Shown in pieces: positions 1 through 64,000 of a stretch of DNA of 64,000 nt; within the stretch, counting starts at the first letter, position 1, and the number at the start of each line of letters is the position of its first letter. The DNA is from Siderastrea siderea. Its lineage: Eukaryota; Cnidaria; Anthozoa; Scleractinia; Rhizangiidae. Location: positions 15,677,453-15,741,452 of the forward strand of contig OZ034978.1 of NCBI GenBank assembly GCA_964030785.1, given 5' to 3'. The notes below the pieces were generated by a model. The model made no database searches. It was not told the DNA's origin and was given only the letters and a program-made list of their open reading frames with translations. The position numbers and the translations under genes were made by a program.

Positions 1-138
1 CAAGATAACAATGCAATTATTTTTAATAAGTAAAACTTTTCACTTTAGTGGTATATTAATCGAGATTTATACTAAAACAATTAGATTTATTCGCATTTAT
101 TCGTATTTACGTGACGGGCGCTTCCTCTTTAAAGATTG

Positions 139-140
<2 letters not shown>

Positions 141-191
<51 letters not shown>
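141..191. repeat. (TTA)n microsatellite
   Basis: About 17 uninterrupted TTA units. LINE copies in this window end in the same triplet (see 40720-41179), so this could be the tail of an older LINE insertion, but no LINE coding sequence is visible beside it. Confidence 0.9.
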
Positions 192-192
<1 letters not shown>

Positions 193-198
193 GCTCTC

Positions 199-260
199 GA
201 TTTCTATGCGTGATAGTTGATTCGGCCTTCGGCCTCATGAAATATCACGCGATAGAAATC
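199..260. repeat. Imperfect hairpin
   Basis: GATTTCTATGCGTGATA is followed after a short spacer by its near-complement TATCACGCGATAGAAATC. The loop contains a second small palindrome, GGCCTTCGGCC. It lies directly after the TTA tract. It may be a small foldback element; function unknown. Confidence 0.6.
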
Positions 261-1407
261 TCAAACCGAAAGTAAAGTGGCATGGACTTTCGAAATTTTG
301 TTTGTCTACTGTGTATCCCAATCCGGACTCGAAATCCTGGTTTGAGATACGGATTCGCAATTCTGACTTGAGGTCCTGATGTTACAACAATATCTTAGTC
401 CATTACGTGGTTCTATTTTAGTGTATAATTCGTTGTTGATTGAAGTCTAGCAGACTAAACTAAAGGTTTGGGTGTAACTGGAAACGCTTATGACGCAAGA
501 GAATCGTGCTACTTTTTCCAGACAGGAATGTTTATTCACGCGTTAACCTTCGACCAGGCCGAATTCTAGTATTGCTCTTATATTCTCTTACGTTGGTCAC
601 TCGCTAAAATTGGCCTTCCCGCCTGAATGTTTCACCGAGCGAAACGAAAATAGAGCCTGATCGCAGGTTATTCACGCGTGGGATTAGATTATTCTCGGCG
701 TTTAGCGCACTTTATAACTGTAATTGTTTATCCAAGCCTAAAGCAAAGGAAATAGGAGACGTCTGCGCGCAGGCTACGTATCAGGACGTAGTAATGGTAA
801 CGTGATACTTAAAGTCAGATTGGACACATCTTGTTGGAGATTGTTTTAAGATTGTTCAGACATTGTACTACATGTTGTAACGTTGGACATGCGCATTAAA
901 CCGCAAAAAAAGGAAAGTTACGGTCCTCGTTTTGTGTGGAACCAGCATGTGCAGAGAGCTCGTAAGCTCCGTGGAAAAATCCGCGAAACCTGACTGGAGA
1001 TCATGACTCGAAATCCCGTTGGTTGAGAATACAATGGGGATGTAACATTCGAACGACAAATAGAGCTGTTATGTGGCAATACGAAGTAAGTCTTTTTGAT
1101 GGACATAAGAGGCAAATTCTCATTTCACAAAACAAAAACGCTTCAATCACGCATCGCATTAATTAATAAATTCACGATGCAAGAAAAAAACATTTCACGT
1201 TTCAAAAGAAAATAAAAGGGTCCGATCACGGCTCACAAAAATGCCCTCATGTAAGTGTTCTCTAGCGGGAGGGAATGACTTTATTGGAGTTTGGTTCTCT
1301 TCTCTCAGGTCACTTGACTGCTTTTTTTCCTCGCACCGACTTGCTTATATATTAATGTTCACATTAAACAACCCTTCAAATATTACTGGCTATAATAGCT
1401 TCCATTA

Positions 1408-1805
1408 AAGGGGCAGTCTCATCAATTTTTAGTATCACTGCGAAAAGCCAAAAGACACATTTTTAAGCTTTTTTATCTATGGAAGCCTAAAAATAATGGT
1501 CCAGTAGTATTAAAATGGGTATTCCAGTACGTGGAAAGTGTAATACATATGTCTGGATAGAGATGGCCAGGATGGAAATGGCATCCGACTTGAAAACTTC
1601 TGACAGAATTTTTCAATTTTCTGCCCCTGTATCTCAGACAAAATCTCTTAAAAACTAATTTTGGCTTGTTTTTGTGTTGAAAATTAATTTAATATTGTCC
1701 CCTTGGTGGTCTAAAAGCAATTCAAGTGTGAGCAACGGTACTTTCTTGATATAAATTAATTAAAATTGTCACAAAGATAGAAAGATCGCCATGAGACTGG
1801 CCCTT
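1408..1805. mobile_element. MITE with TA target duplication
   Basis: The ends are inverted repeats: AAGGGGCAGTCTCAT at the left and ATGAGACTGGCCCTT at the right, each flanked by TA (1406-1407 and 1806-1807). The 398-bp interior has no coding capacity. A TA duplication with short inverted ends fits a non-autonomous Tc1/mariner-type element, though the superfamily is inferred only from the duplication. The interior resembles sequence in receptor introns (about 10145-10400, 37200-37460) and near 15540-15700, including a shared GGATGGAAATGG core, so the family is dispersed here. Confidence 0.65.
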
Positions 1806-2255
1806 TAATTAGAACATCGTGTTGATCGATTCTTAGTGGTGCCTTACATGTACCTTGAACAAGTTCGCCCAAAACGAATTTTGGTTTCCCAGCAAAGTCA
1901 GCGGGAACCCTAAACTCTTCAAGCTAAGGTGGCCGGCCGAACACAGTTGACTTGTACCTATGTGTTATTCATGCAAGTTCAACTAAAAAAAATTATTTTG
2001 ACATGTTTTACTGGGCTAAGTACCGTTGCCAGGGCAACACGGCTGGTTATAAACGAGCATTAAATAATGGACTTGATTTATTTTTAGAAAATCCAGTCAT
2101 CAGAGTGAAGAAATTAATAGAACCATCGATGCTCTGCGCTACGCGAGTGGTTTTAATTAATTCCAATGCGTTTTACCTACAGTTTTGATCGGTCGATGCG
2201 GATGGGCAGTGTATGCATGATTACAGCTGTTAAATTTCTGCCACTATACGATCGC

Positions 2256-2272
2256 GGCTAACCACTGCGCCA
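2256..2272 (-). other. tRNA-like A box (possible SINE remnant)
   Basis: On the minus strand TGGCGCAGTGGTTAGCC matches the RNA polymerase III A-box pattern of tRNA-derived SINEs. No convincing B box (GGTTCGANTCC) follows at the expected distance and no cloverleaf can be drawn, so this is at most a decayed SINE head or a chance match. Confidence 0.25.
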
Positions 2273-3402
2273 CGTTTGACGTGAGAAATTAATAATTTGA
2301 ATTTATGTTGTAAGGATAACATGCAGCTACGTCAGGCCAATCATACCGGGCATCTGGGTTCGTTCAGATCGGTTGTAGTATGATGCTAATTGGATTTAGA
2401 TTTATATTTAGAGTTATGATAAGGCTATCCCCATAAAATGGAATGGTATATTTCCCATTGCCCGACCGACCCAATTTTGCTCAAAAACAAAAAAAGGAAA
2501 TTTCTGATTTCATTGCCCACTCCCTTTTCGAGGGTGTTTGCAAGTTTGACGTGTTTTGTATGCATGTACGTCTTAAAGTGACTCTGACGTTTAAAGTAGC
2601 CCTATATGGCTTATAACGACGTCTTGGCACACAGTTTAGAAAGATAGCCGCTCCGGTTTCAGAAGTTACGAGGATGACAAATCAAGGTTCGTTTTGAATT
2701 ATTTGTATATTTATTTGTCATTGATTTTTTTTTCTTGGCCTTTCTTTTTCTTTTTCTTTCTTCCCTTTTTTTTTTTTTGATTGACCGACCTACCCACTTT
2801 TAGAACATGGGAGGCGATGGGGAGGCGAAAAATTGTATGGGGATGACAAGCACGGGACTAACTGTCAAGCACGGGACATGAAATGAAAAAGGGCACTTTG
2901 CATCGATTGAAATTACAACTAGGAAACATCTGTTACGGACTTTTGCAAATGTGCGAACCTGATTGGCTAAATCGTCATTGTCTATTTAACAAATAGATTC
3001 CATGTTGCCGTGCGTCTGTTCAGTAACAGATCAAAGATGACGTCAAAATGTGATAACAAAAAAGTGGGGCACGAGCCGTTAGACGCCATGTGGAAGCTAT
3101 GGAATATACTGTTGTTGTTTTATACCAAAAAGACCAACTGATACCAATGACGACTTCATCTGTGCCTCTGCCCTCTAATAGATCATAGCTAAGAACCAAT
3201 AACAATGCACGTAGAATTCAGCATATTAAATAATCGCTAACAGACAACGATCGATGTCCTTGGAAAGCAAATCTTCGTGATTTTATTGTAAATACGACTT
3301 AAGTATCGTTATAGTTCGATTACAGTCATTTAGGTGTCCACTAAAATAATAAGACTACTCCCCCCCACTTTCTCGGAGGTGGTTGATCAACTTAGTTTAA
3401 AC

Positions 3403-3462
3403 GCCGAACCTAGTGCAAATTAGCAAAAACAAGAGCTTTTGCTTATTTGTTTTAGGTTCGGC
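3403..3462. repeat. 60-bp hairpin
   Basis: The outer arms GCCGAACCTA and TAGGTTCGGC are perfect complements, and the inner parts (AGCAAAA, TTTTGCT) also pair, giving a nearly continuous stem with a very small loop. This looks like a short foldback repeat; no coding or target-duplication evidence. Confidence 0.6.
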
Positions 3463-4663
3463 ACATGTAAAGTTTGAACTAGGCCTAAAGCTACGGCTCG
3501 CTGATTTTTGCTCATAGAAAACTCGGTGGTCTCGTCGCCTAATTTGTAAAGGTGGAAGACTCTTTAACTATCGTAATGTTGCTATGGAAAGTTCCTAGCT
3601 ATAGCCGACATACCTTGAAAACCCTAACTTGCACAGATAAACTCCTTGGCCACATTTACATAATGGGGGACGTTTGCAAGACTATCGAGTCACAACCATA
3701 TTTGGCAGGTCACGTGACCTGAACAGAACAAAAGCCAAAAACACAAACGGCGAAAAGTTTTAATTATTGAAAATGATACCAGTATTTAACGATCATTAAG
3801 ATGCAAAACGTTAACGTATCGGTTTCTTAAAATTTGCATTATTGTAGAAGTTAAGACGTCATAAGTAAATAAATTTATACAGTTTCTACTGCAGTTTTTC
3901 TATTATTTACGTTAACAGTAATTGCTTACGTCAGATTGTAAAGAAGGCTGATTTATCTCTGATTTGTGAAAGAAATTGGAACCTTAGCTCTTTTCTTCCG
4001 AGTTTAAGGATTTTTCTTTCTAATTCGCGGTTGATGACTGGCACTAGCTACGCACGCGCAATATTGAATTTTAAAATTCAGATGTTCATCTTCATACATT
4101 TCACCCATCTAGTGGCACAAAATGATTCAAAACAGCGTATGACCAAATACCATCCGTAAAAATGCCTTATAGCAACAACGCCAGATCTGTCGTATTATTG
4201 GTCGCATTATTTTAAAGAATCTCTCTTTTTTAACAGTTGGCAATTTGAAAACGGGAATAAATGAGTATTGGTATCTTGGACTACTTGCAGGTTTTTAGGG
4301 TGTCACGGTGGCTTATGAATAGCTCAGTGATGTATAAATAAAACTTTTGGTATTTTTTCATGTTTTTGCATGTACCAAAACTCGGCGACCGCCACCGAAC
4401 ATGTGGAGCCTATTCGATCGCCGAATCGCTGAGTATCACGCTTCCAGATTTCTTTTTTCAGCTATCACTGCATGGTGATCACGTGGAGACCAGTGTTAAG
4501 GGACTCGCCATGCTGCCTTTGATGGGCCCAGTCTCTAACACAGCTTGCTAGAAAAAATGTATGACAGTTTGTTATGAAGGTGCAAATGTCTGTACTGTTC
4601 ACTTGTATAATTATATTCAACGGCCACGCAGGTCCTGTTTGTGTTTCAGTTCGAATACTGTGG

Positions 4664-6126
4664 CAGGGTCTACGCGAGGGGTGGGCTCAGTGGGCTTTAG
4701 CCCCCCCCCCCCCCCCCACTTTTTGAGGCCAAAAAAAATAAATAAATAAATAAATAAAATAAATAAAAATAAAAAAGTTGGAAAATTCGTTAGTCAGTGA
4801 TTAGTTTCAGGGTTAACCAGCACTTGGTTTTCCCCAGTTAGATCTAATTCTCATATAGACCAAACAGTAACGGAATAGAAACGCAACAATCCGCCCACAA
4901 AAGTTCAAATCGCCTTGCTCCCATTTGTTTTGTTTGGTTGAAACTCACGTGCGCTCTAAGGAACTGTATCTTGAAGAAATCAGATGACATGAAGATGTGA
5001 CATCGCAGTTGTAGTTTCATTTGTATCTCAGCAGTTCACATCATTGTCGCTATCGTTTAGCCTCTAACTCTCGTGAACTCTCATTGACTCCCTTATTCTC
5101 TTAAAGACTATGAATTTTTGTCGACTCTCGTTTTTGTCTGGCCCGCGGCATTACGAACTGCAGTCTGTCTCCAGATAGGAATATCGGCAACAGCGTGCTT
5201 TGGTCTTTGCTGAAAATCAACGTTACTTCTTCAAGCTTCTCTATACGCAAGTAAACTTTGCAAGTAGGTTAGCTGCCAAATGTTTTGCCGAATGATCTCT
5301 TTCGCTCCTAACGATGAGAAATAAGGCATTCATGCAGCGCAGTCAGGACATACCGACACACTGACTTTGGTGAAATATATAGCTGATGATACTCAGCTCA
5401 GCTTTCTTAGGTGGCCTTATTTTGTAATATGACGACAGGGTTGATTGTACAATTCTTAAGAAAAATGTTTTTGAGTTTGAGATCTTAAATGCGAATACGT
5501 CAAGATTTGCACCTTGCCGGATACGACTTAAAATGAGTGTATAGAGATGAAAGAACAGGCTCAGGCGCATTAATTTGGAACTATCCTGGTTATTCCTGTT
5601 CCGGTTTAGGAATAACAGATATTTCCAGAACAACGAGTCCCTAAAAGAACGCGATTTTTTCTATTCTGATAAACCAAAACACTCCGACCGCATTCCGTTC
5701 ATTTTGTTACCGTTAATACATTACTGAGGGAAGGGAATGGTGTCCATACTGAGAAAACACTAAATGTATATATATTGTCTTCTATTCCGGATAAGACCAC
5801 CAAAACGTGCCCTAAGTATCAACATTATTAATCACTGGTTAGTTCGAAGAGTTTGATATCCTTAGTTTAGCTTTGATGCCACACTAATGGGTCTATATAC
5901 TTCAATCGATTTATATTGTACATGGTCCAATTTATACTGCGCATGTTCTATATGATGGGTATATAAAACGGACAACTTTTAACACACTTGGCCGCCCTAA
6001 ATGCATTGTTAGTCACTAAAAAGCAAAAAAATTCGCGTCAGGATATCACCCCCCCCCCCCCCCCCCCCCACACCATACCCCGATCGAGTTAGCCTCCCCA
6101 CTTTAAAATATGCCGCGCGGTCCCTG
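4664..6126. mobile_element. 1463-bp CAGGG-ended non-autonomous DNA transposon (hAT-like)
   Basis: The segment starts CAGGGTCTACGCG and ends CGCGCGGTCCCTG, so the terminal CAGGG/CCCTG and an inner CGCG are inverted. It is bracketed by CTGTGG at 4658-4663 and 6127-6132. Copy 2 lacks the whole segment. CAGGG ends are typical of hAT elements, whose target duplications are usually 8 bp; only 6 bp match here, so the assignment is tentative. The interior has C-rich homopolymers near both ends, an A/T-rich AAAT tract, and no transposase. It sits 3 bp past the stop codon of the receptor gene, so it probably supplies or displaces that gene's 3' UTR. Confidence 0.6.
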
Positions 6127-6135
6127 CTGTGGCGG

Positions 6136-9100
6136 TTACATGCGGGTTGAGCTCTGTCCTGCTGAACTGAATGTTCCGTTAGCTTGAGATGAAATAACCG
6201 TTAGTTGTTCTTGCAGTTTGCTGACTTCTCGAACCAACTGTCCCAGTTTGTCCTCGACTTCTTTGAGGTTGCCTTTGACGGAGATGGGGTGGACCGTAAC
6301 CTCCTTCATATCGATTTCCTCTAAAATAGAATCGAAATATGTTAGGTTATGGAGCAAAAAAAGGATGGATCATCCCTTTCAAAATTGGCAAATAGTATTT
6401 TATGCACATTATTGAGTCCTCGTGTTAAAAAGTACCGCTGAAGACAAACATTTCAGTTAAATTATTTACTTGTGAAAAAAGTCGTAATCTGTGTGTAACT
6501 AATATTCACTACTGACCAGGCGCTAAGGCCTTAAAGGGAACAGTATTTGTGAGTGAGAACACTAGTATTTGTGAGTGTTTTACTTCCATCCCTCACAACT
6601 GCCTGTTTAGTCTTTATAATCAACGTTCTTCATGATCAGCGGTCTTGTCGGCGGTAACTCGAGAAAAGGACCATTACAACTTGAGAAGAACGATGACACA
6701 GTTGAATCGAGTGAATCAATGTTTTCGGTTTCTTTTTCGGCACCCAAGTGAATCAATCATTGTTTTCAGTTTCTTTTGTGGCAACTGGGCTGTTTCGGGA
6801 GCCTTTCACTGTCCTCAGCGTCGGCTCATAAGAGTCTCAGCTAAACAGATTCAACGTCATCCCGAACATTGTTGAGAACAACTTTGTTGTAGGAGCGCTT
6901 AATGGTAATAGAATTTTGCTGAACACCATTGCCAATTATTCAAATCATTGAACTTGCCGAATTGAAAGATGTTGAGCGCTGTCGGATGGAAATGTAAATA
7001 CGTTTGGCCGGGATCTAACATTTAGCTCGAGCTACATTATTCAGTGCAAAAAGCTCATTAAGTAGTTATTTGAATTTTATAAATGAATGTACATGCCAAC
7101 GAACCAATTGATTAATTGATTCATACCTTCGCTGCTTCGGACCTTTTTCGTGTCCCTCCACAGTTTTCTGTACATAAGTTCCGCTATGACCCCGAGTAAA
7201 ACAAGGCCAAGGAAAACGCCCATAATAACCAACAGGAAGCGTTGTGTGGCCTTCGATTTACCAGAAAAGATACTTGTCGAGTCACTGTCCTCGTTGTAAG
7301 CCTTCGGAAGAGAAGAAATAGTAAGTCATGAACAGGGGAAAAGGATCATAAATCCTACAGACTACCTAAATTTGGGTGAGAAAGGTGAGGGTGAAATTAT
7401 CTCACTTTGTCATCTCAGGATTGGGTATATAGCATCTTTGACAGTGACAATTCGGTCATTTTTGTACCAGCTGAGACTAGCGTAAATATGGTTCCCATAG
7501 ACATACTGTGGTCTAATCAATTTAGGGTATTTCAAGGTATCAGTCTGGTGTATCCAGTACTCTCCTCCTCAGCCAACTACTGATATCGCGAAAACATTGT
7601 GCTTTTTAGGCTTTTGCAGATCGATAGCACCAGGAACAGTGATTATTTAGCGGTTCCGATAAGGCAAGGGCTGAATTCAGGGAGCAAATTGTTGTGGTGG
7701 GAAGACATGGGATAGCAATGGGGGGCGATCTGCACCGTTTGCAACAAGCAAGCAATAGATAACGGACGTAAACAATAGCCATGAAAACAGCAGAGGTGCA
7801 GGTTGTCAGGGACCACGCAATGAAAATAGAGGTTTAGAACAGGCGCAGATCAACCGAGGAGTAATGGGGCCAGTCTGTAAAGACAGGAAAATCACAACGG
7901 GAAGGTATTTTAAGATTTCATCCACGGATTCAACGTTAGAATCACCTTTACAGCAAAATTAATAAACAGCACCACAGGAAAGTACCGGTTAGTAGCCTTA
8001 TTTGAATGCTTGCACCTTAATATATTCTTGGCATCACGTACAGACCTTAAAGAAAGTAACAGGGTGCAACTGGAAATGTATTACTTCCCGTTAACTCACC
8101 GCGACGGGCTGTAGGTATTTCATGAGCAGTTCATCCACATCAAGTCTTTCGATATGCTCTTCAAAGCACGAATCGTCGCCCAACAACTTTGTAGAGAAAT
8201 CGGATTCAAGAATGGCTATATCGTACCTCACTTGTGCTGAGAAACTCTGAAACACCTTGAGTTGAGAGTCTTTGGGTTCATGATAGAGGTAGTAGGCCGT
8301 TTTGTATTTGTCCATAAAAACGCCGTCTATCTTATCTGCCTTGAGTTCACTGAACAGCCGTTCGACCGATGGGAAAGCTGTTAAAGGCATAGATTGACAT
8401 GTATGTCAGTTATTTATGACACTGCTCTCAAGCCAAAACGTGATATGTAAACACAGGTGGATAAATTGTCATTTGGCTTTATCCTTTTGTATTGCTTTCT
8501 TTAATTAGTACATTTGTTTTCATTTAGTTCCCTTTTGATCGTCGTGACGTGCGGCTTTGCCTATGTATCATGCCTATTTGTATGTATGTATCCCCACACA
8601 CGTAGTTAAACCTCTCTTTGCCCAATAAGACCTTCTGTCTCCCTTACGCACACATCAATGTTGACGATGATGACGATGACGATGGTGCTGAGGACTGGGA
8701 GGAGGGGATTAACCTGTAACACCCAGGGTAGAATGCTGTACACTGCTAATCAGACTGCAAGCTTTTCTTCTGCGTGTGGTTCATACTACTTAAAAATACC
8801 TGTGACATTGGCTCCTCTTTGTTTTGCTTCTAATTCCGCTGATGTATTTCTCAACACCCCAATCTAAAGAGAAAAAAGAAGGACGAAAAGAAAAGGAAAG
8901 AAAAACATTCATTGATTAAATCATTAATACCAATGCGATTAAGTGCCAATTATTCAAACAAAGTAGAGGAAAACCTGGGTCGGAGGCTAAACCCAGCTTT
9001 CTGATACCAAAACTCCATAATGAAGACCCCTTGGAAGTAGTCTAACGAATCGCGCTGTCCCAACTGAGACAGTGGCAACAGCTTTCTTAATTCCCGCAGA

Positions 9101-11584
9101 AACTTTATTTTAATTTTCTCTCTTCACAGTTTCATCCTACATGTATCGTGTTATATTTTGACCAGAGAAAACTGCCTTCTCTGGTTACTTTTGTGTTTCA
9201 CCGAATTATTTTGTTCGCGCCGTTTATAACAGATGGCTTTTATGTCTAAGACGTTCAATGCAAACTGCGGGCGACTTTACTGAAATTGGTCCAATCTTGA
9301 ATGCAAGCGTACTTTGACACCCCATTCTTAATTCAATTGACAGCGTGGTTGGAAAAATAACCCTCAGTCCTACAAACACACTCACACCCCCACCGGTAGT
9401 ACAGGGGGGAGGAGGTTGATGGGAGCCCCCCCTTGGAGTTTTGTTGTGCTTCAATATTTCGAAAAGAGTTTACCTTCGGTAGATACCCAGAGATGTGCTC
9501 TACAGTATAAGGCATATATTATGGGTTGTGGCACTGCTGGGGGCCTGTGACGTCATCCAAGATGGCGGCCTTTTTCACTCAAAAAGAGAAAACCTCACAA
9601 ACGGAGGAAACTGAAAATTTTGATTCTAGACACGTAGAATAAAACATAAACACTTTGCTGCTTTTTGTCGATATTTTGTGGTTGCTTTACTGAAATAAGG
9701 TGAAAACGTGCATTTTTATTCAGAAATAGCCTGACCGCCCACTACTTATAACGTCATATCTCTTAACCATAGCAACCGATTCTCACGAAGTGTGTATCGA
9801 GATGTGTACAAGGAATATGCTGAAAACGGCAGGTGCTGATAAAGAATCAATCGTCTTGAAAAAATCCATTCCCCCAACCCACATGTACGTCCGAGGGTTA
9901 AGCAGCCACGTTCACATAGTTTTAAGTGATTTTTACTTACCGATTTTCCTTCTACCGCTGCCAGGTCGCTGGCAGATACACTGAGCGCACTTGTGGCGGT
10001 GGCTGTAAATATTGCTATGACAACCAGGCCAGTCAAGATCCAAAACACGCCAAACACGCGACCGAAAATGAACTTCGGAGTCTTGTCACCATAGCTAAAA
10101 TTAATGAAGGAGAAAGTAACCAGGCTTAAAATCTTATTGATTTAAGTGTGTTTAAAAGCCAAAAAATACATTTGTATCAATGCAGGTCTTCAAAACAATG
10201 GTCCAGTTTTGGTAAAATGGCTATTCTCGCAAACAGAACCTATTGATAAGTGTATTTGGCAGAGGATTGCTTTGATGGAAATGGATTCACACTTGAAAAA
10301 GTCGGGGCATACTATTCTTCCTCATATAAGCATTGATTAAGAATAGTTTTCCTCCTTTGAAAATCACTTGATATTGTGCCTACGAGTTCTAGAAGCAACC
10401 CACATAAACAAGCTAAGAAACTTAGATTTAAATCTTTATTCCCCTCCAGGAAACTGTCCTTACCCGACAGTTGTCATGGAAACGAAAGCCCACCAAAAGC
10501 CTTCATACGAGCCTTTTGTGAACGAACGGGGAAACTCTTCTTCATTGAAGTATGTTTCCTATAGAAGAAGAAAAATAAAAAAAATGAAAATGTCCTTGAC
10601 TGCAAGTAATTGCAACAAAGCGATGTCCGTTTTGGCACCGTTCAGTGTGATGCTCCGATTCCGGCTATTTTTAATGATTTTGGTTGATGTAATTTGTATA
10701 TTTTGTAGATTCCCTGTCTTTCGTGATTTGAAGCCAAGGTTTTCAACCGGATTGTTTGTAAGTATGGTGATTGACCAGGAAACTAATTTTTGACCCTTTA
10801 ACCTGGGCTTTCTTTGGTTTTCTGAGCCTTGAAGCTATAATAAAGCTATGTCAATGAAACTTGAAATGTACAGTGCAAGGGAGAGGGTGATGTCATAATT
10901 TTATCCAGGGGATATTGAAAAAGCAGAGAAATTCACATTCTTTTGACGTTTTAAGCTCAGGTGATTACATTCCGAAAATATTCACCAAACGTTTCAATTG
11001 ATATCTATACAAAGTGGGCTTTTAATGAACAAAACTCTTACCAGAATCCACACACATATTCCAGATATTCCAGCCAAGAGAAGCGTAAATGCGATGATGG
11101 GCCAAATGTTGGTCATTAGGGCTTTCATCACGATTTCGTTGGCCTTGTCGTTGAAAATTTGCACGTCCATAATGAGCGAATATCCCGGGGATTCAATGAA
11201 TTCTAAAATTCTCAAAGGTGGCCCGGAATAGCTGTCACTAGTCAGCCACATCTTCAGTGGTCGTGATATGGGGAAGGCTATTTCTGACTCGTTGTCTGCT
11301 ATGGATTTCAAGAAACTCTGGGTGCTGTTGAACAATGTATCTTGGAAGGAATCCTTAGTTACATTGCATTTGTCCACGAAGCATTTTTTAACAATATGAA
11401 AGAAGAATTCTCCAAGTATGCCTTTCTCTTGACCGGGGTGTGGCAGGGTAAGCGGAGGCGAATGAAGGACCGATAGCCGAACAGGGAGACTAGGGGGACA
11501 AACAGGACCCGGAGGTGGACTTGGCATACTGGCACAACTCCAGATTAGTGCTCCTGTGATTAAAGTAATCGCGGCTAGTTTCAT
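6136..11584 (-). CDS. GluR0/AvGluR1-like ionotropic receptor with a potassium-channel selectivity filter, copy 1 (intact)
   Basis: Seven coding exons on the minus strand (11584-11042, 10558-10464, 10094-9941, 8863-8800, 8377-8100, 7301-7127, 6320-6136) have GT/AG borders and compatible phases, giving 497 residues. A signal peptide (1-18) precedes S1 (about 36-140). TM1 is about 160-181, the pore helix and filter 201-216 (GFWWAFVSMTTVGYGD), TM2 about 221-250 (ending FTATATSAL), S2 about 265-378, TM3 about 399-422, and a short heptad-like tail follows. The intron between exons 2 and 3 splits the first Gly codon of GYG. The layout is that of an ionotropic glutamate receptor without the amino-terminal domain, while TVGYGD is the potassium-channel signature. 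The predicted role is a ligand-gated K+ channel of the plasma membrane; the ligand is unknown. A voltage-gated K+ channel is less likely because there is no S1-S4 sensor and S2 follows the pore. Confidence 0.85.
9520..9790. repeat. Dispersed TGACGTCA-type repeat, intron of receptor copy 1
   Basis: The block runs from a GGGTTGTGGC motif, through TGTGACGTCATCCAAGATGG, to a second GACGTCAT followed by AACCATAGCAACCGATTC. Related blocks occur at about 22590-22830, 36580-36850 and 50130-50350, the first and third being duplicates of each other, as are the second and fourth. It looks like an old non-autonomous repeat carrying two CRE-like GACGTCA sites. Boundaries are approximate. Confidence 0.5.
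10145..10400. repeat. MITE-family relic in the intron inside the pore filter (copy 1)
   Basis: Shares an ordered set of short motifs with the MITE at 1408-1805 (AAAAGCCAAAA, AATGGTCCAG, GATGGAAATGG, ACTTGAAAA). The ends are degraded. It lies in the intron that interrupts the GYG codon, and the same relic is in copy 2 at about 37200-37460, so it predates the duplication. Confidence 0.5.
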
Positions 11585-11608
11585 CTTGAAGGCAGGACAA
11601 TGAATCGA

Positions 11609-11760
11609 GCTGCAAGAAGAAACAAATGTCTAGTCCTTCCTCTAAGATGAGCATGTGAAGGTGACACTGCCGTAATTCAAGGTTTTACCTGTCGCTGGTT
11701 AGCCTCGTTTAACATTTTCAAGAGGGTGGACACCTATAACTGTTTAGAAAAAATTCCTCT
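11609..11760 (-). promoter_or_regulatory. Predicted 5' UTR intron and leader exon of receptor copy 1
   Basis: A splice acceptor (TTCTTGCAG) lies just upstream of the start codon, so coding exon 1 begins at 11609. A donor (GCGACAG then GTAAAACC) ends a leader exon at 11689, implying a 79-bp intron (11610-11688). The leader start is not visible. The same pair of sites is present in copy 2 near 38680-38760. No TATA box was identified. Confidence 0.5.
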
Positions 11761-14700
11761 GGCGATTTGAATTTTGATGCCCACTCTATTCTTGTAGGGG
11801 ATTGTATTGTCTTCTTGGGTTATGAGACCTATCAAAGTCATCATTTTGCCTTACAAATTCCAAAAAAAAAATCCTTAAAGTCAGGTTCAACACATTTCAA
11901 CTTGATCTATTGTGATCTGATTATATAACCATTTAATGGCATTCTGTAAGGGCTAGTGGAGCTGCTGAACGACCTGAATCGAAGATTTGAGGCCGTTTGA
12001 CGACCTATAATAATATCTGCTCCCATTAACGGTTGAAGACAAGCATTTCCCTTTTTTAATGGTTGACATTGCCCCTTTAACCCCATTGAGAGCATCTTTG
12101 ATCAGCTAAACTAGTGAGCAGCACTGTGCAAACTCAAATTGTAAAACTTGTTCATTCTCCTACGTGTTCCGTCCGACTATAGCAGACTTCATCGGAGAGT
12201 TTTACAAGTAAAAATTGCAAACTTGTATTCATACACAACATAACCACTAGAACTATTTCACGTATAATGTAAGCTGTGAACTATTTTGCGGATTTACGTA
12301 TGGGAAACAAGCTTGTTTTTTTGCAAGGCATGACTGAGGTGTAGCATACGTGTGACATATTTAAGTTTACTTAATACATATGTGTAACATAGCTACAGAT
12401 TTAGTGCTAAATCTGTGGCCCTCAAAAAATAAATAAATAAATAAATAAAAAATAAAATAAGTTAAATAAAAAATTGTCTTGTAGCTTAGCTTTTATAAAA
12501 ATACTCTCCATTCAACGAATGCAGCAGGCATAATCGCTCCTGAGAATTAACAGGAATTTAATAGCTGCTAAAAATTTCCACTTGACGAGCATTGAATACA
12601 GTAGAAATTTGTTAACATTTTCCCTTTATAATTATTTGAGGTTTGACGATGTTAATTCAAAATATTATCTGTTGCTGCAACTATTACAGTGCAACCACAC
12701 AAAGAAAAGCCACCGGTACAAAATTTTGAGAGAATTTTTCAAATTAGCCAATGAGATGGAGAACAAAAAAAAAAATGTGTTGACAACCTTCGATATCCAT
12801 AACAAGATTCTCTCGAAGTCTTGTCTGGGTGGCCTCGGTTCGAGAGGTCGCACAGTATTACTTAATCACTCACGGTCGTTGAAAAGACCCTTTCATTAGC
12901 TATATATGGGTTTAAATAGTTTGGCCATTTCTTTGTTGAAGCAATACGGCCTGAAGCGAAGAATGCCGTTGAGATGACACCTAATAATCTATTTAAACTA
13001 ACAAAAATAAACATGAACGTGTGTAGTTTGTACTTTTAAAAATTGCATTTAAAATTTTTACCCACCGAAATCGCGGTCATATATTTGATCATGCAATATA
13101 TAAAGTTTAAAATATACTTAGGGAGCCTTCTATAAGCCAGCAGGGTCCTGGTGCTAAGCTAATCAATGCATGCACTGTCGCATGCACTAGAAGGGCGGGG
13201 GCAACACTATCGTCATAATTGGACAGTATAAGCTGCTTATTAGTTATTCTGAGACAAACACCTTTGCAAAATTTACATTTCAGAAAACCTGTCCTGTTTT
13301 TGTTTTTGGCCACGATCACATACATGTCAGTTCTTTTATGAATTTCAAAGCTCAAATTTTATGTTCAAATTGCGACAAACCAATGGTTTAAAAACGAAAG
13401 TCGATGGACCCTTCGGGTTTTGCTTATATATATACTTATGGATGCTTCATTTGCAGAAAAGCTGTGTTTTGTGTAGTCTCACATTTTTAGAAAGTTTGTG
13501 TAGTCTCACATTTTTAGAAAGTTTTCCAGTCTGCCAGAACCCTTCTAGCAACAAAACTGCAATTCACATACAACATGTGCTTCGAGCAGTGAAACCTCAT
13601 TTCATATAAATCTTGAGGACTTGAATTAAACTAATGATTTAATGGTCTTTTCAGTTAAGACTAAACGTCAGCTTACCCGGTTAAAAGATTGGCATCCTTG
13701 ATTCAACCTCACCAGGACGTTTTCAGAAGTTACGTGTTTTGACTGGTAGAGTTCTGTGCATATAAAAACGATACCCCAGACCTGTTACACCGAGACATGA
13801 ATTAGCTGTTTCCATCGATTGTCCGGAACCTTAAGAAAAACTTGAAACTGCTGGAAAATAACTCATTGCAATTTTCAATATACTTTGATAAATATTTCTG
13901 CGTAAACAAGTAAAATTCTACTCAGCTGTTATAAAAACGCGAAAAATATCCCTGAATGCACGAAATCCCAGGATACTTAAGCTATGTTATCTTTCTCAGT
14001 ATCCACCTTGACAAAAGAATTGATAAACAACCGTACCATCAGAAACATTTCCAGTTGGCTTGTCAGACAAATAGTACTCGCATTTTAAAACAGGTTTCAA
14101 TATAGAGCTCTTGGTGATTAGAAAACAAAACGGGTCTACTAATGCCACCTGTTCCCACATTTCTTGAATAAATTTAAAACCGGTAAGATAAAAATAATAT
14201 GCTTTTGTGAAACTCAAGTGTTACGCTAAGCGAAGTGCTAAATATTTCTACAAGAACTGTGAGTTTGGCGAAGTTTGATATTTCTTCACTTCTTCGTCGA
14301 CTCCTGTTGTTATCGTGAATTCTCTATGCGTTTAGGTTAGAATGGTTAGTTAATTATTCATATAAAAACATTTTCAAACGTTTTTGAGGTTGAGGAAAGG
14401 AGGGGGCTTCCTTGTGAACTGAAATTTTTCTGTAAACTTAAACTGTGGTTATCGTGAATTCTCTATGCATTTAGTTTAGGATGGAAATAACTCATTGTAA
14501 TTTTCACTATACTTTGTTCAATATCTCTGTTGTAAACAAATAAAATTGTACTCAGCTGTTATAAAAACCGAGAAAGAATTTTTCTGTAAACTGAATATAA
14601 ATGAAGACAATAAACTTGCATGTTGTCAATTTTACGTGGAAATAAAATTACTCTTCATCGTTGGCGAAAGATATCGTTCAAAAAGAAAGAAAGAAAGAAT

Positions 14701-15722
14701 CGAGAGAAAGAAAAGGAATATTCGAAAGAATCGTTCGCTCATCAGTATCGGCAAGTCAGGTCGAGTTTAAACTGGGATTAACTACCAACTTATTTTGAAA
14801 ATGTCGATAATTAACATGGCAGGGCCGCAAGAGGGCAAATCTGAATAGCTTTCATTAGAATGGTGACATATTAACAGTTCATGTGTAGAGAGTTAAAATG
14901 TATAGCTTGTGAATAGGCTCCTATGTGGGAAATAGGACACCAGCTATGACAGCCTATTCACAGGTTCCGGCAAAAGTTAGTATCACATTTAGGTAACCGG
15001 TTCGATCGAGAATTGAGAGTATTTTTAATGTGACCAGTTTTGGGGCATGATCTGTTTAGTTCAACTGTGCACAGGGATCGATTAAATAAGCAGTGATATC
15101 TGTTTGAGATTTTAAACCAGGCCGGCACTTTTGATTGTCTTTAAAAAATTTCAAAGTTAGCGGTAACTTGAAAATAAATGAGTTAATCAAGATTGTCATC
15201 ATGAAAATGAAAAAAAAAAAAAAGTGGGACCAAACTGTAATTTCCTCTTGCAAGAGGAAGCATTGACAACTGGTAGATGTATATGGTTGAGAGAAAATAG
15301 AAGGTCATCGTGTTGCATGATGCAAAACATAATTGTTATTACTTGCATCAAAAGGTTGAAAGACTTTTTTAGAAGATTTCATGGCCATGGAGGAATTTTC
15401 GAACGAAGCTCAAACATATCAGGCCCAAATGACGATGAATCTACAAACTTATAAAACCTAGAAAATATTAAACTTTTAACAAACAAATAAAGGTGTTACG
15501 TCACCTGTCGTTTTAAGGAGGCCCAAACATAAGGACTGAGTTTTGCCTAAAACTATTCTAGTTGTTTTCTGAAACCAACAATAAAAGTTATTGGCTTCGG
15601 ATGGCCTGGATGGAAATGGATTGTAAGTTGAAAAAAAAATTGGTTAATTGTTTTAAGTTCTTGAAAAAATTAAACGTTAAATCTATTTATGGTTTGTTCT
15701 CGCATTGATATCTTCCGAACTT
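11690..15722. other. Gene-free stretch, copy 1
   Basis: No exon chain or recognisable protein. Contents are an AAAT-rich tract near 12427-12475, a block near 13440-13530 with a 27-bp tandem repeat (GTGTAGTCTCACATTTTTAG core) that is single in copy 2, and repeated CAGCTGTTATAAAAAC stretches at about 13922 and 14553. A small palindrome pair, GCCTATTCACA, appears at about 14910-14965. A minus-strand 62-codon open frame at 11907-12095 is kept in copy 2 but so is all surrounding sequence, so it is not evidence of a gene. Confidence 0.5.
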
Positions 15723-16399
15723 AAGGTGCGTTTCTTTGGGAGAATCCGAAAACGGATTTGTGATCCCAGATCATATGGATTCTTCGACACCAAAGAAACG
15801 CAAAATCCGAAAAAGGATTATTTTGTCATGACAAGACAGGCTGGAAGCACACAATATATATATATCAGAACGATATTTCTCTCGTACTGCCCTAGAATTC
15901 AACTAGAATGGAATACAAATAATTTATAAACAACCTTCAAGTGAACTCGCTACTTGCGTTCAAAATTATTAGCAAAATCAGGTCCCTGAATTACAGAAAT
16001 GGTACACAAATGAAGTTATTTTGACGTGTCAATGCTTTTGTTTGTACTTTTGGAGAAAACTTTTCAAATATACGGAACGGAATAATCACCTGAATTTTCT
16101 TTTTCATGATCGAATGTTTTGTCACGCAAGATCGAGAGAGAAAATGGCGAGACCAGTAAATTTGCACGTAAGACCACTTGACAGATGTACTATTTTCGGA
16201 TCTGTCCCCCAAAGAAACGCACGGATCATGAATGCTAAAAATTCGGATTTAGATTTGATCTGATGTATCCACTCGGAGTGTGGATTCTTCAGATCACTAA
16301 TCCCTGATTAATCCATTTTCGGATTTAGATAAAGAAACGCAAAATCCGTTTTTGGATACAAGAATCCGGATTTGGATTTTCCCAAAGAAACGCACCCTT
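15723..16399. mobile_element. Non-autonomous DNA transposon with AAGGTGCGTTTCTTTGGGA ends, copy 1
   Basis: The left end AAGGTGCGTTTCTTTGGGA and the right end TCCCAAAGAAACGCACCCTT are inverted repeats. Inside are further AAAGAAACGCA and ATCCGGAT/GGATT motifs in both orientations. About 677 bp with no transposase. The ends resemble hAT-type termini, but no clear 8-bp target duplication is readable. The same element is in copy 2 (43121-43793), so insertion predates the duplication. Confidence 0.65.
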
Positions 16400-18465
16400 A
16401 GTTTTAATTTTAACGCAGATTCTTTTGACCCAAAAGCGTAGAACTGTCCTTAACGCAGTCTCTGAAATAACGGACACCAAGTCTAAAAGTTTTAGTTCGT
16501 TTTTGTGTACGGTAGCAGTTTTTGCATGGCTCAGACCCTCTGCTGGAGTAAAAGCACCCATAGTGCCTAGACATCCGGAGGCAGTTATTTTTAGTTCATG
16601 ACACATTCAAGTAGCAGGAACAGGGAACGAGTTTCTTAAAGCAAACAAGAAAACGTTTTAATTCATCTGAGTTAAAAAAACCTCCATATTACACGTACAC
16701 ATTTTTGTCTTGAGTTTAACAAAGCTCGGCCATATTACATGTTTTTGAAAAAGTTCAGTTATCCCGTATTTTTTTCACTTAAAGTTACGTGATAAGGACC
16801 AACGTTAATGCATCATGATTGGTTGACCCTAAGTTTACTGAAAAATTCATTTTTTCATCGGTAACTTCAGCTGTCTTTAATATAATTGAACCATATATAG
16901 TGTACTTAGCCAGAAGGCCTGTTTAACACAATTGACAGTCCTGCAAAGGCTTATACAATAATTTCGGAAACGGATGTCATTAATTAAGGCAAATTTAGGT
17001 GCTTTTGCATCCTGTTAAAAAAAAAAAAAGCTTAAAAACTTTAAAATGTTACCCTTGAGTTTTTCCCTATATTACGTTCTTTGCATCTTCCTGAACTTTG
17101 CCCATATTTTAATCTAAATTTGGCATGATTCAGAACAGATGTCAGTTGCAACATCTCATTTCTCAAACAACAGAGCAAAATATACGCTGAAAACAATCAA
17201 AACAAATTGGTCTAACCTTTATCTCGGACGCGATTTAGTGATTCGACAAAAGTTCGATTTGTCTCTTAAACAAGATATTTGAAAGAAGATTATGTCATAT
17301 CTGCTTATTTCTTCTTACCTGCGGTGCGGTGAGAGTGCGATTAAACCTTCGCAGACGAACTAAGCATCCCGTTGCAAAATTCAATTTTATATTGTGATGC
17401 AAACAGCATGGGGCGTTATTCAAATCGATGTTGTTGTGACTCTTGGATATGCTTGATATTTTTGACTGCTATGGCAACGTTTCAACGCTTTAAGTAACGC
17501 CGGATTCCTTCAAACTCAGATATGATCGTGAAAGTAATCGCTTGAGCAAGTTCTGTCTTAAAAGCAACCGGAGACAAGCTGGGGCTGTCACAGTTTTTGA
17601 CTTCCTTTTATTGTCAATGTGAAAGTCTAACTGTTTGTATTCATTCAGCAAAAAATATTAATTTTTCAATTTCTTTAAATGTAAAAGGCCGGCTGGTGAT
17701 CTGCATAATTCAGTGAGTTGTGAGCACGAAAAGTACTGAGGATGGATATGAAATGGGATTTCAGTTAAAAATCCCAATCACCACGACAGCAAAAATAAAC
17801 TGCTACGTCATGTAGTAGGAATAGAAATGAGCGCTTCGAATTACATAAAAGATTTTAAATTTTATTGCCAGATTATGTTTTACTGTATAGTTTTCGTCCC
17901 CTGTCATCGCTGTAATGTTTTAAGTACAGGAAACTACAATTTTTAAAGCAGTTCGTTCTTTGACTCAAAGAAATAGAAAACAGATAAAATGTACGAGTTA
18001 AATTGTTTGTATTTCATATTATTTACCTTTTACCCAGCGGGTTGTCTTTGCCTATATATGTAGCAGGCAACTTAATTTGGGAAAAAGCTTTCTTAAAATC
18101 TCATACCAATGTCTGTAATATTACCGATTACGTCACCTCGTCATAGTGGGAAAGTGTTTATGTTTTTCAAGCATCATCTTAAAAATACCAGTAAATAATT
18201 CACTAGCAAATACGATATACCATGGTCACAATCCATGACGTGAGTCGGAGGCAATTCACACCGCTGAGTTTGTCTTTGTTAAAAATGGTGGCCGATTGAT
18301 CATGCAGATATGAATATAAACATAGAAATTGGCAATCACGCGTTTAAAGTAAAAATTATGTTACATTTTGTATTTGTTAACTTCAGGTCACAGGGATCAA
18401 GGGACCCTTGAAATGGCTTGAAAATTAGCCAGTTTCACCCATCGTTGATTTTTCGCCACAGCCTG
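16400..18465. other. Gene-free stretch, copy 1
   Basis: No recognisable coding sequence or RNA gene. From about 17200 this stretch is almost base-for-base identical to copy 2 (about 44600-45865), unlike the receptor introns. Confidence 0.5.
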
Positions 18466-18752
18466 GATGAATGAATGAATGAACGAACGAACAAATGAAT
18501 GAATGAATTAATGAATGAATGAATGAATGAAAGAATGAATGAATGAATGAATGAATGAATGAATGAATGAATGAATGAATGAATGAATGAATGAATGAAG
18601 GAAGGAAGGAAGGAAGGAAGGAAGGAATGAATGAATGAATGAATGAATGAATGAATGAATGAATGAATGAAAGAATGAAGGAAGGAAGGAAGGAAGGAAG
18701 GAAGGAAGGAATGAATGAATGAATGAATGAATGAATGAATGAAGGAAGGAAT
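18466..18752. repeat. (GAAT)n/(GAAG)n compound microsatellite, copy 1
   Basis: Alternating runs of GAAT and GAAG tetramers with a few GAAC units. Open frames of HSFIHSF or PSFLPSF type on the minus strand are by-products of the tetramer repeat. The copy 2 counterpart is longer (45866-46339). Confidence 0.95.
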
Positions 18753-21700
18753 GAAAACATTTTGTTCAACACAAAGATGACCCAAAACCTGTAAAGTTGA
18801 ATTTGCAATAGATGATTTTTTTCTCGTAGTCATATCCCCGTCCAGAATACAAGGTAGGTGAACTGTTTTTTGGCATGCAAAGGAAAGGCGTTATCTGAGA
18901 ACTTTTAAGACGACAGCAAGTTAAAATTCTTTTTTTGCAGATTCAGTGTAACTGCGATCTTGCGCTCAACAAAGTTGGGATAACGGTTGTTTACCATTTA
19001 CTTCAAAATTCCGAAGATTTCGTTTGGAATACAAACGGAACAGGATAAACTGGATTTTTCGAAAGGTAGTCAAAAATTCCCAAACAGGCCAGTTTCCGAA
19101 TGGAAATTGTTCGTTCCATTTATTTCTTGCTATCAGTTCCAGGTCGTCCGCCAACTTTGACCCGTATGCGTGGTTACTCAGCTTGGTTCCAGGCTTACCG
19201 GGTAAATTTTGGTGAATATGAATAGGACAAATCCCAAACAAAATTTCCAATTAGAGATTTGGCGTGCTGTTTACACAGTCAAACCGGTTTGCTCACGTAA
19301 ATTGTGAACACCAACGTCGCTATTAAAAAAGATAAAACCTGCATAGTGAAACCTGAGTTGAATGAAATGGGCTGATTTTCAAGTAATCATTTCATATTGC
19401 TTTCAGTAGGTCGCAATTTTGAGCTTATCATCATAAATTGTGTAAAGTGATGTTAAAACAAATAATGCTATGCCCCTAAAAGGCCAAACATATGCTTAAC
19501 GACAGAATTTCAACCCTTCCCCATTCCTTCCCCTAACTTAAGAGCTATCAGTGTCTCATTACTTGCGGACACAATAAATTTGTTAAGATTTTAGTTAAAA
19601 TGTTTGTTTTAACACAGATTTTCGGTGAAACATGCACAATGTTTAGCGAAAAGCAGCCAGTTGTTTAATTCTGTCACTTTTCTACAGTATCAGTAAAAAA
19701 ACTCCGTACTTTTAGAATTTCGGGTAAAATGCAACAAACAGCATAAATCACTCAAGAAACCTAGGCACTCGAAGAATGACGGGCAATGTTCGAATGGCCA
19801 TGCATATGTATATAAATTTCACCTCTATCCAAACTCCACGCAATCAGCTATTAATTTCAGGAACTTATGCAGTTGCCTTGTAATATAAAGGAGTCTGCTT
19901 TGCCATCTAGAAACTCTGCTTTCATTCTGAAGTTAAATATTTTGTGTTTTAAAAGACACACAAAGTCATTTTGCCCCACACATTTGGTAACTGTCATTTT
20001 CAAGGTTGACATTAAACCTTTTGTTTTCAAGAGTCCAATTTATAATGTCAATAAATACTCAAAAGACTCTTGATTGATATTTTATTAAGGAAAGTTCTCC
20101 TAACTAACAATTGATATCATATATACAACAATGAGCAAGTAAATTTGATAGAAAACATGGAAAATGGTGGCTTTGGAAACTAATTTATTCACGACAGAAG
20201 TTTTTAGGAACGCAATAGGGTTGCTCATGGATATTCATCTTTACCCGCAAAAAATACCCCAAAGGAAGATTAATTAATTACTCTTAGAAATGTAGCTCAT
20301 AAGCAACAGAAACATGCAGCCGGCCGAAGCAGAACATAATTTTTGTCTTTAACTGTGTGCTTTTTTTTAATCAGAAGTCAAGTACTGGCAGGAAAAAAAA
20401 ATTACTGTGTGATAAACAACTAAAAGTATTCTGCAGGCTTTCATTCTGTGGTTTCCTCGATAAATAATGAAAATCAGCTCGCCGGTTTTAGTCCGTGAAC
20501 TGACTTCGACATACACGGACATTGTTTGCACCTCACTTAGAATAATTGTTTCTACTAAAAACTCACGCTAAGGACAAACTGATCATTTTTTTCACTGACA
20601 CGTTTCGATCTCCAAAAAGTATTCTAAAGTTATTTTTATTACAAAAGTATAGAAATCCAACTAAAATAGCAATTTATTTCCCACTGTTCGAAATTTAACC
20701 CGATAATACAAAGTTAACCCAACCAAAGATGCCTTTTCATATCTTGCGATTGCTTTTCTTTGTCTGATAAGTAACACAAAATAATAATACTAACAACTAA
20801 AAGCGATCCGGGTGTCTTACACATTGTTCGGTGAATAATTATAGGAGTCATGAAAACCGGCTTACTAGATTTTAATAACTGTTTTTAGTTGCATTTTAAA
20901 TTCGTCCCCCGAATTTAAACAGAAAGTAATAAAGACATATATTTCATAAACGTTGTAAGCAGAACTACCTTACTTGAAGTTTGTTGTAAAAATAAAACAA
21001 TGCTTTTTTATAATCCTTGACGGGCGGTTGTCAATTAACGCCTTCTTTGCAGGAGAAAAGCTTTTGTACGATTTGATTAGCTTTCTTCTTTCCTTTTTCT
21101 TAAGTTAATTTTAACAGCTTTTCTCGTTATCTTTGCGAAAAGAAGGTGATTTTAATAAAGGATATTTCATAAAAAAGATTAGCAGCTAGATATGGCGGTG
21201 CCCGTAGGCAAAGAAAATAAAAGCTTGATTATTTATTAACCGAAGACAGTTTTCGTTTCGTGTCAGTTTTGAGGTTGCAGCCAGCTCCTGAAAAGCGAAA
21301 AGAACGCTTCATTCGGTAAGTACCTCAAAACGTGCTCTAAAATTGACAACATTTTTTTTCTTTCTAGTGCGTAATCATTACGCCATAGAGAACCTGTAGT
21401 TATTTTAAGTTCCCTTTAAATAGTTTTGAACAACAAGAGGTTAATACAGTATGAAGGTTATCCTTTCCGTTTAAAAATTTATTGAGAGAAATATTTCCTT
21501 TCATCTTTTCCAATATCCTTAAATTTCCACAAGCTAACAAATGAGTACTTTTGAAATCAACGCAATGTAGTTACCATTTCAAGTTTGCTCAACAAAAGTC
21601 GATAACAATCAGTATCCGAGACATTCCTTCTTACAAAACTTTAAGACGTAAAATCTACATTATAATAACAAACAAAGAAACTAAAACATTTTTGCTAAGT

Positions 21701-24140
21701 AAATCTCAGAGAGGAAACCGAAGTACAAGTTAAGGTAAACGGATTTGGAACGAAACTCGCTAAAATGTTTCGCCTTCCTGCGCAATAATTCGTCTCAGGC
21801 TTCCTCTTCGTCTTATCCATCTTTGTTCTCTTGTGGTTTATTATCTGACATCTCTTTTACGTTTTTTCTAGCTCAGTTAAACATCATTTTGAGGTTTTCA
21901 TTTTGCTAAAGAAAAGTTTCGTTTCTTCTCCCAATTATCCTCAATCTTCCCTCTTTCCCAGTCTAACCATTCTTTTTTTTTAGTCTCTTACTGTTAACAC
22001 TTCAACAAGCGACAACGTCTGACAACAGCGGGTAACCTCGGTGTTAAACCCACATCACCACATCGGAAAAACCTTTCAGTTTTAAATGATCTTCCTGATT
22101 CTGAAGATACTAGTTTATAGATTAAGATACTGAATATAGCTGAATTAAGCAGGCACCTTGAATATATTATTTTAAGGCTTCATTCTCCCATTATGCCTGT
22201 CTCACTGGTCAGAGACCAGTGGAACTAATTAACTAAGGGAAAATGGAACATTGTTCGATAGAAACAAAATTTCCAACAAAACCGAAGCGTCCCATTTAGC
22301 TTCGACTGAAATTTCGGTTACTTCTCAGTGAAGTGGGACTGGAAAAGAGAATGTTTGACAATGGAACGGCAAGTTTCGGTCGGACCGGACCGACCGGTCA
22401 AAGAGGAACACCTCTGGAGGTGGACCACTTTTTCCGGAAAATTTCCGCCTGGACCAAAGCGTTCCACTTGTGTTTCGACCTAAATTTCCGGAAATTTGGC
22501 ACAATGGAAAGAATCCAATATCTTGAAAGATTTACGTTTAAAAGATAGCTATAGCCTGTAAAGTGCTCTTCAAGATGAGGTAACTACGGTGAGTTGTGGC
22601 GTTGCTGGAAACCTGTCACGTCGATCCAAAATAATTGAATTTATCCAGGAAGGCGGTAACTGTTATTTTTCGTGCTAGAAACGTACAATACAATATAATT
22701 AAGCACATTCTGCTTTTTAACAGTATTTTTTTCCAAACGTTTTTTTTTTTACAAAAATGGCTTTAGCTTCGTCTCACTTGTGACGTCATATTTCGGAACC
22801 CTAGGAACTGAATCCCAAGAAACTTTGCAAAAAAATTAATCTTTTGTAAAGCATTAACGTACAGCCGAATGAACACATGAATTTTCTGTTCAAGAGATTT
22901 AATTCATTGTTTTTAGTTACCTACACAGGATTTCATCCACAAAAAATTTCATCCTTGTTGGATCCGGTTAAAAGCTTGCTTTAAAAAAGTCCGTTATATC
23001 AAAAATAAAAATAAAAATTAGGCTTTGCGTGTTCATTCCAACTCGTCGCAAAACTGACCTTGGATTCCTTACTTACGTCGTGATAAATAACCTCTCTTCA
23101 GTTTGCAGTTGAAACGTGGCAATTCAAAGGCTTTTAGACGTTTGTTCATCCCTTTATGAGTAAGGAACGAACGCTTTTTTTTTAATAACTGCTTACACAC
23201 TGGATTGAAATTTCTGACGGTGATTCATGTCATAAAATAGCTGTTTCCTGTGCGTCATATTTGATAAGAATTACTCTAGGTACCTAACTAAAGTAAAATT
23301 AACTATATATAATGCTTTCAACTGACAAATACAGCTCTCTTTAAAAGATAGAGAACTATATTTATAATAATGTTCCCGAGAGGAAGATGAAATGACAACT
23401 GCTTGCAGATAAGAAAACCCAGCTACTTTAATTTACGCTATACTGTCGCCAAAAAGGGATGCAGTGAAGAGAAAGCTGAACAGAAGAATAATACATTCGC
23501 TACACCTTGTTTCTGATTGCATCACGATAAGCACAACCTACAGATCTAAAAAAAGTTAATTAATTAGGAGCACGTATCTCAAGGAAGAAATATTTATTAA
23601 ACCTAAAGGAGCAGTCAACAAAGATCTCTTCCTTCAGACAGGTATAAATAATAAGACAGTAGACACAAAAGGGTTTGGCCACATAGAACACCACAGTGTA
23701 CAAATGAGCATTAGTATATTTGAATGACATTAGCTTGGAGAATTCGTATTTTGAACTTGAAATGAAAACGGTTCACCGCCTTCGTCCTTTGAAGGTTGAT
23801 GCAACAAAATATTGATTCACCGTTTGTCTTCAATTAAGGTATTTGACGGTTGCAAACGTAACAGCAGTGTGGACCAGAGAGAACGCCGAGTTGTACAATG
23901 TAACAATATCCCATAAACATCGCATTCTTCTCATTAGTTTAAACGTCAGCCATTTTCAACTGAAGGTAAGGTTTTTTAACCTTTGAATGTCCCTTTTGTC
24001 TCCAACACACTATTAAATATAAGTTCAAATTTATGGTAAATTATATGCAAGTCAACCTGTTTCTCGTAATTTGAAAAGTTCTTTCCTTTCTACAACTCAA
24101 TGTTTGTTAACAGTTGTTTTCAAACTTTTCTTCCAAGCAA
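18753..24140. other. Gene-free stretch with dispersed repeats, copy 1
   Basis: No gene recognised. A repeat block at about 18980-19250 (containing CCGAATGGAAATTG) leaves short open frames on both strands but has no protein similarity I recognise. A second block at about 22203-22545 begins with the palindrome CACTGGTCAGAGACCAGTG and has several TTTCCGGAAA and TGGAAC motifs. The TGACGTCA-type repeat follows at 22590-22830. The rest is AT-rich sequence nearly identical to copy 2 (about 46340-51650). Confidence 0.5.
22203..22545. repeat. Dispersed repeat with internal palindromes, copy 1
   Basis: Starts at the palindrome CACTGGTCAGAGACCAGTG and contains TTTCCGGAAA, GGTCGGACCGGACCGACC and repeated TGGAAC motifs. 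Copy 2 holds the same block (about 49776-50088) with an internal deletion around the GGACCGGACC part. Class unknown. Confidence 0.4.
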
Positions 24141-24142
24141 TT

Positions 24143-24144
24143 TC

Positions 24145-24200
<56 letters not shown>

Positions 24201-24395
24201 CCGTTTTCAAAAACATTGCAACTTGAAAAATATATATACATATATTCATCTTTTGTCTTCACAACGCGAAAACAAAAGAATAAATATGAAAACAAAAGGT
24301 AAATATATATGTATATATATTTTTAAAGTTGCAATGTTTTTGAAAACAGGTGTATATATATATATATATATATAGATATATATATATATTTGAAG
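24143..24395. repeat. (AT)n microsatellite interrupted by a 157-bp hairpin element
   Basis: AT repeats flank a segment (24197-24353) whose ends are inverted: ACACCCGTTTTCAAAAACAT at the left and, read on the other strand, ACACCTGTTTTCAAAAACAT at the right, both continuing into TGCAACTT. Copy 2 has only an uninterrupted AT run (51661-51704). This fits a TA-targeting MITE that inserted into copy 1 after the duplication. Confidence 0.7.
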
Positions 24396-26967
24396 AACAA
24401 CTCATACATCGTTATAGAACTGGTCTTTAAACCCTTATACCGAATATATTTTCCGTCGCACAGCGTTATTAAAATCTATCTTCATTATATAGTATTTTGC
24501 ACGACCATAGTGTGAGGGTTTCTTAATTTGAACGAAGAGAGCAGGTGATACGAGAATTATCTACTGCACGGCTCAAAAACAGTACTATACGGTTTCACAT
24601 GTTGCTGTTTTCTAGTGGCATTCCGAATAAAAATAAACAAGTTTTTCGAGCGTCGCAATTATAAAAAAGGGTGTTTGAAAGTAGTATATGCTTGCCTTTA
24701 AGGCGTTCCCATTAATTGAATATTCCTCTTGTTAAAATGCGATGCGCTGTAGATTTTGCAGCTAATTATGCTTAAAATTAATGAAGCAATGTCACCGCGT
24801 ATTTGATCACTGAAAATTATGCACGTTAAAAGTGGAGTCGTTCCCTAAAATTCATGAAATAAAAGAAGAAAACAGCAATGAACCGACTACCCAAAACTTC
24901 TTCAGGTAAAAAGTTGTTTAACCAAGAATTTTTTACGAAATGTTTCTAGCGAATGTGGCAAGATTGGATAGGTGAGCAACGAACCTATGCAGCCTATATC
25001 TGTCGATATTGTGATTTATTTTCATCTTTGCCATCGTTGCTCATGTTTACTTGCTAATAGTCTCCTGTCATCTGCCGCCTACTGTTCTACAGAATTACAA
25101 TTACTGTTGCTGGGTTTCTTATGATCTTCAATCCTATTCACAATTAGATGCTTAGATCAAAGTCATAAGTTTAAAGCTATTATTTTTCGACTGCCGTGAG
25201 TTGAATTTTTTGTGTGGTCAGAAGTCGCGGTGATAATCTTCAAGGGCGGGCAAGAGGTACGTTATTGAGACTGTAATAGTTATGTTAAAACGCGGGACAC
25301 ACTTTTTTTCTTTCTCAAATTAAGTTACCTTGTTTTCAATCCAACCACCAGCCAGAATTGAAGAAAAAAACTTTTGGTGTTCGACATAGGCAGATCATCC
25401 AGGAGGCAAAGGAAAATAGAACAAATAACAAACACAGTAAATTCACTACTGACGTGAGCAGATGAAAAAGGAAAAAAAGAAAACTCACAAGACGCCAACG
25501 AGGATTAAAATATCTGCATAATTATTCACTCCAGCAAAGGAAAACAGAAGCACAATGTTCAAGTCCGATCTGAGGTTTTTCAGTTAGTATTAATTTGTGT
25601 TGTACCTTTTGTGCTTTTTGCCTGTTTTAATGGCTGGTTATGTTTGTTTTTAGCCTGAGAAATACTCGTTACCTCTAGTTTTCAGACTCAAACCTTATTT
25701 AAAGTAGGTGTTTGTAATTCTGTTTTGGGTCATTAGACTGGTGAAGATGATTCTAACGTTTGACTCTCTAGATAAAATCTCAAGATTGTGGCCGTACAAA
25801 CAAACAAACAAATAAATAAATAAAAAAATGAAAGCTGTTGAGCACTGTACTGTGCTGTGATTCAGTATAGAATGCTGTACAAAGTGGCTAAGTTCTATCG
25901 TTTCGTCTGTACATGAAATCCGTAGACGTGCAACTTTTGAAATGAAAGCTATCGAACAGTCCCTTCTCATGAAGCTTTTAAAAGTTCCTTTTTTGAATTT
26001 TGATTCGTTAGGCGACTTAGTCAAGAGTGACTTAATTGAAATGAAAGCTACTGATCGGTGTTTTCCTAGAGAACTGTTTTTGGCTGATATTTTTCTTCCT
26101 GGGTAGGAAGGGGTGAATGAAAACGGCGGTCACAAGAGCGACAAATTAAAATGTTTGAATCCCCTTTCAGATTGGTCCCCTTCAGTTTCATCGACAGCTG
26201 ACATTAAAGCAGAACTTCATGTGCTTTACTTTTGCTTTATTTCATAATTCTTTTTTAGTTTGCTTTGATTTCGATGACAATGACATTTCCTGTCCTCTTG
26301 AGCTCTACTTGTAATTTCATTTCTCATGCGCGGCATTTTGACCTTAGATTGCATCCCAATATTGTATTAGTCTTTTCTTCAGTCTATAATTCGAATATAT
26401 ATCCCCATCAAGATAACTATCAAAAAGGCCTGCTGCTGGGAGAATTTTTGATTTTAAAGGTGCAATTTAATGTTACCCCAGAGATTGATATTTCTTGTCC
26501 TACAGAGCTCTATTTTAAATTTTTGCATTCGTGCCATTATCGCCTTAGGTTACATCTCTTAGTTGTATTAGTTTTTCTTTAGTCTATAATTTGAATTTAT
26601 CTTTGACAAAATAAATTTGTAAAAGGCCTGCTGCTGAGAGAAAGTTTGATTTTAAAGATGTTACCACAGACCTTCGGAGGATGAACTGTGACGCTTGTGA
26701 ATTTTTTTTGGGTATTTTTCAGGCAAAAGGTGACAATCTATCTCTATTTTTGTCAGTGTTTGTATCTTAAGAATGTGCGTTTGACTAGAAATTAATTGGA
26801 GAAAAAATGTTATAGTATGTTCCAAATTTAAATTCAGTTTCTAGCAACATGCCCAAGGAGATTTCACTGTTTAAATTGTGAATAATAATGTCAACGAAGG
26901 TCTACAGAACAGGGTTTCCCAAAAGACTGGAGGCATGATTTTGTCTCCGAGGCGACTTTTTTATCAC
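24396..26967. other. Gene-free stretch, copy 1
   Basis: No recognisable gene. At about 26270-26470 and 26490-26640 two blocks resemble each other (TGATATTTCTTGTCCTACAG, TTAGGTTACATC and AAAAGGCCTGCTGCT type motifs recur), so this is an internal tandem repeat of about 190 bp. The target of the large transposon of copy 2 is the intact sequence near 26645-26660 here. Confidence 0.45.
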
Positions 26968-26977
26968 GGTACTTTTC

Positions 26978-28189
26978 AGGGGGGGGGGGGGGGAAGCAAC
27001 TTCCCATCCATTCTCTTAAATGAAATCCAAACGATGTTCTCACAACTTGCAAAGCAATCTGTGAGGTTCTGGTCAGCGGACATGCCTCCTACGCGTGCGC
27101 AGATGTTGCATGTTCCAACGGAACTCGGACGCTGAAGGGAAAAATTATGGCGGCCAAAGGCGGCGGATTCCGTTTTGTCCCTTCGTTTAGGTAATTGACG
27201 AATTGATCGTATTTTACACTTTTATCATATTTTCGTGCATTTTGCTTCTTATGCAGACAAAAGTTTACTCACGGAGTTTTTTTAGTCGCAAAGTAGAACA
27301 GTAGCGCTTCGATCAATCCAGTCTGTGCTGATCAACTGTATAGAATGAGATAGAATTTTCTGAAGCTGGGTTAAAAAGTGGGATCGGGTTCAAAGTACTG
27401 AACTGTGAAATGATCTTGTTAACACATAACTGGATTATTGACAATAAAGGTCGTATTTTGTGCGTAGGTATTGTTTCCATGCATTAGGTTATAGCAGTTT
27501 TGATTGAATTTATTTCCATCGATGTTTTATGGCACATTTCCCGTTGCAATTTATTTAGACCACGCTGGAGGAAAACATGCAAACCGAGTACAGCCATAAC
27601 TGTCTCATCTCATGCTATCAATTCGTTACAGAATGAGATGTAAAAATAAACATTGACAGTATTTTTATTTATCACATGCATCAGTTCAGCGATAGACAAA
27701 GACCAAAATTACGTCGCGGAGTACAAGAAATAAAATCCTGAATAGTTCAAGCGCTTTCTCTCGGTGAGAAGTTTATTTACGTTGAATTATCTAGTTCTAG
27801 CATTCAACTTTGAAACGTTTGTCGCAAACCTGTTCTCCAAGTATAAATAAGCGAAACGTGACTGCCGTACAGCTCGCAGCTGATCCACTCGCCACTGCAA
27901 CAAACAAGACAGTACGAAAACAGAAGCGTCTTCATCGATGTCGCTTCCATCGAATATTCTCTTGTACGAAACTGACAGTAAGTTCCATGAGAGATTAGCT
28001 GCTCACCGCTTACTTTCCCCCGACAAAATACACATAAATTCTGAAAACTATTTCAAATAAGTTGATCGTCGTTCGGAAATATTTATTATGACGAACACCG
28101 CTGTCCACGTTTTGACTGGACCGCTTTGCAAGTTGTGAGAACATCGTTTCTCGGTCCCAGGCCTCGCTTCTATCCCCCCCCCCCCCCCT
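26978..28189. mobile_element. 1212-bp element with poly-G/poly-C ends and 10-bp target duplication
   Basis: The element starts with A plus a G run and ends with a C run plus T. It is flanked by GGTACTTTTC at 26968-26977 and 28190-28199. In copy 2 this site is uninterrupted, with one GGTACTTTTC near 61841. Inside the G runs, AACGATGTTCTCACAACTTG occurs near the left end and, inverted, near the right end, so the terminal inverted repeats reach about 100 bp imperfectly. No transposase is encoded. A 10-bp duplication suggests a Mutator-like or unknown superfamily. Confidence 0.8.
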
Positions 28190-28199
28190 GGTACTTTTC

Positions 28200-30200
28200 G
28201 CTTTATACAAGGCTGTGATGAAGCTGCAAGAGATCAAAGAACAAACCACTGGCCACGTTTTCGGCAAGATTAAATCATGATGAACTGGAAACTTAGAAAG
28301 CTTTACTTTCATTGGCTTGCCCCGTTGGCGCGGTGTTGGCATACAAATTAATAATGGCCTGACGTGAATTAATAATCAAGGTCTGAAATCGTTGCAGCGA
28401 AACACCTGACTTCGCTTCTCGCAAGTGGCGTCTTCGATTTGAATGAACTCGGTTGTGAGTATAATTTTTCTTTCTTTCTACATTTGTGGTCTTCAGATAT
28501 TCTTGGTGGCTAGGCGACATTTTAATGAAGCTAGCCTATCCTCTGAAATTGATTTAACTTATCAGTCCACTCAGCTCACAGGAATTACAAAAAAATTTCT
28601 GTTGTGTGTAAATTACCAGATATATTGTAGTATTTAACCTACGTAGGATAATTTATTTGGCAGATGCAGTTTAGATTAAAGAAGGGGACTACCTTTTTTC
28701 TTGAGCTAAGATATAATGAAATCGGTACCTTGATAAAGAAAAAGTGTTTACTGAAACTCAATATCCTTACAGCGCCGTAGGAAATCACAATTCACTTAAA
28801 AGACGAATTGCATCGTTGTTTCTGTGCTGTGAATTTCTTTATGATGTTAAGTTTAATTTTTATTTCAACCTTGATGAAAGCTTTCTATGTGAACGGATGT
28901 ATGTGTTGATTCATACTGAACCTGAGTTTTTGAAATTTCTTTCTTGTTCAACTTCTAACAGAAGAAGCTCGACAGGACATAAATGTCTTGAAACGTTTGC
29001 TAGGGTTTTTTAATTTAAGCTATTGCTGCTTGCAGCTCCAAAATATCGGATTGTTTGAGAATTAACGGCTTAAAAGAAAGGGAAAGGATATATATATATA
29101 ACGAAGGTTAAGTAAAGTATTTTAACTTAGCCTTTGGTGCCAATGTACAGGGTCAATGCCGGGATGCAGACAAATTGATATCAGTTTGTATCATGACTTG
29201 CTGCAGGGCCTTGTGAACTTAACACATGCATGTGTATTTGAATCTTATTTTAAAGCAGGCTTTATCACTATCAGTTTAATTTCAGTTTCATACTCATTTT
29301 GCCTTTTCGTACTTAATGGTAATGCAAACGATAAAAAAATTTTATCTTTCTATAATTCACATTTCACATCTTATGAAACTTATCTTTCGAAAAGGGTGCA
29401 CGGTTGCTGGAGGCGCAGACGAAAAAGTCGACTGAAAAGTGCGCCTCCGTTTACAAAGACGAAACAGACAAACTTCTTTTCTAGGCTACAACTAAAACTG
29501 TAATTGTGGTCGCCGTAGGTTGCCAGGTCTCTTCAGGTTGAAGCCAAAGTTATTGAGCCGAAACAAAAAAGTTTCATTTTAGAAGACGGCGGCCCTTTAT
29601 CAACATATACATTGATTTGGGTTTCAAGACAAGTAAACTTTCAGAGAAAGAAAAAATCAATTTTCTCGATGGTGCTTACGCCTCAATAGTAAAATATTTG
29701 TCTATAACATATGTTCATCTGCCTTAAAAAAAAGATTGAGTTGTGATTAACACGTCTCAACTAACCCTTTTCCAAGGTAATTTAAATCCTATAGAAAGCA
29801 TAAAAAGTCGTTGTAAACAAGTAGAAACGCAAACCCACGCCTAATTATATTATAAAGGATACTTAACAGTGAACATCACGTGGCTTTGTAACAAACTCAT
29901 TTTGAATAAATGTTATAGAGAACACAGTTAACCAATGAAAGATTTTCAGGCCGGCCAGCTGTGCTTACACCTTACACTAAAACCAAACCAAATTCTGTTG
30001 TAATCTGTTGATAATATATCAAAGAGACAAAAGAAAACGTGTGTATCACAAAAATCTATTTTTAATTTACTCTCCAATTACCAGCACAGAAGCAATTGAG
30101 TCCCTGTGGTCAGTACAAATTAAGTGTCTTCAAGACATGCCTTTTGTACGAACTGCCTCAATAAGGTGGGTGAAGATAGTAATGTCAGTAATCTTTGCAG
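28200..30200. other. Gene-free stretch before the kelch fragment, copy 1
   Basis: Two plus-strand open frames (28744-29013, 89 codons; 29156-29503, 115 codons) are preserved almost perfectly in copy 2. The surrounding sequence is equally preserved, so this is no sign of selection, and neither translation resembles a known family. They could be remnants of an older gene or chance frames. Confidence 0.4.
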
Positions 30201-30201
30201 C

Positions 30202-30908
30202 AGAGGACAAAATGACTTCATTAAATTCGACTATTATAACGTGGACTTCTCTTGTAGTACAAACTCAGTGGCAGTCGTCAGAGGACAAATCTATGCTATT
30301 GAGATCGATACGAGGAGTGAGTTATCTACTGTTAAAAGATATGATGTGGAGTTCTACTCGTGGCAGCCAACTTTTTCTCGTCAAGGCTATAGATTTTGCT
30401 CATGTGTTAAAGCAGCTGGTAGCTGTTTGCCTATGTTTTTGGTGGGGGACAACCAGGATTGTCTTCTGATCATGTTTCAAAAGCTGAGAGATGCGACACG
30501 GTTAAAAACAAGTGGGAGGAAATCGCAGACATGCAACAAGAAAGAGGCCAGTTCTTTGGTGTTGCTGTTCAGGAGAAGATTTTTGTTGCTGGAGGGAAAG
30601 ACAGGCAAAACATGAAAACATGTGAGGTGTACAATACTTCCACAAATGAATGGCATTTGTGTACATTTGCCTCGTGTACTTGGAAGCATGATTTGTCTAA
30701 ATGGAACAGTCTATATATATATGTACTTGGTGGCTCACATGAAAAAGAAGCTCTGCGGACAGTTGAGAGCTATGACCCATTAGTGAATGAGTGGATCGAG
30801 AAAACTTCCATACCAGTGGACAGGATGTCCGAAGCAAATCAGTGTTCGTTCAAAGGCTGTGTAATGAAACTTTCGAAAGGCATCCTTGGCAAAATCATTC
30901 AAATCTAA
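30202..30908 (+). pseudogene. Kelch-repeat (KLHL-type) fragment, copy 1
   Basis: Translation gives consecutive kelch repeats: an AVVRGQIYAIEID repeat, then a SCVKAAG repeat, then after a frame change KNKWEEIADMQQERG, KIFVAGGKD, CEVYNTSTNEW, YVLGGSHEKEA and ESYDPLVNEWIEKT. The change of frame falls at a run of five G at about 30446, where adding one base would restore a repeat ending in a double Gly. No BTB or BACK domain is found upstream in this copy, and the last repeats end in an unrelated tail. In KLHL proteins this propeller is the substrate-binding part of Cullin-3 ligases. Here it is a truncated, frameshifted relic, unless the G run is a sequence error and upstream exons were missed. 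Confidence 0.7.
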
Positions 30909-31154
30909 TAAGATGACAAATTTTTGTTTGTTAATTTTGAAGGAGGTCAATAACAGTACAATCAAAACCATGAATGAAACCGTTGTTATTTGTAGTGATG
31001 AACGAAGTCATGACTTGTTTCAATTGGGTGAAAATACAACAGTTTCACGCTATTAACTAAGCCAAGCCGGCAATCATCCTCTCTTGTAAAGCATAAAGCT
31101 GATTTCCACATCATTGACTGCTAGTGATAGTCATCGATGGTCAGTTGCATTTAA
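30909..31154. other. Junction between duplication copies
   Basis: About 245 bp separate the end of the kelch frame from the first base matching the start of copy 1. Sequence left of the junction (ending CAGTTGCATTTAAC) has no counterpart at 4300-4376, so the copies do not share extended homology at the breakpoint. Confidence 0.5.
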
Positions 31155-32708
31155 CAAAACTCGGCGAACGCCACCGAACACGTGGAGACAAGGCGATAAA
31201 CTGCGATACAAATCTCTGCAGCCTATTCGATCGCTGAATCGCTGCGTGTCACGCTTCCAAATGACTTTTTTCAGCTATCGTTGCATGGTGATCACGTGGA
31301 AAATAGTCTTAAGGGAACTCCGCCATATTGACGGAGATGAGCTCAGTCTCTAACACAGCTTGCTAGAAAAAAAAATGTATAACAGTTTGTTTGTTATGAA
31401 GGTGCAAATGTCTGTACTGTTAAACCGCAAGGTATAGCCTTATCTGCCACGCAGGGTGCTGCTCGTGTTTACATGGCGGTTACATGCGGGATGAGTTCTG
31501 TCCTGCTGAACTGAATGTTCTGTTAGCTTGAGATGAAATAACTATTAGTTGTTCTTGCAGTTTGCTGACTTCTCGAACCAACTGTCCCAGTTTGTCCTCG
31601 ACTTCTTTGAGGTTGCCTTTGACGGAGATGGGCTGGACCCTAACCCCCTTCATGTCGGTTTCCTCTAAAATAGAATTAAAATAGAATTAAAATAGAATTA
31701 GAAAGGATGGATCATCCCTTTCAAAACTGGCAAATAGTATTTTATCCAATTATTGGGTCCTCGTGTTCTGAAAAGTACCGCTGAAGACAAACATTTCAGT
31801 TGAATTATTTACTTGTGAAAAAGCTCGTAATCTGCATGTAGCTGATATTCACTAGTGACCAGGCGCTAAGGCCTAAAAGGGAACAACGCACTGAATCACT
31901 AGTATCTGTGAGTGTTTTACTTCCATCCCTCAGAACTGCATCTTTAGTCTTTTTAATCAACGTTCTTCATGATCAGCGTAACTCGAAAAAAGGACCATTG
32001 CAGCTTGAGAAGAACGATGATTCAGCTGAATCAAGTGAATCAATCATTGTTTTCGGTTTCTCTTTCGGCACTCAAGTGAATCAATCATTGTTTTCAGTTT
32101 CTTTTTCGGCAACTGGGCTGTTTAGGCAGCCTTTCACTGTCTTCAGCTTCGGCTCATAAGAGTCTCGGTCAAACATATTCAACACCATCCCGAACATCGT
32201 TAAGAACAACTTTGTTGTAGGAATGCTTGATGGTAATAGAACTTTGCTGAACACCATTAACAATTATTCAAAATTATTTAACTTGCCGAATTGAACTGTG
32301 TTGAGCGATGTAGGATAAAAAAGTAAATACGTTTGGCCGGGACCTAACATTTACCTGGAGTTACATTATTCTGTGCAAAAAGCTCATTCAGTAGTTATTT
32401 GAATTTTATAAATGAATGAAAGTACCAACCTGACCAATTGATTAATTAATTCATACCTTCGCCCCTCATACCTTTGTCCCTCCACAGTTTTCTGTGCATA
32501 AGTTCCGCTATGACCCCGAGTAAAACAAGGCCAAGGAAAACGCCCATAGTAACCAACAGGAAGCGCTGAGTAGCTTTTGATTTACCAGAAAAGAGACTTG
32601 TGGAGTCAGTGTCCTCACTGTAAGCCTTCGGAAGAAAAGAAATAGTAAGACATGAAAAGGTGAAGAGGGTAGGAAATCCTACGGACTACATACACTTGGT
32701 CACACTTG

Positions 32709-33696
32709 GATCGTGTCTAAAAGTACACACGAGTGACCACGAGTGACCACGAGTGACCACGAGTGACCACGAGTGACCACGAGTGACCATGAGTGACCAC
32801 GAGTGACCACGAGTGACCACGAGTGACCACGAGTGACCACGAGTGACCACGAGTGACCACGAGTAGACCACGAGTGACCACGAGTGACCACGAGTGACCA
32901 CGAGTGACCACGAGTGAGAATGCATCAAAATATTTTGCTGATGTCATGCTGACGTCGTCTTTACATCATTTTATCAAATAATCGTTATTTCACGGCAAAC
33001 TGACCGTTTCTTGACAACTTAATACCTGGATTCGACTTTTCCGCCATTTCTGACTGAATGGGGGAGGGGCTAAGGGACAGACGGGGAGGGGGGATGGGGG
33101 CTACAAACTTCCCACCACCCGCACCCTTTAATCTCGGTTCCCCGCCAGTTCTCGTTAAAATAGTTCCTTAAATCATGTACTTTCACAGAAAACCTTTTTG
33201 TTAATTTTTATATTTGTCATTTTCACCTTCTTTCTTTCTTTTTTTTCGCCCCTGGTCACTGGTAGCCTTCGAAAGGGGGGGGGGGGGGTAGGGAGGTGGA
33301 CAGAATTTAAGACTCCGGGTAGAAAAGAGTGAGGGAGGTGTACGGCAGGCAGAATAAAGGGCGGGAAGAAAAAGTTAAGAAAAGTGGCGGGAACCAAGAT
33401 TAAAGGGTGCGGGTGGCGGGAAGTTTGTACCCCCCCATCCCCCCTCCCTGTCCGTCCCTTAGCCCCTCCCTTATTCAGTCAGAAATGGCGGAAATGTCGA
33501 ATCCAGGTATAAAGGTCTCAATAAACGGTCAGTTTGCCGTGAAACAGTGTTTATTTGATAAAATGATGTTATGATGACAAAGTATTTTGATGCATTCTCA
33601 CTCGTGGTCACTCGTGGTCACTCGTGGTCTACTCGTGGTCACTCGTAGTCATTCGTGGTCACTTGTGGTCACTCGTGTGTACTTTTAGACACGATC
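32709..33696. mobile_element. 988-bp foldback element with minisatellite arms and 9-bp target duplication
   Basis: The ends are perfect inverted repeats: GATCGTGTCTAAAAGTACAC at the left and its complement at the right. TCACACTTG flanks both sides (32700-32708, 33697-33705). Copy 1 lacks it. The left arm carries about 18 copies of a GAGTGACCAC unit (32731-32913) and the right arm a shorter inverted set (33598-33675). The inner arms also pair over a few hundred bases around a poly-G core near 33275. Foldback structure plus a 9-bp duplication fits a Mutator-like non-autonomous element; the open frames reading TRGHSWSLV come only from the minisatellite. Confidence 0.8.
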
Positions 33697-34242
33697 TCAC
33701 ACTTGGGAGAGAAAGATAAGGGTGAAACTATACCACTGTGCCATCTCAGGATTGGGTATATAGTATCTTTGACAGTGAAAATTCAGTAATTTTTGTGCCA
33801 GCTGAAACTAGCATAAATATGGTTTCCATAGACATACTAGCTGTGGTTTAATCAATTTAGGGTATTTCAAGGTATCAGTCTGGTACATTCAGTATTCTCC
33901 TCCTCAGCCAAGGACTGCTATCGCGAAAACATTGTGCTCCAGTAACGTTTTACGCTTTTGCGGATCCATAGCACCAGGAACAGTGACTATTTAGCGGTTC
34001 TGATAAGGGTGGAATTCAGGAAGCAAATTATTGTGGTGGGAAGCGATCTGCACCTTTCGCAATGAGTACTATGATTGGTTGATGAAACAATAGATAACAG
34101 ACGTAAACAATAGCCTTAACCATGAAAACAGCAGAGGTGTAGGTTATCAGGGACCAGTGAAAATAGAGGTTTAGAACAGGCGCAGATCAACCGAGCAATG
34201 GGATCAGATTGTAAAGACAAGAGAATCACAACGGGAAAGTAC

Positions 34243-34709
34243 TTTTGCTAAAATTTATCACAGAAAATTTTCCTGTGCCAATGACGTGTCTATGATGATT
34301 GCTGTTTCTATAGCAACCGTCTACTCAGGAGTGTATTTTGACTATTTCTGTCATATGTCAGTCTTTTTTTCAGTTTTTCCCCCTTCGTTTGTAAGAAGAA
34401 GATAATCCTTTTCTTTTGGGTGCTTATTTTGATTTTTCGATGTAGCTGTATGACTGCAGGTCGGGATTCAAGATGACGGCCTCAAAATTCAAAATGGCTG
34501 GTTTAATACGTCATTGTGAGGTCATAATTGTGAGGTCATGATTGACACGTCACAAGCCCAATCTGTTAAGCTAATGACGTGCTAAAAGCATGCCAAATTT
34601 CTTCACAAGAGCGTTAATAATTTTCAAGATCTATATATACTTTGATGTACTTTGTGCCTCCCCCCCCCCCCCCCCCCCACCGGCTCAGAAATTCAAAAGG
34701 TCCAGGCAA
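34243..34709. mobile_element. About 467-bp insertion private to copy 2, class unknown
   Basis: Copy 1 reads straight through (near 7904-7909), while copy 2 has about 467 extra bases between GGGAAAGTAC and AAGATTTCATCC. The insert has several GTGAGGTCAT/TGACGTG motifs and a poly-C run near its right end (about 34662-34678). No clear terminal inverted repeats or target duplication can be read, so boundaries are accurate to only a few bases. Confidence 0.55.
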
Positions 34710-34861
34710 AATAGGGTTAAGATTTCATCCACGGATTCAACGTTAGAATCACCTTGACAGCAAAATTAATAAACAGCACCACAGGAAAGTACTGGTCAGT
34801 AGCCTCATTTGAATGCTTGCACCTTAATATATTTCATCACGTGCAGACCTCAAAGAAAATA

Positions 34862-35162
34862 AGGGCCGATTAGACGGTACGACTTTTGCTTACGACTGTC
34901 TTATGCGACTTTTGTAGCGCGCGCTGCTCGCGTCAGGCAAAGATCGTATACAACTCGTCATTCTAACATTTTGATTGTGGCTTCGGCTGTCGTAGGGTTT
35001 TAAAACATGTTTCAAAATCCTACGACATTTTTCGTGTACTGTGCAACTGTCGTGAAGATGTTGTACGTCTGATTTAGACGACACGATTCGTGTGGTAAAC
35101 GTGACGTGAGGAAGTCGCATACTACAGTCCTAAGGAAAAATCGTACCGTCTAAATCGGCCCT
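34862..35162. mobile_element. 301-bp MITE with TA target duplication
   Basis: Left end AGGGCCGATTAGACGGTACGA and right end TCGTACCGTCTAAATCGGCC(CT) are inverted repeats differing by one base, flanked by TA at 34860-34861 and 35163-35164. Copy 1 has the empty site (GTAACAGG near 8056). The interior is itself rich in inverted TACGACT and GTCGTA motifs. No coding capacity. A TA duplication suggests Tc1/mariner-type mobilisation. Confidence 0.85.
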
Positions 35163-36579
35163 TAACAGGATGCAATTGTAAACGTATTACTTCCCGTTAA
35201 CTCACCGCGATCGGCTGTAGGTATTTCATGAGCAGTTCATCCACGTCAAGTCTTTCGATATGCTCTTCAAAGCACGAATCGTCGCCCAACAACTTTGTAG
35301 AGAAATCGGATTTAAGAATGGCTAAGTCATACCTCACTTTTGCCGAGAAACTCTGAAACACCTTGAGTTTAGAGTCGTGATAAAGGTAGTAGGCCGCTTT
35401 GTATTTGTCCATAAAAGCGCCGTCTATCTTATCTGCCTTGAGTTCACTGAACAGCCGTTCGACCGATGGGAAAGCTGTTAAAGGAATAAATTGACATGTG
35501 AAATTTAAACACAGGTGGATAAATTGTTATTTGGCTTTATCCTTTTGTATTGCTTTCTCTAATTAGTACATTTTTACTTTTGATCGTCGTGACTTGTGGC
35601 TTTGCCTATGTATCATACCTATTTGTATGCATGTATCCCCACATACATAGTTAAACCTCTCTTGCCCAATAAGACCTCTCTTACACACACATGTCTCCCT
35701 TACACACACAACCGATGTTGACCATGATGATGACGATGATGATGACGATGATGCTGAGGACTGGAAGGAGGGGATTAACCTGTAACACCTAGGGTGGAAT
35801 GCTGTACACTGCCAATCAGATTGCAAGCTTTTCTTCTGCGTGTAGTTCATACTACTTAGTAATACCTGTGACATTAGCTCCTCTTTGTTTTGCTTCTAAT
35901 TCCGCTGATGTGTTTCTCAACACCCCAATCTAAAGAGAAAAAAGAAAAAAGAAAAGAAATTAAATGAAAAATTCATTGATTAAATTAATACCAGCGAGAT
36001 TAAGTGCCAATTATTTAAACAAAGTAGAGGAAAACCTGGGTCGGAGGCTAAACCCAGCTTACTGATACCAAAACACAATGAAGACCCTTTGGAAGTAGTC
36101 TAATGAGCATAACGAATCGCGCTGTCCCAACTAAGACAATGGCAACAGCTTTCTTAATTCCTGTAGAAACTTTATTTTAATTTTTCTCTCTTCTCAGTTT
36201 CATCCTACATGTATGGTGTTATATTTTGACCAGAGAAAACTGATTACTTCTGTGTTTCACCAAATTATTTTGTTTGCGCCGTCTATAACAGATGGCGTTT
36301 ACGTCTAAGACGTTCAATGCTAGTTGCGGGCGACTTTACTAAACATTGCTCCGATTGGTCCAATCTTGAAGGCAAGCAAACTTTGACACCCCTTTCTCAA
36401 TTTAATTGACAGCGTGGCTGGAAAAATAACCCTCGGTCGTACAAACAGTCACACCCTTACCGTAGCACAAGGGGGGGAAGTTGATGGGACCCTCCCTGGA
36501 ATTTTGTTGTGCTTCAATATTTCGAAAAGATTTTACCTTTGGTAGATAGCCTGTGATGTGCTCTACAATATGAGGTATG

Positions 36580-36850
36580 TATTATGGGTTGTGGCGCTGC
36601 TGGGGGCCTGTGACGTCATCCAAGATGGCGACCATTTTCACTCCAAATGAGAAATGATCAAAAACCGGTGGAAACTGAAAATGCTGATGCTAGTCACCTA
36701 GAATACGACATAATTAAACACTGCTGCTTTTTGTTGATATTTTGTGGTTCCTTCACTGAAAAAAGGTGGAAACATGCATTTTTATTCAAAAATAGCTTGA
36801 CCACCTACTACTTATGACGTCATATTTTGTAACCATGGGAACCGATTCTC
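36580..36850. repeat. Dispersed TGACGTCA-type repeat, intron of receptor copy 2
   Basis: Counterpart of 9520-9790, with TGTGACGTCATCCAAGATGG and a second TGACGTCATA followed by GGGAACCGATTC. More diverged from copy 1 than the sequence outside the gene. Confidence 0.5.
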
Positions 36851-38739
36851 ACGAAACGTGTATCAAAATATGTAAAAGGAATACGTACAGCTACTGAAAA
36901 CGGCAGGTGCTGATAAAAAATTAATCGACTTGAAAAAATCCATTCCCCCAATTCATCTTGTACATCCGAGGGTTTCACATAGTGTAAGTGATTTTTATTT
37001 ACCGATTTTCCTTCTACCGCTGCCAGGTCGCTGGGAGATACACTGAGCGCACTTGTGGCGGTGGCGGTAAATATTGCTATGACAACCAGGCCAGTCAAGA
37101 TCCAAAACACGCCAAACACGCGCCCGAAAATGAACTTTGGAGTCTTGTCACCATAGCTAAAATTAATGAAGAAGAAAGTAATCAGGTTTAAAATCTCATT
37201 GATTTTAGTGCGTTTGAAAGCCAAAAAATACATTGGAATCAATACAGGTCTTCAGAATAATGGTCCAGTTTTGTTAAAAATTGCTATTCTCGCAAACAGA
37301 ACCTATTGATAGGTGTCTTTGGTTCAGGATTGCTAAGATGGAAATGGATTCACACTTGAAAAGTCACATACTGTCCTTCCTCGTATAAGCATTGATTAAG
37401 GATAGTTTTTCCTCCTTTGGAAATCACTAGATATTGTCTCTAGGTACTCTAAAAGCAACCCACATAAACAGGCTAAGAATCTTAGATGTAAATCTTTATA
37501 CCCACTGCAGGAAATGGGACCATCCTTACCCGACAGTTGTCATGGAAACGAAAGCCCACCAGAAGCCTTCGTACGAGCCTTTTGTGAACGAACGGGGAAA
37601 TTCTTCTTCATTGAAGTATGTTTCCTAAAACATAAAAAAATGCAAAAAGAATAAAAACGTCCTTGACTGCTAGTAATTGCAACAAAGCGATATCCGTTTT
37701 GCGACCGTTCAGTGTGATGCTCCGATTCCGGTTATTTTTAAGATTTTGGTTGATTAATTTGTATATTTTGTATATTCCCTGTCTTTCGTGATTTGAAGCC
37801 AAGGTTTTCAACCGGATTGTTTGTTAGCATGGTGACTGACCAGGAAACTAAATTTTGACCCATTGAACCTGGGCTTTCTATGCGTTAAATGAGCCTTGAA
37901 ACTATAATAAAGCTATGTCAATGAAACTTAAATGATATCGATGTACAGTACATGGGAGATGGCGACGTAATAATCCATGCGATGATGAAGGAGCAGAGAA
38001 GTTCACATTCTTTTGATGTTTTGTGTTCAGGTGATGAAATTCCGAAATTATTCACTAAACGTTTCAATTGATAGCTATACAAAGTGGGATTTTAATGAAC
38101 AAAAATCTTACCAGAATCCACACACATATTCCGGATATCCAGCCAAGAGAATAGTAAACACGATAATGGGCCAAGTGTTGGTCATCAGGGTTTTCATCAC
38201 GATGTCGTTGGCTTTGTCGTTGAAAGTTTGCACGTCCATAATGAGCGAATATCCCGGGGATGTAATGAAATCTTTAAATATCAAAGGTGGCCCGGAATAG
38301 CTGTCACTAGTCAGCCACATCTTCAGTGGTCGTGATATGGGGAAGGCTATTTCCGATTCGTTGTCTGCTATGGATTTCAAGAAACTGTGGGTGCTGTTGA
38401 ACAATGTATCTTGGAAGGAATCCTTGGTTACATTGCATTTGTCCACGAAGCATTTTTTAACAATATGAAAGAAGAATTCTCCAAGTATGCCTTTCTCTTG
38501 ACCGTGGTGTGGCAGGGTAAGCGGAGGCGAATGAAGGACCGATAGCCGGACCGGGAGACTAGGGGGGCAAACAAGACCCGGAGGTGGACTTCCCTTGCTG
38601 GCACAACTCCAAATCAGTGCTCCTGTGATTAAAGTAATCGCAGCTAGTTTCATCTTGAAGGCAGGACAATGAATCGAGCTGCAAGAAGAAACAAATGTCT
38701 AGTCCTTCCTCTTAGATGAGCATGTGAAGGTGACACTGC

Positions 38740-40719
38740 CGTAATTCAAGGTTTACCTGTCGCTGGTTAGCCTCGTTTAATATTGTCAAGAGAGTGGACA
38801 CCTATAACTGTTTAGAAAAAATTCCTCTGGCGATTTGAATTTTGATGCCCACTCTATTCTTGTAGGGGATTGTATTGTCTTCTTGGGTTATTAGACCTTT
38901 CAAAGTCATCATTTTGCCTTACAAATTCCCCCCCAAAAAAACCTTAAAGTCAGGTTCAACACATTTCAACTTGATCTATTGTGATCTGATTATATAACCA
39001 TTTAATGGCATTCTGTAAGGGCTAGTGGAGCTGCTGAACGACCTGAATCGAAGATTTGAGGCCGTTTGACGAACTATAATAATATCTGCTCCCATTAACG
39101 GTTGAAGACAAGCATTTCCCTTTTTTAATGGTTGACATTGCCCCTTTAACCCCATTGAGAGCATCTTTGATCAGCTAAACTAGTGAGCAGCACTGTGCAA
39201 ACTCAAATTGTAAAACTTGTTCTTTCTCCTACGTGTTCCGTCCGACTATACCAGACTTCATCAGAGAGTTTTAGAAGTAAAAATTGCAAACTTGTATTCA
39301 TATACAACATAACCACTAGAACTATTTCACGTATAATGTAAGCTGTGAACTATTTTGCGGATTTGCGTATGGGAAACAAGCTTGTTTTTACAAGGCATGA
39401 CTAAGGTGTAGCATACGTGTGACATATTTAAGTTTACTTAATACATATGTGTAACATAGCTACAGATTTAGTGCTAAATCTGTGGCCCTCAAAAAATAAA
39501 TAAATAAAAAATAAAATAAGTTAAATAAAAAATTGTCTTGTAGCTTAGCTTTTATAAAAATACTCTCCATTCAACGAATGCAGCAGGCATAATCGCTCCT
39601 AAGAATTAACAGGAATTTATTAGCTGCTAAAAATTTCCACTTGACGAGCATTGAATACAGTAAAAATTTGTAAATATTTTCCCTTTGTAATTATTTGAAG
39701 TTTGACGATGCTAATTCAATTAATATTATCTGTTGCTGCAACTATTACAGTGCAACCACACGAAGAAAGGCCACCGGTACAAAATTTTGAGAGAATTTTT
39801 CAAATTAGCCAATGAGATGGAGAACAAAAAAAAATGTGTTGACAACCTTCGATATCCATAACAAGATTCTCTCGAAGTCTTGTCTGGGTGGCCTCGGTTC
39901 GAGAGGTCGCACAGTATTACTTAATCACTCACGGTCGTTGAAAATACCCTTCCATTAGCTATATATGGGTTTAAATAGTTTGGCCATTTCTTTGTTGAAG
40001 CAATATGGCCTGAAGCGAAGAATGCCGTTGAGATGACACCTAATAAACTATTTAAACTAACAAAAATAAACATGAACGTGTGTGGTTTGTACTTTTAAAA
40101 ATTGCATTTAAAATTTTTACCCACCGAAATCGCGATCATATATTTGATCATGCAATATATAAAGTTTAAAATATACTTAGGGAGCCTTCTACAAGCCAGC
40201 AGGGTCCTGGTGCTAAGCTAATCAATGCATGCGCTGTCGCATGCACTAGAACGGCCGGGGTAACACTATCGTCATAACTGGACAGTATAAGCTGCTTATT
40301 AGTTATTCTGAGACAAACACCTGTTTTTGTTTTTGGCCACGATCACATACATGTCAGTTATTTTATGAATTTCAAAGCTCAAATTTTATGTTCAATTTGC
40401 GACAAACCAATGGTTTAAAAACGAAAGTCGATGGACCCCTCGGGTGTAGTCTCACATTTTTAGAAAGTTTTCCAGTCTGCCAGAACCCTTCTAGCAACAA
40501 AACTGCAATTCACATACAACATGTGCTTCGAGCAGTGAAACCACTTTCATTTCATATAAATCTTGAGGACCTAAATTAAACTAATGATTTAATGGTCTTT
40601 TCAGTTAAGACTAAACGTCAGCTTACCCGGTTAAAATATGGGCATCCTTGATTCAACCTCACCAGGACGTTTTCAGAAGTTACGTGTTTTGACTGGTAGA
40701 GTTCTGTGCATACAAAAAC
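38740..40719. other. Gene-free stretch, copy 2
   Basis: Counterpart of about 11680-13767. No gene recognised. Relative to copy 1 it lacks a 32-bp segment at about 40320 (the deletion joins at ACCT in both copies) and one unit of the 27-bp tandem repeat near 40445. Confidence 0.5.
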
Positions 40720-41148
40720 TGTTTCAAAAGAATAACAGTAGGTATAATTTGAGAAACAGTGATTTTGTGATACCTAGGTATAACACCGTTTCTTATGGTA
40801 AACATAGCATAAAGTACCTTGGTCCGATGCTCTGGTCCAAATTGGATAAAGAAATTAGAAATTCTAATTCGTTAAATAGTTTTAAGAACACTATTAGAAA
40901 AAAGAATCTCGAAGCGTCACTGGAGGAAGGATGTCACAACTGTCCTCTATGTAGTAATTAGTGACTTTTGATTTTCTGAACATTTGGGGGTTTTATCACT
41001 ATAGGTTGATGTGATATTATATTTTATATTTTATATTGTATATATTGTAATATTTTATATATTTTTACTACTTTAGATAGGTATAGATAGGTGTCCCCAA
41101 TTAGCTTACTTTAGTGTAAGCTAGATATTTTAAGACACGTTAATAAAG

Positions 41149-41179
<31 letters not shown>
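40720..41179 (+). mobile_element. 5'-truncated LINE 3' end with (TTA)n tail
   Basis: Absent from copy 1, where GTGCATATAAAAACGATACC is continuous. The first about 240 bp encode the C-terminus of a non-LTR reverse transcriptase: YNLRNSDFVIPRYNTVSYG, KYLGPMLWSKLDKEIR and FKNTIRK match the conserved tail of CR1/L2-type LINEs. A 3' UTR of about 190 bp with AATAAA follows and ends in TTA triplets, typical of these LINEs. No target duplication is evident. The open frame starting at 40638 is a chance fusion of flanking sequence to this remnant. Confidence 0.85.
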
Positions 41180-41180
<1 letters not shown>

Positions 41181-43120
41181 GATACCCCAGACCTGTTACA
41201 CCGAGACATGAATTAGCTGTTTCCATCGATTGTCCGGAACCTTAAGAAAAACTTGAAACTGCTGGAAAATAACTCATTGCAATTTTCAATATACTTTGAT
41301 AAATATTTCTGGGTAAACAAGTAAAATTCTACTCCGATCAGCTGTTATAAAAACGCGAAAAATATCCCTGAATGCACGAAATCCCAGGATACTTAAGCTA
41401 CGTTATCTTTCTCAGTATCCACCTTGACAAAAGAATTGATAAACAACCATCAGAAACATTTCCAATTGGCTCGTCAGACAAACAGTACTCGTATTTTAAA
41501 ACAGGTTTCAATATAGAGCTCTTGGTTATTAGAAAACAAAACGGGTCTACTAATGCCACCTGTTCCCACATTTCTTGAATAAATTTAAAACCGGTAAGAT
41601 AAAAATAATATGCTTTTGTGAAACTCAAGTGTTACACTAAGCGAAGGCGCTAAATATTTCTACAAGAACTGTGAGCTTGGCGAAGTTTGATATTTCTTCA
41701 CTTCTTCGTCGACTCCTGTGGTTATCGTGAATTCTCTATGCGTTTAGGTTAGAACGGTTAGTTAATTATTCATATAAAAACATTTTCAAACGTTTTTGAG
41801 GTTGGGGAAAGGAGGGGGCTTACTTGTGAACTGAAATTTTTCTGTAAACTTTAACTGTGGTTATCGTGAATTCTCTACGCGTTTAGTTTAGGATGGAAAT
41901 AACTCATTGTAATTTTCACTATACTTTATTCAATATCTCTGTTGTAAATAAATAAAATTGTACTCAGCTGTTATATAAACCGAGAAAAAAATTTTCTGTA
42001 AACTGAATGTAAATGAAGACAATAAACTTGCATGTTGTCAATTTTACCGGACCCGTAGAAATAAAATTACTCTTCATCGTTGGCGTAAGATATCGTTCAA
42101 AAAGAAAGAAAGAAAGAATCGAGAGAAAGAAAAGAAATATTCGAAAGAATCGTTCGCTAATCAGCATCGGCAAGTCAGGTCGAGTTTAAACTGGGATTAA
42201 CTACCAACTTATTTTGAAAATGTCGATAATTAACATGGCAGGAGCGCAAGAGGGCAAATCTGAATAGCTTTCATTAGAATGGTGACATATTAACATTTCA
42301 TGTATAGAGAGTTAAAATGTATAGCCTGTGAATAGGCTCCTATGTGGGGAATAGGACACCAGCTATGACAGCCTATTCACAGGCTCCGGCAAAAGTTAGT
42401 ATCACATTTAGGTAACCGGTTCGATAGAGAATTGAGAGTATTTTTAATGTGACCAGTTTTGGGGCATGATCTGTTTAGTTCAACTGTGCACAGAGATCGA
42501 TTAAATAAGCAGTGATCTCTGTTTGAGATTTTAAACCCGGTCGGCGCTTTTGATTGTCTTTAAAAAATTTCAAAGTTAGCGGTAACTTGAAAATAAATGA
42601 GTTAATCAAGCTTGTCATCATGAAAATGAAAAAAAAAGCATTGACAACTGGTAGATGCATATGGTTGAGAGAAAATAGAAGGTCATCGTGTTGCATGATG
42701 CAAAACATAATTGTTATTACTTGCATCAAAAGGTTGAAAGTCTTTTTTAGAAGACTTCATGGCCATGGAGGAATTTTCGAACGAAGCTCAAACATACCAG
42801 GCCCAAATGACGATGAATCTACAAACTTATGAAACCTAGAAAATATTAAACTTTTGACAAACAAATGAAGGTTTTACGTCAGCTGTCGGTTTAAGGAGAC
42901 CCAAACATAATTACTCAGTTTTGCCTAAACTATTCTAGTTGCTTTCTGAAACCAACAATAAAAGTTATTGGCTTCGGATGGCCTGGATGGAAATGGATTG
43001 TAAGTTGAAAAAAAAATTGGTTAATTGTTTCAAGTTCTTGAAAAACTTAAACGTTAAATCTATTTATGGTTTGTTCTCGCATTGATATCTTCCTTTTGGG
43101 TTTCCTGGAGAAAAGGTACT
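41180..43120. other. Gene-free stretch, copy 2
   Basis: Counterpart of about 13770-15722, with only small indels. No gene or RNA recognised. Confidence 0.5.
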
Positions 43121-43793
43121 TAGGATACGTTACTTTGGGAGAATCAGAAAACGGATTTGTGATCCCAGATCATATGAATTCTTCGACACCAAAGAAACGC
43201 AAAATCCGAAAAAGGATTATTTTGTCATGACAAGACAGGCTGGAGGCACACAATATATATATCAGAACGATATTTCTCTCGTACTGCCCTAGAATTCAAC
43301 TAGAATGGAATACAAATAATTTATAAACAACCTTCAAGTGAACTCGCTATTTGCGTTCAAAATTAGCAAAATCTGGTCCCTGAATTACAGAAATGGTACA
43401 CAAATGAAGTTATCCTGACGTGTCAATGCTTTTGTTTGTACTTTTGGAGAAAACTTTTCAAATATACGGAACGGAATAATCACCTGAATTTTCTTTTTCA
43501 TGATCGAATGTTTTGTCACGCAAGATCGAGAGAAAATATGGCGAGACCAGTAAATCTGCATGTAAGACCACTTGACAGATGTACTATTTTCGGATCTGTC
43601 CCCCAAAGAAACGCACGGATCATGAATGCTAAAAATTCGGATTTAGATTTGATCTGATGTATCCACTCGGAGTGTGGATTCTTCAGATCACCAATCCCTG
43701 ATTAATCCATTTTCGGATTTAGGTAAAGAAACGCAAAATCCGTTTTTGGATACAAGAATCTGGATTTGGATTTTCCCAAAGAAACGCACCCTT
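43121..43793. mobile_element. Non-autonomous DNA transposon, copy 2 counterpart of 15723-16399
   Basis: Right end TCCCAAAGAAACGCACCCTT is intact. The left end has changed to TAGGATACGTTACTTTGGGA, so the inverted repeats no longer match well. Interior otherwise as in copy 1. Confidence 0.6.
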
Positions 43794-45865
43794 AGTTTTA
43801 ATTTTAACGCAGATTCTTTTGACCCAAAAGCGTAGAACTGTCCTTAACGCAGTCTCTGAAATAACGGACACCAAGTCTAAAAGTTTTAGTTTGTTTTTGT
43901 GTACGGTAGCAGTTTTTGCATGGCTCAGACCCTCTGCTGGAGTAAAAGCACCCATAGTGCCTAGACATCCGGAGGCATTATTTTTAGTTCATGACACATT
44001 CAAGTAGCAGGAACACGGAACGAGTTTCTTAAAGCAAACAAGAAGACGTTTTAATTCATCTGAGTTAAAAAAACCTCCATATTACACGTACACATTTTTG
44101 TATTGAGTTTAACAAAGCTCGGCCATATAAACATGTTTTTGAAAAAGTTCAGTTATCCCGTATTTTTTTCACTTAAAGTTACGTGATAAGGACCAACGTT
44201 AATACATCATGATTGGTTGACCCTAAGTTTACTGAAAAATTCATTTTTTCATCGGTAACTTCAGCTGTCTTTAATATAATTGAACCATATATAGTGTACT
44301 TAGCCAGAGGGCCTGTTTAACACGATTGACAGTCCTGCAAAGGCTTTTAGGAAATTCAATAATTTCGGAAATGGATGTCATTAATTAAGACAAATTTAGG
44401 TGCTTTTGCATCCTGTTTAAAAAAAAAGCTTAAAAACTTTGAAATGTTACCCTTGAGTTTTTCCCTATATTACGTTCTTTGCATCTTCCTGAACTTTGCC
44501 CTTATTTTAATCTAAATTTGGCATGATTCAGAACAGATCTTAGTTGCAACATCTCATTTCTCAAACAACAGAGCAAAATATACGCTGAAAACAATCAAAA
44601 CAAATTGGTCTAACCTTTATCTCGGACGCGATTTAGTGATTCGACAAAAGTTCGATTTGTCTCTTAAACAAGATATTTGAAAGAAGATTATGTCATATCT
44701 GCTTATTCCTTCTTACCTGCGGTGCGGTGAGAGTGCGATTAAACCTTCGCAGACGAACTAAGCATCCCGTTTGCAAAATTCAATTTTATATTGTGATGCA
44801 AACAGCATGGGGCGTTATTCAAATCGATGTTGTTGTGACTCTTGGATATGCTTGATATTTTTGACTGCTATGGCAACGTTTCAACGCTTTAAGTAACGCC
44901 GGATTCCTTCAAACTCAGATATGATCGTGAAAGTAATCGCTTGAGCAAGTTCTGTCTTAAAAGCAACCGGAGACAAGCTGGGGCTGTCACAGTTTTTGAC
45001 TTCCTTTTATTGTCAATGTGAAAGTCTAACTGTTTGTATTCATTCAGCAAAAAATATTAATTTTTCAATTTCTTTAAATGTAAAAGGCCGGCTGGTGATC
45101 TGCATAATTCAGTGAGTTGTGAGCACGAAAAGTACTGAGGATGGATATGAAATGGGATTTCAGTTAAAAATCCCAATCACCACGACAGCAAAAATAAACT
45201 GCTACGTCATGTAGTAGGAATAGAAATGAGCGCTTCGAATTACATAAAAGATTTTAAATTTTATTGCCAGATTATGTTTTACTGTATAGTTTTCGTCCCC
45301 TGTCATCGCTGTAATGTTTTAAGTACAGGAAACTACAATTTTTAAAGCAGTTCGTTCTTTGACTCAAAGAAATAGAAAACAGATAAAATGTACGAGTTAA
45401 ATTGTTTGTATTTCATATTATTTACCTTTTACCCAGCGGGTTGTCTTTGCCTATATATGTAGCAGGCAACTTAATTTGGGAAAAAGCTTTCTTAAAATCT
45501 CATACCAATGTCTGTAATATTACCGATTACGTCACCTCGTCATAGTGGGAAAGTGTTTATGTTTTTCAAGCATCATCTTAAAAATACCAGTAAATAATTC
45601 ACTAGCAAATACGATATACCATGGTCACAATCCATGACGTGAGTGGGAGGCAATTCACACCGCTGAGTTTGTCTTTGTTAAAAATGGTGGCCGATTGATC
45701 ATGCAGATATGAATATAAACATAGAAATTGGCAATCACGCGTTTAAAGTAAAGATTATGTTACATTTTGTATTTGTTAACTTCAGGTCACAGGGATCAAG
45801 GGACCCTTGAAATGGCTTGAAAATTAGCCGGTTTCACCCATCGTTGATTTTTCGCCACAGCCTGG
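43794..45865. other. Gene-free stretch, copy 2
   Basis: Counterpart of 16400-18465 and nearly identical to it from about 44600 on. No gene recognised. Confidence 0.5.
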
Positions 45866-46339
45866 ATGAATGAATGAACGAACGAACGAACAAATGAACG
45901 AATGAATGAATGAATGAATGAATGAATGAATGAATGAATGAAGGAAGGAAGGAAGGAAGGAAGGAATAAATGAATGAATGAATGAATGAATGAAGGAAGG
46001 AAGGAAGGAAGGAAGGAAGGAAGGAAGGAATGAATGAATGAATGAATGAATGAATGAATGAATGAATGAATGAATGAATGAATGAATGAATGAATGAATG
46101 AATGAATGAATGAATGAATGAATGAATGAAGGAATGAAGGAATGAAGGAAGGAAGGAAGGAAGGAAGGAAGGAAGGAAGGAAGGAATGAATGAATGAATG
46201 AATGAATGAATGAATGAATGAATGAATGAATGAATGAATGAATGAATGAATGAATGAATGAAGGAATGAAGGAATGAAGGAAGGAAGGAAGGAAGGAAGG
46301 AAGGAAGGAATGAATGAATGAATGAATGAAGGAATGAAA
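45866..46339. repeat. (GAAT)n/(GAAG)n compound microsatellite, copy 2
   Basis: Same tetramers as 18466-18752 but about 190 bp longer, with three alternating GAAG blocks. The long HSFIHSF-type open frames on the minus strand are repeat artefacts. Confidence 0.95.
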
Positions 46340-49300
46340 ACATTTTGTTCAACACAAAGATGACCCAAAACCGGTAAAGTTGAATTTGCAATAGATGATT
46401 TTTTTTCTCGTAGTCATATCCCCGTCCACAATACAAGGTAGGTGAACTGTTTTTTGGCATGCAAAGGAAAGGCGTTATCTGAGAACTTTTAAGACGACAG
46501 CAAGTTAAAATTCTTTTTGCAGATTCAGTGTAACTGCGATCTTGCGCTCAACAAAGTTGGGATAACGGTTGTTTACCATTTACTTCAAAATTCCGAAGAT
46601 TTCGTTTGGAATACAAACGGAACAGGATAAACCGTGGATTTTTCGAAAGGTAGTCAAAAATTCCCAAACAGGCCAGTTTCCGAATGGAAATTGTTCGTTC
46701 CATTTATTTCTTGCCAGCAGTTCCAGGTCGTCCACCAACTTTGACCCGTATGCGTGGTTACTCAGCTTGGTTCCAGGCTTACCGGGTAAATTTTGGTGAA
46801 TATGAATAGGACAAATCCCAAACAAAATTTCCAATTAGAGATTTGGCGTGCTGTTTACACAGTCAAACCGGTTTGCTCACGTAAATTGTGAACACCAACG
46901 TCGCTATTAAAAAAGATAAAACCTGCATAGTGAAACCTGAGTTGAATGAAATGGGCTGATTTTCAAGTAATCATTTCATATTGCTTTCAGTAGGTCGCAA
47001 TTTTGAGCTTATCATCATAAATTGTGTAAAGTGATGTTAAAACAAACAATGCTATGCCCCTAAAAGGCCAAACATATGCTTAACGACAGAATTTCAACCC
47101 TTCCCCATTCCTTCCCCTAACTTAAGAGCTATCAGTGTCTCATTACTTGCGGACACAATAAATTTGTTAAGATTTTAGTTAAAATGTTTGTTTTAACACA
47201 GATTTTCGGTGAAACATGCACAATGTTTAGCGAAAAGCAGCCAGTTGTTTAATTCTGTCACTTTTCTACAGTATCAGTAAAAAAACTCCGTACTTTTAGA
47301 ATTTCGGGTAAAATGCAACAAACAGCATAAATCACTCAAGAAACCTAGGCACTCGAAGAATGACGGGCAATGTTCGAATGGCCATGCATATGTATATAAA
47401 TTTCACCTCTATCCAAACTCCACGCAATCAGCTATTAATTTCAGGAACTTATGCAGTTGCCTTGTAATATAAAGGAGTCTGCTTTGCCATCTAGAAACTC
47501 TGCTTTCATTCTGAAGTTAAATATTTTGTGTTTTAAAAGACACACAAAGTCATTTTGCCCCACACATTTGGTAACTGTCATTTTCAAGGTTGACATTAAA
47601 CCTTTTATTTTCAAGAGTCCAATTTATAATGTCAATAAATACTCAAAAGACTCTTGATTGATATTTCATTAAGGAAAGTTCTCCTAACTAACAATTGATA
47701 TCATATACAACAATGAGCAAGTAAATTTGATAGAAAACATGGAAAATGATGGCTTTGGAAACTAATTTATTCACGACAGAAGTTTTTAAGGACGCAATAG
47801 GGTTGCTCGTGGATATTCGTCTTTACCCGCAAAAAATACCCCAAAGGAAGATTAATTAATTACTCTTAGAAATGTAGCTCATAAGCAACAGAAACATGCA
47901 GCCGGCCGAAGCAGAACATAATTTTTGTCTTTAACTGTGTGCTTGTTTTAATCAGAAGTCAAGTACTGGCAGGAAAAAAAAATTACTGTGTGATAAACAA
48001 CTAAAAGCATTCTGCAGGCTTTCATTCTGTGGTTTCCTCGATAAATAATGAAAATTAGCTCGCCGGTTTTAGTCCGTGAACTGACTTCGACATACACGGA
48101 CATTGTTTGCACCTCACTTAGAATAATTGTTTCTACTAAAAACTCACGCTAAGGACAAACTGATAATTTTTTTCACTGACACGTTTCGATCTCCAAAAAG
48201 TATTCTAAAGTTATTTTTATTACAAAAGTATAGAAATCCAACCAAAATAGCAATTTATTTCCCACTGTTCGAAATTTAACCCGATAATACAAAGTTAACC
48301 CAACCAAAGATGCCTTTTCATATCTTGCGATTGCTTTTCTTTGTCTGATAAGTAACACAAAATAATAATACTAACAACTAAAAGCGATCCGGGTGTCTTA
48401 CACATTGTTCGGTGAATAATTGTAGGAGTCATGAAAACCGGCTTACTAGATTTTAATGACTGTTTTTAGTTGCATTTTAAATTCGTCCCCCGAATTTAAA
48501 GAGAAAGTAATAAAGACATATATTTCATTAACGTTGTAAGCAGAACTACCTTACTTGAAGTTTGTTGTAAAAATAAAACAATGCTTTTTTATAATCCTTG
48601 ACGGGCGGTTGTCCGTGATTAACGCCTTCTTTGCAGGAGAAAAGCTTTTGTACGATTTGATTAGCTTTCTTCTTTCCTTTTTCTTAAGTTAATTTTAACA
48701 GCTTTTCTCGTTGTCTTTGCGAAAAGAAGGTGATTTTAATAAAGGATATTTCATAAAAAAGATTAGCAGCTAGATATGGCGGTGCCCGTAGGCAAAGAAA
48801 ATAAAAGCTTGATTATTTATTAACCGAAGACAGTTTTTGTTTCGAGTCAGTTTTGAGGTTGCAGCCAGCTCCTGAAAAGCGAAAAGAACGCTTCATTCGG
48901 TAAGTACCTCAAAACGTGCTCTAAAATTGACATTTTTTTCTTTCTAGTGCGTAATCATTACGCCATAGAGAACCTGTAGTTATTTTAAGTTCCCTTTAAA
49001 TAGTTTTGAACAACAAGAGGTTAATACAGTCTGAAGGTTATCCTTTCCGTTTAAAATTTATTGAGAGAAATATTTCCTTTCATCTTTTCCAATATCCTTA
49101 AATTTCCACAAGCTAACAAATGAGTACTTTTGAAATCAACGCAATGTAGTTACCATTTCAAGTTTGCTCAACAAAAGTCGATAACAATCAGTATCCGAGA
49201 CATTCCTTCTTACAAAACTTTAAGACGTAAAATCTACTTTATAATAACAAACAAAGAAACTAACAGATTTTTGCTAAGTAAATCTCAGAGAGGAAACCGA

Positions 49301-51660
49301 AGTACAAGGTAAACGGATTTGGAACGAAACTCGCTAAAATGTTTCGCCTTCCTGCGCAATAATTCGTCTCAGGCTTCCTCTTCGTCTTATCCATCTTTGT
49401 TCTCTTGTGGTTTAATATCTGACATCTCTTTTACGTTTTTTCTAGCTCAGTTAAACATCATTTTGAGGTTTTCATTTTGCTAAAGAAAAGTTTCGTTTCT
49501 TCTCCCAATTATCCTCAATCTTCCCTCTTTCCCAGTCTAACCATTCTTTTTTTTAGTCTCTTACTGTTAACACGTCAACAAGCGACAACGTCTGACAACA
49601 GCGGGTAACCTCGGTGTTAAGCCCACATCACCACATCGGAAAAATCTTTCAGTTTTAAATGATCTTCCTGATTCTGAAGATACTAGTTTATAGATTAAGA
49701 TACTGAATATAGCTGAATTAAGCCGGCACCTTGAATATAATATATATTAAGGCTTCATTCTCCCATTTTGCCTGTCCCACTGGTCAGAGACCAGTGGAAC
49801 TAACTAAGGGAAAATGGAACATTGTTCGATAGAAACAAAATTTCCAACAGAACCGAAGCGTCCCATTTAGCTTCGACTGAAATTTCGATTACTTCTCAGT
49901 GAAGTGGGACTGGAAAAGAAAATGTTTGACAATGGAACGGCAAGTTTAGCGGTCAAAGAGGACCACCTCTGGAGGTGGACCACTTTTTCCGGAAAATTTC
50001 CACCTGGACCAAAGCGTTCCACTTGTGTTTCGAGCTAAATTTCCGGAAATTTGGCACAATGGAAAGCATCCAATATCTTGAAAGATTTACGTTTAAAAGA
50101 TAGCCTGTAAAGTGCTCTTCAAGATGAGGTAACTACGGTGGGTTGTGGCGTTGCTGGAAACCTGTCACGTCGATCCAAAATAATTGAATTTATCCAGGAA
50201 GGCGGTAACTGTTATTTTTCTTGCTAGAAACGTACAATACAATATAATTAAGCACATTCTGCTTTTTAACAGTATTTTTTTCCAAACGTTTTTTTTTTTA
50301 CAAACATGGCTTTAGCTTCGTCGGAACCCTAGGAACTGAATCCCAAGAAACTTTGCAAAAAAATTAATTTTTTGTAAAGCATTAACGTACAGCCGAATGA
50401 ACACATGAATTTTCTGTTCAAGAGATTTAATTCATTGTTTTTAGTTACCTACACAGGATTTCATCCACAAAAAATTTCATCCTTGTTGGATCCGGTTAAA
50501 AGCTTGCTTTAAAAAAGTCCATTATATCAAAAATAAAAATAAAAATTAGGCTTCGCGTATTCATTCCAACTCGTCGCAAAACTGACCTTGGATTCCTTAC
50601 TTACGTCGTGATAAATAAGCTCTCTTCAGTTTGCAGTTGAAACGTGGCAATTCAAAGGCTTTTAGACGTTTGTTCATCCCTATATGAGTAAGGAACGAAC
50701 GCTTTTTTTTAAATAACTGCTTACATACTGGATTGAAATTTCTGACCGTGATTCATGTCATAAAATAGCTGTTTCCTGTGCGTCATATTTGATAAGAATT
50801 ACTCTAGGTACCTAACTAAAGCAAAATTAAATATATATAATGCTTTCAACTTTAAAAGATAGAGAACTATATTTGTAATAATGTTCCCGAGAGGAAGATG
50901 AAATAGCAACTGCTTGCAGATAAGAAAACCCAGAATACTTTAATTTACGTTATACTGTCGCCAAAAAGGGATGCAGTGAAGAGAAAGCTGAACAGAAGAA
51001 TAATACATTCATTACACCTTGTTTCTGATTGCATCACGATAAGCACAACCTACAGATCTAGAAAAAGTTAATTTATTAGGAGCACGTATCTCAAGGAAGA
51101 AGTATTTATTAAACCTAAAGGAGCAGTCAACAAAGATCTCTTCCTTCAGACAAGTATAAATAATAAGACAGTAGACACAAAAGGGTTTGGCCACATAGAA
51201 CACCACAGTGTACAAATGAGCATTAGTATATTTGAATTACAGTTAGCTTGGAGAATTCGTATTTTGAACTTGAAATGAAAACAATTCACCGCCTTCGTCC
51301 TTTGAAGGTTGACGCAACAAAATATTGATTTCCCGTTTGTCTTCAATTAAGGTATTTGACGGTTGCAAACGGAACAGCAGTGTGGACCAGAGAGAACTTC
51401 GACTTGCACAATGTAACAATATCCCATAAACATCACATTCTTCTCATTAGTTTAAAAGTGAGCCATTTTCAACTGAAGGTAAGGTTTTTTAACCTTTGAA
51501 TGTCCCTTTTGTCTCCAACACACTATTAAAAATAAGTTCAAACTTATGGTAAAATATATGCAAGTCAACCTGTTTTTCGTAATTTGAAAAGTTCTTTCCT
51601 TTCTACAACTCAATGTTTCGTTAACAGTGGTTTGCAACTTTTCTTCCAGGCAATTTCATG
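46340..51660. other. Gene-free stretch with dispersed repeats, copy 2
   Basis: Counterpart of 18753-24140, including the repeat near 46570-46840, the palindrome-containing block near 49776-50088 and the TGACGTCA-type repeat near 50130-50350 (whose second GACGTCAT site is deleted here). No gene recognised. Confidence 0.5.

Positions 51661-51704
<44 letters not shown>
51661..51704. repeat. (AT)n microsatellite, copy 2
   Basis: Uninterrupted AT run at the position where copy 1 carries the hairpin element 24197-24353. Confidence 0.9.
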
Positions 51705-51706
<2 letters not shown>

Positions 51707-53961
51707 AAGAACAACTCATAAATTCGTTTTAGAACTGGTCTTTAAACCCTTATACCGAACATATTTTCCGTCGCACAGCGTTATTAAAATCTATATTCAT
51801 TATATAATATTCTGCACAACCATAGTGTGAAGGTTTCTTCTTAATTAATTTGAACGAAGAGAGCAGGTGATACGAGAATTATCTACTGCACGGCTCAAAA
51901 CAGTACTATACGGTTTCACATGTTGCTGTTTTCTAGTGGCATTCCGAATAAAAATAAACAAGTTTTTCGAGCCTCGGAATTATAAAAAAGGGTGTTTGAA
52001 AGTAGTATATGCTTGCCTTTAAGGCGTTCCCATTAATTGAATATTCCTTTTGTTAAAATGCGATGCGCTGTAGATTTTGCAGCTAATTATGCTTAAAATT
52101 AATGAAGCAATGTCATCGCGTATTTGATCACTGAAAATTATGCACGTTAAAAGTGGAGTCGTTCCCTAAAATTCATGAAATAAAAGAAGAAAACAACAAT
52201 GAACCGACTACCCAAAACTTCTTCAAGTAAAAAGAATTTTTACGAAATGTTTCTAGCGAATGTGGCAAGATTGGATAGGTGAGCAACGAACCTATGCAGC
52301 CTATATCTGTCGATATTGTGATTTATTTTCACCTTTGCTATCGTTGCTCATGTTTACTTGCTAATAGTCTCCTGTCATCTGCCGCCTACTGTTCTACAGA
52401 ATTATAATTACTGTTGCTGGGTTTCTTACGATCTTCAATCCTATTCACAATTAGATGCTTAGATCAAAGTCATAAGTTTAAAGCTATTATTTTTCGACTG
52501 CCTTGAGTTGAATTTTTTGTGTGGTCAGAAGTCGTGGTGATAATCATCACGGGGAGGCAAGAGGTACGTTTTTGAGACTGTAATAGTTATGTTAAAACGC
52601 GGGACACACTTTTTCCTTTCTCAAATTAAGTTACCTTGTTTTCAATCCAACCACCAGCCAGAATCGAAGAAAAAAAACTTTTGTTGTTCGACATAGGCAG
52701 ATCATCGAGGAGGTAAAGGAAATAGAACAAATAACAAACACAGTAATTTCACTACTGACGTGAGCAGATGAAAAAGGAAAAAAAAGAAAACTCACAAGAC
52801 GCCAACGAGGATTAAAATATCCGCATAATTATTCACTCCAGCAAAGGAAAACAGAAGCACAACATTCAAGTCCGATCCGAGGTTTTTCAGGTAGTATTAA
52901 TTTGTGTTGTACTTTTGTGCTTTTTGCCTGTTTTAATGGCTGGTTATGTTTGTTTTTAGCCTGAGAAATACTCGTTACCTCAAGTTTTCAGACTCAAACC
53001 TTATTTAAAGTCTAGGTGTTTGTAAGTCTGTTTTGGGTTTTTAGACTGGTGCAAGATGATTCTAACGTTTGACTCTCTAGATAAATTCTCAAGATTGTGG
53101 CTGTTCAAATAAACAAACAAATAAATAAATAAATGAAAACTGTTGAGCACTGTACTGTGCTGTGATTCAGTATAGAATGCTGTACAAAGTGGCTAAGCTC
53201 TATCTTTTTGTCTGTACATGAAATCCGTAGACGTGCAACTTTTGAAATGAAAGCTATCGAACAGTCCCTTCTCATGAAGCTTTTAAAAGTTCCTTTTTTG
53301 AATTTTGATTCTTTAGGCGACTTAGTCAAGAGTGACTTAATTGAAATGAAAGCTACTGATCGGTGTTTTCCTAGAGAACTGTTTTTGGCTGATATTTTTC
53401 TTCCTGGGTAGGAAGGGGTGAATGAAAATGGCGGTCACTAGAGCAACAAATTATTTAAAATGTTTGAATCCCCTTTCAGATTGGTCCCCTTCAGTTTCAT
53501 CGACAGCTGACATTAAAGTAGAACTTCATGTGCTTTACTTTTGCTTTATCTCATAATTCTTTTTTAGTTTGCTTTGATTTCGATGACAATGACATTTCGT
53601 GTCCTCTTGAGCTCTACTTGTAATTTCATTTCTCATGCGTGGCATTTTGACCTAAGATTACATCCCAATATTGTATTAGTCTTTTCTTCATTCTATAATT
53701 TGAATATATATCCCCATCAAGATAACTATCAAAAAGGCCTGCTGTTGGGAGAACTTTTGATTTTAAAGAGGCAATTTAATTTTACCACAGAGATTGATAT
53801 TTCTTGTCCTACAGAGCGATATTTTAAATTTTTGCTTTCGTGCCATTATCGCCTTAGGTTACATCTCTTTGTTGTATTAGTTTTTCTTTAGTCTATAATT
53901 TGAATTTATCTCTGACAAAATAAATTTGAAAAAGCCCTGCTGCTGAGAGAAAGTTTGATTT
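51705..53961. other. Gene-free stretch left of the large transposon, copy 2
   Basis: Counterpart of 24396-26645. No gene recognised. Ends at the TAA that was duplicated by the transposon. Confidence 0.5.
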
Positions 53962-53964
53962 TAA

Positions 53965-53994
53965 GGGACCGGTCATTATTTATCGCCTGGGGGG
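53965..53994 (+). repeat. Left terminal inverted repeat of the 7.5-kb transposon
   Basis: Starts GGGACCGGTCATTATTTATC and ends in a G run; perfectly complementary to 61484-61513 apart from the length of the G run. Confidence 0.95.
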
Positions 53995-54029
53995 TGCGGA
54001 GTATTTTCGTTGCTACACCGTAGGATTTA

Positions 54030-54105
54030 CCTGATCCCCCCGTAAAGTATTTAGTTTTTTGATGATCCCCCTTATCGGTAGTGGAGGGTTTCATGATCCC
54101 CCCCT
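54030..54105 (+). repeat. Left subterminal TGATCCCCC repeats
   Basis: Three TGATCCCCC-type motifs at about 54031, 54062 and 54092. Their spacing is close to 30 bp. Counterparts lie near the right end in the same orientation, so they are direct, not inverted, between the two ends. Likely transposase binding sites by analogy with other transposons. Confidence 0.7.
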
Positions 54106-54216
54106 CCTCTCACAGCCACCGAAAAATGACAGTTTACAATAAAATATACAATAGAATACAATTTTGAAATTGTGAATATATGAAACTCATATATTTGAAC
54201 TGCGGAATGAAGAAAT

Positions 54217-54344
54217 AAATGTAAAGTAGATCCTGGCAGTTATTAACGCAACTTATGCAGTTGCGAGCAAGCCTGATTTTTTCAGGCTTTCTTTTCGCAA
54301 CTGCATAAGTTGCGTTAATAACTGCGAGGATCTACTTTACATTT
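54217..54344. repeat. 128-bp near-perfect palindrome inside the transposon (nested MITE-like hairpin)
   Basis: The left arm begins AAATGTAAAGTAGATCC and continues through GTTATTAACGCAACTTATGC. The right arm is its complement, ending GGATCTACTTTACATTT. The centre is a TTTTTTCAGGCTT loop with a small inner stem (GCCTGA/TCAGGC). It lies between the left end and the 3' end of the transposase gene. It could be a foldback element inserted into the transposon or a transcript-ending structure. Confidence 0.8.
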
Positions 54345-54594
54345 AGAATACAATTTTAATGCCCATACGTGGGACGAGGTCTCCCTCAATGTTCGAGCCA
54401 GAGACTCATGTATAAAACGTAGGACTTAAAATTAAAATACACTAAAGTATATGCTATTAAAAGTATATAAAATTTATCTCACCCATTAAAAATAGAATGA
54501 TAAAAAGGACGAAACTAACACCACCCCCTCCCCTTACCCTTACCCTTACCCCATACTTTAATATGCAAGTGATATCTATAATGGTACTTACGTC

Positions 54595-57500
54595 TCATGG
54601 ACCCTGAACAACAACTGCGGTTATTTGTTCATCAGATATGAACTGAATTGTCGTGGAAGGGCTACTCTGTTCATCCAAATCCGCGAAAACAAAGTCATTG
54701 TCGCTCTCTGCCTCCTCATTTTCGAATTCTTCATCCTCCGATTCCACTTCATCTTCATCACTCGACAGTTCTTCTGCAATTACATCCTCATTGTTGTGTC
54801 GGTAATAGTGACATCGAATAGCCTTCACTTTGTCAAGCTTCCGACCGACAGTAGTCAAACCGTGCTTGTTAAGATACAAGTCAAGTTCTCTTACTCGCAA
54901 CTTTTCCACTTTGCCACCCTCAATGAGGGTGTTCCATTGAAAGTCCTTATATGTTCGTCCGGCCTCTTGCTTCCTTCGCTCCTCAGCTGCTCTTGTTCTT
55001 ATGTCCTTTCTGATATCAATATCCTTCAGATGATTAACATATGTAATAACATGCTTCTCATCGACATTATATTTTGTGCAGAAGCTCTTGATGGTATCTC
55101 GATCGTTTATAATACTGTCAGAATGTTTATCATACAGGTCCTTAAGACATTTTCTCGGGAGATAGTCATCTGGTGTCCTGCCTGTCGATTTCGTTTGATA
55201 GACATCCATGAAATGTCCAGGATTGTTTTGGTCTGGCACAGGTTGCGGAATTCTCTCCGTTTCTGGTCCGACCCATCTATTGTGAGAACACCAAGAACAG
55301 AGATTGGAACTTCCATCTCTTGACTCCCTACAGGCATCACGACAGAATTCCATAAAGAGTTCTCCACGAATATAGTGGTCTTCCACAAACGATTCGATCT
55401 TTTTGAAGTATGCTGCACCAGGCACTTCTGCTTTGTTTCTTTCTGATGCACCCCGATAGTTATCGAGGTAAACAGAATTGAAAAAGAATAATTCGTCAGG
55501 GGGCTCACTCACTTTACTCTTGATATATTCTTTAAGGACAGGGGCATCGTCAATTCTCTCGGCAACCTGACTGCATACGTACCAGGCATTTTTCTCCATT
55601 CGTTTCTTTTCGTACTCTTCGTACGACTGGAGAGACATTTGTTTGATTTCCTCTTCTGAAAGATCCTCAAACCTCCTATATTTTTCCCATTCTAGAGTTG
55701 CGCCATCCACAAGAGCATCAGAAATTGCCGAGTTTGTCCTTTCGGCTTCACCTTGCCCGCTGTCGCCCCTTGAACGATGACATCGCACTCGGTAATCGGA
55801 ATTGTGAATCCTTGCTAACTCAGCGTCTCGAAATCTTACTTCATAGTTTGAAACCCCAACGCCCGGACCAGCATCTGTAAGGTCAGCCCATCGTGGCTTT
55901 ACAGGTGGAAGGCAGAGATCTCCAAGAACTTCAAGCCCATGTTTACATGAAGTAGTTACCTTCAAAATCCTGTCCTTTCTCGCATCTTTTTCCATGGAAT
56001 CAACTTCTTCTTTAAACAAATCATCAACGGCATCTAAAATGCGTTTCGTGACTGGAATTATCTGACTAGCAAACAGAGCCCTGTTGTGCTCTGACATTTC
56101 TGTGTCCTCGCAAAACTGCAGCAAATTATCAATCCTTAATTTCAAGTGTTTCGCTCTCTCTTTTTCATAAGTGAAGAATTTACAGTTACTTTCTGTTTCT
56201 CCGGTTATGTTGTCTAGGTCATCTGACTCTGTCATATCATAATAAAGAAAGAGGTCATCGTGTAGTCGCGCGCAGCATTTACGAAATCCCAGTGAATACT
56301 GTGGACTGCCGGGTGTCAGTTCGTCAACCTCAAAAGCTAATGGATCCTCATATCGCAAACGGAGCGTTTCGCTGGCCCATACAGTGCCTGACGATCCCAC
56401 TATTGCCTTGGGCCGGACAAATACATAATGCCGATCCTCCTCAGTTATCAGCTTTTCTTCACTTTCATTCATTACACTAGACTTCGTGAAAACACGGTGA
56501 GAACCCGGAGTCACATATACCATTTTCTCAGGCCAGTCGTACTTTGGCAACTTCCTTGCTTTAGAGTGATCTGATATTGTCAAGATCCTAAGATTTCTGG
56601 CTTTGTCAAAACCTTCAGATGTTCCTGGTCTAAGGTAGGCCTTATCATCGGTGCTTCTCATGAAGCAAAACTTTCTCGCGCTGGAATTTCGGGCACCCCA
56701 GAATCGTCTTTTTATGTTTTTGACGTGTGCTCGCTGGTAGTGAGTGTTTTCGTTTGTGTTCTCTTCGCCTTTTGGTGGCTTTTTCCAACAAAAAAGGCCT
56801 TTTCCACAATGGCGCTTCGCTTGGAGACTTCTTTTGTTTCTCGGTCTAGCCCTGTTGTACACTGTTGTAGCGGATTTAATTAACTTCTTCCCACGTTGAG
56901 CTAGTCGGTAGTTGGCTATTGAAAGAAGGTTTTTTTTCTTCACCCTCTGGCCGGTATAGAGGACCGTATCATGCCGTCTACCATGATAAGATGATTTATC
57001 CTCAATTGCCTTTGCAATAAATTCTTCATCTTCCTCATCTAGCTGGAGCTTTGGACCTTGGTTTGACAACTTTCGCCTCTTTAGTCGATTACATTCGATA
57101 AGGCTTGAAGCTTGGCGCTTCAGCATTTGGCGTTTTCTCTGATAATTACTATCGGTGGGGTCGCAGTGAAGAAGCCCCTCCGTGTCTTTAACTTTTTCCT
57201 TGAGTTTTTGTACTTCGCTTTGGATTTCTTGTAACGTTTTGGATGACCAGATACTTGTTTTCTTTTGATAAAGGTTTTCCTTCTCTTTTATCTCCTTCTC
57301 TAGCTTTTCCTTCTTGGAATTTAAGCGCAACCTAACAAGGTCGGCTGCCGCCTCATTAGCATTTTTTACCTCTTCAACTACGAATTTAACTCTCTCCGTC
57401 ATAGACGGAAGATTGTCAGGATCGAAGCCTAGGACTATCATTTCTTCCCTAGAGTATATTGATCGCAAAATAACTCTAAGACAAATTTTATCCCATTCTG

Positions 57501-59131
57501 AGTCCATAGTAGAAACGATACCTTGCACGGTTTCCTTATCAAGAACAAGAGCACTATTTCCACTTTTGGTACCACATGCACTAAAAATATCCAAAAGCAA
57601 CCACTCCAAATCGACTTTGTCAGGACGGAGTGCGATATACTCGAAACCCTCACTTATGCGAATGATATTGATCCTGAGACCATGTTTTTCATGAAGTAAA
57701 GCTTCGCGAAAGGCAACTCTCTGATATTTTGTCGGTGCCCCAGAGTGAAGAGGTTGAAACGCGAGAAAGTACTCCAGTGCTTCTTCAAAGGAGATTGAAG
57801 ACTTAATTCGTGTTTTAGCATTGGCATCTTGCACCGGAAGGAAAAGTTGATCTAAGACATAGAGCAGACCTTGAAATTTGTGCTTTTTTTCCTCTGAAAT
57901 TGCTCTCGATAATTCTTCCTCAATAATACCCCTATTTTGCTCTAGAGTGCAGCTTTGTTGAGATTTTAGAATCACCATCTTCTTTTTTCCCTGAAGAAGT
58001 TAAAAGGTAATAACGTCTTTATAGATCGAAAAATTCACAGTTATTTTAATACACATCTTAAATATTTTTTATTGAAACTATGGGCTTGAGAAATGAATAT
58101 TAACGATTCACCCAGGAAGGCATAGGTGCGCGACAACTGCAGACTAGACTGCGTGCGACGCGGTCTAGATCTTGTAGCGAGCGGCGAAACCGCGAGCTGC
58201 GAAAAGCGCTGGCGCGGACTCGCCTTATTCTCAATAATTAAGTTGGATTTTTTTTAGCATTGTTTTTATATCAGGGTGGAGTTCCACCGGTATCGTTGGC
58301 GCTGCAAAGAACGCTCGAAGTAGCGAAATTCGTTTGAGTTTAGTATTTTGTTAACATGTTAACAGTGTGTTACAATAAATTTGTTCCTATTGTTTCTACA
58401 AGTTCCGTTTCTTTGTGAGGTCGCGTTAATTTTCTTAAGTTTGAAATCTTTCGATTTACTTTCTTTTATAGGAAAGTATTTTCCCTTCACATTTAAATCG
58501 CGTTAATTTCGCTGTAATATTAAAGGTAATCTGAGAAGTCTGATGTACTGTAGTCTGCATTTGACGCACACCGATCCGCCGGTTTTATTTATGGCAGTGT
58601 CACATTGCCGTTTTAAGTAAAGTTTAATAATTGTAAGCATAGTTTAACATATCTACCTTTGACCTGCAAATTATAAGGAGGTCATTCAGATGGGAACAGT
58701 CCTATCTAAATTTTAGTACCACAGATACCAGGATTTACAGTCTTCAAATACAAAGTATCTCTTTAAGTATGATTAATGTCCGCGCGACATTTCGACGTTT
58801 CAATGTTGATATTACTATTGCATGTGTATTATACAGTTTTCACTCATTACTTTACATTCGAACTACGAAGAAACTGTTACTTTTTTTCCTTCGTCGTGGT
58901 TTTAGTAACATCGAAACGTCAGACAACATTTAATAGCTTTATATTTCTTCATCATTTATTTACCTGGTCGTTGTCGATATCTGATACAAGGCGATCAGTT
59001 CTCGCCCTTCGCTCACTTCGCTTTTCGTTATGGCATCGTTTTTGGGTACTTCCAACACTTAAATCCAAATGCTGTCCAAACCGATCGCCTTTGTCGCCCA
59101 GATTGCTAAGCTTTTCTGTCATGTCTTCCAT
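54595..59131 (-). CDS. Putative DDE-type transposase with coiled coil, Cys cluster and SAP-like segment
   Basis: Two exons on the minus strand: 59131-58964 (56 codons, ends CCAG before GTAAAT) and 57990-54595 (begins after CTTCTTCAG, phase 0), giving 1187 residues. Coiled coil about 260-330, basic cluster about 340-365. DDKAYLRPG at 504-512 could hold the first catalytic Asp. LTDAGPG (Asp 762) and GQGEAERTN (Glu 806) resemble the second Asp and the Glu regions of retroviral-type integrases, with 43 residues between them. Four Cys (939, 943, 954, 957; C-x3-C-x10-C-x2-C) may bind zinc. LRVRELDLYLNKHGL near 1087 fits a SAP DNA-binding motif, and a strongly acidic tail follows. Role by inference: excision and integration of the surrounding element. 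A donor GTAAGT 3 bp after the stop suggests a 3' UTR intron. If exon 1 is not used, a start at 57978 gives 1127 residues. Confidence 0.75.
57991..58963 (-). other. Intron 1 of the transposase gene
   Basis: 973 bp, GT...AG. Contains a GC-richer patch at about 58125-58225 with several CG dinucleotides in otherwise AT-rich sequence. The plus-strand open frame at 58776-59144 overlaps this intron and exon 1 in antisense and has no recognisable domain. Confidence 0.65.
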
Positions 59132-59319
59132 CCTTGCTTTCTAATGTCTGAAATCTCCGCAGCGCGCTAACCATATATATTAAATAATGCTTTATTGTTG
59201 TGACATATTAACTTTATTGTTGTGACATATAAAACTTTGACATGCAAGCCGATACCATCAAACGTGGACACATAACTCGTTTTATAACTGCGCTGACTTG
59301 CTTTCATTAAGCCTTTTCA
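59132..59319. promoter_or_regulatory. Divergent promoter of the 7.5-kb transposon
   Basis: The start codons of the two genes are only 188 bp apart and point away from each other. Between them are TATATATTAAATAA, a tandem CTTTATTGTTGTGACATAT repeat (at about 59191 and 59212) and TATAAAAC. The two genes are therefore likely co-expressed from one bidirectional promoter. The exact start sites are not visible. Confidence 0.65.
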
Positions 59320-60838
59320 ATGGATAGAGAAATTGACTATCTTTTAACAAAAGCTGACTTGACCAATTACACAGAAAATTTTCAACAAATTGGTGTTGTA
59401 AAGGTCGAGCATTTCCTGGACGTTGATGACGAAACTCTTGAGAAAGACATTGGATTAACTAAGATACAAACTCGCCGTCTGAGGCGTTTCTTCGCTCAGA
59501 TACAAGATGAATCAAAACAAAGAGGTGCAAGCAGTGAAGGTATTTAGTTTAAAATGTTTATAAGCTGGTTATTTTGAAGGCCTCTAAATAAATGGCTTGT
59601 GCCTCACTTCAAGCCAGCCATGAAAAATCTAAAAAACGTAACGCAACATGGTGCATCGTAACGCAATACTTCATACAATACTTTACACTATGATTGTGTA
59701 ATGACAAACATTTCTAATGTGATCGGCAGGTGTTACGTCCGCCAGTGCTCCCAAGAAGCGCAAGCAAGCGATTTTGTCACTTGGACGCTCCGGGCAGCTA
59801 CAAGTCCTAAGGAACGAATCAGCAGCACCAGAAAAGGAGCCATGGGAAAAATATCTCCTTCCCAACCCACATACCGATAGGCTGAAATTTTATAATAGTA
59901 TTGTTCAGCAGATTTATGAATCTTCTTTTGTAAGTAAACAAGCCGGTTTCAAACAGTATCTTCTTGAGCAACAGCAAATGCGTTGGCAGTTAAACACAAA
60001 GATTAAAGCCATGTCCGATAAAGAAACCAACCTGCTGAGAAATGAGAAGTGGGGAGTGTGTCAAAACATCAACAAGTTCATCTCAGGCGTGGATGGCTGT
60101 AAGGGCAGTGATGACGTCGCGAAGTGTGAGTCCTGCTTGACCACTGTTAATGACGCCTTTAATTCAGCAGCCGATTTGTTGTCATTCATCGACAACAAGC
60201 GAAAGAACCTATTTACAGAAGAGCATAACCTGAAGCCGTTCGCTAGTGATGAGCTCAAATATTTTCAGGAAGCTCAAGAGCGAGTAAAGGCGATATACGA
60301 AGAGCTGCAGAAAGCCTCCAATACGCTCACAACAACCTTCATGAGCCTGAAGAGGAAGTTTCCATCTCGCATGGGAAACAATCGCCAATCGCGAAGAAAA
60401 AAAGAAAACAAAAGAAAGGTGAAAAAAACTAAGGAGAAAAGACTACATCAGCGAGCATATATGCTCCTAGAAAAACTTACCTCAAAAGAGGTAACTGATG
60501 AAATTTTCGATTCACTCGAAAACAATAGGAATTTTACAAGCGTCTCAAGCATCAACGCAGAATTTACCGGGAAATTTGTTAGGCGTCTCCACCTGGACCC
60601 TCTATTATGGCTGATGGAAAAAGGCGTTTTTGACACAGACCTAGCACGAAACATGGAAGTAGTAGTGGCCAGTATGAACGAAGGAAATGGTAATGGTGAT
60701 GGTAAAGGGTCAGGCTCGGGTGAGGATTCCGATGAATCTGACGAGGAGGCTGTGCAAGAGCCAGTAGAGAAGGCTGCGGAAGAGTCTGCCAGAGAAGCGT
60801 TAGGGGGTCAGGATAGCGAATCAGTGTCACCAGAATGA
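59320..60838 (+). CDS. SAM-domain-like accessory protein of the transposon
   Basis: Two exons, 59320-59539 (ends GAAG before GTATTTAG) and 59730-60838 (after GATCGGCAG), join in frame across a Gly codon to give 442 residues. Residues about 5-70 match the SAM-domain pattern (YTENFQQIGV, VEHFLDVDDETLEKDIGL, RRLRRF), a helical protein or nucleic-acid binding fold. PKKRK at 81-85 is a likely nuclear localisation signal. Four Cys (about 184, 197, 206, 209) lie in the middle, followed by helical sequence, a very basic stretch at 281-315 and an acidic, Glu/Ser-rich C-terminus. No catalytic motif seen. Position and divergent promoter suggest a partner of the transposase, perhaps for DNA binding or oligomerisation; that role is inference. 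The 3' end has AATAAA at 61131. Confidence 0.75.
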
Positions 60839-61130
60839 ACACTTCACACATTATTACCAGAATGAATTCGCGAACACTTTTTGATATATGTTTATTTTTC
60901 TTGTGGCTGAACATTCCCATTATGATTCTCTATTGAAAAAAATTGAAACGTTATGAAACAATTTCGAGCTATTATCAATAGACTACATACACAAAAGTTG
61001 ATTACCTATCTAATTTCAATAGATGGTACCTGAATATAAGAGAGAAACAGAGACAAAAATAAAAATAGCAGGTTTACGTCAAAAGGAGGCGATAAATTGA
61101 CATGTTTTATATTATTTATGACGATCCATG

Positions 61131-61136
61131 AATAAA
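61131..61136 (+). terminator. Polyadenylation signal of the SAM-like gene
   Basis: AATAAA about 290 bp after the stop codon and inside the transposon; another A-rich candidate lies at about 61060. Confidence 0.5.
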
Positions 61137-61393
61137 ACTTTGAAATGTTGCTTTTGTCATATATTGTTTTAGCGTATGTTGAACTACGATAGTGATACTG
61201 TTTCTACAAAATAGCTGGTCTGAGGTAGGGTATGGGTTTTGTGTCTAGGCTAGAATAGAGTTACAAAATACAGCTAAACGTGGACTTGAATAGGGTTGGG
61301 GTTTTAGAGTCCCAGCGGCACACCCTTACCAAAGTATTTACAGACTTCTCCCCTGGGTCCCGCCGCCACTTAAAATTCCTTATTTTTTTTGGT

Positions 61394-61470
61394 CTGATCC
61401 CCCCTTTACGCCTACCAATAACGGCTGATCCCCCCCTCAGTCATTCAGATAACCATATGATCCCCCCCTA
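61394..61470 (+). repeat. Right subterminal TGATCCCCC repeats
   Basis: Three TGATCCCCC-type motifs at about 61395, 61431 and 61459, spaced about 30-36 bp and in the same orientation as those at the left end. Confidence 0.7.
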
Positions 61471-61483
61471 AATCCTCCGCCCC

Positions 61484-61513
61484 CCCCCCAGGCGATAAAT
61501 AATGACCGGTCCC
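61484..61513 (-). repeat. Right terminal inverted repeat of the 7.5-kb transposon
   Basis: Read on the minus strand it begins GGGACCGGTCATTATTTATC, matching the left end. Followed directly by the TAA target duplication. Confidence 0.95.
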
Positions 61514-61516
61514 TAA

Positions 61517-63849
61517 AGATGCAATTTCTAGTAATGTTACCACAGACCTTCGGAGGGTGAACTGTGACGCTTGTGAATTTTTTTTGGTATTTTTCAGGCA
61601 AAAGGTAACTATCCATCTCTATTTTTGTCAGTTTTTGTATCTTAAGAATGTGCGTTTGACTAGAAGTTAATTGGAGAAAAAGTGTTATAGCATGTTCTAA
61701 ATATAAATTCAGTTGCTAGCAACATGCCCAAGGAGGTTTCACTGTTTAAATTGTGAATAATAATGTCAAGGAAGGACTACAGAACAGGGTTTCCCAAAAG
61801 ACTGGAGGCATGATTTTGTCTCCGAGGCGACTTTTTTATCATGGTACTTTTCGCTTTATACAAGGCTGTGATGAAGCTGCAAGAGATAAAAGAACAAACC
61901 ACTGGCCACGTTTTCGGCAAGATTAAATCATTATTAACTGGAAACTTAGAAAGCTTTACTTTCATTGGCTTGCCCCTGGCGCGGTGTTGGCATACAAATT
62001 AATAATGGCCTGACGTGAATTAATAATCAAGGTCTGAAATCGTTGCAGCGAAACACCTGACTTCGCTTCTCGCAAGTGGTGTCTTCGATTTGAATGAACT
62101 CGGTTGTGAGTATAATTTTTCTTTCTTTCTAAATTTGTGGTCTTCAGATATTCTTGGTGGCTAGGCGACATTTTAATGAAGCTAGCCTATCCTCTGAAAT
62201 TGATTTAACTTATCAGTCCACTCAGCTCACAGGAATTAGAAAAAAATTTCTGTTGTGCGTAAATTACCAGATATATTGTAGTATTTAACCTACGTAGGAT
62301 AATTTATTTGGCAGATGCAGTTTAAATTAAAGAAGGGGACTACCTTTTTTCTGGAACTAAGATATAATGAAATTGGTACCTTGATAAAGAAAAAGTGTTT
62401 ACTGAAACTCAATATCCTTACAGCGCCGTAGGAAATCACAATTCACTTAAAAGACGAATTGCATCGTTGTTTCTGTGCTGTGAATTTCTTTATGATGTTA
62501 AGTTTAATTTTTATTTCAACCTTGATGAAAGCTTTCTATGTGAACGGATGTATGTATTGATTCATACTGAACCTGAGTTTTTGAAATTTCTTTCTTGTTC
62601 AACTTCTAACAGAAGAAGCTCGACAGGACATAAATGTCTTGAAACGTTTGCTAGGGTTTTTTAATTTAAGCTATTGCTGCTTGCAGCTCCAAAATATCGG
62701 ATTGTTTGAGAATTAACGGCTTAAAAGAAAGGGAAAGGATATATATATATAACGAAGGTTAAGTAAAGTATTTTAACTTAGCCTTTGGTGCCAATGTACA
62801 GCGTCAATGCCGGGATGCAGACAAATTTATATCAGTTTGTATCATGACTTGCTGCAGGGCCTTGTGAACTTAACACATGCATGTGTATTTGAATCTTATT
62901 TTAAAGCAGGCTTTATCACTATCAGTTTAATTTCAGTTTCATACTCATTTTGCCTTTTCGTACTTAATGGTAATGCAAACGATAAAAAAATTTTATCTTT
63001 CTATAATTCACATTTCACATCTTATGAAACTTATCTTTCGAAAAGGGTGCACGGTTGCTGGAGGCGCAGACGAGAAAGTCGACTGAAAAGTGCGCCTCCG
63101 TTTACAAAGACGAAACAGACAAACTTCTTTTCTAGGCTACAACTAAAACTGTAATTATGGTCGCCGTAGGTTGGCAGGTCTCTTCAGGTTGAAGCCAAAG
63201 CTATTGAGCCGAAACAAAAAAGTTTCATTTTAGAAGATGGCGGCCCTTTATCAACATATACATTGATTTGGGTTTCAAGACAAGTAAACTTTCAGAGAAA
63301 GAAAAAATCAATTTTCTCGATCGTGCTTACGCCTCAATAGTAAAATATTTGTCTATAACATGTTCATCTGCCTTAAAAAAAAGATTGAGTTGTGATTAAC
63401 ACGTCTCAACTAACCCTTTTCCAAGGTAATTTAAATCCTATAAAAAGCATAAAAAGTCGTTGTAAACAAGTAGAAACGCAAACCCACGCCTAATTATATT
63501 ATAAAGGATACTTAACAGTGAACATCACGTGGCTTTGTAACAAACTCATTTTGAATAAATGTTATAGAGAACACAGTTAACCAATGAAAGATTTTCAGGC
63601 CGGCCAGCTGTGCTTACACCTTACACTAAAACCAAACAAAATTCTGTTGTAATCTGTTGATAATATATCAAAGAGACAAAAGAAAACGTGTGTATCACAA
63701 AATCTATTTTTAATTTACTCTCCAATTACCAGCACAGAAGCAATTGAGTCCCTGTGGTCAGTACAAATTAAGTGTCTTCAAGACATACCTTTAGCACGAA
63801 CTGCCTCAATAAGGTGGGTGAAGATAGTAATGTCAGTAATCTTTGCAGC
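61517..63849. other. Gene-free stretch right of the transposon, copy 2
   Basis: Counterpart of about 26652-30201 without the 26978-28189 element. The same two open frames (62395-62664 and 62807-63154) are present with almost no changes, along with their surroundings. No gene recognised. Confidence 0.45.
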
Positions 63850-64000
63850 AGAGGACAAAATGACTTCATTAAATTCGACTATTATAACGTGGACTTCTCT
63901 TGTAGTACAAACTCAGTGGCAGTCGTCAGAGGACAAATCTATGTTATTGAGATCGATACGAGGAGTGAGTTATCTACTGTTAAAAGATATGATGTGGAGT
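63850..64000 (+). pseudogene. Kelch-repeat fragment, copy 2 (cut by window end)
   Basis: Nearly identical to 30202-30350 of copy 1 and covering only its first kelch repeat. The frameshift position of copy 1 lies beyond the window, so whether this copy is broken cannot be seen. Confidence 0.6.

Follow-up and report, generated by a model that had tools for sequence, protein, structure and literature searches.

The window, a stretch of 64,000 nucleotides from the coral Siderastrea siderea, possesses a minus-strand gene whose seven exons, all present, encode a protein of 497 amino acids (Table 1). In the exon reading the frame is open, the phases fit and the introns have GT–AG ends (6/6), confirming the in-frame joining into 497 residues proposed by an earlier note on this DNA; intron 2 splits the codon of the first glycine of the GYG motif. 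The product matches the Pfam models Ion_trans_2 (48.4 bits) and Lig_chan (31.3 bits; cut-off 30.8), so the exon assembly is not a product of chance. Chance assembly is also ruled out by the exon reading together with the alignment of P0001, a 97% identical protein of 386 amino acids.

Table 1. Exons of the receptor gene and its second tandem copy, in window positions
Feature	Positions	Strand	Content and basis
Exon 1	11042..11584	-	Hydrophobic N-terminus (signal peptide), S1, TM1 (residues 1–181); open frame, GT donor
Exon 2	10464..10558	-	Linker and pore helix to SMTTV(G); AG/GT ends, phase fits
Exon 3	9941..10094	-	(G)YGDKTP filter and TM2, ending FTATATSAL; AG/GT ends
Exon 4	8800..8863	-	S2 start; AG/GT ends
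Exon 5	8100..8377	-	S2 with conserved acidic residue D308; AG/GT ends, residue by alignment
Exon 6	7127..7301	-	TM3 and juxtamembrane region; AG/GT ends
Exon 7	6136..6320	-	Tail and stop codon; AG acceptor, TAA stop
Tandem copy 2	31483..38653	-	Main exon matches 87–97% identical in protein (tblastn); inside the window

Transcript-like evidence and tandem copies

P0001 originates from a contig of 1,829 bases and aligns from residue 112 to the end of the protein, spanning all six junctions. The stretch that it matches occupies ~5.1 kb of the S. siderea genome; the contig is too short to be genomic, and its sequence is transcript-like. In this uninterrupted sequence the exons for S1, the pore and S2 stand joined, which bears out a test that had been set beforehand.

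Tandem copies of the gene, absent from the earlier note, were also found. The reading of exon 1 in copy 2 is broken by a one-base shift within TM1, whereas copy 3 has seven exons open as read. Comparison with this third copy gives a dN/dS of 0.26 (dN 0.034, dS 0.131), ruling out a pseudogene reading of copy 1. Decay or silence of the gene, or an artefact of assembly or splicing, is hardly credible: the shift in copy 2 speaks for it, but copy 1 is open throughout, and the exons of copy 3, the dN/dS value and the uninterrupted sequence on a contig too short for genomic origin all argue against it.

Potassium-type pore and predicted clamshell

The full K+ signature TTVGYGD lies between two helices of the protein, confirming a K+-type filter within a receptor layout. 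Hydropathy reveals membrane segments at residues ~151–186, 219–255 and 394–426, as well as a hydrophobic stretch at residues 1–21, a putative signal peptide read from hydropathy alone. The last segment is TM3, following S2, also seen as a helix at 400–435 in the model of a family member, P0002. The second full helix ends in a gate motif of the SYTANLAAF type: FTATATSAL lines up with YTANLAAFL from a coral ionotropic glutamate receptor (iGluR), with T-A and the final L in common. When the sequence of the whole protein was compared with the PDB, the Shaker pore matched best (phmmer E 1.3e-10, residues 173–243), and Kv/Shaker channels share the pore loop and flanking helices. Unlike these channels, the window protein has its pore flanked by S1 and S2; the hydropathy plot contains no voltage-sensor segments before the pore, with only the hydrophobic N-terminus and S1 preceding TM1, which rules out a plain Kv channel.

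Structural alignment was run on AlphaFold models of two distant family members, to the first of which the window protein is 64% identical. In both, a clamshell with a periplasmic-binding-protein fold is predicted at high confidence, its two parts, S1 and S2, interrupted by two membrane helices and the pore loop, as in the iGluR superfamily. These predictions bear out the S1S2 fold anticipated earlier. Foldseek matched AMPA, kainate and NMDA receptors over 435–480 columns, and these, like epsilon receptors, share the clamshell and the TM–loop–TM–S2–TM plan. Such animal receptors have a non-selective pore and a large N-terminal domain; unlike the cnidarian family, they lack the K+ filter. GluR0 with glutamate is the first-ranked structure for both models, with bacterial binding proteins tied within one Z unit, and this rank therefore shows fold, not function. 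No Group 2 prokaryotic receptor occurs in the structural match lists, which says nothing against one, and ten excised family binding domains gave no match to Pfam binding-domain models. Since sequons in S2 stand at chance level (159 versus 163), its outside placement is a prediction from topology.

A putative ligand pocket lacking the arginine anchor

At the S1 column of the carboxylate-binding arginine the window protein has L110. Arginine occupies this column in 2 of 152 family members (those of at least 430 residues, out of 167) versus 64 of 66 bacterial relatives, and it is present in the coral iGluR of the same genome. An arginine 4–8 residues after an invariant proline occurs in 17/152, so some may be misaligned. 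The amino-group-binding acid of S2 is kept, as D308 in the window protein and as D (142/152) or E (10/152) across the family. In the available part of a 2010 survey, Arg and Asp are both reported as invariant across prokaryotic Groups 1 and 2 (PMC2950845), whereas the cnidarian family keeps the acid only.

Because the arginine is lost, calling this protein a "glutamate receptor" is probably a misnomer. With the arginine gone while the acid gripping the amino group is kept, a first guess from these residues would be a ligand that bears an amine and makes no canonical amino-acid carboxylate contact. The same loss might instead leave the clamshell inert or ligand-independent, or the subunit functional only in heteromers.

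We consider it quite unlikely that the product is an ordinary glutamate- or glycine-gated K+ channel resembling GluR0 or AvGluR1, in which another residue makes the carboxylate contact. The structural rank of glutamate-bound GluR0 is consistent with such a channel, as is the lysine that some members carry at or beside the anchor column (29/152 at 117, 42/152 at 118); however, the family does not share any one basic residue at this site, an acidic residue stands two positions on in 80/152, and the prokaryotic conservation of both contacts speaks against it as well. Another unlikely alternative is a K+ channel whose default state is open, or whose gating depends on voltage, lipid or partner proteins, its clamshell serving as a non-binding scaffold or assembly domain. 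The lost anchor, the high variability of the pocket region apart from a few conserved positions and the Shaker match would suit this alternative, while the acidic residue kept in 152/152, the high-confidence clamshell in two distant members and the hydropathy plot argue against it.

The glutamate-binding arginine is lost in protostome ionotropic receptors (IRs), which are not known to have a K+ filter. IRs are variant relatives of iGluRs, absent from Cnidaria according to the accessible portion of a survey (PMC2924276).

A cnidarian family: origin and significance

The window gene is one of a large cnidarian family and no lone oddity. This multigene family is spread across several classes, in corals, anemones, jellyfish and hydroids, and some of its members have extra N-terminal domains. 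Among the matches listed, many of them nameless, every animal bearing an organism name is a cnidarian, which fits the cnidarian-like origin suggested before. The earlier interpretation is thus partly supported, in its binding fold, joined exons and cnidarian origin; the breadth of the family and the lost arginine modify it.

GluR0 (Slr1257, Synechocystis) and prokaryotic Group 1 resemble the family in the order S1, TM, K+ filter loop, TM and S2, and GluR0 is the second PDB match of the family's binding-domain profile. AvGluR1 of the rotifer Adineta vaga is amino-acid gated according to the available text of PMC12226733; the 40 PDB entries that this profile matched (E up to 10) do not include it. 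The earlier note had left ancestral retention and separate origin side by side; of these, the sequences speak against GYG having arisen anew in an ordinary animal receptor, because both pore and binding domain appear nearer to bacterial GluR0-type channels. Re-evolution of the filter within the animal iGluR lineage is accordingly rated very unlikely. It would account for the membrane segment after S2, found in eukaryotic iGluRs and lacking in GluR0 as described in the accessible part of PMC11479355, and hhalign detects kinship between the family profile and a coral iGluR (E 0.00085, probability 24%). However, the binding domain without the pore matches bacterial relatives at up to 45.7 bits versus 2.0 bits (E 3.2) for one coral iGluR, few iGluRs having been tested, and WWAxVxMTTVGYGDKxP is largely common to the family and the 66 bacterial relatives, pre-picked for likeness to it, but not to the coral iGluR.

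A tree excluding the pore-loop columns combined 31 members of the family with 35 of the 66 bacterial relatives and with 3 sequences of coral iGluRs, of which two are partial. In this unrooted tree, where the sets already stand as clades, the family forms a single clade (SH-aLRT 100), with the bacteria on one side at a support of only 1–2. Being unrooted and so supported on the bacterial side, the tree does not separate vertical retention from gene transfer.

We infer that the gene product is likely a subunit of a ligand-gated, K+-conducting, inhibitory channel of the ionotropic-receptor superfamily, probably tetrameric. S1 and S2 would form an extracellular clamshell, whose closure on a ligand would pull the TM2–S2 linker and open a pore of the inverted K+-channel type, with its loop entering from the cytoplasm. 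Because the filter carries the full K+ signature, K+ would leave through the open pore and the cell would fall silent. The earlier note had proposed K+ conduction, gating by a ligand and hyperpolarisation, and all three are likewise inferred here. More tentatively, and at somewhat less than even chances, we hypothesize that an expanded third class of ionotropic receptors, fast and inhibitory, exists throughout the cnidarian phylum. Its members would be K+-selective channels of the GluR0 type that gained TM3 and a variety of N-terminal modules (CUB-Ig, EGF, FN3), with a pocket rebuilt for non-glutamate, probably amine, ligands, and with a chemosensory or synaptic-inhibition role beside chloride channels.

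Two 2025 papers, in their available text, name only GluR0 and AvGluR1 as iGluR-superfamily members with a K+ filter, one of them casting AvGluR1 as an evolutionary intermediate (PMC12226733, PMC12332018). No paper describing such receptors in cnidarians was among the matches listed, in a search with bioRxiv preprints and most subscription papers outside its reach, and no paper in the literature searched combined "K+-selective", "ionotropic glutamate receptor" and "Nematostella". With a family present in several cnidarian classes, ionotropic receptors with a K+ filter would no longer be a peculiarity of rotifers but an established family of animal genes. Such a family would supply missing sampling for the relationship between iGluRs and K+ channels. 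It would also add a form of fast chemical inhibition seemingly uncounted in the accessible sections of a 2026 paper on inhibitory signalling in Nematostella, where iGluRs are called cation-selective and excitatory (PMC13335744). The lost arginine makes discovery of the ligand directly testable.

Gene structure, tandem copies and selection

The earlier note had described seven exons joined in frame to encode 497 residues, and this structure was confirmed, with GT-AG introns throughout. The window protein begins with a hydrophobic N-terminus (residues 1–21, taken as a signal peptide) and continues through S1, TM1 (~151–186), a pore loop with SMTTVGYGDKTP, TM2 (~219–255, ending FTATATSAL), S2 and TM3 (~394–426) to a tail; as also claimed, the 497-residue product contains no amino-terminal domain. 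The codon for the first glycine of GYG is split by intron 2. The pore exon is joined to the S1 and S2 exons in P0001, a jgi record of 386 residues, 97% identical to the window protein, which spans residue 112 to its end uninterrupted over all six junctions. The contig of P0001 looks like cDNA, because it comprises 1,829 bases while the matching genomic stretch in this genome takes up ~5.1 kb.

In an 831 Mb assembly of 402 contigs, the window falls on contig C13. The gene has two further tandem copies (see table). The frame shift may mark copy 2 as a recent pseudogene or an allelic variant, or may stem from misassembly. Copies 2 and 3 have in common a three-residue gap in S2 and apparently also a shorter exon 6. 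Comparison of copy 1 with copy 3 over 1,380 bases gave dN 0.034 and dS 0.131 (ratio 0.26), and with copy 2 over 1,353 bases dN 0.039 and dS 0.131. These values indicate that the window protein is under purifying selection. Within the portions of exons 2 and 3 that were compared, a single residue differs. Elsewhere in the genome, big clusters of Pfam Lig_chan matches occur at C9:38.7–39.3 Mb and C13:4.4–4.6 Mb, probably representing expanded iGluR-type genes.

Features in and next to the window
Feature	Position (window scale)	Strand	Description
Copy 1 gene	11584–6136	minus	seven exons, GT-AG introns, in-frame joining, 497 residues
Copy 2	38653–31483	minus	tandem copy; one-base shift in exon 1, TM1
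Copy 3	72295–65117 (locus L013, ~8295–1117), just beyond window end		all seven exons open as read
Simple repeat arrays	45799–46547 and 18428–18890	minus	translate as long SFIHSFLPSF repeats
Open frame	54598–57999	minus	1,134 codons without stop

A cnidarian family of K+-filter receptors

Three protein searches, each scoring ~8,000 candidates, returned 306, 296 and 48 matches, of which the best 120 of 306 and the best 120 of 296 were used from the first two. They yielded a family of at least 180 (P0001–P0180), delimited by score among 203 proteins; the short-word preselection favours TTVGYGD sequences, and AvGluR1-like or GYG-less receptors could be missed. Every animal named among the matches listed is a cnidarian, which describes the named rows only and does not prove absence elsewhere. 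The named genera are Oculina, Montipora, Stylophora, Pocillopora, Porites, Acropora, Nematostella, Actinia, Actinostola, Exaiptasia, Dendronephthya, Xenia, Paramuricea, Rhopilema, Hydra, Hydractinia and Clytia, which belong to the classes Anthozoa, Scyphozoa and Hydrozoa. A subgroup found in Hydra, Rhopilema, Hydractinia and Dendronephthya is 51–64% identical to P0056 of Nematostella.

The filter is reached in 178 of the 180 proteins, P0010 and P0180 stopping short of it, and reads TTVGYGD in 172, TTIGYGD in one, S/A-TVGYGD in three, TTVGYGG in one and TTVGFGD in one (P0126). Some members carry extra domains ahead of S1, detected as accession numbers in the searches, which we take to be CUB and Ig in some members, EGF in P0121 and FN3 in P0164 and P0177. 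In P0121 and P0164, which come from ena and lgn records, EGF-type repeats or FN3-type domains replace CUB-Ig.

Kinship and origin

A profile of ten excised family binding domains, pore removed, matched best in the PDB to AncQR, a reconstructed ancestral binding protein (E 2e-06), followed by GluR0 (6.6e-06); N. punctiforme GluR0 came out at E 0.0012. Nearly all 40 PDB matches up to E 10 were bacterial binding proteins, and none was an animal iGluR. A motif scan of prokaryote genomes (TTVGYGD[RK]xP and GFWWAFV) gave at least 536 relatives; among the best 80 kept, 66 have an open frame of 330–420 residues with the filter at 170–250. A 152-member binding-domain profile recovered 32 of these 66 bacteria at E < 0.001 (best 1.4e-13) and 65 up to E 10, against 5 of 335 shuffled controls up to E 10; one coral iGluR scored 2.0 bits (E 3.2). 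Scored in halves, S2 pieces reached a median of 8.95 bits for bacteria and 3.55 for two coral sequences, and S1 pieces 5.2 and 2.6. The bacteria had been preselected for similarity to the family, which biases these scores in their favour. Speaking against this bacterial kinship, the family profile also aligned with a coral iGluR, from S1 through the pore region into S2 (hhalign E 0.00085, probability 24%), a weak but detectable match. The 20 proteins directly after the family in the last search (P0181–P0200; 345–391 residues) combine PF00497 (SBP_bac_3) with channel domains; the title given to four is 'polar amino acid transport system substrate-binding protein', and we read all 20 as prokaryote-type GluR0 proteins.

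An unrooted tree built without pore-loop columns contains one cnidarian clade. Retention from a GluR0-like ancestor would fit, as would one transfer into an early cnidarian; re-invention of the filter within animal iGluRs fits worse.

Topology, ligand pocket and classification

Across 152 members, S1 holds more sequons than shuffled sequences do (285 versus 105) and TM1-loop-TM2 fewer (17 versus 55); in S2 (159 versus 163) and the tail (76 versus 77) they are at chance level. Together with the hydrophobic N-terminus and a basic stretch after TM3, the S1 sequons suggest an extracellular S1 and a cytoplasmic tail, and thus a pore loop that would enter from the cytoplasm. A 2026 study (PMC13099474) assigned the two termini of GluR0 to the outer side of the membrane, inverted relative to KcsA.

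According to a 2010 survey (PMC2950845), an S1 Arg contacts the glutamate carboxylate and an Asp the amino group, and both are invariant throughout prokaryotic Groups 1 and 2. Unlike those groups, the cnidarian family keeps the S2 acid (D in 142/152, E in 10/152) but has Arg at the aligned S1 position in only 2/152 members; this position is L110 in the window protein, R in 64 of the 66 bacteria (H in two) and R in the coral iGluR. No conserved basic residue replaces the arginine among the 152 members. Since 17 of them have R four to eight residues past an invariant Pro, the alignment may hide some arginines. Loss of the arginine with retention of the acid suggests a pocket in which the amine contact is kept and the carboxylate contact lost, and an amine-type ligand is our first guess. 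The label 'glutamate receptor' is unsupported for this gene. The ionotropic-receptor layout with a TVGYGD filter described earlier is borne out. The family has TM3 as in eukaryotic iGluRs; the presence of TM3 and loss of Arg exclude GluR0 Group 1 as a class for the window gene. The gene is real, spliced and under selection, and it belongs to a cnidarian family that is widespread and unites the ionotropic-receptor plan with a K+-channel filter; as far as its anatomy shows, it would work like GluR0.
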